Notes under the pieces: model-generated | What the model was told of the DNA's origin: nothing | The model's input: the letters and a program-made list of their open reading frames with translations, nothing else | The model's database searches: none | Shown: positions 1 to 64,000 of the stretch, piece after piece | Numbering within the stretch: the stretch's first letter is position 1 | How the letters are laid out: each line of letters starts with the position of its first letter | Program-made: the position numbers and the translations under genes | Source of the DNA: Amaranthus tricolor | Taxonomy: Eukaryota > Streptophyta > Magnoliopsida > Caryophyllales > Amaranthaceae | Reading direction: 5' to 3' | Length of the DNA stretch: 64,000 nucleotides | Assembly (NCBI RefSeq): GCF_026212465.1 | Contig: NC_080049.1 | Location: 2,992,960 to 3,056,959, forward strand

Positions 1-746
1 AAAGTAGAGCAATGACATATAAACACATCATTTAAGCTTAAAAATTAGTGAAAAACCATATAAAATATAAAATTATCACCGTTAATAAATACGAAATTAA
101 ACTTTGTCTTAATCTAATTCACTACTTTCTTCCACTCATTCATTTTACGTTTTATCAAAAAACTACAAATTAATATACACACTTTTACAAACTAGTACAA
201 CAGTATAAAAACAGAGAGAAAATATTTATACATTTCACTTAAATTGCTATATTTAATTTAAAAATCTCTTACATTATTTTGCAATTTGCATTATATGACA
301 ATCTAGAGTATATGAGTATACTAGTTTACCACCAAACTTTTGAATTACCCACTAAACAAATGCCAAGGGAGTAATGGAATAAACAAGGCTTACCAACCAT
401 TATCAAATAAGCACTTGCAAATTTTTTTAAAAAAAGCAATCTAAAACCATTTTTATCCATCAAAAGCAGCAAACAAGAGTGGGACCTACATCCTTTAAAT
501 GAGAGAGATTTACTCCACTCAGTCACTTTACAGTTTACCCCTTTTAGTCCAAAACTCAAAACCAAAACTATAACAAAAAAAAGCCTTAATTACCATCACA
601 TTTTGCCAAAATAAATGTAAAATTATTATGAACAACAAAAGCTATACCGACAGTTGGATAATAAAAAGAAGACAAAAGCAAAGCTATACACTTCAAAACT
701 CAAATAGTTATTGTTGGAAGGAATCATAATTCAGAAGAAATTAAGT
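1..746. other. AT-rich region upstream of the GT61 gene
   Basis: No gene is visible. The segment precedes the GT61 start codon and should hold its promoter and 5' leader, but I cannot place a convincing TATA box or transcription start. The short reading frames on both strands have no recognisable domain. Confidence 0.5.
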
Positions 747-3700
747 ATGGAGAAGAAAGAACCCATTATTAGAAAGCTTTTGTATTTTTCTTCTTTACCC
801 ATTTTCACTCTTTTGCTCTTCTTCCTTCATCAACAACAGCCATTTTCTGTTTATTCTGGTATGTTTTTTTTTTGGGTTTTAAATACTCTTCAATTCTGTT
901 GTAAAAAGGTTGTATTTTTGTGAAATTTGTACTTGTATATTATGTAACATATTTCAAATAACCTTAATCAATCAAAAACTTATGCCGATGGTTGAGTTCT
1001 CGACATATGTTATATACTTAAATGCCTCTCCTCGCACAAGAATTTTTGAGGCAAAAAGTGTGGATGCAACACAAGCCATTTTCGTATTTGGTGGGAAACA
1101 TTCCACTTGAGGTTGAAGGGTGATTGAGATTTTTGGATTCTGATACATGTCAAGACAACATACTCTTGGACTTTGATAGTTAGTTTGACTTTTACTTGAG
1201 TTAGATTTCTTTAAATGTTATCAAACAACATGACAAAAAATGATGAATTCAGATGTGTGAGTACTCTCGTGTGAGGGAACGTTATAAAATATAATAATTT
1301 TTCTTATGATTTTCACTATTGATCTAATTTTTTGGTTGAATCAATTTTTTTGGGTAATAAATGTTTAATTTGGACTGATTATAAAAGGTATGTTTGTTTT
1401 TGTGCAAATGAAGGGGAGCAAAATCTTGGGAATAGGAGAAATGGGGTTGTTAATGAAGAGGTTGGTTTGATCAATTTACAGTTGAAACTCAGAAGACTTG
1501 TTAGAGGTACTTTTTGATTTATGTCATTTTTTTTATTTTTTAATCATCAATCTTGAGTAACAATGCTTTTATTCTCATCATTTTCATATTTTTTTTTGAG
1601 TTTCATGATTTGTATCACAATATTTGATTTGGGTCTTTATTCATTTTGTAATGTACCAAACTTTTTAGGAAGATTATTGCTTTTGATTGTGGCTTACTTG
1701 GGTAAGAAAATGAAGATTAAAAAGCTAACAATGTAAAAGCTTTAATCCTCGAGTGGATGAACTAGAATAAATCGATTTGAGAAATCATCGCTAACAAAAA
1801 TTTATACTTAAATGTTATCATCCACATATATTCTCCATTCAAATGTTTGCTACTTCACTTATGGGTGTTTGACTGTTAGCTTATTTGAGCAACTGATAAC
1901 AATTTTTTTACCTGTTATGCAGATTTTTGGTAAAAATTATTTGATGGTTGTTAAACTATTCATATTGGCTTTATGGTTTTCTCTTACAAGTTCTGCTTGC
2001 GTAAAAGTCATTTACAAGAAGTATTTTTGAGTTATTTGACCAACCAAAATATCAAAAATGAAACGCTAAAAAAAAAGTCATTTGCCAAAACACGCCCGTA
2101 TGAACCAGAATGTTTGATGAAGAAATCTCAGTTGTGTTCAAAATTAATGTGTCGTTAAGGATTAGATTGACTGACTCACTGACTAAACACTAAAAAAAAA
2201 ATGTAAAATTTTCCTTTATCATAATAAAAAAATAGATTGATTTAGATTTAGTTAATAATAATGGTTTTCTCAAGAGGCCTAGTTGTTGAGTATCTAATTA
2301 TTTTAAGGCTAAGTTTGTTCTTTTTATGCAGCTTAGAGCATGTAGCATGTTCGTTTCGTACATCATACAAACTCGTTTGTCGATATGTCTGGATTTTTCT
2401 TTGGTTGTTTTTGTATTAGAGGCATTGTAGATTGTGATTGTCCAGTTGTATGTTTATTTATCAGATCTTGACTGACATCAGACATTAGCAATCATCGCTA
2501 CTGTATTTTCCCTTCTAAGCAAACTTGTTGATTATATTATTCCATTCAAATACTCCAATAATCAGTGTACATAGAGTTGCACTTATGTGATGATATGAGC
2601 TAAATCTACTTACTCTCGCTTCACAGTTGTCTGGGTAATTTATATAATGATAAATTTTTTATTGGGCTTGTACACAAGAGGAGAGTTGATTGTACATAAA
2701 CCCAATGAGATTTCGTCCTGAAAACCAATTGATATTAGGAGTAGCCCATGAAATATATATGTTAGTCAACCTCTCTCTAATTCTTCGATGTGAAATCACA
2801 GTGGTTGTTTTCCTTACACTCCCTATCACATGTGAAGCATTTTTTCAATTCGGCGGGAACACCATTCTTTTCTAACCCCCCAAGTTCTTTTTTTATAGAA
2901 GATCGATTTTTTTATATCCAATTAATTGGAAACCATCTGCTCTAATATCATGATAAATTTGTCATTGTTGAGCTTGTACACTACAAACCCTGCACAAGAG
3001 AAGAGTAAATATGTTAATTAAGCTCTTTCTAATTCTTTGATGTGGTTCCATCCTAATACCAATTGGTAATAAGAGGAGTAGCCCATCAAGTAAATATGTT
3101 AGTTAAGCTCGCTCTAATTATTAGATGTGGGATCTAGGTTATTTTCCATCAAGTAGCCCATCAATCCTCCTAATATGTATTTGCTTTATCTTCTCCCACA
3201 TTAATAAAATTTGTTTTCTCTGTTCCGGTGGATGTAGCTAACACATTTTTAACGAATCACGGTAAATCTTTATGTGATTTCTATTATCAATCCGTTTATT
3301 TTTCTTGTATTTGGTTACGTTTTAACAACTTATTTTGTGTGTTTAATATGAAAACTAAATCATATTGAATTTCTTCAGTTTCTGATGAGGAGGGCTAATT
3401 CATATCTATGTTACCCGAATTAAGGTATTAGTGTCCGACATAGATATACATGTTTTAAGTGTTCAATTCTGCTATTATATCAAATATCTCCCTGAATTTA
3501 GCGCAAAACTACTGTTAAGGGTCTGTACCGTTGCTGTTATGTTGAGATTCACTATGGATACCACCATATTGGTAGAGTATATAAGATTTATTGAGACTGC
3601 AATCATCAACACAAGCTTTTAATTGAGTTAGTTTCTTGATAAATACTTCAGTAAACTAAAGAATCTAATTAACGCAAATTAATACTTCCCTTGGATTCAC

Positions 3701-6181
3701 TTTGCTTGTGCAACCAATGCATTCAATTATACTTCCCCTCACCCCCTTCCACTACATGGGATTCTCATATCGATGAATTAAAGATGGTGTGCATACTTTA
3801 TAAGTTATTGGAGCCGTTTCTTCTATAGCCATATGGTTTTGTGTTGATATCTCCTCGACTTATGGAGTGTGTGCACCTCGTGTTTCCCCGATAATATGCT
3901 GGCATTGACAATAAGTCCAGCTCAATTTAATATGCACCACCAGAACAATTTGGTATATGAGTGCGTGGGTTGTAGATCAATGTGGGATTGGTGGTGACAC
4001 AAAACCTATTTTTTCCGAGATCTGTGATCTATGTCTATGCCTAGCTTTCCTATTAACCGCTTCTGTACTTGATCGAACAGAGAAAGATCTACCGGAGTTT
4101 GAAGCCACTGGATTTATTTACGATGTTGATGACTTTACCGAAGTATGTGTAATAAGCAAGCCAATTATATATGACGAGCAATCTTTAACTGTGTATGTAC
4201 CCTCCGATGATGACTCCAAGGTTACCAAAATGAAGGTTAAGCCGTATCCTAGAAGGGAAGATCCGAGTGCTATGGAACAGGTTACATCAGTACAAGTTAT
4301 TCGTGGAAATTCGAGCAGCATACACCCACCAGCTTGTGAGATTACGCATGATGTGCCTGCTTTGCTTTACTCGTTTGCTGGATTTGCTGAGAACCCTTTT
4401 CATGCTTTCAATGAGCTTATAATCCCATTGTTCATTACGAGCCACCATTTCGAGTCTAAAGTGCAGTTTGTTCTCACTGATTTCAGAGGAAAATGGTACT
4501 GGAAATATACTCGGGTTTTGAAGGAGCTTACATCCTTCGAGAATATCGGTATAGATCCAGTTAAAAAAGTTCATTGTTTTCCGTCTGCTGTTGTTGGGCT
4601 CAGGTATTTTTCTTACTGTCTAAACTTACTGAATCTTGTGTGAATTTTGAACTCGGGTGGCCTTATTAGCAGGGGTGAATCAAGAATATTATATCTGGTG
4701 GGCCGTACATTCATCACTATATTATATGCATAAAACCAACTTAATTGTCAATTTTTTAGTGTTACGTTTCATAATTCGATAATGATACGGGATTTTAATC
4801 GAATTACCCTGGTCATGGTCTAGGCAAGTGTGAGCCTAGATTCGCCTCTGCTTATTAGAACTTATTGATGCTCATATGAACTCGTCCAACATATTGTTCC
4901 AAAACCTGGACAGTTCAAACACCATCTCGTTGTGGTCAATGTAGGCTCTAATAAACCGTAAAACTAATATATGGGGTCGAATACATGAACCAAAACAAAT
5001 CAACGTGAAAAATTGCTACGCTAACAAAGATTATTCTCTATAGATCATTGAGCACGCTCCACTTTATTTAGAAAATTAGCATTGTGATAAGTACTCTTTA
5101 TCATAAATTAGTGCTATGTACTAATAGTCTAAGGGGGTGTTTTGCATTGGTTGTTGGCTATTGGCTTTTTCAATTGGCTTGTTTGCCAAGCTGAAAATGT
5201 CGCTTTTATGGGCTTTAAGCTAGCTGAAAAAGCCAGCTGAAAGTGGATCAACAAGCCAAAAGCCAACAAAAAAGCTAACTGGAATAGCTTTTGTATTTTG
5301 GCTTAAAAACCAGCTTTTCAGCTGGATTAAAAGCCATTTACCAAACACTTTTTGTGACTATTTGACCAACCAACAAGCTAATAGTCAAAAGCCAACAAAA
5401 AAGCCAATGTAAAAGCCAACTACCAAAAAAGCTAATTTGTTTTTAAAAAAAGGTTTTTAGTGCAATGTACTGATAGTCAATACTATTGCTTTTGCTTAGA
5501 GATGCTTCATGGCTGATCAGTATATGATCATGTAGGTATCACAACAATCTTGCGGTTAACAGCAGCGATGCGCCTGTAGGATATACGATGCAAGACGTCA
5601 AACGATTCCTATGGAACACCTATAACGTGAAGGTTAAAACCGAATTGAATCTTAAAAAACCGAAAGTCCTTCTCTTTGCTCGTCGTGCTTCAAGAACATT
5701 TCTGAACGAAAACGAGATGGTGCATATGATGGAAAACGAGTTAGGCTTTGAAGTTTACAAAGCCTTACCGAATGAAACCAAGAAATTGGACAAATTTGCT
5801 CCAATTGTGAGTTCATGTGAGATCATGGTTGGGGCTCATGGGGCAGGGCTCACAAATGCAGTGTTTCTGCCCACCGGGGCAGCCCTGATCCAGATCGTTC
5901 CATTGGGTCTGAACTGGGCGTCAGATCATTACTTCGGTGAGCCTGCCCCTGGTATGGGGCTGAAGTATATTCGATACAAAGTGTGGCGAAATGAAACATC
6001 GCTATACGAAAAGTACGGTCCAGATAATCCCATTGTATCTGATGCTGCTTCGATTTGGGCTAAAGGATATGCTGCTGTGAAGCAAGCTTATGTTGATGAA
6101 CAGAGTTTTAGAATCAATCTTCCCAGGTTCAAGGAAACACTTCTAGAAGCTTTGAGGCTCATAAAACAGGCAGATTCCTGA
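747..6181 (+). CDS. GT61 family glycosyltransferase, four exons, complete
   Basis: Predicted type II Golgi membrane glycosyltransferase of family GT61 (DUF563). Family members transfer sugars such as xylose, arabinose or GlcNAc onto xylan or proteins; the substrate here cannot be told from sequence. Exons read as 747-858, 1414-1506, 4081-4603 and 5536-6181. All three introns are GT-AG and keep frame, giving 1374 nt and 457 residues, a normal family length. The ATG at 747 is followed by a basic stretch and a hydrophobic signal anchor at about residues 10-28, then a short stem. The catalytic region includes THDVP, the segment FHAFNELIIPLF, and the family hallmark GAHGAGLTN (HGAG at about residues 344-347) followed by LPTGAALIQIVP. 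Exon 3 begins at EKDLPEFEATGF, which matches the usual start of the conserved domain. Intron 2 is 2.6 kb and intron 3 is about 0.9 kb, with transposon insertions. No frameshift is seen. The family assignment is firm, the enzyme activity is not. Confidence 0.9.
2650..3175. repeat. Diverged direct repeats in GT61 intron 2
   Basis: A block with 'gcttgtacac..caagag.agag', 'gtagcccatcaa/gaa' and 'tctctaattctt.gatgtg' recurs two to three times within about 500 bp. It looks like an old tandem duplication inside the intron. No coding content is seen. Confidence 0.45.
4670..4850. mobile_element. hAT-type MITE in GT61 intron 3
   Basis: A 181-bp element with imperfect inverted ends (CAGGGGTGAATC at the left, GATTCGCCTCTG at the right) is flanked by a perfect 8-bp direct repeat, CTTATTAG (4662-4669 and 4851-4858). 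Inverted ends starting CAG plus 8-bp target duplications are the hAT signature. It is too short to code. A degraded relative lies at about 6285-6465, just downstream of the gene. Confidence 0.8.
5130..5460. repeat. AGCCAAAAGCC-rich foldback element in GT61 intron 3
   Basis: The tract is built of inverted and direct copies of words such as 'ttggctttt', 'aaagccaa' and 'agccagctgaaa', so it can fold on itself. The start (GTGTTTTGCATTGG) has an inverted counterpart near 5335-5350 (CCATTTACCAAACAC). It is flanked by a long imperfect direct repeat, 'agtgc.atgtact.atagtc', at about 5109 and 5459. Probably a MITE, but its exact limits and superfamily are unclear. Confidence 0.55.
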
Positions 6182-6975
6182 TTTATAGGAATGGGTGAAG
6201 ATGTATTTGTAAATGAAGCATTATTAATCATTGTTTGGGATCAATATTTAGATGGGAATTTGTATTCTCGGAGATTTTGCTGGCAGTCAAGGGCGAATTT
6301 AAGATATTAGTATAGGGTGGAAGGAAAACTCATATTTACATGTGTGTTGAACCAACTTGACTGTCATTCTTCGATGTTATATGTTACGCAATGAATAATA
6401 ATAGGGTTATAATCGAATGGATCGAGCTATGACCTAGGCAGACCCGAGCTTGCATCTTCCATGATTGTAGATTTACTGTGTAGATAGGTAATAACAAAGG
6501 TTTTGATGTCTGGTACTGCTATAAATTGTGAAATTTCAATGCTTTGTGTGGTGTATATCTTTGTTTTTGACTGTTCCAAAGGGTGAACAAGTTAAGAGAA
6601 GTTTCATTCAAGATATGTCCAAAGTTTGATGTATGCCTAATGAAAGGGAAAAAAAAGTTTTGCTTTTAAAGATATGATTCATTAAATATGTGCATTTTTT
6701 TATATAAAGTTATAAATAATATTTGCTATCGTAGGACAATAGCTATCCTTGTATTACTAACAATTATAAGATTACGTATATCTAACCCTTTTAAAAAGGA
6801 ATTGTAAAAGCTACGTAATGACATTTTAATGAAATTTTCTGATAAATAGACGTATTACTCTTTTATTTTTAAAAATTGATTGTAAAGAAGTAAAACTGAA
6901 CTCATTATATTGAAAATAGAAAAATACGAGAGAAAAATTGAGAGGCAAATCTTGTAAAATTGTTCATACATGTAC
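6182..6975. other. 3' flank of the GT61 gene
   Basis: It contains the presumed 3' untranslated region and a degraded relative of the intron-3 hAT MITE (about 6285-6465). No other gene is seen. Confidence 0.45.
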
Positions 6976-7268
6976 TTTTTGGGATGAAAATACTCCTTTA
7001 TGTGTTTCTTAGAGTTGAAGATGAACCGTTTTTAAGGATTAACGATTAAAAATCCTTTCATTTTTACAGAGATAAAAATGGAAAAAATTGATTACACATT
7101 CTAATTCAATTGAGATTTACGACATATGACATCAATTTTTTGAGGTGAAAACACCCCTTTATGTCTTTGTTAGAGTTGAAGATAAACCATATTAAGGATT
7201 AATGTTTAAAAATCCTTTCATTTTTACAGAGATAAAGATGGGAAGAATTGATTACTCATTCAATTACC
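6976..7268. repeat. Tandem duplication of about 160 bp
   Basis: Two adjacent, slightly diverged copies share 'tagagttgaagat.aacc', 'aaaaatcctttcattttt' and 'acagagataaa.atgg'. Copy 1 is about 6976-7110 and copy 2 about 7137-7268. Noncoding. Confidence 0.65.
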
Positions 7269-7502
7269 TTCCCAAAAATTTTAATTACCCATTTAATTAC
7301 CTTTCCAAAAAGTTTAATTACCCAATTAATTCTCAAGAAATTGATTTCCAAGAAGATACGCTTTCATTTTGTTTTTATGGAAGCCCTATTCTTTAGTAAA
7401 GTTTTTCTCTCAGAGTCACAGGGGTCTCTTTATTGCTTAACTTTTACTTTAAAATTTTGAGCCCTGCATAGTTGTCCTTTGGACCTACCCTCAAAGCCGG
7501 CC

Positions 7503-7991
7503 AAAATTTAAATAAAATAAGATGTTTTAATAACTTCTTCGTGAAAACTTAATTTTCAAAATAAGCGTCCATACATCTAAATCTAGCCTTAGAGTAAGTC
7601 GTTGTTACTAACAGCGAGTTAAAAAAAAAATTTTTTTTTTTTTTTTTAAGTCGCGGTTAGTAACAGCGACTTGATGCTTTTTAAGTTTTCAGTTCTCAGT
7701 TACTTCCTCATTCCAACCTACGAGATTAAAGAGTTGATCAGTTAACCTTAAAGTCGCTGTTACTAAGAGCGACTTAAGGAGTTGAGTGGTCAACTCCCTA
7801 AGTCGCTGTTAGTAACAGTGACTTATGACTTTTAGTTTTTTTTTTTTTTTTTTTTGTCTTTCGTTGTTAGTAACAGCGACTTACTCCAAGGCTACGTTTG
7901 AATGTACGGACGCTTATTTTAGGAATTAAGTTTTTACGAAGCTTATTTTTGATATTAAGTTGTTAAATAATCTTATTTTATTAAAATTTTC
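7503..7991. mobile_element. Non-autonomous Mutator-like element with internal palindromes
   Basis: A 489-bp element with long inverted arms of over 120 bp; both arms contain 'aataaaataag' and then 'aaaataagcgtcc.tacat'. It is flanked by a perfect 11-bp direct repeat CAAAGCCGGCC (7492-7502 and 7992-8002), within the 8-11 bp range of Mutator-like elements. The interior has five variants of a self-palindromic word, TCGCTGTTAGTAACAGCGA, separated by poly-A/T runs and unique spacers. It has no coding capacity. Confidence 0.75.
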
Positions 7992-8002
7992 CAAAGCCGG
8001 CC

Positions 8003-9150
8003 CTAATCAATTGTCATAAAAAAACTCAAAATGGACAGAAATTTTTTTTGACATCAACAATAATGTTTTTTTTGCAAACATGGACTAATCGACCACCCTT
8101 ATAGAATACAAGTCATGAGAATTTTATTGAGCATAGTAACCAAAATAGAAAAGATTGGAGAACGTGTTGGTAAACTAATTAATATACAGATGGGCATGCT
8201 TATGGGACTTTGAGGGATCATACTTAGACCCGACTTTAATATTTGAGTTTGGATTTACCTATATTTAAATATTATAATTTGAGTCGGATTTGGGTCCATG
8301 ATCTTAGGGTACGGGTATGGGTTTAGTTTCGGGTTCGAGTTCACACGGTTGAGATCCAAATCCGATTCAGATTCGACTAATAAACCTATTTATATCTTTT
8401 TTTTAAAAAAAAATTATATATTAGCTATTATGCGTATTTAATTGTTTGATTTGAAATTTTGTTAAGTTTTGAAACATTACGTGATTTAGAATTTTGTCGG
8501 TTCATGTAATTTGAAATGTTGTATCTTCACTTTAAAAATCAAAAAAACTTGATAAATATTTTTATTTTAAAAACTTTAATGTTGAAAGGCTTCATATATT
8601 TGTTCGCTCAATTTGTATAAAGTATTAGAAGATCCTTGTTAGTTGAAAATGATTAAATAATTTTGTACGAATTGATGACAATTGTATAAAATATTTTTAA
8701 AAAACTATCAGGAAAAAGTTGTTTAGGACCTAGATCTAGACCGTACACCTGTCAGACCCTAAGGGTTTGAATCCGAGTCTAAATTTTTCACACCCTATGG
8801 ATCTGGATCATATAAAAAAATTAAGGTCTAGATTATTAAGCTGTGACATTTCGTCACATAATTTCACCATGGCCCACTCATGTGAATACGAGACACCCGT
8901 GGGCTCGGGCCCACAAACCCACAAGTCAAGAGCCTTAACTTGCACATACACTAGGTGAAATTCATTGATACCCAAAACCGAAAAGCTTACTAAAGGCAAT
9001 CAATTTGCCAGTTTTTGTAAACCGCAGAAATGTGACAAGAAATTAGCAACATTTGTACTCAGATCGACAAAATAGATGATTCCAATTAGGCCAAGTTTTG
9101 ACATCTTAAGTTGGTCATATACCTTTTAATTAACATAGAATGTTGTTTCC
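8003..9150. other. Intergenic, no gene seen
   Basis: AT-rich sequence with no protein-coding content that I recognise. Parts at 8210-8390 and 8740-8830, with 'gacccgac', 'tccgattcagattcg' and 'ctagaccg', resemble degraded hAT MITEs but no clean ends are visible. Confidence 0.4.
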
Positions 9151-9420
9151 CTTGTAGGAAAAAAGAATAGTTCTTAGGAAATCTAGTTTCGTATATGTCT
9201 AGGTTTATTTGTTGTATAACAAATTATAACCATTCTTAAAGGAAGGAAAAGTTAGTTTCGTATATGTCTAGGTTTATATTAGAATATATGGTTTAAATGA
9301 GATAAATAAGCAATTAAAGGCAAAATTCTTTCTTTTATATTTTATCTTGTTATCAGAGCTAGATTAATTCATGTAATTAAAATTCTTCCTTTCATAACTT
9401 TACTAAAGATCGAGGATATC
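9150..9420 (+). mobile_element. Possible copia LTR end with tRNA-Met-like primer site
   Basis: At 9345-9361 the text 'tcttgttatcagagct' resembles the copia primer-binding site complementary to initiator tRNA-Met (usually TGGTATCAGAGC). The preceding 200 bp contain a direct duplication of 'gttagtttcgtatatgtc' (about 9183 and 9249). A remnant only. Confidence 0.35.
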
Positions 9421-10079
9421 GGAGAAACTAAAACTAATTCCCAAATTCCAGACCAAAAGGTGATGACTCATTGCAAGTTACCGAAAAGGAGTTGAGCATC
9501 AGAAGAAAGCAAAGACTCGTCGCTTTTGCCCAACTAAAAGGGGACGAATCGTCACAAATCACTGGCAGGTGAATTTAGAGTGCTACAAATATGCGACGAG
9601 CCGCAGCTTTTCAAGTGACGATCCGTCGTCGATCTTCTAAAGTCTTCTGCACACGTTTACCACTACTTGGTTGGTAGTTGGTAATTTTATTTTATTTATT
9701 TATTTAACTATTTTTCAAGTTCTTGGGGAGAGTGTTCTTAAGTATCCTATTAGTATAAATAGGAATTTTTTAGTTTTTTTCAGAGAACAATTAGTTTTTG
9801 AGACTTTGTAGTTTTCACATAAAGTTAAATTTTCTTTCTGGTAAAATAAAATTATGCCTAACAAGTTGTAGTTGAAAATTGTAAATATTAACATCTTCAT
9901 AAATAACATTCAAAGGCCTAACTCTAGCAATAATCTATGATATTTACCTTTTAGATCAATTTTCAATTTTAAAATCTAAATTGAAAAACAGATATGAGAA
10001 TCCAATTTTCTGAAAACCTCAAATCCAATCCAAATTAGATATCTAATTTAAAAAGATATTTAATATACGTCTGATTAAC
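9421..10079. other. Intergenic with GACGA/TCGTC-rich stretch
   Basis: Between 9500 and 9640 there are several short inverted words (gacgaatcgtc, gcgacgag, gatccgtcgtcg). No coding sequence is recognised. It may be internal sequence of a degraded retrotransposon. Confidence 0.35.
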
Positions 10080-11929
10080 CCAATTTTGGTTCCTTTTATG
10101 TATGATATTTGTTATGTTTCTATGCAGTTTTTGTTACACTTTATTCTTTTTTCTTGGGTTTACACCGCTTTCGAGGGAAGCATGTGTTTTTGACCTTTTT
10201 TCAAGCAAAGGCGTGTTAGGGACGATGCTCCTTAATCCCCCAGAAGTCTTCAGGAAGAATGGATCAAAGTCAAGGAAGAAATGAGGCCAAGAGGTGGAGA
10301 AAAGTCCAACCTGAGCAAAGCAAGAAGCATCATTTGTGGAAAGTCAACGTAAATGTCGATGGAGGTCAACTCGCTCAGATTTTTGGTGGATATCTTGAAG
10401 CAAGGCAAAAGTTTTGTTTGTTAGCTTCGAATCGACTGGTCACACGTCAAATTTAAAGTTATAACGAAGGAGATAGAACGTTTCCAAAATGGCGTGGCAA
10501 ATGTACACGCAAGCCAAACAGCAGCAACAACAAAAAAAACGCAACAATCGATTCAACGACCAGCCGAAGCCGTACAGCATCTCTCACCATCTGAGTTACT
10601 GTTTCTTTATAATGCATTTCCGCATGGGCTATTTATAAACTTTAATATTCAGGTCCAATTCAAACAATTGACAACCTTTAAAACAGAAGCAAGCAGCAAA
10701 CAGCAAAGGAGTTAATAGACGGTAGCATTTTATTTTCCGCATTTTAGTTCTCTTTTCCCTAATTTTCTTTTCTTAATTTTTCTTAGGTTTAATTTAATTT
10801 TTTTTTTGATGGGGGTTTAATTTAATTTCTTCCATTAACATTCCATTTCCATGATTTATTTTGGTTAGATTTTGTTATTTTTATCTTTTGTTGATATTTA
10901 TTCAAAGTTTCAAGCTATTCTCATGGAGCATTGGTGATGGATTTTTATGGGTTTTTCTTATTTGCTTGTCAATCTTTCTTATATTTTATGGGTAAATTTT
11001 AATCCTCATTATTTTTAGTATTTCACTATTTGTTTGTTGATTTTAGTTGATTATGATATTTCTTAATTACTCTTAGTTATTTGCTTCGTCTTTGTTTATA
11101 TTTTGTCATTGGTGTTTGATTGAAATTTTAGTTTATTTGTTATTAATGATTTTAATGTTGATGATGATGATTACTAATGATATGATTATGATTATAATTA
11201 GTGAGTAGTTGTTTAGGGTTAGGGGTAAACTCATCTTGTGATAATGGATTGATTATGGTGGATAATGGGTCAATGTTGGTTCGATTATGAACCCCGTAAG
11301 TGGGTAGCTCCTCCCATTGGTTTGAGGTTGCCCGAATCTCCTTCCCGGGCACCAACGAGAGTTGGGCCCGCATGAGAACCGACCTTATTTCAATGAGAGG
11401 AGTTGAGTCAGGGGAACGGCGAGAGTCAAAACCTGTACTCGCCCCATGAAAAGGGAGTTTTACCCTCTTACTCCGAGAGGAGAAGAGGATTGACACGGTT
11501 TTTGGATTTTTGTTGCCTGTGGATCTTGTTCTCACTCACGCGAGTGATGGTAACAGGATTCTTGGAGGCGATCCCAAGCCCGATCTGATCCATCCAGGAT
11601 CAGATCACTCTTCGTATTTGAATCCACACCTTTGCGATCAAGCCAAGGTAAACCTTGAACTCACCATATAGGGTCTATTGCACACGAATTAACCCCTACC
11701 CTGATGTTTCTTTATTTATTGCTTTCACTGTGGTGACTATAGCTTAGACCATCATCTATCCCTAATTACATCATCCCCCAACACCTAAAGAGGCCTTAAG
11801 TCTCTCAAATCATCTCCCTGTGGACCAACCCCCTACTTGCCACTACACTTGTTTAGTGTTAATTAAGGTTGTTTATAAATTTTGTTGATTAGAGGCTTTA
11901 GTGATGACACTAAAAAAAGTCCTCTGTCA
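10080..11929 (+). mobile_element. LTR of a Ty3/gypsy-type retrotransposon, start uncertain
   Basis: The 3' end is set by the primer-binding site that follows; the LTR closes at 'cctctgtca' (11929). A TATA-like 'gctatttataaac' lies at about 10628-10640, as expected for an LTR promoter. The left boundary is not visible and is placed only approximately. The second half matches the fragment at 12110-13080, so two related LTRs sit side by side. Reading frames inside it show no known domain. Confidence 0.55.
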
Positions 11930-11932
11930 AAA

Positions 11933-11950
11933 TGGCGCCGTCGCCGGGGA
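11933..11950 (+). other. Retrotransposon primer-binding site for tRNA-Asp
   Basis: TGGCGCCGTCGCCGGGGA is nearly the exact complement of the 3' end of plant tRNA-Asp (usual PBS TGGCGCCGTTGCCGGGGA), as used by Athila/Tat-type gypsy elements. It sits 3 nt after the LTR end, the expected place, and shows that the LTR is read on the + strand. Confidence 0.75.
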
Positions 11951-12109
11951 GCCCTAGAATAGTTTTAGCTTAACCTATTGTAGATTTATTTATATTTCTA
12001 GCTTTCTATTTTGTTTTTCATTAGTCTAAAGAACCCTAAATTTTATCTTTTAGCATTTCAATTAAGTTGTAATCAAGGTTTTCTTCTGATTTTGATTTCT
12101 TCAAGTATT

Positions 12110-13080
12110 CTCTCTATTCTCTCACTATTTTGGGTTTATGTTCATCTCAACCTCCATTGTTGAGAGTTGAAGCTATTACAATTTCTAGGTTTTATATCTT
12201 TGATTACCAATCACTCCCAAACTTTGTACGTATATTCCTTCTTGCTTTAATTACATTGTTCCTTTGTTAGTTTGCAATTTCATAATGCTTTATGATGTTA
12301 ACCATTGTTTAGTTATAATATTTTCTTGCTTAATTTCAGTTTCTTGATCATCATGTTAGCATTTGTTGTCATTGCTAGATATATTGATTGTATGTGTAGT
12401 AAGTAGTTTTTTAGGGTTGGGGGTTGACCCAACCTTTGCATATGGACTGATTTTGTAGTTAATGGTTGATGTTGGCTTGATTGTAAACCCAAGAAGTGGG
12501 TTACTTTGTTTATTGTGTTGAGGTCACTTAAATCACCTTCTAAACACCAACGAGAATCGGGTTTCTAGGAGATCCAACATCTCTCAATGATCGGAGTTGA
12601 GGGCAAGGGATCAACGAGAGTTGAACCTTGCAATCACCCCACATATTGAGAGTTTCACCCTTTGCCTATGAGAGTAGGGAAGGATTGACGGGTTGTTGGA
12701 TATTTGTTGCTCGAGGGTCTTATTCTCGCTAACAAGAGTGAGGGGAATGAGATCTTCGGAGACGATCCCAAGCCCGATCCAGGATCGGATCGCTCTTTGT
12801 ATTTGAATCCGCACCTGTAGAATTAACCCGAAGTAAACCCTTAACTTGTCATATGAAGTCCATAGCATGTAAGTCAGCCCCTATCCCGGTGTTTTCTTTC
12901 TTTATTGTTTTTGTTAGTTACAATCATAGTTTAAACCATCATCTACCCCTATCTTATGTTATCCCAATACCTAAGAGGCCCTACGTCTCGCATTCTACTC
13001 CTTGTGTTCGACCCGTATGTGCTACAACACCGTGCACTTGCGTTAACTCACTATTTGAGATAAATTTGTGTGAACAACGT
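12110..13080 (+). mobile_element. Second, diverged copy of the same LTR type
   Basis: It repeats the order of landmarks of 11130-11850: 'gtagttgtttagggtt', the accent on 'caccaacgaga', 'gaggagttgag', 'cgatcccaagcccgatc', 'tttgaatccgcacct' and 'taccctgatgtt'. The divergence is clear, so this is either the 3' LTR of a gutted element or an older related insertion. No protein domains remain between the two. Confidence 0.6.
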
Positions 13081-13659
13081 GGTCACAAGCCAAACAAGAT
13101 CTCAAATAGACATATTTTAACTTATAAATAATAATGAAAAACTATGCACAAGTTTTTTTCTCCTAATGAAATATTTAGTATGGAACATCAATAAGAACAA
13201 GGAGGGAGAAATATATATTTATTCAGACTATTTGTCACATAATTCCTAGCTTTGACCACATTATCTCCATAACCTTACAAAGTTACCAATTTTAATTTTT
13301 GAATCATTTATGAAAAATAACCTTGGTTTAGATCATTTATAAATTACAGTCGTAAATTTCATTGTTTTCGGGTTATATCCACTATAAATTAAAGTTTATT
13401 GGTTTAGGCCAAGAAAAATAGTTGTCTGAGGAGGTTTTTGATACAAGGTTAGCAACACACCACTATTACTCTAACATAGTGGTTTTGACGTCACAGTACC
13501 GAAATGCTCTAACTCCACAAAAATTGGTAAATGAGCGGCTCGATTGCTGAAAAACCTAATACAATAGTTGGATGATCATATTGGCTAAATCGTCACCCAA
13601 GGGCAACATGATGCGCTTGCGAAGGAAAAATGAAAATAACATGACGGGGTGACCAATTT
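13081..13659. other. Intergenic, no gene seen
   Basis: AT-rich sequence without a recognisable feature, ending at the target duplication AATTT (13655-13659) of the solo LTR. Confidence 0.4.
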
Positions 13660-16600
13660 TGTACTAGGATAGGGAATCTTGATACATAATTAACCTTTAA
13701 TAATAATATTTAATACAAAAATATTGCGGAAGTCTTAAAATGTTTAACTGTTAAAAACTTTAAATCATAAGATACAATTCTAATTCCTGACAAAAGTACG
13801 TTACTGCCACTTATACAATTCGGTAATCTTAACACTTAAGTAAGTTCATTTGGTTAATACTCATAATCGTACCATGCATCATAGCATCAACACTAATCAA
13901 GTTTATCACTGATCAACAAGCACAACAATATGTCACCTAATATATGTAAGGATCTGGTTAGGTGAGGACCGTAGTCCTAAACCCTAACTGTGGTGGGAGT
14001 TGTCACCCCTCCAATACAATTATGCTCGAGCTCTACAAGATAGGTAGCTAACCCCCTGTCTTACACCGCATTTTACGTGCCGGCCAACACGGGCGCCGGG
14101 ATTTTAAATGCCGGTCAATGGTTCGACATTACCTTACTATTAGGGTCATTCAATCAATAATCATTCGCACAAGTATATCACATTTTTATTATTACAATTT
14201 GACTTTGACTTTGACTTTGACTTTATCAACTTAGGTGATAACCTTTCTTATTTAATAAAATTCTTACTCATAACGTAAAATTAACTTTTATGTCTTTATA
14301 CATTCATTATTAAATTTTGCACTTTTTATTTATAACTTTATTTTTAATAGTTCACTAAATTCACACTAATAACTTAACATTTTCCACAAGTAGCTACTAA
14401 AATATATTTTTCTTTAAATAAGTTCCCAAAATCAACATTTTCAACTTTACATTAAATAAAACTTTATTCTTCTCGAAAAAATCAAATATTCTAATTAAAA
14501 TTCAAGTTAAAATTGCATCATTTGGATAAGTTTCCAAAATTCTACGAGTTCACCAAAAGTCAATATTTCAAGTTTAGAAAAATAAATAAACTTATTAGGT
14601 TTGCAAAAATCAGCTTTCTAATTATAAAACAAATAAACTTATAATTTCAAAAAAATCAATATTTCTAGTTTTAAAACAAGTCAAACTTATAATTTTTACA
14701 AAAGTCAATATTTATAATTATAAAGCAAGTAAAACTTGTAACTTCTCAAAATTCAATATTTCACACATAGTTTGAGCGGCAAATTTACTAAAAGTACTTT
14801 TACATCATTATACATAAATTTTAGTCAGATAGTTAGCAAATAAAATATTTTGTACTAAATAGTGATTAAAAGTTACTTTTTATTATGAAATCTCATATAT
14901 TCAAGAAAAACACTTCAATATTTAATAACTTATAAAAATTTCTCAAAAATATCTTTTTAAATTGTTATTTTATTATTATCACCAAAAATAGCTTTCAATA
15001 ATTTAAAATAGTAAATCAAACTCTTTTTTTTTATGATAGTGGTCGAATGGCCTATGAGTGTTTTGGGGACTTTTCACATAAAAAAACGACTTAATATAAT
15101 TTATCATACAAAATCCTAGATTTAAATAGTTAACATAACCGCTAAAAAAATAAAAAAATTTACGCAATAACTTAGAAAATTGCTATAACGTCAAGGATAA
15201 ACTTTAAAATCAAAATAAAGTATGATAACAACACTTTTAGTATAACCATATATACTTAATAAAAAAATATGTTCATAACATAACTTACTACCTTAAAAAC
15301 TAGTTTGAAGGCTATCATAAACATATTAACAAAAATTCTAACATAAAAATTCTTAAGTGTAATAACATTCCTAATGTAACGAATAACTCATACACATACT
15401 AACACTGGTTTAAACATAAATTATACTTAATATCACTAAAATATAATTTTGCACCCAATTTCCTAAACTTGTTTAAAGATTATTAAATTAACATACTAAA
15501 AATACTTTTAGCATACACATACTTAATATAATCTTGATCATAATTTCATTAAACTAACTTCCTACTAAGACAAATCAACATATTTCATACTTTGCATATT
15601 ATAAAAAAATATAATATAAAATTCCACAAAAAGAGTAGGGTAAGAAGTTATAACATACTAACACCAAGGATAATATTAAGTACTAATTACAAAAATAATA
15701 AGAAATAAGACCCTCCAAGATAGATAATAACGTTCTAAAGATAATTTATCCAAACTCCCAAAATGATGATGATCTTCTAAGCTCTCAAAATATATAAATC
15801 CAATCTCAAAAAAAAATGATAAATTAAGTACCCAAAGTAATAACCCAATAATGCTTCAAAATGATGATGATTTAAGCTAAATAAAGAGTGTTCTATGGTC
15901 CCTCTTCTTGAATTTCTTCAACTAATAATAAAGGTATTAAGTTAGTAAGATTTTAATGAAGAAAAATATAAGAAAGATGCTAGAAAAATTTGATGATGGA
16001 GGTGGAAGTGTTCTCAAGGTAAAGGGGGTATTTATAATGGATTTTGGGCAATTTCTAGCTCATAAGTTGTATGAAAGAATGTTAGGAGTATGGAAGAAGG
16101 TTAACTTGTGTAAGTGATTTTGAGTATGTAAGTGAATGTGTAAGAGTTGAAGTGTGTAAGTAAGCGTATAAGAGATTGGAGTGTAGAAGAAAATTAGCCT
16201 GTGTAAGTACTGAACATCATGGGTTAAATAGAAAGGATTTTTGTTCATCAAACTAGTTTGTAGAATTGAATATACATTAAAATAATAGGTAAGTTTGATC
16301 ATGAAAATATGATAGTTTACTTAGAAAATTTTTCTTAAAACTATACTTAAAGTTAAGAATAAAAATACGACTCATTTTTAGGTATAATATAATTAAATTA
16401 AAGTTACAAGGTTAAAGTAATAAGTAGTAATGGTAGTTTAAGGAAAGAAAATTAAAACGTAACTTTTTAACAAAATCATAAATATAATAATAAAAATTTT
16501 ACTTTTCGTAATATAAAATAATAAAACAATATTTTAGTGCTTATAAAAAATGTTTTAAACAAAATAACATTTTAAAGTTTAATATTTGGAACAAATTACA

Positions 16601-16725
16601 AAATCGGTTAAAGATTTACGAATTAAAGATGGTTTGAAATGAAAACCAAAAGGATTAGAAATTTGAATTAAAAATTCGAAATAATTAATCGAATGATTAA
16701 AATTAAGAATTTTGAGTCTGTTACA
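13660..16725 (-). mobile_element. Solo LTR, 3066 bp, gypsy-type, reverse orientation
   Basis: On the minus strand it starts TGTAACAGACTC and ends CCTAGTACA. The flanks are a perfect 5-bp target duplication, AATTT (13655-13659 and 16726-16730). No internal domain, primer site or second LTR is present, so it is a solo LTR left by LTR-LTR recombination. A TATA-like minus-strand motif, 'tataaatacccc', lies at about 16026-16038. Length and ends suggest a Tekay/Del-like chromovirus LTR; that lineage is inferred. Confidence 0.75.
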
Positions 16726-16730
16726 AATTT

Positions 16731-17635
16731 GCTCCAGTTCATGACGTCCACCTACTAACAAAGCCAGTCACCTCAACCTTTGCCTCAGTTGCTTTCCAAG
16801 AGATTTCACGGTTGGATGGCCCATTTCTAAAAAATTATCACTTGCCCTCCTACTGATTTTTGACTCTTTAACAATCGACATTCAATCGAAGATCTCATTT
16901 TCTTTTTTCAATAAAATCGAAAAAACAAAGGTCGGTAAAATTTAGAAGTCAAAATTCCAAATGTTTTCCTATAAAAATACAATCGGAATTTCGAAGTCGA
17001 AATTCCGACCAATACCCTACTAACGAATACAACCGAAATTCTAGATAAATATTATTCAACTAACAAGCTGTTAGTCGGAATTCTGACAATTTTTCTGATA
17101 GTTTTTTTACCGACTACTTTGGACAATTTGAAGAGTGACATATTTTGTAATGTTTCTTTATTTTTAGTATATTAACTCAATTTAGAGTTTTGAAGTTGCT
17201 AATATTAACAATTTCAATATAATATATGTTGTATAACTTATCAATTGTTAATAAATTTAGATTTTTGAACATTTAACCATATTGCTAAAATGATTTATTT
17301 TTGAAACTATAAAAAATAATTTTTAATTTATTAAAGTAACTAAGAGAAGTGGGCTTTAATATATGTGTGCACTAAAGTGAAAAATCAAATAAAAGAATTT
17401 TAAAAAAAACCAAATATCCGATATCTAATGTTGGGTAAATAAGATATCTAGATTTTGGATTTCCAATTTATCCAAATCAGAATTGAATAATGGTTTTCAC
17501 TATTTGTAGAACCGAATAATCAGATCTATTTTTGAACACCCTTAATGGTTTATCTATCCGGACTTTGAATTATAGCCATCTATATTTTATGGACTCAGAC
17601 TCAAATCTATGCCTACTAAATTTGTATGTTAAGAC
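16731..17635. other. Intergenic with repeated 'cggaatttc/gaaattccg' words
   Basis: No gene is seen. Words such as 'aatcggaatttcgaag' and 'gaaattccgacc' recur between 16970 and 17090, a likely MITE remnant. Similar wording occurs in the introns at 34140-34240 and 58600-58700. Confidence 0.35.
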
Positions 17636-18926
17636 CATATTCAAATGAGTTTTGAATATATTATGGTTCAAGTCATAGGGCGGGTCTGAGTGGAGTCTTG
17701 TTCTATAGCGGGTCTAACATGAGTCTAGGGTGGGTTTATGTTTGGAAACATTTAACCTAAATTTAAACTCATTTATTTTTTAGACTCAGAGTCAGAATCA
17801 AACTTAAACCTATACTCAATAAGTTTCAAATTAAACCCAAATTTTAACATACATTAAAATTAGGGTAAATTCTAGAGCGAATTTAATATTATAATTTTGG
17901 AAAAATTACCATGAATAATATGAACTTTCATTGATTTTCCAACAATAATACGAACTTTCAATTAACCATGAATAATACGAAGTTTAAGATGTTTTTTCCG
18001 CTGGTATACCTGACTGGTTTATAACCGGGAGAAAAGGTCATTTTTGACCGTTGCACAGCAGGCTTCATCTCCTTCCTCTATTTCATTCTTTTTTGCAGAT
18101 TTTTTAACTCATTTTCTCACTTTATTCTTCTATTTTAATTCTTCTTCCAACTTCTTCTCATTTTTTTTTCCATGTCTTGTGCGAGATACTGTGAGTGTCC
18201 TTACCTTTTACCTTTTATTTTTGATATAATTTAAATACTAAACTCACATTGTTGTATATGGATTGAAATGTTTGGTGAAGGACAATAAACAAACATATGC
18301 ACAAAGAACACACAAAAACAAAGTACAACACTAAATAGCAACAACAAGATTTACGAGGTACCTAAGGATACCTCCCCCTCAAACAAGGATTACTTTCATT
18401 AATATATCAATATACACTAATGATAAGCCACACACAAGCTTTGAGAACACTCTCTCAAAGTAAAGATTGAACCTTTAATGTCAATCTCACACAAACTTGC
18501 AAATACAAAGAAGAAGAACTCTAATAGTTGAAACCCTAGTTGCCTATGTTGTATTTTCTATATGTATTTTCTCCTAGTATACCCGCTGTGAGAGTAGAGG
18601 ATGAGACTGTGGTGGGTCATATCACTGGGTATGATAGAAGCAAATACATTAGAAATGTTGAATCATCAGATCATAATCAAAAGGTAGGATTATTTGCAGC
18701 ATATGAGTAAAATATTGGATTATTTTCAACAATTTTCCTTTGAATTATAAAAATTAGTTAAAAGAAATTTACATTGAGTTGAATCAAATAAGATATATTC
18801 ACTTGAATATGTTTTCTCTTATAAATTAAGAATTAAATATCAATTAAAATTTACTTAATCAATAATTAGTGCTCATAAAGCAAATGAGAACTTGGTGCTA
18901 AAGTAAAGGGTAATTAAACAGCTTTT
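17636..18926. repeat. Partial copy of the flank repeat of the OMT array (F1)
   Basis: It matches the blocks that follow the OMT/transposon units at 28860-30590, 31520-33200 and 62940-64000. Examples are 'attatggttcaagtca', 'ttgtgcgagatactgtga' and 'acaataaacaaacatatgc'. The part from about 18241 to 18570 is, in reverse, like a copia LTR end with 'gagggggaggtatc'. Noncoding; it shows that the duplicated flank extends left of the OMT array. Confidence 0.7.
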
Positions 18927-18934
18927 CTTGTAGG

Positions 18935-19435
18935 CATGGTTATTAAAATCACGATTCTGATCTATGATTTTACGATCCAAAAACAAGCGAACGATTTGAA
19001 TCGTAGATAGAGTCTTACGATTCTAATTACAATAAAATTTGTAGAGGTAGAATCATAACGCGATTCTATGATCCTAAGGTTTAACGATCCGCTTATACAA
19101 AATTTATTCTTAAATTTTATTAATATTTCTTATGTATCATCTTTTGTTAATTTTTTTTTCTTCGATTCAAATATCCAACATCATAATTTAAAAAAAAATA
19201 AATTTCTTCATCGGTATGAAGATTCAAAATAATTATTAATTATTTTTCTATTTCATTATTAAAAATGAATTGAATGAACTTTAATTCATAAACTTAACCT
19301 TTTGAGAGGAAAAATTATGGCAAAATAGCAAATTTAGTTTTTATGTAAAATCTTACGATCCTACAATTCGTTTTTACCGATTAGATTCTACCTCTCTGAA
19401 CGATTCTATTTAGAATCCTGATTTTAACAACTTTG
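18935..19435. mobile_element. hAT-type MITE, 501 bp
   Basis: Inverted ends CATGGTTATTAAAATCACG and CAAAGTTGTTAAAATCAGG are flanked by a perfect 8-bp direct repeat CTTGTAGG (18927-18934 and 19436-19443). The inside is rich in 'cgattctacgatcc'-like words. A truncated copy sits in the equivalent flank at about 30481-30595. Non-coding. Confidence 0.8.
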
Positions 19436-20127
19436 CTTGTAGGCGAAAAGAATCTAACTCTAATCATATGAGTGAGAGAAAAAACCATTATCTACTAAGT
19501 TCACCTTACCACGAGTCTCACCCTTAATATCTCTAATATTTCAAAACTTGAATTTAAATTAGAGAAATTTGTCAAAATGATCCAATATTTTACTCATCTT
19601 GTAACGGTCCGGTTTAAGTGACCCGGAAATCCATATGAAAATACAAATTCCGGTTCACTCTTTGGACTCCAGAGAAGAATTTTCTCTAGGACCGTCAACG
19701 TTCCGTCCATAAAGAAATATAGATAAAACAGATAGCAGTACCAACGTGAAAGATAATAAGTCAGCATAATCTCTTACGTACAACTCGAGAGCCTAAAGGC
19801 CTCTAAACAAACTAATTGAAATAAGCGGAAGCGAAAAGAAAACTACACTATCTCAAGTTACAAGTACAGAGTTTCTTTCTACTCATAATCCAATACAAAA
19901 AGGTAAAAGCATAGTCTTGATAATTACGGGTTCTAAGTCGAGACCTCACTCCAGACGCCACCTGCAATCAACCTACTAGTCGTCGTATGACAACACACAG
20001 TAGGTTCCAAAGAAACAAACCAATACACGTCAGAGACATCATACAAACATAAATCAGGTTGAATACAAGCAATATGTTTATCCTAGCATGCATAGGCTCT
20101 AATACATTCATTATTATTTAATCCCAA

Positions 20128-20322
20128 CTTGTAACGTTGCCCGTCCTGTTCGGGTCGTTCAAGTATAATCATTCAATATTAGATAATTCCAACTTGTAAC
20201 GTTGCCCGTCTTGTTCGGGTCGTTCAAGTATAAACCAATCCTTTTGGAGGAATACACTTGGGAGAGCTAATCCCAAGGCAACCACCGACCTAAGACGTTG
20301 CCCATCCTGTTCGGGTCGTCAA
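20128..20322. repeat. Short tandem repeats with GTTGCCCGTCCTGTTCGGG core
   Basis: Two near-identical copies of about 45 bp ('aacttgtaacgttgcccgtc..gttcgggtcgttcaag') at 20128-20172 and 20190-20232, plus a degenerate third at about 20290-20322. They lie inside the truncated LTR. Confidence 0.75.
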
Positions 20323-21056
20323 AGGCTAAAGTATGCATACCTCCATGGTGACCATAATGATCCAAAATTGCCATGGGAATAATAATTATAATAATCCAAA
20401 CCAATGCGTTAACCCCTTTGGGTAACATAATATAACCAAACGTCAACCTTTGGGTGACAAACACATAAATTCTCAATTTCCAATTAATTTCCTTTCAAAT
20501 TATTTGAGGTGTCTAATCCTTATGCGACTTACAATGTCTCGACTAGAAATGAAACAACGTTACTTGCACAACCACATAAACAGTATGGTCTAAGCGTGTA
20601 CCTTTAAGCGCTGCAAACAACAATGTTCAAGCACGACAGAAATTTCGCCCTCTTATGAATCAAGGTCCTAAATAACACACACACAAAACGATCACGTATT
20701 AGGACGTGTTTACACATTTAATCCACTCCATACTCTAAAATATCACTAAAACTTGATAATTTTTAATTGTTTACATCCAAATCCCAATGGTTCCAAATTT
20801 CAAATTCTGACCAGAAAATTTAAGGGCCATTTCGGACAGATTAGAAAATTCAAATGAAAAATCCGACTTCGCCATTGCGTTCGGAACGCGTCCATTACCT
20901 TGGGTACCAAATTTCATAATTTCTAACATCCAATTACTATTTTTAATTATTTTAAGCGTTTAACGAGTTTTTTAACGCATCGGTACAGAAAACAACGGAA
21001 CACGACTAACGTTTCCGGGTCGGCACCTTTTACGAGACAGAAAAACAGCTGCCCGA

Positions 21057-21784
<728 letters not shown>

Positions 21785-22648
21785 CATTATTCTTTTTCTT
21801 TTAAATCTCATGACCAAAATAACTCTAGCAAGGTCACATTCACAAAATCCTTCAAGAGACTTGAAATTTCATAAATTATGATAACTAAATTAAATACTGA
21901 ATTCTCTTAACAAATTAAATTTTGTAGAGAATTACAAAACCAAATCATCCTTTTAAATCAAGACACACATATATAAATATGACACAATCCTTCAAACAAA
22001 TCAAATTTTGCTAAAAGATTATTAAACCCTTGGATGACTATATTACTTGATTCATACCATTTAAATTTCTACTAACAAATTGAAATTTAGTTAGAGATAT
22101 TTAAACCATAAAAGAAATTTATTTAAATATCAACATAAACTCAATTCTTATAACAAATTTAAACTTTGTTAAAGAATATAAATCAAGAAACATAACTTAA
22201 CCCTTTTAACAAAATTAAGGTTTATTAAAGGATTGTTAAAGAAAATTACATAAAAATATACTCAATCCTCCTCAAAGTCATAGGATATCATGATACATAA
22301 AATATAATTCATCTTAGAAAACCTTGTATATAAAATCTATAACTAGCAATTTAATTAAACTTACCCCTTTGATCAAAAGATTGAATGGAAAAACAAGAGA
22401 ACAATTTTTTTTTTCTTTGGAAATGCCGAACCAAAAGAGCACAAAGGAGAGAATTTTTTTCTGATTTTCTTTGTTCACTTGGGAGCTTAGAAGGGTAAAG
22501 AATTCAAATGGTGTTCATAAGGATTAATAGGAGAGAATTTAAACGATGCTATATTAGAGTTCGAACAATGTGTTTCAAACTCCAATATTGCCAAGATCGA
22601 ATGTATGAGGTTTTTTGACAAACAAATTAAGCTATCAATGATATCGAT

Positions 22649-24174
22649 GTTTGTAGGAGAAAGTAATGCAATAAAACGACACAAAAAATTTAACGAGGTT
22701 CACCCAACTTAGGCTACGTCCTCCGGTGTGTAGTATCTCTTATATTATCAAAGGAGTTCAAAGAACTCTCAAATATGGAGAATTACAATAGAGAAGAGAT
22801 AGAGGCTAGTGTTTGGCTTGGGGTTAGACCTGGGAAAATTTGATCCGACCCGAAAATGAACCCAGGACCTGACCGACAAAACCCGAACCCGACCGACCCG
22901 AAAGCGACTTAATCCGAAACATGACCGAACCGATAATTACCCGACCGAAAATGACCCGACCGGAAACCGACCTGTTTTGACAGATTTAAGATCAATTTTT
23001 AGAGTAATTTCAATGTTAGAATTCAATTCAAATAAAATTTTAGTTTTCAAAGTATCTCAACATATTGAGTATATCACTTGAACCCTAAAACTCATCAATA
23101 GATCTCAAAAAACACGTATTTAACGTCTTTTTAGCCATCGTAATTATTTTTCTTTAAAAACAGGACGTTATAATCATCTTAATTGAATACATGTTTCTTC
23201 TTAAATCAGTCAAATGAGTTTTTAATTCTTCTACATTTCAGTAAGCAAATCAATATAATTTATACGAACGTTTCGCACGTTTGAATGAGCTTTTCAAAAA
23301 ACGAATGTCGCTACCCTAAATTATAAAACGCGTATCTTATAAGGCGAAATAAGTACTTAGTTAGTTGTATATCTTTCCAACATGAAAATTGTGAAGATAA
23401 TTTTAACGTCATTTTTATCTAACGTTACAATTATAATAAACAAAATAACTTTTATGAAGCGCGTATCTTACAAGTCTTTCAAAATAAGTATTAATTCCCC
23501 TATTTTTCTTGCACTTAAATGAACCTGACATACCAACTATTTTTTGAAAATCGTACATGTAATTTCTCTAATGATTTTTTTTAGACATTTTAATGATTTT
23601 TTTTTATGTTGAATTAGTCGATTGGATATTCTAATGTTTTATGGTAACCCGTTGGGTCAATCCGAACCTACCCGAAACCCAGAGTAATCCGACCTGAAAC
23701 TGACCTGATCCGAACTGACCCGACCCGAAAATGACCCGACCGAAATTGATCCGACCCAAAACCCGACCGACCGACCGTTTTCCCAGGTCTACTTGGGGTG
23801 TATTTTGTGGATGATTCTTTATGTGTGAATGAGAGTTCTCTATTTATAGGAGAGATCTCACTAAGTAACATTAAGTACATTAAAACTATGAATAAATGAT
23901 AATGAAACATCCCCAAGTACTTGAAGAGTCAAAAACAGCATCCTAAGAGCATCAAGAATTAAACCATTGCACTTCTTCATTAAGTCCCATAACTCCAAAG
24001 AATAACTCATACTTCATTACCTCATTAATCCATACTTTTAATCACCATCATAAATCACAATCATCAAGACTCAACTTAATACACCTACATTAACATACTC
24101 ATTGGATTCCAAACCCAAGAGTCACACATGAATGCACACACTAAATGTGCACTCAAGTCACACCATTCATAACA
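22649..24174 (-). mobile_element. Copia-type 3' LTR, split by a hAT element
   Basis: In reverse the LTR starts TGTTATGAATGG at 24174, directly after a purine-rich tract 'aaggtggagattg' typical of the copia polypurine tract, and ends 'tttctcctacaaaca' at 22649. It has the TATA box 'ctataaatagag' (about 23841-23853, minus strand) and the copia-like text 'cctcgttaaat'. Removing the 975-bp hAT insertion leaves an LTR of about 551 bp. No primer site follows its end, so it is a 3' LTR. A short internal remnant extends to about 24400. Confidence 0.65.
22825..23791. mobile_element. Non-autonomous hAT element inside the copia LTR, 967 bp
   Basis: Perfect inverted ends TAGACCTGGGAAAA and TTTTCCCAGGTCTA are flanked by a perfect 8-bp direct repeat CTTGGGGT (22817-22824 and 23792-23799). 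Both sub-ends are runs of 'gacccgacc' and 'ccgaccgacc' words. No transposase is encoded. Confidence 0.85.
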
Positions 24175-24965
24175 ATCTCCACCTTGACTTGAATTCACCT
24201 AAGTGAATGGAATTCTCTAATTCACTCCAACATAATATAACAGTTTACACAACATCATACTCAAAAACAAAAACAAAAACAACACATGTGCATAAACATA
24301 GCACATGCACTAAAAATGCCCTCAAAGGGCTCACAAGAGTATGAAATTTAATTACCAATCAAGTCCATACATCCCATGGACTCATTGGGGTATGTTGGAA
24401 TTATTCTCAAACTTTCATTTCTAAAAGATGTATCAGCATCATTTTCATTTTCATGATCGGTTGAAGTAGTGGAAACACAAGCCGAACTAATTAAGGTTGA
24501 ACCCACAAGCATATACAAAATCATTAATGGATCCTTTCAAGAACAAATTAGGACCCTTGCCAACCTTCAAAACTCCACCTTCACCAATGTACCTAAAACC
24601 TTCTTTATCCAAAATAATAAGGGAAATTAAGTTTCTATTCATGCTTGGAAATTAATTTCAAAACAAACAATTATTAAACTTATTTAAAGCAGACCAAACA
24701 AAGATTGATTTATTTTTGTCAATTTATCTATTATTTATTGAAGCTAATATTTCTTTTACTATTTTAATAATAACTTAATAAGCAAAGTAACAAAACAACA
24801 CCTTTATTATAAGCAAGTGCATATTAACATTTGCAATAATAATTAAGCTTATGCATTAAATCATACTGATAAGCTTCGAAACACCCACAATTAATCCAAA
24901 CGGACGGAAAAACACAAATTAACACAAATCAAATTATCATACATATGAAAACTTTAAACTTTTTT
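24175..24965. other. Copia internal remnant and 3' flank of OMT1
   Basis: The first 200 bp are the internal end of the copia element. From about 24400 to the OMT1 stop codon there is only AT-rich sequence with no gene; it should include the OMT1 3' untranslated region. Confidence 0.45.
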
Positions 24966-26302
24966 TCAAGGATAAACCTCAATGATTGATCTTAAACCCA
25001 AAATTGGATTAATCTTATAATCACTAAAACCAGCTTGTTGAAAAAGATTCTTCAATTGGTGTTCTGTTCTTTCCTTTCCATCTCCAAAGATAGACATCAG
25101 CAGCATATCAAATAAATATTTTGTATTTGTTTCTTTTGATTTCATCTCATCATTTTCAGATTCCACCACAAAGTCTATGATTATCACCTTCCCTTCTTTG
25201 TTTTTGCTAAGAATTGCTTCTCTGCATTGTTTAAGTATCTTTATACAATCATTATCACTCCAACCATGTAGCATCCACTACAACATAACACAATTCAGAT
25301 TGTTAGGGGAATCTCTTCAACTTGTATAATATTAAATTAATTCTTACGTCTAAAGACAACTCTTGGGCTACAAATTTATATTAAAGGCAGTTCTTGGGCT
25401 ACAGATATATTTACGGCGAATGAGTGAAAGATTGGATTACTAATATCAGTTTTTGCTTATTATTATTACTATTTTTTACTCAAAAAAAATAACGAAACAA
25501 CCAATAAAAATAGTCTGACCTTAAGTAAGACAGCATCAGCAGGAGGAACACCTTCAAACATATCACCTGCTACAAACTTAACATTACTTGAAGCTTTCTC
25601 CTGTAATCCTTGGACAACATGTGGTAAGTCAAGAACACTGCACTTCAGCCATGGATAAGCCTCAGTAATGGCCTTAACAGTAGTCCCATTACCACCCCCT
25701 ACATCCACCAACGTTTCAATACCCTCAAATATGCCCTTAAAACTCTTGTTATTCACCAACAAGCTTGTTACGAATCTCGAATCACATTCCATGGCTTCAT
25801 TAAAACGCTGATTAAACTTAGAATCATGGCTCACTTGCTCCCAGAAACTCATTCCATTTAAAACATGGAAGGAGGATTCTGCACCATTTTGGAACCAGCT
25901 TGCAAGATGATGAGATGGATCAGTTAACATTTGCTCAAGCAGTGTAAGAGCAAATTGTGCTTGAGTAAGTGGGTGTTTTTTCCGCAGGAGTTGGGAGCTC
26001 AATGTAAGATCAAACCCATATCCTCCATCTTCTAGAAGCTTCTTGGAGAAGAAGTTAGAAGATTCTAGAATACGCATTAGACGATCAAGGGAAGGAATAT
26101 TATTGGGGTGAATTGGAAGTGAAGTGGCTAGTTCATTCAAAGACATGGGCTTTCCATGTTTATGAATAGTATCTGGAATGTCAAGTTGAAGGGCACATTT
26201 TAAGGCCATAGATTTGAGGTAGTAGAAAGTGTGTTTCCATATATTATTTTGGGCTTCTAATAGCTCTTTTGCTTCTTCATTAGTAAAGGTAGAAGAATCC
26301 AT
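24966..26302 (-). CDS. Class II plant O-methyltransferase OMT1, two exons
   Basis: S-adenosylmethionine-dependent O-methyltransferase of the plant COMT-like class, cytosolic, probably acting on phenolic or other hydroxyl groups; the substrate is unknown. Exon 1 is 25520-26302 (261 codons) and exon 2 is 24966-25277. The intron is GT-AG (donor after LLK), giving 364 residues, a normal length. The N-terminal dimerisation domain (residues about 15-110) carries the winged-helix segment MALKCALQLDIPDTIHKHG. SAM-binding motifs are LVDVGGGNG (198-206), DLPHV (225-229) and GDMFE (246-250). The predicted catalytic base is His265 in WMLHGW. Most relatives, including OMT2, have Asp after this His; here it is Gly266. 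The C-terminus ends IEVYP. A 255-nt stretch of exon 1 is identical to OMT2 (gene conversion is likely). A transposon lies about 130 bp upstream of the ATG. Confidence 0.92.
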
Positions 26303-26430
26303 TTGTTTGTATTATTACAACTTACTAGTTCTATTGGCTAGTGCTTTTCATCTATTACGAGTTCCATTATTTATATAGATAATAAAGAGTATAACTACAC
26401 ACATTTCTAAGGCGCTAACTTGATCACGAT
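26303..26430 (-). promoter_or_regulatory. Short OMT1 promoter left between the gene and a transposon
   Basis: On the minus strand a TATA box, TATATAAAT (26369-26377), lies about 67 bp before the ATG, and a CCAAT word lies nearer the gene. Only about 128 bp of original sequence remain before the transposon end. The same arrangement is found at the other units. Confidence 0.6.
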
Positions 26431-26593
26431 GGGACGGTACATTCTTATATATCGTCACCCTTTTTATTTTATCGCTACCTCCTAATGAAATTACGAATTT
26501 GCTCCTGCACTTAAAACTTGTTTAACACTATTATCACTTTAAAAACATTAAATTTAAAGTTTAAACGTAATCTCGAACATTTTTATCGCGACC

Positions 26594-26604
26594 CTATATA
26601 TATT
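26594..26604 (+). promoter_or_regulatory. TATA box of the OTU gene, copy A
   Basis: CTATATATATT lies about 120 bp before the OTU start codon and about 160 bp inside the TIR. The same box is at about 35456 in copy B, and a similar one, CTATATATACC, precedes the PMD gene at 51081. Confidence 0.5.
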
Positions 26605-26807
26605 AAATTTTCAGACGCGCCCTTGTATGATATACGAATTCAAACACGGTACTATCTCTCTAAAAACTCTCTAAAAACGTTCTTCAATTTTAAACAAGCT
26701 GTTAGTTGGAATCGATTAACTATGGCTAACGAAAGCGACTATGAATCGGATCCGGTACGTACTTTAATCGATTTGAATCGGTGTATTTTTTTTTTAAAAA
26801 AAAAAGA

Positions 26808-26966
26808 AAGTCGCAAAAACTGGGCGAGTGAACCATGGTTCAATCGCACAAAACGTGCGACTGGACCGTGGTCCACTCACACGTTTTGTGCAACTCCACC
26901 GTGGTCCACTCGCACGATTTGTACGACTCCACCGTGGTCTGCTCACGGTTTTTATGCGACTGGTTT
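26808..26966. repeat. GC-rich palindrome cluster in OTU intron 1, copy A
   Basis: Alternating words 'gtcgcac', 'cacaaaacgtgcgac', 'accgtggtccact' and 'cacacgttttgtgc' form nested inverted repeats. The best single unit, in copy D, is GTCGCACAAAACGTGCGAC. Equivalent clusters lie in the other copies at about 35667-35853, 46494-46683 and 60408-60599. Confidence 0.8.
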
Positions 26967-27004
26967 TTTTTTCTTTTTTTATTATTTACATTATTATTTA
27001 AATT

Positions 27005-27087
27005 ATTATACGTCTTAGTAAATTATTATTATTAATATTATTATTAATATTATTATAATATTATTATTATTATTAATATTATTTGTA

Positions 27088-27178
<91 letters not shown>

Positions 27179-27245
27179 TTTAGTATTTTTAGTATTATTA
27201 TTATTATTATTAATTTTTGTTATTATTATTATTATTGATGTAAGT
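27005..27245. repeat. (TTA)n microsatellite in OTU intron 1, copy A
   Basis: A long TTA tract with minor interruptions. Matching tracts occupy the same intron position in copies B (about 35936-36200), C (about 46740-46900) and D (about 60656-60880), with different lengths. Confidence 0.9.
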
Positions 27246-28313
27246 AATTTATATTATTAACATTACTATTATTTTGTTAATATTTATTTAAATAATTTAT
27301 AATTATATGTTATTATTATTATTTTCTTATTATTTAATATTAATTTTTTATTATTATTACAATTATTTTATTATAGTTTTTGTATTGTTATTATTTTAAT
27401 ATTAATTATTTAAGTAAATTATAATTTTTAATTAATATTAATTTGTATTACTAATATTTTAATATTAATTATTAAAGTAATTTATAATTTTTAATTATTA
27501 TTGAATGTTTTTATTATTAATGTTTGTATTTATAATTTTTTAATTATCTAATGTATGGTTTGTTTCATATTTCAAATTTGCAGGACTTTGAAAACTTAGG
27601 AGACAACGTAGATTATTCCGGTAGATTTGTTACGGATAGTGAATTTGATTCCTTAGATGAATTACATACTTGGGCCGATGCGATAGCAATAACAATTGGT
27701 TTTCAATTTACACGTGCTTCTTATAAACAAAAAGAAAGACGTTCTAGAGTTAGTATGTATTTAAGATGTCACCGCTTTGGTAATATTATGGGTGATTTAA
27801 ATATTCTAGATAATGCTGCTCGAGCTGGATCTAAAAGTAGAAGTTGTGAGTGTAAATTTTTGATTGTAGCAAGTAGTCGTAAACCAGGAGAAAAACCTTG
27901 GACGGTAAGGGTGTGTCCAGGAGGTCGTGATTTTTTACTGTTTCTATGGCCTAATTACATCCGGCACATTCTTCGTCCTTACTTGTTTGATTGGATTGAT
28001 GTCTTAGGTGATGGTAACTGTGAATTTAGAGCTATTGCCGCCACAGAGTTGGGAGGCGAGGAGGCATGACCTCTTTTAAGACGTGCTATGTGTATGGAAA
28101 TGCAAATGAACAGAGACCAATACCTAAGTTTGTATCTATCGCAGGAGTCGTTAGTCGATGCTATTCACACAGCAATGGACCTGCTCCTTATATTCACTGG
28201 ATGGATGCACTGATGTCATTGTACTCTGCAGCAACGTTTCTTAACATTGGCATTGCTTATTATAGTTCTGCTGACGGTAATCCGCTGTACAACTATTTTG
28301 TTCTTCCGTTAAG

Positions 28314-28410
28314 GAAGCACGTTTTGTGCGACTGAGCCGCGGTAGAGTCGCGGGTTTCGTGCGACTGACCCGCGGTGGGCTCGCGGATTCCGTGCGGCTG
28401 GCCCATTTTT
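28314..28410. repeat. PMD-side palindrome cluster, copy A
   Basis: Words 'cgttttgtgcgactgagccg', 'gtcgcgggtttcgtgcgac' and 'cccgcggtgggctcgcgg' form GC-rich inverted repeats. By comparison with 51181-51760 this belongs to the first intron of the PMD gene, now fused to the OTU exon by deletion. Equivalents lie at 30596-30645, 47998-48090 and 61975-62062. Confidence 0.65.
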
Positions 28411-28564
28411 TTAATATTTTTTTTCGTTTTTTTAAAAATTTAATATAATATGATTCGAATAAAAATTAACTTGATTATTTGTTTGCGGATTGAATTTCTT
28501 AGTTTTTGCTCCAAAAATTTTATGTTGTAATTTTGTTTTTTAAGTGTGATAAAGGAGTTATTTC

Positions 28565-30595
28565 TTAGTAATCGAATTCAATATGATCGGATTTCAAAAA
28601 TAATTACAGTCATGTAATAAACAATATGGACAAAAAAACGATTTCAAACAGACCCGAAATTAACTAGGTAACCCGAAGGAACACCTGATTTAACAATCAT
28701 GTATGTTGCCCCAAAAACAATTGTGACATACTTCCTCCGCTCTATTATACTGTTATTTCACTTTATTATTATGCAATTCAATGTGCTATCTTAATCGTTT
28801 ATATCATGAGCTATACATAACTAATACACGATAAAATATGGAGCACAATCAATGGTACACGATAAAATATATTATGGTTCAAGTCATTGGGCGTGTCTGA
28901 GTGGAGTCTTGTTCTATAGCGGGTCTAACATGAGTCTAGGGTGGGTTTATGTTTGGAAACATTTGACCTAAATTTAAACTCAATTATTTTTTAGACTAAG
29001 AGTCAGAATCAAACTTAAACCTATACTCAATAAGTTTCAAATTAAACCCAAATTTTAACATACATTAAAATTTGGGTAAATTCTAGAGAGAATTTAATAT
29101 TACAATTTTTGACCATCCCTAATAATAAGGCTTAGGAGTATCTTAGCTTCGATGAATAAAGCTTTGTAAGATCATTTTACTATTTCACAAATTTTTATAT
29201 GAGACAGTTTTATCATGAGACGGACTTCATATTACCCTGAGATGGGCTTTATATAAAGATTAAATAGCCGAATAATACAAATTAATAAGATATAAGTTTT
29301 TTTTAAGGTGATTTCATTGAAAAATGTTCTCTCACAAAAGTAACACCATTTTAAACTGAATATGAAGTTTGGGCATACAATTTGAAGTTGATGTTGATAA
29401 GATGAGAATCAATAATGAACGTTTTTGGGCTTATTTAAATTTGAGTGTGGATAAAATTGTAAGGGCAATCACCAATGAAAGTTTTTAGCCACAAAAGAAT
29501 TAGTACAAGTACTCCTGAATATTATTACAAAGGAAACAATGAACGTGCTTGGATTATCTATTAACTCAGTGAATGCAGCTAATTTGACTGTGCACATTCC
29601 CTTTATTCCCTCCTTGAGTAGAACAGCTGTTATTTGTCCGAATCTTTAGAAAAAAACTTCTCACCCGAATCCTGTCTTGTGCGAGATACTGTGATTGTCC
29701 TTACCTTTTACCTTTTATGCTTTGAGTTATATTTTAAAATCTTACTTAATTATAGCTTTATTTATTTTTGATATAATTTAAATACTAAACTCACATTGTT
29801 GTATATGGATTGAGATGTTTGGTGAAGAACAATAAACAAACATATGCACAAAGAACACACAAAAACAAAGTACAACACCAAAGAGCAACAACAAGATTTA
29901 TGAGGTACCTAAAGATACCTCCCCCTCAAACAAGGATTACTTTCATTAATATATCAATATACACTAATGATAAGCCACACACAAGCTCTGAGAACACTCT
30001 CTCAAAGTAAAGATTGAACCTTTAATGTCAATCTCACACAAACTTGCAAATACAAAGAAGAAGAACTCTAATAGTTGAAACCCTAGTTGCCTGTGTTGTA
30101 TTTTCTATATGTATTTTCTCCTAGTATACCCGCTGTGAGAGTAGAGGGATGAGACTGTGGTGGGTCATATCACTGGGTATGATAGAAGTAAATACATTAG
30201 AAATGTTGAATTATCAGATCATAATCAAAAGGTAGGATTATTTGCAGCATATGAGTAAAATATTGGATTATTTTCGACAATTTTCCTTTGAATTATAAAA
30301 ATTAGTTAAAAGAATTTTACATTGAGTTGAATCAAATAAGATATATTCACTTGAATATGTTTTCACTTATAAATTAAGAATTAAATATCAATTAAAATTT
30401 ACTTAATCAATAATTAGTGCCCATAAAGCAAATGAGAACTTGGTGCTAAAATAAAGGGAAATTAAACAGTTTTTCTTGTAGGCATGGATATTAAAATCAC
30501 GATTCTGATCTACGATTTTATGATCCAAAAACAAGCGAATGATTTGTAGAGTTAGAATCATAACACGATTCTACGATTCTACGATCATAACATGG
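28565..30595. repeat. Flank repeat of the OMT array (F2)
   Basis: It corresponds to 31230-33200, 48640-48950, 62640-64000 and part of 17636-18926. It includes a Stowaway-like end ('cttcctccgctctatta'), copia-LTR-like sequence in reverse (about 29801-30130) and, at the end, a truncated copy of the hAT MITE seen whole at 18935. The small reading frame at 29810-30010 recurs identically at 32952-33152 only because the repeat does. Noncoding. Confidence 0.75.
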
Positions 30596-30967
30596 TTTGT
30601 GCGACTGAGCCGCGGTGGGCTCGCGGATATCGTGCGACTGGCCTCTTTATTTGTATATTTTCTTTTCGTTTTTTTTTAAATTTAAAATAATACGATCCAA
30701 TAAAAATTACCTCGATTATTTGTTTGCGGATTGAATTTCTTAGTTTTTGCTCCAAAAATTTTATGTTGTAATTTTGTTTTTTAAGTGTGATAAAGGAGTT
30801 ATTTAGTGAGGTTAGAGTATAAATAAGAAATTTTAAGTCCAGTGGGAAATTCGTAATTTTTTAAAGTCCTGGGGCAAATTCGTAATTTCATTGAGGGGAT
30901 GGCGATAAAATGAAAAGGGTGGCGATGTTTAAATATTGAGAAAAAAAAAAGGCAAAATAATACCCTC
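30596..30967. mobile_element. Right-end fragment of an OTU/PMD transposon
   Basis: It starts within the PMD-side palindromes ('tttgtgcgactgagccgcgg'), continues through 'gcggattgaatttcttag', and ends with the right TIR 'ggcgataaaatgaaaaggg', 'tggcgat' and 'ataccctc' at 30967. The next bases, ATCACGAGG, match the flank beyond the right ends of copies C and D. Confidence 0.75.
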
Positions 30968-33217
30968 ATCACGAGGATATGATAAGATGATGTAAAATCA
31001 TTAATATAAGTAACGTACGTGCTAGTTTGTTCTTTTGTGTTCTTAATAAAGCATTCTAAGCTGCTTGGTAATGTAATTAAAAGTTGTGTTGTTGATGTAT
31101 TACGTTGTTTAGTTTGATTGATATTGGAATTTGGAAGCCAATATGAAATTTTTATGTATTCTCTTTCAAATAGTCCATCATTAGATGTGTTCAAAATAGA
31201 TCGAATAATTTGAAATTTATTCGACCAAGTAATCGAATTCAATATGACCGGATTTCAAAAATAATTACAGTCATGTAATAAACAATATTGACACAAACAC
31301 GATCTCAAACAGACCCGAAATTAACTGGGTAACCCGAATGAACACCTGATTTAACAATCATGTATGGTGCCCCAAAAACAATTGTGACATACTTCCTCCG
31401 CTCTATTATACTGTTATTTCACTTTATTATTATGCAATTCAATGTGCTATCTTAATCGTTTATATCATGAGTTATACATAAGTAATACACGATAAAATAT
31501 GGAGCACAATCAATGGTACACGATAAAAGATATTATGGTTCAAGTCATTGGGCGTGTCTGAGTGGAGTTTTGTTCTATAGCGCATCTAACATGAGTCTAG
31601 GATGGGTTTATGTTTGGAAACATTTGACCTAAATTTAAACTCATTTATTTTTTAGACTCAAAGTCAGAATCAAACATAAACCTATACTCAATAAGTTTCA
31701 AATTAAACCCAAATTTTAACATACATTAAAATTAGGGTAAATTCTAGAGCGAATTTAATATTTCAATTTTTGACCATCCCTAATAATAAGGCTTAGGAGT
31801 ATCTTAGCTTCAATGATTAAGCTTTGTAAGAACATTTTACTATTTCATAAATTTTTATATGAGACAATTTTATCATAAGACGGACTTCATATTACCCTGA
31901 GATGAGCTCTATATAAAGGATAAATAGCCAAATAATACAAATGATTAACATACAAATTTTTTTTAAGGTGATTTCATTGAAAAATGTTCTCTCACAAGAG
32001 TAACACCATTTTAAACTGAATATGAAGTTTGGGCATACAATTTGAAGTTGATGTCGATAAGATGAGAATCAATAATGAACGTTTTTGGCCTTATTTAAAT
32101 TTGAGTGTGGATAAGATTGTAAGGGCAATCACCAATGAAAGTTTTTAGCCACAAAAGAATTAGTACAAGTACTTGTGAAAATTATTACAAAGGAAACAAT
32201 GAACGTGCTTGGATTATCTATTAACTCAGTGAATGCAGCTAATTTGACTTTGCACATTCCCTTTATTCCCTCCTTGAGGAGAGCAGCTCGACCAGACGCT
32301 CGGTCGAGCAAAGAGTGGCTCGACCGGTCGAGCGAGAGTGGTTCGGTCGAGCAACGGGTCGAGCAATGTGTGCAGAACAAGTCAGTAGCTTCTCTGGAAG
32401 CTCGCTCGACCGAGCGAGGTAGTGGCTCGGGTCGAGCGGAAGTTTAGAAGGCTACATTGGATTCTGATATTCGTCAGAATGTGAAATGGCTATGCAATTA
32501 TGTGGTGCATTACTTCTATTGTTTATTGTAATGTTTATTGTCATAGTTAATTGGATGTTAATTGTGGTTTATGGTGATTTATGAGGGAATACTAAGGGTG
32601 ATGAATGCCTTGCCTATAAATAGGATTCATCACCCATAGTAACAAAACACCACAAACACACATATTGTTGAGAGGGCTATTGCATTGTTAGAAACTTGAG
32701 AGTGTTCTTACTTTGCTTTAGTATTTGTGGTCTTGAGAGATTGTTCTCAAGACAAGGGAGTTTATTATACTTGTAATTGTTGAATTCATTATAATAAACT
32801 ACATTTGAGGGGGAGGTATTCAAGATACCTCATAAACACTTGTGTTCTCATTTTGCATTATATTTTTCATTTGTTTTTCTTTGTTGAACCTCTTTGAGGC
32901 TTGCGCTTACAGATATAATTTAAATACTAAACTCACATTGTTGTATATGGATTGAGATGTTTGGTGAAGAACAATAAACAAACATATGCACAAAGAACAC
33001 ACAAAAACAAAGTACAACACCAAAGAGCAACAACAAGATTTATGAGGTACCTAAAGATACCTCCCCCTCAAACAAGGATTACTTTCATTAATATATCAAT
33101 ATACACTAATGATAAGCCACACACAAGCTCTGAGAACACTCTCTCAAAGTAAAGATTGAACCTTTAATGTCAATCTCACACAAACTTGCAAATACAAAGA
33201 AGATTGAACCTTTAATA
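30968..33217. repeat. Flank repeat of the OMT array (F3)
   Basis: Second full flank copy, with a different insertion at 32285-32912. It ends in a rearranged join: the words 'aagattgaacctttaat' appear twice, and the second copy runs straight into OMT-type intron sequence at 33218. Confidence 0.75.
32285..32912 (+). mobile_element. Copia-like LTR fragment with GGTCGAGC palindromes
   Basis: It starts with a cluster of inverted words around GCTCGACCGGTCGAGC (32285-32447), then LTR-like sequence with a TATA box 'gcctataaatagg' (about 32613), 'gagggggaggtattc' and an end 'gcgcttaca'. It replaces about 200 bp of the flank seen in F2 and F5 rather than being a clean insertion. No target duplication is found. 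Confidence 0.45.
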
Positions 33218-35146
33218 TCCATTGCAACATATTAAAAAACGCTTACATTGCAATTAATTAATCATGTTACCTAATATCGAATTTTATTTTTTAAAGTTGT
33301 AAAAACTAACTTTATGAATATATCTTTTGTAACAAATTAGTCAAAAATGCATCTATGATTTAATTTATTACTCCCTTGGCCTGTTTGATAATCAGTATTA
33401 AATAATGGTAATGATAATGAAAATTTAGCGTAATTTTTGAAAATCTGATTTTAAGTTTGTGGTCATGCTTGTTGTACTTTAATCATCTTATTTTTTCACA
33501 AAATTCATTCCAATGCATTATTATTTGGAGAAGTGGTATTAGAAGGTATTGAAAAGTTATGAACAAAAATTTTTTTTGATTATCAACTATTCATTACCAT
33601 GGGAATGAGATGTTACATTTCATGAAAATTTAATCTACTAATTATTCTCATTAGTCATTACCGCTATTTAGTACCAACAACTAAATTTACGTCTATGTTT
33701 TTATGAATGGATGATTATTTAAAGAATTTTACTACAAAAGTTAAGTTGCCTTGCTTAAACAAAAGAGAAATGAGAACAGAGCTGAAATAACACTTCTAGA
33801 GTAAAATCATAAATATCACTGAAAGAATTGTAAAGTGATAAATACAATGACAGTTGATAACTTTTTTAACATTTGCCAAATATCTCGATTTTTTCAGAAT
33901 ACTTTGATTAAAAATACTAAAATAGTGTAATTAGTGAAAATTCATGCACAAAAAACTCAACAACTTATATCTTTGGAAGAAGAGTTTATATCTTAATTTT
34001 GAAATATTTATATAACCTTCATTGTATAATTTTAGGAAAAAAATTTAATTTTACAAAATTTTACAAAATTTAATTTTACAAAAGTTTAAAGTTTAACACT
34101 TTTGCCAATTACAGCTTTAATGTTTCATTTTTTTTCGAATTACAATCACCAAAATAACAAAATTTATAGATTCAGACCAAAAACACATAACTCCGATCAT
34201 TTAATCTAATATTCCAACCACCAAAATAATCGAAATTCTGTGTTTTGGCCTGAACTTGCAAACTTTAATATCTTGATGGCTGTAATTCGCAAAAAGTAAA
34301 CATTGAGGCTGTGATTCGTAAAAATGCTAAACGTTAAGGTTGTAATTTACAAATTATTCTATTGTAATTGATTTCATAAAATGAATAACACTTCCGACCA
34401 TAAGGAATATATAAAATTATTAAAATAAAGTTAGTGAAAGATTTGTGAGATCCAAAAAACATTATTAAAATATTAAAATGAAGATGAATAAAATTATTTC
34501 AGCAAAATATATAATATAAATAAAAATATATATATGAGAAATAATTCAAAGGTGAAAATATTTACGGCGGATGAGTGAAAAATTGAATTACTAATATGAG
34601 TTTTTTCTTATTATTATTACTATTTTTTACTAAAAAAAAATAACGAAACAACCAATAAAAATAGTCTGACCTTAAGTAAGACAGCATCAGCATGAGGAAC
34701 AGCTTCAAACATATAAACTGCTACAAACTTAACATTACTTGAAGCTTTCTCCTGTAATCCTTGGACAACATGTGGTAAGTCAAGAACAAATGGATATTGA
34801 TTAAGTGGGTGGTTTTTAAGCAAGAGTTGGGAGCTCAATGTAAGATCAAACCCATATGGCCATATCGTCCATCTTCTAGAAGCTTCTTGGAGAAGAAGTT
34901 AGAAGATTCTAGAATACGCATTAGACGATTAAGGGAAGGAATATTATTGGGGTGAATTGGAAGTGAAGTGGCTAGTTCATTCAAAGACATGGGCTTTCCA
35001 TGTTTATGAATAGTATCTGGAATGTCAAGTTGAAGGGCACATTTTAAGGCCATAGATTTGAGGTAGTAGAAAGTGTGTTTCCATATATTATTTTGGGCTT
35101 CTAATAGCTCTTTTGCTTCTTCAATAGTAAAGGTAGAAGAATCCAT
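33218..35146 (-). pseudogene. Chimeric O-methyltransferase pseudogene
   Basis: Minus strand. The N-terminal coding part (34870-35146) is nearly the same as OMT1 (MDSSTFTIEEAKELLEAQNN). It is followed by a frame-breaking insertion ('atggccatatcg'), an OMT2-like SSQLLLKNHPL segment, a deletion of over 100 codons that removes the glycine-rich SAM motif, and then DLPHVVQGLQEKASSNVKF. The intron next to the donor resembles OMT1 (about 34560-34672), while most of it (33218-34540) resembles OMT2, with a 430-bp extra segment. The acceptor dinucleotide is changed and exon 2 is gone except about 5 bases, cut off by flank repeat F3. Not functional. Confidence 0.9.
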
Positions 35147-35274
35147 TTGTTTGTATTATTACAACTTACTAGTTCTATTGGCTAGTGCTTTTCATCTATT
35201 ACGAGTTCCATTATTTATATAGATAATAAAGAGTATAACTACACACATTTCTAAGGCGCTAACTTGATCACGAT
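35147..35274 (-). promoter_or_regulatory. OMT-type promoter of the pseudogene
   Basis: It is almost identical to the OMT1 promoter (TATA box in 'ccattatttatatag', minus strand), ending at the transposon left end at about 35275 with the same join 'gcgctaacttgatcacgat'. Confidence 0.6.
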
Positions 35275-35582
35275 GGGGCATTGTTATATATCGCCACCCT
35301 TTTCATTTTATCGCCACCTCCTAATGAAATTACGAATTTGCCTCTGGTCTTAAAATTTGTTTAACAAATGTAAATCGCACTTAATAACATTATTATCACT
35401 TTAAAAACATTAAATTTAAAGTTTAAACGTAATCTCGAACATTTTTATCGCGACCCTATATATATTGAATTTTCAGACGTGCCCTTGTATGATATACGAA
35501 TTCAAACATGGTACTCTCTCTCTAAAAACTCTCTAAAAACGTTCTTCGATTTTAAACAAGCTGTTAGTTGAATCGATTAACT

Positions 35583-35988
35583 ATGGCTAACGAAAGCGAC
35601 TATGAAGCGGATCCGGTACATACTTTAGTCGATTTGAATCAGTGTATTTTTTAAAAAAAAAAAAAAAGAAGTCGCAAAAATTGGGCAAGTGAACCATGGT
35701 TGATTCGCACAAAACGTGCGAGTTGACCACAGTTTAGTCGCACAAAACGTTCGACTGGACCCTGGTCCACTCACACGTTTTGTGCGACTCCACCGTGGTC
35801 CACTCGCACGATTTGTGCGACTCCACCGTGCTCTGCTCACGGTTTTTGTGCGATTGATTTTTATTTTTGTTTTATTTTTGTTTTTTTTATTACATTATTA
35901 TTTAAATTATTATACGTCTTTGTAAATTATTATAATTAATATTATTATTAATATTATTATAATATTATTATTAATAATAATATTATTT

Positions 35989-36059
<71 letters not shown>

Positions 36060-36086
36060 ATTATTATTATTATTATTATTACTTTT

Positions 36087-36164
<78 letters not shown>

Positions 36165-36165
36165 T

Positions 36166-36201
<36 letters not shown>

Positions 36202-37470
36202 TTCTTATTATTTAATATTAATTTGTTTTATTATTATTACAATTATTTTATTATATTTTTTTATTGTTATTATTTTAATATTAATTATTTAAGTAAATTA
36301 TAATTTTTAATTAATATTAATTTGTATTACTAATATTTTAATATTAATTATTAAAGTAATTTAAAATTTTTATTTATTATTGAATGTTTTTATTATTAAT
36401 GTTTGTATGTATAATTTTTTAATGACCTAATGTATGGTTTGTTTCATATTTCAAATTTGCAGGACTTTAAAAACCTAGGAGACAATGTAGATTGGTTCGG
36501 TAGATTTGTTATGGATAGGGGATTTAATTCCTTAGATAAATTACATAGTTGGGCAGATGCGATAGCCATAACAATTGATTTTCAATTTACACGTGCTTCT
36601 TATAAACAAAAAGAAGGACGTTTTAGGGTTAGTGTGTATTTAAGATTTCACCGCTATGGTAATATTATGGGTGATTTAAATATTCTAGATAATTCTGTCC
36701 GACCTGGTTCTAAAAGTAGAAGTTGTGGGTGTAAATTTTTGATTGTAGCAAGTAGTCGTAAACCAGGAGAAAGACTTTGGACGGTAAGGGTGTGTCCGGG
36801 AGGTCGTGATTTTTCATTGTTTCCATGGCCTAATCACATCCCGCACATTCTTCCTCCTTACTTGTTTGATTGGATTGATGTCTTAGGTGATGGTCACTGT
36901 GAATTTAGAGCTATTGCCGCCACAAAGTTGGGAGGCGAGGAGGCATGGCCTCTTTTAAGACGTGCTATGTGTATGGAAATGCAAATGAACAGAGACCAAT
37001 ACCTAAGTTTGTATCTATTGCAGGAGTCGTTAGACGATGCTATATTCAGAATTGGTTCTCACGGCAATGGACCTGCTCCTTATATTCACTGGATGGATGC
37101 ACTGATGGCATTGTACTCTGCAGCAATGTTTCTTAACATTGGCATTGCTTATTATGGTTCTGCTGACGGTAATCAGCTGTACAACTGTTTGGTTCTTCCG
37201 TTAAGGAAAGCATCGGGCGTGCACAGTATAAATAAAGTTATACATATATGCTGGTTGAATAGAAATCATTTTGTTCAACTATTAATGAACGGCGATTCAT
37301 CTCCACTGCCGCCAGTCCATCAACATTGGAGAGAAGCAATTGACAATTTTTCCAGACATATAGAAACATATTCTACTAGTAGGATTATGCTTTGGAATAA
37401 ACTATGCGGGCCACGACCACCACAACGTAATAACACCGCTGAAGATGCTGTAAATTTAGATAGTCCATAG
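35583..37470 (+). CDS. FAR1-like/OTU cysteine protease protein, intact
   Basis: Transposon-encoded protein joining a FAR1-type DNA-binding-like region to an OTU (ovarian-tumour) cysteine protease domain; OTU enzymes usually cut ubiquitin or related linkages. Exon 1 is 35583-35615 (MANESDYEADP). The intron runs 35616-36462, with donor GTACAT and acceptor TTTGCAG. Exon 2 is 36463-37470. Product 346 residues. A FAR1-like Cys/His set is visible: C99, C101, C122, H136 and H139, in SRSCGCKF, VCPGGRD and PNHIPH. The OTU core follows immediately: Asp154 and Cys157 in GDGHCEFRAI, the middle segment GPAPYIHWMDA, and His280 in NRNHFVQL. In the related plant MULE proteins I know, a transposase lies between the two regions; here it is absent. 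The other three copies are broken. Whether it is expressed or active is unknown. Confidence 0.75.
35667..35853. repeat. GC-rich palindrome cluster in OTU intron 1, copy B
   Basis: Same design as in copy A: 'gtcgcacaaaacgttcgac', 'ccgtggtccactcgcac' and 'cacacgttttgtgcgac' alternate in both orientations. The translated Arg/Ser/Thr-rich frames over it are by-products of the repeat. Confidence 0.8.
35936..36200. repeat. (TTA)n microsatellite in OTU intron 1, copy B
   Basis: Long TTA tract with ATT/AAT interruptions, at the same intron position as in the other copies. Confidence 0.9.
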
Positions 37471-37652
37471 TGTAACGTGATGTGTAAATCATTATTCAGT
37501 TTTACTACAGAAATTGTAGATGGGATTCAATTTGTAGATAGTCCATAGTTATACTATTGTGTACGTCATTACTATAGAATTTGTAGATGAAATTCAATAT
37601 GTATAGTAATGTTGTAAATTAATAAAAGCATTGATGTAAACATGAATTAAAT

Positions 37653-39823
37653 TTAATGTAAAAAGCGTTGATATAAATAAATAAACGCATTAATGTAAAT
37701 TAGTTTAAATACAGACTGTAAAGGGCCATGATCCTTAAAAGCTTGCCATTCGGCAAAGAAATCTTTAACATCACCAAGGTATACATCTAAAGCATGTCTT
37801 TCCCGGGTGTTCATTTCCGCAACAGCAGGCAATCTCGCCAATGGAGCGACTCGACTTGGCCATTCATTCAGAAACTGAAAAAAAAAGGAAAAAGGGTGTG
37901 AATAAGATATTAAACAACATCTAAATAACACAACGACATTATAGAAAACAAATAAATTCAAAAAACTAATTTATTCCAATCTGCTTTCAGCTGGACCAAA
38001 ACCGGCACTCGGTCCTTCGCCGGGGACGACGTATAGGTGGGAGCACACTCTGAACCAGTCAACGTAACTAGGATCAGCCTCTGATGGAACAGATGCCCGA
38101 CGAAGTGCCTGATCACCAAGGCGGGCACTGTAGCGGAACCTACTCCATGCCTCCAAGTACACAGGCAGAGAAGCAAAGGTCACGGAGTAGGTACCGTGTG
38201 TCGGTCGTACAGCCTGGGTTGGTCTCAGAGGAGGGGGGGAATAGCCTGCACAAAGCCGACTTGTCGCATTGTCCTCTCCGGAAAATACACCTCGACGATA
38301 TCAAAGCAAGTGATACCCGCGATGAAGGTGGTGCATGGGTGCTCATTCAGCAATGCCCTTGTAGAATTCATGTACGGAGTCCATTCCACCTGCATACAAG
38401 CCAAGTTAACATATAAAAATAATCTAAAATTTAAATAACATGCATAACAAAGTGTGATGTGATGTACAATACCTGAGTCTCCGTCATGCAGTCCAGTATA
38501 CTCCTGCAGTCCCTCAGCCTGTTGATCTCACGACCTGGCTTGGGCGTGGACCACATCTCCGCCCTAGTCTTATTAGGTACATCTGCTCGGCGAGGATGAG
38601 GGCGGAAGGCGGGAAAGTACTCGTAAATCCATGTCTGGAGCAATGTGAGGCAACCCGTAATGGTCTTGCAACCAGCCCTAGATGCCATTCCCAGTTGGCG
38701 ATACATGTAGGCCAGCGTCACCGCACCCCAGGCGATCTCATCCTGATTGACGTTGACGGAAAGTATCGAGTGAGGTCGCATGCCAGTTCTAGTCTTATCC
38801 GCCAGTAGGGTAGAGCCGACAATAGCCATGTAGTAGGCTGTCGACTGGGTCTCCATAGCGTGGGACCGATGACACAACTACATCACTTCAGCAACGCTGA
38901 CGCAACCGCTGGTGAATATCCCTTTCCGTCGTAGCTCGGACATGGGCTCCCCAAACAGATTAGTAATACCGACCTGCCACTCCCCTTCAGAAGGCTCAGC
39001 CGGTAGAGAACCTTCAATACCTATGCCTAATATGCGTTGCACGTCGTGCAACATAATCGTCATCTCCCCCATGGCATGTGGAAGGTGTTCGTATCCGGCT
39101 TCCACCTCTCCACGAGGGCCGATATCAAAGCATAGTCGATGTGCTGGTGCATAATGTACGGTAGCCGGCCGAGGGGAGTAGCAGGTAGAACATCGGAAAG
39201 CGCATCGGTCATATCCCACAGTCCGATGATCGCCTCCAACGGCTTCTTTCTACTACGGCATTCCAGAACCGGAGGCGTACGCTCAGAGCCGTCAAAAATA
39301 ACATTAGCTATGTGCCCGCCATAGCTGGGTATCAGGCGCGTATCTGTGGGCCCCCCGGTCTGGGGCGATGTGACTAAACAGTCCGTTCCAGCGGATTGTG
39401 AGCGCCTGCTCCCCCGTGGCGGCTCATTATGAACGAGACTATGTTCGACCTGCTCAGATGTGCCTGAAAAACTAGGGTCGGCACGTGCGAATCTCTCGTC
39501 GAGCCCCCGGACAACAGTCCAGTCCACTGGGCGAAGATCGGGACCTTGGTATTGAACATCATCAACATCATTATCATCATCACTAGAAACCCCCCAACTA
39601 CTCTCGAGGCTGCTAGCCTAGTCAGCAAAACGAGTACGCACTTGATTCAGCGTATTCGACCGTTGGGCCTCACTGTGTCTGGCAGCCTCTTCCTGCCTAG
39701 CCCTTCTAGTAGAACCCGTCACCCCCTCTCATAAGGGTCCCCTCTGAGCAGGGTAGGCCTAGAACTATTCCCGCTCAACAAGTTTCTAAAAAAACCCTTT
39801 CCTTTCCCGTGAGTACCAGCCAT
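37653..39823 (-). pseudogene. Plant mobile domain (PMD) gene, copy B, broken
   Basis: Encodes a plant mobile domain protein (PF10536, related to MAIN/MAIL1 and often misnamed 'phosphatase 7 long form'). ATG at 39823 (MAGTHGKGKGFF), directly after an intron acceptor. Coding runs to a donor at 38471-38472 after MTETQ, resumes at 38389 (VEWTP) and should splice again to FLNEWPSR near 37880. PMD landmarks: LERC/LECRS-type start, GRLPYIMHQHIDYALI, FHMPWGEMTI, VQRILGI, GSTLLADK, YRQLGMASRAG and WIYEYFPAFRP. Defects: a G-run one base short near 39733 gives an early stop, one base is missing at PWG/EMT (about 39070), a TAG follows VAEVM (about 38878), and the second intron donor is lost (TAA where the 53-kb copy has TAC/GTGAG). 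Convergent with the OTU gene. Confidence 0.8.
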
Positions 39824-39975
39824 TTACTACAATTTTTGATAATTTAGTTAACTATTATTAATAAATAAACATAATCAAACGTTACGTTAAATTAACCACA
39901 TGAACAAAAAATAATTAATTAGCAACAACAATATTTAACTAATCATTATCAACAAATACAATGTAAGAACATATT

Positions 39976-40240
39976 TATTATTATTATTATTAATATTATT
40001 ATTGTAATTAATTTTCTGAATTAATAATAATCATAATAATAAAAATAATATTAACAAAAATAATAACATTAATAATAATCATAACAATAATAACACAAAC
40101 AACAATAATAATCATAAGACTAATAGCAAAAACAATATTTAAAAATAAAATTAAAGAAAAATTTACTAACAATAACAATAATAACAACAACAACATCACC
40201 AACAAAAATAATAAAAATAATATTTAAAAGAATATTAAAA

Positions 40241-40296
<56 letters not shown>

Positions 40297-40369
40297 TTTA
40301 AAAAAAATAAATTAAATATAAAAATTAAAACAAAAATATAAATTTAATAATAATAATAATAACAATCAC

Positions 40370-40430
<61 letters not shown>

Positions 40431-40437
40431 TTAAATA
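39976..40437. repeat. (TAA)n-rich tract, PMD intron 1, copy B
   Basis: Several TAA microsatellites, the longest at about 40245-40295 and 40370-40430, lying upstream of the PMD start. The whole block 39690-40437 recurs at about 45258-46019. Confidence 0.9.
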
Positions 40438-41841
40438 GTTGGAATGAAAATGATTTGTATTGTAAATTTAATGATGTGTCTCATGTTATTTTCATGCTAA
40501 TAAAATTTAATCATAAAAAAATGTTTGTTCACAATTTTTCATTACCACCTAATACCACATTTTCAAATGGTAATGTAATACATAGAATTGAATTAAATTT
40601 TGTGATAAAAATTAGATTTTTAAAGGAAAATAAGCATGATTAATACACTTGTCAAAAGATAATCTAACTAAAATTACAGAAACTTTACCATTACCATTTT
40701 TACTATTCAATATTGATTATCAAATGCATGGTTAGGGTAATGTGTCATATTATTGTGAACGAATGGGATAGATTGTATTATCAAGTGCTTATTGTATTAA
40801 TCGTGATAAAAGTATTAATTTTTTAATTTCACTTGTAGATAAAAAAAATTTTAATTTTTTAAATGTATAGCCATTAAGGGGATTCTTGGCAATTAGTTTT
40901 TTTATTGACTTTTTGGTTGGTTTGGACAAAATTTTAAAAAGTGTTTGACAAATAAGTTTTAAGATCTGAATTTTATTTTAAAACTAAAAACTTACCCATA
41001 GTTGTTTATCATCAACCAATAAATAATTTTTACCAACATCTCCATAATAATTGGCATAATTAAATAGCTTACTTATCCGCTAATACATTCAGCTAGTCAA
41101 ATTAGATAATATTTATTTGCCAAACAGACTTTAAGAATTTTTTTCAGATGATAGGATAGGCTTAGGGTAAGAGAAAATCAAGTAAAAATCGCGTTCAAAA
41201 CCTTATATGAATAATGTTGTGTTTACTCCAATGATAAGATAGAATTCTAACCATTTACAACTTTTCTTCACCTAACTTGGAATTTAATGTTCCACATGAC
41301 AATTGTATATTCTTTTTATTTATTTTTATTTAATGAGATTGCGAAGGTTCTTTAATTTTTAGCCTCATGTCATTTGATTTTGTGGATAAAATGATAAGGC
41401 AATCACGGAATAAAATATTCGTAATTTTAAAATTCGTCATCCTTTTTATTGTGTCTTTATTCCTTTTTTATTGAAATAAAATACCCTTAAATTAATTTAA
41501 TTATAAAATCAACTATTATTATTAATAAACTAAATTTATTAATTATAATTAAATTAAAATAAAAAATATTAATTTTATTAAAGAAAACAATTTTTTTAAA
41601 TCGGAAAATAAACCTAATCACACGTTATTTGTTGAAATTTAATACATGATCACCCCATACCTTCGCCCCGATATGGAAGATGTTTAAAACGCAAATCACA
41701 TTCTAAATCAACGAATCTGAAATACTCACAAATCGACAAATATAAATATATAATGATTTAATGATACGGCCTAAATAATCCTCAATCATTCATACGTGTA
41801 CGCAGGTCATTTCTCTAGCCATATATGTTTCCTATTATTTT
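40438..41841. other. AT-rich region, no gene; carries an empty insertion site
   Basis: No coding sequence is seen. The stretch 40676-40840 matches 49020-49168 plus 50279-50310. The single TAA at 40816-40818 corresponds to the TAA duplicated around the PIF/Harbinger element at 49169-50278, so this is the unoccupied paralogous site. Confidence 0.6.
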
Positions 41842-42363
41842 AAGAAATTTTACGTTGTAATTTTGAAGTTTAGTATTTTTCAATAGGTAACTAAAATTTT
41901 TAAAAGATCCATGCAGTAATTCTGAAGTTTACCAAATTATTCTACCTTGATCTTTTTGCACATAAAACATTAGCAAACGTGAATTTCGAAGCTTTAAAAC
42001 TGTTGTACGCCTATTTATGCAACTCTTCATTTCATATTTCATTAATTTCAACCTTTTCCCCTAAAATATAAATTCTAACTCTACCATCTTTCATCCAAAT
42101 CATATTTTTCTCCCAAATCCAAAGATGGTAGAGTTAGGGTTTATATTTTTGCGGAAAAGGTTGAGACTGGTGGCATTTGAAATGGCGAGTCGCATAAATA
42201 GGCGTACAATAGCCTTAAAGCTTCGAAATTAACTTTTGCTAACATTTTATGTGCAAAAAGGTCAAGGTGAAACAATTTGGTAAACCTCAGGCACGTGTAT
42301 ATTTTAAAAGTTTTGGTTACCACGTGGCAAACCCAAAACCTCAGGGTTATCACTTTGAATTTT
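41842..42363. mobile_element. Foldback Mutator-like MITE, 522 bp
   Basis: Two inverted arms of about 220 bp (for example 'ttcgaagctttaa' and 'gtacgcctatttatgc' with their reverse complements at 42195-42235) are separated by a short loop near 42100. The flanks carry an 11-bp direct repeat with one mismatch: CCTATTATTTT (41831-41841) and CCTACTATTTT (42364-42374). Noncoding. Confidence 0.7.
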
Positions 42364-42433
42364 CCTACTATTTTTATATGTATTGAAATTGCACTTGGCG
42401 GGTGGCTATTTGCTACTAGCTACTACTTGGCTT

Positions 42434-43571
42434 TAGGGATGACAATCAGTCCAAATCCACCCTTGATCTTACCTGATTCGAGAAATTTAATCCGATCTAA
42501 ATCCAAGAGTAAAAATGTTTGACTCAGATTTCGATTATATAGTCCGAGTCCGATTCAGAGAGAGATCGAAGTTGGACTTCATAAAAAATCTGATACTTCG
42601 ACCTAACCCCAACTCGACCCGACTCGACGCGACTGACACCTGACTTCGAATTTGAATTTAAGCTATTTTTTAATTTGAACAAATTTGAATTTCATTGTAA
42701 ACAAGAAGGATGATAAATTTATTCAAACCAACTTTGCAAACCTGACATCTAAGACATAGATTAAATGTCAAATTCAAGTAAAAAGTATAAGCTTGATTTG
42801 TTTTTCATATTAAGTCAAGTCCGCAAAACTTATTGTTTTTATATCAGTTAATAATATAATACTCAAAATTTTAAATGCAAGTTTTTGGTTTTATAATTAA
42901 ATAATTAGAGATCGAATGAATATTACCAAGGTTGCTAAAAGCGTAAATTTAACTTAAACCGAAAACAACTCTTAGATAAAATTATCAATTTTGAACATTA
43001 GCTCAATCATTAATAAGTCAGTAACACTAAATAAAACCAAGCCTTAACTAGTAATCTAGATAAAAAAAAAAACAAAACAAAAAAAAAAGCTTTAAGGCAG
43101 CAAGAATTTTCATTAAAAAGTTAAAAGTCCCAACTCCCATGCGTGTTGTTCATAAAATAGTTATATTATGTTCAAGAGTCTCAATTTATTCATTAGAAAG
43201 CAAAAAATAGAAATTATGGTCTAGGGTTATAGTTGATTGGGTGGGCTAAGGCTTTATTTAATTGTGATTCTACCATTCTATACGATTCCTACGATTTTAA
43301 TTGCGATTCTAAAATTTGAAGGACATATTTTTTTTGCTATGTTGTATTTAAATAACTACTCTATTAGTTTTTTATGCTTTTAAATCATTAATATAATATC
43401 AATAAAAATAAATTTTGATAATAATCCGAACTTCGTCGGAGGTCCGAGAGTCCGAGTAAGAGCAAATAAAGTTGGAGTTTGCATAATCCGACTCCGAGTG
43501 GAGGTGGACTGATATCAGAGGAATGTCGAAGGGTGGAAATTTGAGCCGAGTCCGACCCATTGTCATCCCTA
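42434..43571. mobile_element. Non-autonomous hAT element, 1138 bp
   Basis: Inverted ends TAGGGATGACAAT and ATTGTCATCCCTA are flanked by an 8-bp direct repeat with one mismatch: CTTGGCTT (42426-42433) and CTTAGCTT (43572-43579). Sub-ends are rich in 'gtccgagtc' and 'gactcgacc' words, a common hAT style. No transposase. Confidence 0.8.
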
Positions 43572-45257
43572 CTTAGCTTAAGTTATAGAAGTAGACTTGG
43601 CTATCGACCATCAGATTTGGCCCATCGACTCAAAAATGCGCGAACTTGGACAATATTTTTTTTTATCAAAAGTTCAAAATATGGATCCGTCAAGCACGCC
43701 TATTTAAGATTAACAAACATATTAGCCTCCATTTTAAGATTGAAGAGGGGTAAAAACACAAAAAAAATATTTGCATTTAAGACCACTTGCTTTTTTCTAT
43801 GTATATATTTTACTTTAAGTTTTCTATTTTTAAGGCTCTTTTAATCTTTAGTGATAAGATTCTCATCATTATCCAACCCAGTGTATCACGCACATATAAA
43901 AATACAATCTTTAGTGATAAGATTGTATCCTAAAAATGTTTGTTTAAATTTACTTTAGATGTAATAAATTTATTTTTTAGCGTATCATTTTTTTTTTCAT
44001 AATTTTTTTTGCATTAAATTTTATCCTTCATCATTATAAGTGTTTTCTTTACATATGCAACTATAAAAGAAAAAAAATTTGGTTGCCCACAGGTTTACCT
44101 GCTAAGAAAACAGGTTGGTAGTGGTAAGTGAATTAGCTCGCTGACAAAATTTTGAAATCTTAGGACAATCAATAGAATTTTAGAGGTGAACTTGGTTTAC
44201 TAACCATCCAAATCCGCCTATAAACATCTCAAAATATTCATTTTGAGTTTTTCAATCTTGCTAGAATGTCAATATAAATTGTATTCTAATTTTTGATAAA
44301 TTTTACTTGTTGATAATGAGAATCGCGAATGAACCGATTGAACGATTTCAGCCTCATTTAGTTGGATAATGGATAAGATTACAATGGCAATCACCAATCA
44401 TAGTTTTTCTCTTTTAAAAACGTGGAAAATAAAATAAACGATGCAATAAATAAAACTATTCTTGTGAGAGACAGTCTCTTAAAGGGACGACCCTAAAATA
44501 AGAAGTCCACGTTCTTATTTAATCTTTAATTTGTATTAATTAAGTTATTTAACCCATATATCTAATTCGTCTCTTGGAGAGACCGTCTCTCACAACAAAT
44601 TGTGAAATAAAAATACACGATAATATCAAGTCTCTATCAACGTCTAAACAAAACTGTTCTAACAATTTATAAACTAATAAATAAAATTCTTTATTTTGAA
44701 AACTTTGGACAGTCGAACACATTACACGTATATTAAGATGTGGTTTTGACATTTATAAAGCGTTCGATCTTACATGGCCTCCTAAATTCAAATATCTTAA
44801 ATACTCATAAGCAAGCCGAAAAGTTACTATTATTCGTTCCTTTTTAATAGACAGACTCTTCAAAACGCACGTAGGTAAATAATGTATATTTTTATCCTTA
44901 ATATCGTTATATATTCACAAATATAATTTTTAAAATGTAGAAGTAAATTACTCCTATTAAATAGATGTATATAAATTTTACAAACTCACACCTAAATTGT
45001 AATTATATATTTTGTTAAACAAATATAGTCTTTCTAGCCCATGGTTACGCCAACATTTTCATTTTTGTTTGTCCCTTTTATTATTAAATACTTTTATTTT
45101 GAGTATTGTTCAATTTCATTAACTCTTATTCATATATTTTCTCTTATTTTACCTTCTTTTTAATCTTATCAAAACAATTTTTAATAATTCTAACATTTTC
45201 TTTATATTTATACAATTTTAATCATATCAACACAAAGAGCTAGAGTAATTCACTAAA
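43572..45257. other. Intergenic region, no gene seen
   Basis: AT-rich. The only structured element is the small inverted repeat listed next. Several short reading frames have no recognisable domain. Confidence 0.4.
44460..44600. mobile_element. Small MITE with TTGTGAGAGAC ends
   Basis: Inverted repeats 'ttgtgagagacagtctct' (left) and 'agagaccgtctctcacaa' (right) enclose about 100 bp of AT-rich sequence. No target duplication is assigned. Related words ('gagacagttttatcatgaga') occur in the flank repeats. Confidence 0.55.
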
Positions 45258-45548
45258 GCCTCTTCCTGCCTAGCTCTCCTAGTAGAACTCGTCACCCCCT
45301 TCTCATGAGGGTCCCCTCTGAGCATGGTAGGCCTAGAACTATTCCCGCTTAGCAAGTTTCTAAAAAAACCCTTTCCTTTCCTGTGAGTACCAGCCATTTA
45401 CTATAATTTTTGATAATTTAATTAACTATTATTAATAAATAAACATAATCAAACGTTACGTTAAATTAACCACATGAACAAAAGACAATAACTAATTAAC
45501 AACAACAATATTTAACTTATCATTATCAACAAATATAATGTAAGGACA

Positions 45549-45592
<44 letters not shown>

Positions 45593-45835
45593 AATTAATT
45601 TTCTAAATTAATAATAATCATAATAATAATAATAATATTAACAAAAATAATAACATTAATAATAATCATAACAATAATAACACAAACAATAATAATAATC
45701 ATAACACTAATAACAAAAACAATATTTAAAAATAAAATTAAAGAAAAGTTTACTAACAATAACAATAATAACAACAACAACAACAACATCACCAACAAAA
45801 ATAATAAAAATAATATTTAAAAGAATATAAAAAAG

Positions 45836-45886
<51 letters not shown>

Positions 45887-45958
45887 TTTAAAATAATAAA
45901 TTAAATATAATAACTAAAAAAAAAATAAAAATTTAATAATAATAATAATAAAAATCAC

Positions 45959-46019
<61 letters not shown>
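45258..46019 (-). pseudogene. PMD gene 5' fragment with its upstream (TAA)n, copy C
   Basis: 45258-45397 encodes only the first 47 or so PMD codons (ATG at 45397, MAGTHRKGKGFF), and 45398-46019 is the intron-1 tract with (TAA)n. It matches 39690-40437 closely. Here the G-run keeps frame, reading HEKGVTSSTRRA, so it preserves a less damaged 5' end than copy B. Confidence 0.7.
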
Positions 46020-46021
<2 letters not shown>

Positions 46022-46111
46022 GAGTGCTAACTTGATCACGAGTTTCATTATTTATATAGATAATAAAGAGTAAAACTACACACCTTTCTAAGGCGCTAAC
46101 TTGATCACGAT
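46020..46111 (-). promoter_or_regulatory. Orphan OMT promoter fragment
   Basis: It contains the far part of the OMT promoter ('tcattatttatatagataa', 'aaggcgctaacttgatc') with no OMT gene attached. 'gctaacttgatcacga' occurs twice, at the two ends of the fragment. It shows that this unit lost its gene by rearrangement with the (TAA)n tract. Confidence 0.6.
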
Positions 46112-46818
46112 GAGGCATTATTATATATCGCCATCCTTTTTCATTTTATCGTCACCCATTAATGAAATTACGAATTTACCTCTGCACTTAAAACTTGTTT
46201 AACAAATGTAAATCGCACTTAATAACACTATTATTACTTTAAAAACATTAAATTTAAAGCTTAAACGTAATCTCGAACATTTTTATCGCGACCCTATATA
46301 TATATTGAATTTTCAGACGCGCCCTTGTATGATATACGAATTCAAACACGGTACTATCTCTCTAAAAACTTTCTTCGATTTTAAACAAGCTGTTAGTCGG
46401 AATCGATTAACTATGGCTTACGAAAACGACTATGAATCGGGTCCGGTACGTACTTTAATCGATTTGAATCCGTGTATTTTTTTTTAAAAAAAAAAAGTCG
46501 CAAAAACTAGGCGGGTGAACCATAGTTGAGTCGCACAAAACTTGCAAGTAGACCACGGTTCAGTCGCACAAAACGTGCGACTAGATCGTGGTCCACTCAC
46601 ACGTTTTGTACGACTCCACCGTGGTCCACTCGCACGATTTGTGCGACTCCACCGTGGTCTGCTCGCAGTTTTTTTACGACTGGTTTTTATTTTCTTTTAT
46701 TTACTTTTTTTTATTATTTAAATTATTATACGTCTTAGTAAATTATTATTATTAATATTATTATTAATATTATTATAATATTGTTATTATTATTAATATT
46801 ATTTGTATTTTTTATTAA

Positions 46819-46897
<79 letters not shown>

Positions 46898-48378
46898 TTT
46901 TGTTATTATTATTATTTTTAATGTAAGTAATTTATATTATTAACATTACTATTATTTTGTTATTATTTATTTAAATAATTTATAATTATATGTTATTATT
47001 ATTATTTTCTTATTATTTAATATTAATTTATTTTATTATTATTACAATTATTTTAATATATTTTTCGTATTGTTATTATTTTAATATTAATTATTTAAGT
47101 AAATTATAATTTTTAATTAATATTAATTTGACTAATATTTTAATATTAATTATTAAAGTAATTTATAATTTTTATTTATTATTGAATGTTTTTATTATTA
47201 ATGTTTGTATTTATAATTTTTTAATGACCTAATGTATGGTTTGTTTCATATTTCAAATTTGCAGGACTTTGAAAACTTAGGAGACAACGTAGATTACTCT
47301 GGTAGATTTGTTACGGATAGAGAATTTGATTTATTAGATGAATTACATAGTTGGGCCGATGCGATAGCAATAACAATTGGTTTTCAATTTACACGTGCTT
47401 CTTATAAACAAAAAGAAAGACGTTCTAGAGTTAGTATGTATTTATGATGTCACCGCTATGGTAATATTATGGGTGAGTTAAATATTCTAGATAATGCTAT
47501 CCGACCTGGTTCTAAAAGTAGAAGTTGTGGGTGTAAATTTTAGAATGTAGCAATTAGTCGTAAACCAGGAGAAAGACCTTGGACGGTAAGGGTGTGTCCA
47601 GGAGGTCATGATTTTTCACTGTTTCCATGGCCTAATCACATCCGGCACATTCTTCCTCCTTACTTTTTTGATTGGATTGATGTCTTAGGTGATGGTTACT
47701 TTGGATTTAGAGCTATTGCCGCCACAGAGTTGGGAGGCGAGGAGGCATGGCCTCTTTTAAGACGTGCTATGTGTATAGAAATGCAAATGAACAGAGATCA
47801 ATACCTAAGTTTGTATCTATCGCAAGAGTCGTTAGACAATGCTATATTCAGAATTGGTTCACACGGCAATGGACCTGCTCCTTATATGCAGTGATGGTAT
47901 TGTACTCTGCAGCAACGTTTCTTAACATTGGCATTGCTTATTATGGTTCTGCTGACGGTAATCCGCTGTACAACTGTTTGGTTCTTCCGTTAAGGAAGCA
48001 CATTTTGTGCGACTGAGCCGCGGTCGAGTCGCGGGTTTCGTGCGACTGACCCGCTGTGGGCTTGCATATTTCGTGCGACTGACCCATTTATTTATTTTTT
48101 TTCCTTTTTGAAAAAATTTAAAATAATACAATTCGAATAAAAATTACCTCGATTATTTGTTTGCGGATTGAATTTTTTTGTTTTTGCTCCAAAAATTTTA
48201 TTTTGTAATTTTGTTTTTTAAGTGTGATAAAGGAGTTATTTAGTGAGGTTAGAGTATAAATAAGAAATTTTAAGTCCAATGGCAAATTCGTAATTTTTTA
48301 AAGTTCATAGACAAATTCATAATTTCATTGGGAGTGGCAATGTTTAAAAATTGGAAAAAAAAACAGAATAATGCCCTC
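46112..48378 (+). mobile_element. OTU/PMD transposon copy C, deletion derivative with both ends
   Basis: Left end GAGGCATTATTATA; right end, read inward, GAGGGCATTATTCTG. The two match well, so the TIR terminus is close to GAGGGYATTATT. Next inside comes 'atcgccatcc...cattttatcg'. The flanks are 'gATCACGAT' on the left and 'ATCACGAGG' on the right, an imperfect 8-9 bp target duplication. It contains the truncated OTU gene and PMD-side palindromes. Confidence 0.75.
46413..48016 (+). pseudogene. FAR1-like/OTU gene, copy C, broken
   Basis: Exon 1 is 46413-46445 (MAYENDYESGP) and exon 2 starts at 47265. Breaks: TGA at about 47446 (Arg in copy B), TAG at about 47541, a deletion after 'ccttatatgcag' near 47890, and the shared loss of everything after LPLRK. 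The catalytic Cys is also replaced: copy C reads GDGYFGFRAI. Confidence 0.8.
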
Positions 48379-49168
48379 ATCACGAGGATATGATAAGATG
48401 ATGTAAAATCATTAATATAAGTAACGTACGTACTAGTTTGTTCTTTTGTGTTCTTAATAAAGCATTCCAAGCTACTTGGTAATGTAATTAAAAGTCGTGT
48501 TGTTGATGTACTACGTTGTTTAGTTTGATTGATATTGGAATTTGGAACCCAACATGAAATTTTGATGTATTCTCTTTCAAATAGTCAGATCATTAAATGT
48601 GTTCAAAATAGATTGGATAATTTGAAATTTATTCGACTAAGTAACCGAATTCAATATGACCTAATTTCAAAAATGATTTACAGTTATGTAATAAACAATA
48701 TAGACACAAAACACAATTTCAAACAGACCCGAAATTAACTAGGTAACCCAAATGAACACCTAATTTAACAATCATGTGGGTTGCCCCAAAAACAATTGTG
48801 ACATACTTCCTCCACTCTATTATACTGTTATTTCACTTTATTATTATGCAATTCAATGTGCTATCTTAATCGTTTATATCATGAGCTACACATAACTAAT
48901 ACACGATAAAATATGGAGCACAATCAATGGTATAACAAAAAACAGAGCAAGCGAAAGCAAACAATGATTTTAATATATGGTGTCTTAATCGTTTATATCA
49001 TGAGCTACACATAACTAATTACAGAAACTTTACCATTACCATTTTTACTATTTAATATTGATTATCAAATGTATGTTAGGGTAGATGTGTCATTATTGTG
49101 AACGAATGGGATTGATTGTATTATCAAGTGCTCATACTTGTTTGTATTCATCGTGATAAAAGCATTAA
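48379..49168. repeat. Flank repeat of the OMT array (F4), shortened
   Basis: Matches the start of F3 and F5 up to about 48930, then changes to sequence shared with 40676-40818 (the preinsertion region of the Harbinger element). Confidence 0.65.
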
Positions 49169-49526
49169 GGGGTCATTTGGTTCGCACAAGGGAATCAGAA
49201 TGGAATGAGGAAAGGAAATGAAGGAGAAAGGAATGGATTCCCCTAATTTAGCCTAGTCGTTTGGCTGTGTTCAGGAAACGGAATGAAATGCTCATTGATT
49301 TCCTTTGTGACTGTTTGGTTCAAGCAAAGGAATCAAATTATAAGTTTTTAAATTCTTTTTATATTTTTTCCAAAAATAATTAGTTATTATATGATAAACT
49401 TGAAAAACTTATTTTTAAAAAAAATATCATTAACCTGTATCATCCTTTTTCCTGTAAGATGAAGAAAAAAAAAACATAACTCTAAATAATATCTTTCTAG
49501 CTCCATTGATTACAAATAATAATAAT

Positions 49527-49565
<39 letters not shown>

Positions 49566-50278
49566 AATAATAATAATAATAATAATAGCAATAATAATAT
49601 AAATAAAATTAATAACAGTTTTTAATAAAAAAATTACCAGTCGCACAAAAAGTGCGACTGCTATTTTTTTTTAATTTTTTTATAATTTCGAATTATGAAA
49701 TTTTTTTGTGTAATTAATTTATTTTTTAAGTTATTGTTATTTAAATAAATGTTGTAATAAATTATTTTATTTTAATATAATATTATATTATGATAATGTT
49801 ATTATAATAATTAGTTTTGAATTTAATAATTTATTTGAATGTTTAATTATTTATTAATATGATAATAATGTATTAATTAAAATTTTGTTGTTAATTAATT
49901 TTTAATTTTTTATTAATAACTTTTTTATTAATTTAGTTGATAATAGTGTTATTAAGTCCAATGGCAAATTCGTAATTTTTTAAAGTCCAGGGGCAAATTC
50001 GTAATTTAATTAGGGATTGGCGATAAAATGAAAAGAGTGGGGAATTATAACAATACCCATAAATCAAAGTTCAAATTTTAAGTGAAGGGTAATAAAGTGG
50101 GGAATGGAATGGAAAAGTCTAGGGGAGGGTAGGGAATGAGGGAATAATAATTTTGGGTAAATCCAAAACTAAAAAAGGAAAAAGAGAATGATAGAAAGTG
50201 GCAAATAAACAACAACAAAGGGAATTGGGTCTGTCCATTCTCTTTCCCTTTGATTATTACACCCAACCAAATGACCCC
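49169..50278. mobile_element. PIF/Harbinger-type non-autonomous element, 1110 bp
   Basis: Inverted ends GGGGTCATTTGGTT and AACCAAATGACCCC are flanked by a TAA duplication (49166-49168 and 50279-50281). A 3-bp TAA/TTA target duplication with GGGG..TTTGGTT ends is the PIF/Harbinger pattern. The paralogous empty site is at 40816. Inside, 49500-50042 contains a piece of the OTU/PMD transposon family: a palindrome 'gtcgcacaaaaagtgcgac' (about 49641) and a right TIR ('ggcgataaaatgaaaag', about 50020). No transposase. Confidence 0.85.
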
Positions 50279-50281
50279 TAA

Positions 50282-50907
50282 TTTTTTAATTTCACTTGTA
50301 AATAAACAAGAATCGGGAATGAACGTTTTAAGCCTTATAATAAGTTTGATAATTAATGGCAATCACCAATGGAAGTTTTGGCTTCTAAACTAAGTAAAGA
50401 AAATAAATCAAAGAAATGTAAATCAAGAAAATTGAGTTTTAATCTCAATTGGGAACGTTGCAGTGGCTTTTTTAGTGGTGCCTGCCGTAGAGGCTATAAC
50501 TACGTACTTGTATTCACTCCGACATCGGAGAAGTTATGTTTGTGAGTTCTTAATAAAATATGGAGTATTTCTGCATTCGTATTGTATACTCCTGCTTACT
50601 TCCTAATGTATATTTTTTAAACATCTATGTACACCTTTTAGAAAATATTCAATTATTTAGAATTATGCCATCGAAATACATATATTATTTAAGCTTTATG
50701 TATACCTTTTTTCAGTTTTCAATCAATAGTTTGCAAGATCATGATGCCCAGAAGATATGCTGTGTAGTTGTCTCGTGAGTAGGATGAGTCATCATCATAT
50801 AGGCCCTCTGTCTTTGTTTTACACACGTGTATTAAGTTTGTTATAACTCTAGTTATGTTGTATAGTTAGCTGTAACTGAAATTAGTTATAACTAACTCTC
50901 TCAGGCT
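50282..50907. other. Intergenic, then the start of a copia-like LTR
   Basis: No gene is seen. About 50820-50907 ('gttataactctag', 'gttagctgtaactg') continues after the hAT element at 54308 ('tagctatatatatgcattc', 'tgttgaacacaaattc'), which reads like a short copia LTR split by the insertion. Confidence 0.45.
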
Positions 50908-50984
50908 CAGTGGCGGACCCAGCTAGGGTCAAGTGAGGGCAGTAGACCCCCCAATCTGAAAAAAAATCCCAATCCTTATATTCC

Positions 50985-51035
50985 GCCACCCTTTTCATTT
51001 TATCGCCACCCCCCGAGTAAATTACCATTTTACCC
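50985..51035 (+). repeat. TIR of the OTU/PMD transposon, PMD side
   Basis: 'ccgccacccttttcatttta' followed by 'tcgccacccc' is the same terminal sequence as at 35285 and, inverted, at 30890-30930, 48320-48350 and 62310-62350. Confidence 0.75.
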
Positions 51036-51080
51036 TTACTTTATAAAAAATTAACAATATTGCCATTGAGGGTGAAATTC

Positions 51081-51179
51081 CTATATATACCACACTCCAC
51101 CTAACTACAACTAAATACAACTCACTAAAGCTAAATCTCGGAGCAAAAATTAAGTACAATCCCCAAATTATTAATCGAG
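51081..51179 (+). promoter_or_regulatory. PMD TATA box and noncoding first exon
   Basis: CTATATATACC at 51081-51091 is followed by a leader that ends 'ttaatcgag' at 51179, then the donor GTAAGT. The words 'ggagcaaaaa' and 'aataatcgaggtaa' recur, inverted, in the right ends of the OTU/PMD deletion derivatives (for example near 28490 and 62150). This places those ends as PMD leaders. Confidence 0.6.
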
Positions 51180-51225
51180 GTAAGTTATTTTTTATTTAAT
51201 TAGTTGCAAAAGAAAAAAAAAATTT

Positions 51226-51330
51226 AAAAACGAGGCGCCCAGATCTGGGCGGCTCTACCCCGGTTCAGGCGCCCAAAATCAGGCGCCTGAACCGGGGGTA
51301 GAGGCGCCCAGATCTGGGCGCCTCGTTTTT
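51226..51330. repeat. GC-rich perfect hairpin 1 in PMD intron 1
   Basis: Two arms of about 45 nt: 'cgaggcgcccagatctgggc' followed by 'ggctctaccccggttcaggc', and their reverse complement, around the loop 'caaaatc'. The arms contain the palindrome GGCGCCCAGATCTGGGCGCC. Confidence 0.9.
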
Positions 51331-51653
51331 AATTTTTTTTATTTTTTTTTTCGTGTATTTAGGATTAATTAATATAAATTTTGAATTATTATTGTAAATT
51401 TTTATGTTGTAATGTGTAATTTTTATATTTTTTAGTAAATTTTATATATTGTTTTGAATGCAAAAGAAAAAAAAATGAAAAGGAGGCGCACAGATCTGGG
51501 CGCCTCGTTTTGAATTTTTTTTTTTCGTGTATTTAGGATTAATTAATATAAATTTTGAATTATTATTGTAAATTTGTATGTTGTAATGTGTAATTTGTAT
51601 ATTTTTTAGTAAATTTTATATATTGTTTTGAATGCAAAAGAAAAAAAAAATTG
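51331..51653. repeat. Tandem spacer repeats between hairpins
   Basis: Two direct copies of about 165 bp ('gtatttaggattaattaata', 'ttttgaatgcaaaagaaa') separated by a half-size hairpin at 51481-51510 ('ggaggcgcacagatctgggc', 'gcctcg'). The hairpin unit and spacer together appear to have amplified in tandem. Confidence 0.8.
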
Positions 51654-51756
51654 AAAGGGAGGCGCCCAGATCTGGGCGGCTGGACCCCGGTTCAGCCGCC
51701 TAAAATTTGGCGGCTGAACCGGGGTCCAGCCGCCCAGATCTGGGCGCCTCCCTTTT
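51654..51756. repeat. GC-rich perfect hairpin 2 in PMD intron 1
   Basis: Arms of about 47 nt ('gggaggcgcccagatctggg', 'cggctggaccccggttcagc') around the loop 'taaaattt'. It differs from hairpin 1 by changes made on both arms, for example GGCGCC to AGCCGCC with the matching change opposite. Confidence 0.9.
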
Positions 51757-52065
51757 TAATATATTTTTTTTTTTCGTTATATTTAGGAATAATTAATTTA
51801 AATTTTGAAGTATGTTATTATTGTTGTTAATGTTATTATTATTAATTTTATTTTTATTATTATTGTGATTGTATTTTTTTTTTATTAAATATATGTTAAT
51901 GTTATTATAATTAATTATGTTATTATTAATGTGATTGTTATTTTTTTTATTATTATAAATATGTTCATGTGTTGTTTTATAAATTATTAGTGTAAATTTG
52001 TATGTTAATTTTTTTGTTGTTAAATTATTATTTATCTTTGAATAAAACTGTAAAAATTGTAGAAA

Positions 52066-54099
52066 ATGGCTGGTAATCAAGGAAAAGGAAAATGTTTTTT
52101 TAGGCAATTGTTGAGAGGTAATAGTTCAAGGCCTACTTTACTTAGAGGGGACCCGCATGAGAGGGGGGGTGACGGGTTCTGCTAGGAGGGCTAGGCATGA
52201 AGAGGCTGTCAGACACAGTGAGGCCCAAAGGTCGACTACGCTGAACCAAGTGCGTACTCCTATTGATGACCAGGCTGACAGCCTCCAGAGTAGTTGGGGG
52301 GTTTATAGTGATGATGATAATGATGCTGATGATGTTCAGTTCCAAGGTACTGAGTGTCGCCAAGCCCGACGGCAGATTTGCGCGGGGCGGCCCGAGTTCT
52401 TCTGCCGCATCTGAGCGCGCAGGACGTAGTTTTGTCGATAATCAGCCCTCACAGTCCACTAACACGGACTGGTTAGTGACATCACCCCAGCCCGGTGGGC
52501 CGACAGATACGCGACTGATCCCTAGCTATGGCGGGCACATAACTAAACTTATTTATGACGGCTCCGAGCGTATGCCTCCGATTCTAGAATGCCGTATTAG
52601 GAAGAGACCGGTGGAGTCCATCATCGGACTGAAGGATATGTCCGATGCGCTAAACGATGTTCTACCTGCCACTTCCCTCGGCCGACTACCGGTCATTATG
52701 CACCAGCACATCGATTGTGCTTTGATATCTGCGTTCGTCGAGAGGTGGCAGCCGGATACGAACACCTTCCACATGCCCTGGGGAGAGATGACGATTATGT
52801 TGCACGACGTGCAACGCATATTGGGTATTTCTATTGAAGGTTCTCTGCCGGCTGAGCCTTCGGAGGCGGAGTGGGAGGTTGGTATCACCAATCTGTTCGG
52901 GGAGCCTCTGTCTGAGCTTCGGCGTAAAGGTTCATTCACCGGCGGATGCATAACCGTTGCTGAATTGATGCGGCTGTGTCATAGGTCGCAGGCTATGGAT
53001 ACCCAGAAGACAGCGTACTACATGGCTGTTATCGGCTCTACCTTGTTGGCGGATAAGTCCAGAATTGGCATGCGACCTCACCCGATACTTGCCGTGAACG
53101 ACGATCAGCAGGACGTGGCCTGGGGTGCGGTGACCTTGGCGTTCTTGTACAGGCAACTCGGAATGGCATCTAGGGCTGGTTGCAAGACCATTGCTGGATG
53201 CCTCACATTGCTCCAGACATGGATCTATGAGTACTTTCCCGCTTTCCGCCCTCATGCTCGCCGAGAAGATGTGCCAAACATGACTAGGGCGGAGATGTGG
53301 ACACCGAAAAAACCATGTCGTGAGCTGGACAGGTTGAGGGACTGCCGCAAGGTTCTTGATTCAATGACGGAGACTCAGGTACTGTACATTACATTTTGTC
53401 ATGCATGTTGTTTTCAATTTATAGTATTTTTTTGTGAACTTCGCTTGTATGCAGGTTGAATGGACTCCCTACAATTCTGCTGCTGGTGCGTTGCTGAATG
53501 ATCACCCACGCACCACCGTAATCGGGGGTATCACGTGCTTTGATGTTGTGGAGGTGTATTTGCCGGAGCGGACATTGCGACAGATTGGGTTCGTGCAGGC
53601 TATTCCTCCCGCTCCTATTAGACCAGCCAAGGCTGTCCGACCGGCACACGGTACCTACTACGTGACCTTTCCTTCTGCTGCTGTATATTTGGAGGCATGG
53701 AGTAGGTTCCTCTATAGTGCCCGCCTTGTTGAGCAGGGACTTCGTCGGGCTTCTGTTCCTTTTGAGGCTGAACCTAATTACGTTGATTGGTTCAAAGTGT
53801 GCTCACACCCGTACATAGCCCCGGACGAAGGGCCTACTTCCGGTCCTGGTCCTTCTCAGAGCAGATCTGAATACGTGAGTTTTATTATCATTTTTTTTTC
53901 AGATTATTTTTGTAATGAATTAATAACGGACATTATCCTTTTGTGTTTTCAGTTCCTGAATGAATGGCCCAGTCGATTCGGTCCACTGGCAAGACTACCT
54001 GCTAAGGTTGCGGATTTGAACCCCCGTCAACGACATGCGTTAGAAATATACCAAAAGCAAAGGGAAAACTCGAAGGATGAATTTGTAATTTTCATTTGA
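52066..54099 (+). pseudogene. Plant mobile domain (PMD) gene, 52-kb copy, nearly intact
   Basis: Plant mobile domain protein as in copy B. Noncoding exon 1 ends at 51179 and the intron runs 51180-52062. The coding exon runs from the ATG at 52066 (MAGNQGKGKCFF) to 53378 (MTETQ), the next exon is 53455-53874 (VEWTPY to SRSEY), and the last is 53953-54099 (FLNEWPSR to a TGA). Both coding introns are GT-AG and keep frame. PMD landmarks: PPILECRIRK, GRLPVIMHQHIDCALI, FHMPWGEMTI, VQRILGISIEG, WIYEYFPAFRPHARR and YLEAWSRFLYSARL. Two single-base shifts interrupt the N-terminal part: one extra G in a run of seven (about 52163-52169), and one near 52345-52380. After that the frame is open for the whole PMD core. 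Could be a translated gene if a start downstream is used, but more likely a recent pseudogene. Confidence 0.75.
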
Positions 54100-54307
54100 A
54101 CGCTTGTATTTTTTTTTTTTATATTTTGGATTGTAAAACTTTTAACATCGGATTTGATATTGTAAATTGTAAATATTGTTTTTATTATGTTTTCTATTTT
54201 TCTTTAAAAAAAAAATTATTCAGACGACGATCAGATTATCCGAACGACGTGACGTTCGGATTTTGACCCCCCAATTTGAAATTCCTGGGTCCGCCACTGC
54301 TCAGGCT

Positions 54308-55195
54308 TAGCTATATATATGCATTCTCTTGTATAATGTTGAACACAAATTCACATTCAATAAAATTCCTTTCTTTCATTCTCTCTTCTGTGCAATTGCT
54401 TAAGCTTTAACAAAACTCATTGAAAATCAAGCTCTCAAACAGTCAAAAATTGCGGATAAAATCGTCGGCCAAACTAACCAAATATCGCCGCTGCCACCAC
54501 GACCAACCACCATCTCTATGGGTTCGGTGGTACTTTTACTTATATTAATGGTGGCGAAAGTGAATATTAATTTTTTATAGGGAAGGGGAAGGGGAAGGGG
54601 AATGGGTCTTTTAGATGGATGTACGGGTTTTTAGTTTTTAGTTTTTAATTTTAATTTTTTTATTTAAAAATTTTTAATTTAAATAGAAATACAACTCCAA
54701 TGACATTTTTTTAAAGAAACTTATACTAATATAGAAATTCGTGTCATGCACGAAGTTATTAATATAAAAGTATTTAGAAATATAAATTTTAAATTGAGAT
54801 GTAATTACATGCTATCAGTATAAAATAATAATATTTCTTATAAAATAGATAGAAGATATTAGAATATATAGCGCTTTTAATAAAAAAATGTTAATAATAA
54901 TCAATTAAAGTTCTCATACTTTTTAAGACAAATATGAGAAATCTTCTAATGTTATCTTAATGATTATTTGTCATTCTTAAAATAATTTTTGATTATCATA
55001 TTATGTATGTTTTGTTTCTTATGAAATATTTTAGAAATTAAAATTTTAACGGAAAAACTTTATTAATTAGCAAATACTACAACATTAAAAAACAAATATA
55101 TATTCTAAGAAACTTTAATTTGAAATTTACATAGCTTTTAAAATCAAGAATATAATTTTCCATGAAAATTTAAAAGAACAAATCTTATTGTAATA
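54308..55195. other. Copia LTR remainder and AT-rich intergenic sequence
   Basis: 54308-54420 looks like the end of the split copia LTR. The rest shows no gene. Confidence 0.4.
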
Positions 55196-55427
55196 CTCAC
55201 TCCTATTCATAGATAATGGGATATTTGCTTTTTCACATTATCCAATGCACTTATTCAATGCTTAATATTTCTTATTATACATTACGAAATATTATAAAAA
55301 GTTAATACTAATAATCTTTGCATTGAGACGAATCAAACAAGATCTCACTTGAATAAAATACAAATTAAGAGTAATAAGTGAATAGTGTCAAAAACTAAAT
55401 GTCCCGTTATTTATGAATAGGAGGGAG
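55196..55427. mobile_element. Stowaway-type MITE, 232 bp
   Basis: Inverted ends CTCACTCCTATTCAT and ATGAATAGGAGGGAG are flanked by TA on both sides (55194-55195 and 55428-55429). This is the Tc1/mariner Stowaway pattern. Confidence 0.8.
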
Positions 55428-57084
55428 TATAAACTAAGCATATAATTAAGGATACGTTGATGTTAACTTTGGTAAGAATTATTTTACATGAAAAATTACT
55501 GTGAGAATGACACATGAAATTTTACAGTCTTTTTATTAGATTGTTGATATGATATAGTATAAACTAATCATATATCAAGGATAATGAAGACTCAACTCCT
55601 TTAAGTGATGATAATTCAAAATAAATATTAAATTAAACAAATAAATTAACTAATTGTATTTAGTGGTTTAAGTAGATCCAAAATCATATTAGATATAAAG
55701 TGGTTAATTAATAAATAATTTTAGTCCAAAATGTGTTGAATTAAGTTTGAATTAAAATGACTTAAGTTAATTGTCTTTATTAAGATAAGGTTATATTTGA
55801 ATTAAATATAAACGCGTGTTTAAGTGTTATTACACGTTTTATTATTTAAATATTTGAATAAATAATTTGCTTGGCAAACAAGTTTTACTAATTATAGGTT
55901 TTCCTATAAGTGTGGAGATATTTTTAACCTTACCTAAAAATAGGAAAAGGAATTTAAATTAAGCTAAAATGTAGGAACTTAAAATGGCTTATATTTTCAC
56001 GTTAACATCATTTGAATTATTGAATTTTAAATATCATGTATGAATATTAACGTGACAGCACATTAAAGAACTAAAATAGCCAAAAATAATATCAAAAACG
56101 TGTTCGAACAAGTCTTAAGTGGAGTGTTAGTTTTGCTTGAGTCTCAAGGTTTTGAAGATTGGCCCAATTGATCAGATTGGCGATATTATCGGATGAAGTT
56201 TCCTTAGTTTGCAAGACTATGTTGATTGTTGAGCGTTAAATTTATTGTTGTTATTATACTTTCTTTTTCTGATACTTGTTAATTTCTAACCAGATCAAAT
56301 CAACGATCCATATTCAACTTTAATTGAACACACGGATTTATACTAACAGTCGTTCGATTAAGACTCCAAATCAACCGTCAATTCTCAAAACCACCGTTGC
56401 ATTTCAATGAATTCAGTCTTTGCGTCCCCCAATTGCTTACAACCTACCTCCGTAGTCCGTATCGCCCAATCCTCCAACACTACATCACCGCCAATGGCTA
56501 CAACCTGCCTCCCTATTGCTCAACCCTCCACCACCATATTACCATCAGCAACTAGTAGTCCGTCGTCACTACCACGAGCACCAACACGGATGTTTCTAGT
56601 AAAGAAGGGTTCCGAATCTCATAAATTATAGGTTTTTGCTAATTGTTTGTTCAAATTTTAGGATATTGCAATTTGGTTTTTTTTTTTTTTTTTTTTGTTT
56701 AAATTCAATTTGTACTGTATGCTATTAATCGTTGAATTTGAGTTGTTGTTTTGGTTTGGATGATATCAGTAAATTTTATGATTTAATTATGAGATGAACA
56801 TTGCAGCCTTTGATTTTTTCTTGTCATTGATATTTTTGGTCTGAAACTTTTTGATTTTTTTCATTGATTTTTCATTGCTTTTTTAATTGAATTTTTCATT
56901 TTTTTTTTGGGGTTTGAACATCCATCTTAGATACATAGGCAAGTATTATAGGCTCAAGGCCATTGATTTTTACGGCCTTTGCTAATTGAAAAGAAAGCTA
57001 AGTAATTGTCGTTGGGTATTTAGCGCAGATTTCCATTTAGTACTTACCAATTAATTACATAATCTAATTTGGTTTTTAATATTA
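55428..57084. other. AT-rich intergenic region
   Basis: No gene with a recognisable domain. The reading frame at 56407-56631 is rich in Ser, Thr and Pro, has no homologue I know, and is probably chance. Confidence 0.45.
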
Positions 57085-57343
57085 CTTCCTCCGAATCATT
57101 TTAGTTGTCCCATTTCCGTATTTGGCAAAGTCATTTTAGTTGTTACATTTTTATTTTTGTCAATCTTTTTTTCCCTAAATATCCTTAGTTCACAGACGTA
57201 ATTACGAATATACCCCCATATACCTTACTTACCCAACTACCCTTCACTACTTACCTTCACTATTTACTCTTTTTAATAGACTCCACACCATCCTTAATAA
57301 CCGTGCGCAAGCAAATGGAACAACTAAATTGGTTCGGAGGAAG
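57085..57343. mobile_element. Stowaway-type MITE, 259 bp
   Basis: Inverted ends CTTCCTCCGAATCATTTTAG and CTAAATTGGTTCGGAGGAAG are flanked by TA (57083-57084 and 57344-57345). No coding content. Confidence 0.85.
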
Positions 57344-57814
57344 TATTATTTAAATGACATGTCAGTGCCATCTCATAAGCCACCTCATGTGGGTAAGCTA
57401 CCCGGTAGGTGTATGTAGTCAAGCCGCCCTGTCTAATTGCAATAAATTAGTAGCATAGAGATCAAAAATGGTGTTTTAAAAGAAAAATTTTGATATTTCC
57501 TGATAAATGAAGATAGAGAGTAAATTAGAAAGAAAATGCTATTATATTGAAAATAATCTTGCATACAATTAAACTTTATACCATTATCACCCCACATTAC
57601 TTTAACTTTAGCATTAAATTGTTGAGCAATCATGAAAAAAAATTCTAAATATCTTATAAACCTTAATTTTGTGAAATAAGAGATACATCCACCCAGTTCT
57701 AGAATTATTGCAAGAAATTTAATAAGATTGAAAAACATAATACGTTGACAATGAGCTTGCAAATATCAATACTCAATTGTGGATTAAAAATAATTTATCG
57801 AAATGATAAACATT
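57344..57814. other. 3' flank of OMT2
   Basis: AT-rich; holds the presumed OMT2 3' untranslated region. No other gene is seen. Confidence 0.4.
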
Positions 57815-59912
57815 TTAAGGATAGAGTTCAATGACAGATCTTACACCCAAAATCGGAAGAACCTTATAATCACTAAAATCAGCTTGTTGAAATAGTTTTT
57901 TGAATTGTTGTTCAGTTCTTTCCTTTCCATCTCCACACATTGACATCATCAGCATATCAAATAAATACTTTGTATTAGACTCCTTTGATATGATATGATC
58001 ATTTTCAGATTCCACCACAATATCTATGATTATTACTTTCCCTCCTTTGTTTTTGGTAGAGATCGCTTCTTTGCACTGTTTTAGAATCTTTATGCAATCT
58101 TTATCACTCCAATCATGTAGTATCCACTGCAACATATTAAAAACACGCTTACATTGCAACTAATTAATCATGTTACCTAATTAATATCGAATTTTATTTT
58201 TAAAAAGTTGTAAAAACTAACTTTATGAATATATCTTTGTAACAAATTAGTCAAAAATGCATCTATAATTTAATTTATTACTCTCTTGGCCTCTTTGATA
58301 ATCAGTATTAAATAATGCTAATGATAATGAAAATTTAGTGTAATTTTTGAAAATTTGATTTTAAGTTTGTGGTCATGCTTGTTGTACTTCAATCATCTTA
58401 TTTTTTTTTACAAAATTCATTCCAATGCATTATTATTAGAAGAAGTGGTATTAGACGGTAATGAAAAGTTATGAACAATTTTTTTTTTTTATTATCAACT
58501 ATTCATTACCATGGGAATGAGATGTTAAATTTCATGAAAATTTACTCTACAAATTATTCTCATTAGTCATTACCGCTATTTAATGTTTCATTTTTTTCGA
58601 TTTACAGCCACCAAAATATCAAAATTTATAGATTCTGACCAAAAACACATAACTCCGACCACTTAATCTAAAATTCCGACCGCCAAAATAATCGGAATTC
58701 TGTGTTTCGGCCTGAACTTGCAAACTTTAATAGTTTGATGGCTGTGATTCGCAAAAAATAAACATTGAAGCTGTGATTCGTAAAAATGCTAAACGTTAAG
58801 GTTGTAATTTACAAATTATTCTATTGTAATTGATTTCATAAACTGAATAACACTTCCGACCATAAGGAATTTATAAAATTATTAAAATAAAGTTAGTGAA
58901 AGATTTGTAAGATTCAAAAAATATTATTAAAATATTAAAATGAAGATGAATAAAATTATTTTTACAAAATATATAATATAAATAAAAATATTTTTTGTAG
59001 GGACAATAAATAAAACATTTCAACGAAATGCAAACTTCTTTTAAGTAACGGAGGGGAGCAGTAAGTGTAATCATAAATCAAATCTTAGCTTCCCCATAAG
59101 TGCAATAAAGAATTTAGTCTGACCTTAAGTAAGACAGCATCAGCATGAGGAACAGCTTCAAACATATCACCTGCTACAAACTTAACATTACTTGAAGCTT
59201 TCTCCTGTAATCCTTGGACAACATGTGGTAAGTCAAGAACACTGCACTTCAGCCATGGATAAGCCTCAGTAATGGCCTTAACAGTAGTCCCATTACCACC
59301 CCCTACATCCACCAACGTTTCAATACCCTCAAATATGCCCTTAAAACTCTTGTTATTCACCAACAAGCTTGTTACGAATCTCGAATCACATTCCATGGCT
59401 TCATTAAAACTCTGATTAAACTTAGAATCATGGATCATATGCTCCCAGAAACTCATTCCATTTAAAACATGGAAGGAGGATTCTGCGCCATTTTGGAACC
59501 AGCTTGTGAGATGATGAGATGGATCAGTTATTACTGGGTCTAGTTGTATAAGAGCTAATGGATATTGAGTAAGTGGGTGGTTTTTAAGCAGGAGTTGGGA
59601 GCTCAATGTAAGATCAAACCCATATCCTCCATCTTGTAGAAGTTTCTTGGAGAAGAAGTTAGAGGATTCTAGAATACGCATTAGACGATTAAGGGAAGGA
59701 ATGTTATTGGGGTGAATTGGAAGAGAAGTGGCTAGTTCATTTAAAGACATAGGTTTGCCATGTTTATGAATGGTATCTGGAATGCCAAGTTGAAGGACAC
59801 ACTTTAAGGCCATGGATTTGAAGTAGTACAAAGAATGTTTCCATATGTGACGTTGTGCTTCTAATAGCTCTTTTGCATTATCTTCATTAATTGTAAAGGT
59901 AGGTAAATCCAT
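57815..59912 (-). CDS. Class II plant O-methyltransferase OMT2, two exons
   Basis: Close paralogue of OMT1, same predicted role: SAM-dependent methylation of a hydroxyl on an unknown, probably phenolic, substrate. Exon 1 is 59124-59912 (263 codons) and exon 2 is 57815-58126. The intron of 997 bp is GT-AG and much longer than the 242-bp intron of OMT1. Product 366 residues. SAM motifs are LVDVGGGNG (about 200-208), DLPHV and GDMFE; the catalytic His267 sits in the usual WILHDW context. Exon 2 differs from OMT1 at roughly a fifth of residues, and the segment before the SAM motif also differs (LIQLDPVITDPS versus LLEQMLTDPS), while 255 nt around the SAM motif are identical. The substrate-facing parts therefore differ more than the cofactor core. 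No frameshift or stop is seen. Confidence 0.92.
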
Positions 59913-60037
59913 TTGTTTGTATTACAACTTACTAGTTCTATTGGCTAGTGCTTTTCATCTATTACGAGTTTCATTATTTATATAGATAATAAAGAGTAGA
60001 ACTACACACATTTCTAAGGCGCTAACTTGATCAGGAT
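59913..60037 (-). promoter_or_regulatory. Short OMT2 promoter next to a transposon
   Basis: TATA box TATATAAAT (59976-59984, minus strand) about 64 bp before the ATG. The transposon end is at about 60038, the same join as at OMT1. Confidence 0.6.
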
Positions 60038-60407
60038 GGGGCATTGTTATATATCGCCACTCCTAATGAAATTACGAATTTGCACCTGAACTTAAAACTT
60101 GTTTAACAAATGTAAATCGCATTTAATAACACTATTATCACTTTAAAAACATTAAATTTAAAGTTTAAACGTAATCCCGAACATTTTTATCGCGACCCTA
60201 TATATATTGAATTTTCAGACGCGCCCTTGTATGATATACGAATTCAAACACGGTACTATCTCTCTAAAAACTCTCTAAAAACGTTCTTCAATTTTAAACA
60301 AGCTGTTAGTTGGAATCGATTAACTATGGCTAACGAAAGTGACTATGAATCGAATCCGGTACGTACTTTAATCGATTTAAATCGGTGTATTTTTTTTTTA
60401 AAAAAAG

Positions 60408-60599
60408 GAAGTCGCAAAAACTGGGCGAGTGAACCATGGTTGAGTCGCACAAAACGTGCGAGTAGACCACGGTTCAGTCGCACAAAACGTGCGACTGGAC
60501 CGTCGTCCACTCACACGTTTTGTGCGACTCCACCGTGGTCCACTCGCACGATTTGTGCGACTCCACCGTGGTCTGCTCACGGTTTTTGTGCGACTGGTT
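60408..60599. repeat. GC-rich palindrome cluster in OTU intron 1, copy D
   Basis: The best-kept cluster: GTCGCACAAAACGTGCGAC, 'accacggttcagtcgcac', 'cacacgttttgtgcgac' and 'accgtggtccactcgcac' in alternating orientation over about 190 bp. Confidence 0.85.
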
Positions 60600-60655
60600 T
60601 TTTTTTCTTTTTTTATTATTTACATTATTATTTAAATTATTATACGTCTTAGTAA

Positions 60656-60692
60656 ATTATTATTATTAGTATTATTATTAATATTATTATAA

Positions 60693-60738
<46 letters not shown>

Positions 60739-60742
60739 TGTA

Positions 60743-60830
<88 letters not shown>

Positions 60831-60880
60831 TTTAGTATTATTATTATTATTATTATTAATTTTTGTTATTATTATTATTA
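60656..60880. repeat. (TTA)n microsatellite in OTU intron 1, copy D
   Basis: Long TTA tract at the same intron position as in copies A-C. Confidence 0.9.
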
Positions 60881-62384
60881 TTGATGTAAGTAATTTATAT
60901 TATTAACATTACTATTATTTTGTTAATATTTATTTAAATAATTTATAATTATATGTTATTTTTATTATTTTTTTATTATTTAATATTAATTTTTTTATTA
61001 TTATTATAGTTATTTTATTATAGTTTTTGTATTGTTATTATTTTAATATTAATTATTTAAGTAAATTTAATTTTTAATTAATATTAATTTGTATTACGAA
61101 TATTTTAATATTAATTATTAAAGTAATTTATAATTTTTATTTATTATTGAATGTTTTTATTATTAATGTTTGTATCTATAATTTTTTAATGATCTAATGT
61201 ATGGTTTGTTTCATATTTCAAATTTGCAGGACTTTGAAAACTTAGAAGACAACGTAGATTATTCCGGTAGATTAGTTACGGATAGGGAATTTGATTCCTT
61301 AGACGAATTACATAGTTGGGCCGATGCGATAGCAATAACAATTGGTTTTCAATTTACACGTGCTTCTTATAAACAAAAAGAAGGACGTTCTAGAGTTAGT
61401 GTGTATTTAAGATGTCACCGCTATCGTAATATTATGGGTGATTTAAATATTCTAGATAATGCTGCTCGAGCTGGATCTAAAAGTAGAAGTTGTGAGTGTA
61501 AATTTTTGATTGTAGCAAGTAGTCGTAAACCAGGAGAAAACCTTGGACGGTAAGGGTGTGTCCAGGAGGTCGTGATTTTTTACTGTTTCCATGGCCTAAT
61601 CACATCTGGCACATTCTTCGTCCTTACTTGTTTGATTGGATTGATGTCTTAGGTGATGGTAACTGTGGATTTAGAGCTATTGCCGCCACAGAGTTGGGAG
61701 GCGAGGAGGCATGACCTCTTTTAAGACGTCCTATGTGTATGGATATGCAAATGAACAGAGACCAATACCTAAGTTTGTATCTATCGCAGGAGTCGTTAGT
61801 CGATGCTATATTCAAAATTGGTTCACACAGCAATGGACCTGCTCCTTATATTCACTGGATGGATGCACTGATGGCATTGTACTCTGCAGCAACGTTTCTT
61901 GACATTGGCATTGCTTATTATAGTTCTGCTGACGGTAATCCGTTGTACAACTGTTTGGTTCTTCCGTTAAGGAAGCATGTTTTGTGTGACTGAGCCGCGG
62001 TAGAGTCGCGGGTTTCGTGCGAGTGACCCACGGTGGGCTCGCAGATTCCGTGCGGCTGGCCCATTTTTTTAATATTTTTTTTTCGTTTTTTTAAAAATTT
62101 AATATAATATGATTCGAATAAATATTATCTCGATTATTTGTTTGCGGATTGAATTTCTTAGTTTTTGCTTCAAAAATTTTATGTTGTAATTTTGTTTTTT
62201 AAGTGTGATAAAGGAGTTATTTAGTGATGTTAGAGTATAAATAAGAAATTTTAAGTCCAGTGGCAAATTCGTAATTTTTTAAAGTCCAGGGACAAATTCG
62301 TAATTTCATTGACGGGGTGGCGATAAAATGAAAGGGGTGGCGATGTTTAAGGATTGAGAAAAAAAAAGGCAGAATAATACCCTC

Positions 62385-64000
62385 ATCACGAGGATATGAA
62401 AAGATGATGTAAAATCATTAATATAAGTAACGTACGTGCTAGTTTGCTCTTTTGTGTTCTTAATAAAGCATTCTAAGCTACATGGTAATGTAATTAAAAG
62501 TCGTGTTGTTGATGTACTACGTTGTTTAGTTTGATTGATATTGGAATTTGGAACCCAACATGAAATTTTTATGTATTCTCTTTCAAATAGTCGATCATTA
62601 AATGCGTTGAAAATAGATCGGATAATTTGAAATTTATTTGATCAAGTAACCGAATTCAATATGACCCGATTTCAAAAATGATTTACAGTCATGTAATAAA
62701 CAATATAGACAGAAAACACGATTTCAAACAGACCCGAAATTAACTAGGTAACCCGAATGAACACCTGATTTTACAATCATGTGTGTTGCCCCAAAAACAA
62801 TTGTGACATACTTCCTCCACTCTATTATACTATTACTTCACTTTATTATTATGCAATTCAATGTGCTATCTTAATCGTTTATATCATGAGCTATACATAA
62901 CTAATACACGATAAAATATGGAGCACAATCAATGGTACACGATAAAATATATTATGGTTCAAGTCATTGGGCGTGTCTGAGTGGAGTCTTGTTCTATAGC
63001 GGGTCTAACATGAGTTTAGGGTGGGTTTTTGTTTGGAAACATTTGACCTAAATTTAAACTTAATTATTTTTTAGACTCAGAGTCAGAATCAAACTTAAAC
63101 CTATACTCAATAAGTTTTAAATTAAACCCAAATTTTAACATACATTAAAATTTGGGTAAACTCTAGAGCGAATTTAATATTACAATTTTTGACCATCCTT
63201 AATAATAAGGCTTAGGAGTATCTTAGCTTCAATGAATAAAGCTTTGCAAGAACATTTTACTATTTCACAAATTTTTATATGAGACAGTTTTATCATGAGA
63301 CGGACTTCATATTACCATGAGATGGGTTTTATATAAAGGTTAAATAACCAAATAATACAAATTATTAACATATAAGCTTTTTTCTTAAGGTGATTTCATT
63401 GAAAAATGTTCTCTCATAAGAGTAACACCATTTGAAGTTGATGTCGATAAGATGAGAATCAATAATGAACGTTTTTGGCCTTATTTAAATTTGAGTGTGG
63501 ATAAGATTGTAAGGGCAATCACCGATGAAAGTTTTTAGCCACAAAAGAATTAGTACAAGTACTCCTGAAAATTATTACAAAGGAAAAAATGAACGTGCTT
63601 GTATTATCTATTAACTCAGTGAATGCAGCTAATTTGACTGTGCACATTCTCTTTACTCTCTCCTTGAAGAGAACAGCTGTTAATCCTGTCTTGTGCGAGA
63701 TACTGTGAGTGTCCTTACCTTTTACCTTTTATGCTTTGAGTTATATTTTAAAATCTTACTTAATTATAGCTATATTTATTTTTGATATAATGTAAATACT
63801 AAACTCACATTGTTGTATATGGATTGAGATGTTTGGTGAAGAACAATAAACAAACATATGCACAAAGAACACACAAAAACAAAGTACAACACCAAAGAGC
63901 AACAACAAGATTTATGAGGTACCTAAAGATACCTCCCCCTCAAACAAGGATTACTTTCATTAATATATCACTATACACTAATGATAAGCCACACACAAGC
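62385..64000. repeat. Flank repeat of the OMT array (F5), runs off the window
   Basis: Same block order as F2: 'atcacgaggatatga', 'attatggttcaagtca', 'ttgtgcgagatactgtga' and 'acaataaacaaacatatgc'. The repeat continues past the end of the window, so the array may too. Confidence 0.75.

Follow-up and report, generated by a model that had tools for sequence, protein, structure and literature searches.

Results

Two convergent genes in copy B

The 64-kb window (the whole stretch of DNA that was analyzed) contains related transposon copies A–E, the features of which are collected in Table 1. Copy B is the only one in the window with both gene bodies, yet it has no right terminal inverted repeat (TIR). 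Its FAR1/OTU gene (+ strand, 35583–37470), named in part after the ubiquitin-cutting OTU type of domain, and its plant mobile domain (PMD) gene on the − strand converge with 182 bp between them, in agreement with the roughly 180 bp given by a first-pass annotation of this DNA. When exons 1 and 2 of the FAR1/OTU gene are spliced, they form a single open frame in which the FAR1 part ends with RVCPG and continues into the GGRDF of the OTU linker. The PMD gene starts at 39823 and has its last in-frame stop at 37653–37655, with PMD homology over 37722–39823. It is broken by frame changes near 39730, 39075, and 38236 and by in-frame stops near 39730, 39619, and 38879.

Each gene had been described as having its own TATA box, a short first exon, and repeats in its first intron, and these are visible to the extent of TATA-like boxes, inverted repeats, and TTA/TAA runs, with opposite-strand matches found among the copies of FAR1/OTU intron 1. 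The first exon is short and coding in the OTU gene and non-coding in the PMD gene. The further claim that each gene starts inside its own TIR holds when the copies are combined, as the gene start at the left TIR is seen in all four of copies A–D and the PMD exon 1 region lies inside the right TIR of A, C, and D, but no single copy has everything.

Table 1. Features of copies A–E, with positions counted from the first letter of the window
Feature	Position	Strand	Remarks
Left TIR, copy B	35275..35357	+	starts GGGGCATTGTTATATATCGCCACCC; aligns with the inverted right TIR of D
TATA-like box upstream of OTU gene, copy B	35456..35471	+	putative, read from the sequence
FAR1/OTU coding exon 1, copy B	35583..35615	+	encodes MANESDYEADP
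FAR1/OTU intron 1, copy B	35616..36462	+	inverted GTCGCAC repeats and a long TTA run
FAR1/OTU exon 2, copy B	36463..37470	+	FAR1-type part to about 36798, then directly OTU-type part
PMD gene exons 2–4, copy B	37653..39823	−	disrupted by frame changes and stops
PMD intron 1 remainder, copy B	39824..40437	−	TAA runs; B ends abruptly here
Copy A	26430..30967	+	left end and truncated FAR1/OTU gene (to 28563), flanking DNA, right end 30594–30967
5′ fragment of another PMD, directly left of C	45257..46019	−	start-codon side and intron 1; 93% identical to 39684–40430
Copy C	46112..48378	+	both TIRs, truncated FAR1/OTU gene, PMD first-exon region; no PMD body
Copy E, 5′ part	50967..51190	+	TIR core, TATA-like box, non-coding PMD first exon, splice donor
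Copy E, PMD coding exons	52066..54099	+	two frame changes
Copy D	60038..62384	+	both TIRs, truncated FAR1/OTU gene, PMD first-exon region; no PMD body

Element ends and flanking DNA

The left TIR that had been proposed for 35275 and 46112 recurs as expected, since our search returned three matches (35275, 46112, and 60038) and none in 100 shuffles; an altered version lies at about 26430 in copy A. The right ends proposed for A (to 30967) and C (to 48378) were both confirmed, as was that of D (to 62384), and in each of A, C, and D the left end aligns with the right end in inverted orientation, as in Mutator-like elements. The alignment of the right TIR of D with the left TIR of B includes one additional stretch near the right TIR tip. 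For copy B itself, the right TIR that had been assumed is absent: position 40437 is the end of a TAA run, and the copy breaks off in the PMD intron. The TATCGCCAC core, with one mismatch allowed, does not occur between 38703 and 46126, and the right ends of A, C, and D gave no match in the 4.5 kb past the OTU stop of B apart from two exceptions. One is a 21-bp AT-rich match at 41845–41865 to the right ends of A and D, and the other is a match of the right end of C to flanking DNA at 40665. We considered the 41845–41865 match as a more distant right end of B and rejected it, as it resembles a chance AT-rich likeness.

The left flank is common to A, B, and D, with about 77 bp of it also present in C, and the right flank is common to A, C, and D. 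Because the copies share their flanking DNA, we rejected four independent transpositions as their origin; one insertion was multiplied together with its surroundings. A flanking repeat, ATCACGA, is found at the same site in A, C, and D, as 7 bp exactly or as 9 bp with one mismatch, and 7 bp is short for a MULE by the 8–11 bp criterion for target-site duplications.

A probable link between the OTU end and the PMD end

The convergence in B could be accidental if an OTU element had received a PMD element unrelated to it, by insertion or by recombination at its side. The missing right TIR of B would fit such an event, as would copy E, which is PMD only and lies inside a different, hAT-like pair of ends, and the PMD 5′ fragment that adjoins copy C (with the PMD N-terminus at 45397–45257). 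What argues against accident is found in the copies that have no PMD body. The right-end interiors of A, C, and D match the non-coding PMD first exon of E with scores of 52–54, which none of 1000 shuffles reached for any of the three copies, and outside the surroundings of E the window has no better matches. At the right ends of these three copies, the PMD first-exon region persists in the correct orientation although no PMD body is present, whereas the OTU end does not match the PMD first exon of E (102 of 1000 shuffles reach the score). The right-end interiors are also somewhat like the OTU end (28, 7, and 191 per 1000 shuffles for D, C, and A, respectively), so part of the terminal likeness may be common to both ends. 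Judged from these comparisons, a chance origin of the two-gene layout of B appears unlikely, and the first-pass view that the layout is not a chance nesting is borne out.

The FAR1/OTU protein and its relatives

Pfam and NCBIfam searches with the FAR1/OTU protein of B gave no matches. GDGxC and NHxV are OTU peptidase motifs with the catalytic Cys and His, respectively. These two residues occur in at least 90% of 13 aligned rows, and B keeps both in its open frame. A profile search of the OTU part against the PDB gave eight rows at E up to 1, seven of them named OTU enzymes, a weak but consistent signal; the best match (E = 1.3e-4) was to a viral polymerase chain, which we take to be an OTU domain. 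Two structure predictions of the OTU part, with pLDDT of 38.6 and 41.7, were too low for use.

The earlier proposal of a family whose first protein is of the protease type only is not supported, as relatives have their FAR1 and OTU parts separated by a MULE domain, the very arrangement, seen here at the protein level, that the first-pass annotation had named as speaking against its reading. P0020 (Amaranthus) runs from a FAR1-type start through a MULE domain and a linker to the start of an OTU part; P0142, from a cluster of 56 sequences, has MULE, SWIM-like cysteines, an SR-rich linker, and OTU in that order; and P0153 (quinoa) is one 770-aa chain with FAR1-type, MULE, and OTU parts. A FAR1-type N-terminus followed by a MULE domain, as in the FAR1/Jittery-type family, is present in P0146, P0150, and P0153. 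The FAR1 label follows homology and names, with PF03101 reported for P0158 only and below cut-off. Among the 21 OTU relatives found, PF10551 occurs in three and the direct FAR1–OTU join in none. MULE-domain pieces of ten relatives gave no match in the 64-kb window, where we accordingly recognized no autonomous MULE.

It is quite improbable that B represents a genuine FAR1–OTU family that was retained without a transposase and moved by the transposase of another family. The open frame and the intact Cys and His of the OTU motifs would suit such a family, and all of A–D have the join, but these four derive from one insertion and the join is found in no relative. Moreover, the OTU copies showed no detectable constraint in dN/dS over the first 103–161 codons of exon 2, in five of the six copy pairs (C–D was left out).

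Identity and constraint of the PMD gene

The PMD protein of copy E matches Pfam PF10536 (E = 5.1e-43, 148 bits, cut-off 34.9), as do its relatives P0022 and P0023, and the PMD of B is assigned by homology. The frame changes of E lie near 52170 and between 52291 and 52371. Between B and E, the PMD gene has evolved under constraint, with a dN/dS of 0.30 (0.23–0.40) over 467 codons of exons 2–3, with the PMD N-terminal part left out, and 0.34 (0.25–0.45) over 513 codons when exon 4 is added in its best-identity frame. In a tree of 62 rows taken from the best 120 of 202 matches (named species, at least 370 aa), plus three window pieces, the window PMDs fall within a 12-row Amaranthus set of two subgroups that diverged under constraint. 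The tree holds no Arabidopsis rows and is rooted at the midpoint for drawing, and MAIN-LIKE type names on its rows are those given by the sources.

These data bear on a further alternative, a Pack-MULE, in which a non-autonomous MULE captured fragments of host OTU and PMD genes. Gene capture by MULEs is known, and capture of PMD-C is described in the available text of PMC5418596. We nevertheless hold this origin to be very improbable here, as the OTU part groups in clusters of 56, 25, and 16 sequences (with a MULE transposase in the largest), the first exons of both genes are tied to the TIRs, and the window PMDs belong to the constrained Amaranthus set.

Discussion

We think it probable that copy B is a decayed, non-autonomous descendant of a transposon in which a FAR1-MULE-OTU gene faced a PMD gene, and that its MULE core has been deleted. 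B is a defective form of a mostly familiar type of transposon and not a new protease-only transposon. Copies A–D would be the remnants of one insertion of a Mutator-like DNA transposon, in a plant that the nearest proteins place in Amaranthus or close to it. The copies show a left TIR, inside which one gene starts, and a PMD gene that opposes it; A, C, D, and E together show a right TIR from which a PMD gene starts with a non-coding exon. As the proteins of relatives show, fuller members have a left gene that combines FAR1-type and OTU-type parts with a MULE transposase domain, SWIM-like cysteines, and an SR-rich linker. B lacks everything between its FAR1 part and the OTU linker and so cannot make a transposase, and A, C, and D have additionally lost the OTU end and the PMD body. 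Of the earlier description of a Mutator-like family with two convergent genes and no visible transposase, the first part stands, but the transposase is present in relatives and is deleted here. Movement in trans, also proposed earlier, is naturally expected here too, but for an ordinary deletion derivative rather than for a member of a protease-only family: a full-length transposase of the same family would have acted on the TIRs, and local duplication of the surroundings would then have multiplied the insertion, which is probably now decaying. In the 64-kb window we saw no element complete with TIRs at both ends, a transposase, and a PMD, and no DNA copy with transposase and PMD together.

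Maize MuDR likewise has two genes in one MULE, mudrA and mudrB, which converge from the TIRs, but its second gene, mudrB, is not a PMD gene and it has no OTU. Jittery/FAR1-type MULEs (group 36 in Table 1 of Dupeyron et al. 2019, PMC6446971) share the N-terminal FAR1 part, the MULE transposase, the SWIM-type cysteines (here in relatives), and TIRs, whereas that table lists neither OTU nor PMD for them and the copy described here has no transposase core. The same table places a PMD on the strand opposite the transposase in MuDR-clade plant MULEs (groups 42, 49, and 50), with no FAR1 and no OTU given; the abbreviation PMD is not spelled out in the main text available. In grasses and Amborella, the MULE-borne PMD described by Ikeda et al. 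(2017, PMC5418596, as far as the available text goes) is fused to the transposase, whereas the eudicot PMD described here is a gene of its own that opposes the other one. A PMD antisense to the transposase is thus already listed for MuDR-type MULEs in Table 1 of PMC6446971, and what is new is its pairing with the FAR1 (Jittery) group, plus OTU. We found no description of OTU, FAR1/MULE transposase, and PMD in combination among the literature matches listed, a scope outside which Repbase and most subscription literature lie.

Host PMD proteins contribute to transposon silencing through a poorly understood route, and transposon-borne PMDs have been suggested to counter this silencing (PMC5418596 and PMC8616336, available text). 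Eudicots are described as holding mainly genic PMD-C in the accessible part of Nicolau et al. (2020, PMC7156037). The PMD protein may interfere with host MAIN/MAIL1-type silencing, and the OTU domain of full members might deubiquitinate the transposase or a partner, in which case the opposing genes could combine movement with counter-silencing. Tentatively, full members might form a two-component selfish system, in which a transposase with a built-in OTU deubiquitinase is paired with a PMD at the opposite TIR that selection keeps to decoy or antagonize the MAIN/MAIL1/PP7L silencing module of the host, in a eudicot lineage of FAR1-type MULEs with neither partner listed. A family with a separate, constrained PMD opposite the transposase would make counter-silencing testable in a eudicot.

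If plant MULE transposases carry a fused OTU domain, ubiquitin removal would join the activities of transposon-borne proteases, alongside the known ULP1 cases. ULP1-bearing MULEs (Kaonashi and others; PMC2528002 and PMC13317346, available text) likewise have a ubiquitin-/SUMO-type protease domain, but ULP1 is another protease family. In a distant group for which FAR1 and PMD are unlisted, the Hydra MULE MuDR-6_HM is entered with Ovarian Tumour Gene in Table 1 of PMC6446971.

Results

In copy B of the element, the FAR1-like/OTU gene and the plant mobile domain (PMD) gene converge, as the first-pass annotation had read them, with an intergenic gap of 182 bp. The + gene begins ~310 bp inside the left terminal inverted repeat (TIR) at 35275, which is found again at 46112 and 60038 and, in an altered version, at ~26430. 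The PMD B product is close to the Amaranthus tricolor protein P0023 (four pieces of 68-90% identity, the least similar of which crosses an intron). PMD copy E, at 52-54 kb on the + strand, matches PF10536 (E=5.1e-43), and Amaranthus is the source of the best named matches for the FAR1/OTU and PMD genes alike, so this genus or a near relative is the probable origin of the window.

Coordinates of the two convergent genes of copy B
Feature	Position	Strand	Basis
FAR1/OTU gene, copy B	exon 1 35583-35615, exon 2 36463-37470	+	sequence reading, spliced frame
PMD gene, copy B	37653-39823	-	PMD homology

The DNA left of the TIR is common to copies A, B and D, with only the nearest 77 bp in C, and the DNA beyond the right TIR, starting ATCACGAGGATATG, is common to A, C and D. 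Four separate insertions are ruled out by these shared flanks, and thus A-D descend from one insertion that was then multiplied with its neighbourhood. The common left flank holds what we take to be an O-methyltransferase-like gene, copies of which (25469-26311, 34558-35159 and 59085-59921) form a unit duplicated along with the transposon. ATCACGA is repeated at both element flanks (7 bp exact, 9 bp with one mismatch), a fair but not perfect fit to a Mutator-like element (MULE) target-site duplication. No constraint on the OTU copies since duplication was detectable in five pairs (C-D left out), where dN/dS was 0.85 for A-B, 1.29 for A-C, 0.76 for B-C, 2.09 for A-D and 0.56 for B-D, all five bootstrap intervals including 1 (103-161 codons, small counts).

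The left gene had been taken for a protease-type protein without a transposase, a reading that its relatives do not support. A protein search (E up to 0.001) gave 21 relatives from 838 candidates, many of them predicted gene models and some patchy; on inspection of all 21 sequences, none joins FAR1 directly to OTU. The arrangement that the annotation had itself set against its reading, a MULE transposase between the FAR1 and OTU parts, is found at the protein level: P0020 runs from the start of the left-gene protein through a MULE domain and a linker to the start of OTU, and P0153, from quinoa, carries FAR1-type, MULE and OTU parts within a single chain. Other relatives hold portions of this order, with MULE then OTU in P0017, a FAR1-type part then MULE in P0146 and P0150, and, in P0142 (a cluster of 56), the end of MULE, CGC...CAC cysteines, an SR-rich linker and OTU. 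We take these cysteines to be SWIM-like; Pfam reports no SWIM in P0142. The D, D, CxxH and E visible in P0144 are presumably the MULE catalytic signature. In the copy B protein, the FAR1 part (...TVRVCPG) passes straight into the OTU linker (GGRDFSLFPWP), whereas the corresponding sequence goes on ...TVRVCPGEKGKHNHPF in P0146 and ...DDPGGRDFSQFPWP in P0003; B therefore lacks the transposase core together with the HNH end of its FAR1-type part. The MULE part of ten relatives had no match in the window, where only FAR1, linker or OTU parts matched. The OTU part, which had no match in Pfam and for whose fold structure predictions gave no usable model, is putatively assigned from its GDGxC and NHxV motifs (Cys and His present in 90% or more of the 13 rows) and from weak, consistent profile matches to OTU enzymes.

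The PMD body is gone from copies A, C and D, yet the 5′ exon of PMD E with its splice donor (GGAGCAAAAA...AATCGAGGTAA) has a match in the DNA that they retain from the deletion point to the right TIR. Scores were 53 for D, 52 for C, 54 for A and 54 for a second piece of A. Shuffled sequences averaged 23-26 and peaked at 39-46, and in all four comparisons 0/1000 of them reached the score. The OTU-end interior had no match to the E exon (102/1000 shuffles reach the score). The right ends weakly resemble the OTU end (score reached by 28/1000 shuffles for D, 7/1000 for C and 191/1000 for A), so part of the likeness may be common to both ends. When the whole window was scanned with the E exon, the best matches beyond the surroundings of E were the A, C and D right ends, in the expected orientation, and a TIR core lies immediately upstream of the exon in copy E. 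From these matches and this core, the ancestral element most likely had TIR-OTU facing PMD-TIR, a layout pieced together from several copies, of which A, C and D, as one insertion, are not independent witnesses and E is.

The annotation had named as a counter-case that OTU and PMD became adjacent in copy B by accident of nesting. Copy B is without a right TIR and PMD-only copy E is enclosed by hAT-like ends, as such an accident would allow, but we consider it improbable, since the right ends retain the PMD first-exon region though the body is gone and the OTU-end interior is unlike it. Inverted ends of 15 bp, CAGTGGCGGACCCAG, enclose copy E at 50908-54299 and are themselves bordered by an 8-bp repeat, CTCAGGCT, a structure that we take to resemble hAT-type elements; E may thus be part of a MULE that lies nested in a different transposon or is carried by one. 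An extra lone TIR of the same family lies at 49940-50058 (outer end 50058, GTCGCAC inverted repeat nearby) and by eye seems to lie within a small element, bounded by GGGGTCATTTGGTT, at ~49170-50282.

Copy B did not prove to be a complete two-TIR element, as no TIR core was found from 38703 to 46126. The upstream region of PMD B ends abruptly at 40437, within a run of TAA. In the DNA past the copy B OTU stop, a 21-bp AT-rich stretch is all that the right ends of A, C and D match. From 40665 on, the DNA again matches the far right flank of C, so the right end of B was probably lost through later rearrangement. In copy C, the flank motif CTAACTTGATCACGA occurs twice (46027, 46096) at the PMD 5′ fragment junction (46019-46112); the TAA run at this junction and that at 40437 in B look like a common breakpoint.

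With at least 3 frame changes and 3 stops in PMD B and 2 frame changes in PMD E, no complete PMD protein can come from either copy in the window. Between them, dS is 0.45, dN 0.13 and dN/dS 0.30 (0.23-0.40) over 467 codons, and because both are now broken, earlier constraint was probably stronger. In the PMD tree, which contains no Arabidopsis rows, B (beside P0023) and E (beside P0027 and P0022) fall in a 12-row set (support 100/100) that holds all nine Amaranthus rows used and may include host genes. Constraint and tree fit a PMD that would long have served the element's lineage.

Discussion

Table 1 of Dupeyron et al. 2019 (PMC6446971) lists several plant MULE groups with an antisense PMD, so an opposing PMD, as found here, is not new as such. 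In that table, the Jittery group has FAR1 N-termini, as do the relatives here, and no PMD is listed for it, while Ovarian Tumour Gene is entered solely for a MULE of Hydra. The paper is not explicit about PMD in its main text. MULEs captured PMD-C twice, as fusions, according to the text of Ikeda et al. 2017 (PMC5418596). Among the publications that the literature searches listed, none describes an opposing PMD paired with a FAR1-type transposase ending in OTU, and it is this probable pairing that we rate as new, the window example being decayed and non-autonomous. None of the copies in the window is a complete element with both TIRs, transposase and PMD.

The analysis shows the layout, once the copies are put together, as well as the deletion, the duplication, the decay and the constraint on PMD. 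The transposase of a full-length family member would act on the TIRs, mobilising the element in trans. OTU might shield the transposase or a partner against ubiquitin-dependent loss, and the PMD protein might disturb the MAIN/MAIL1/PP7L silencing route, an effect that the authors of PMC5418596 and PMC8616336 suggest for transposon PMDs generally.

Other features of the window

A long TA-rich satellite-like tract at 20897-21868 is open in several frames on both strands. Two long open frames at 3915-6181 resemble exons of one gene, presumably a plant glycosyltransferase.
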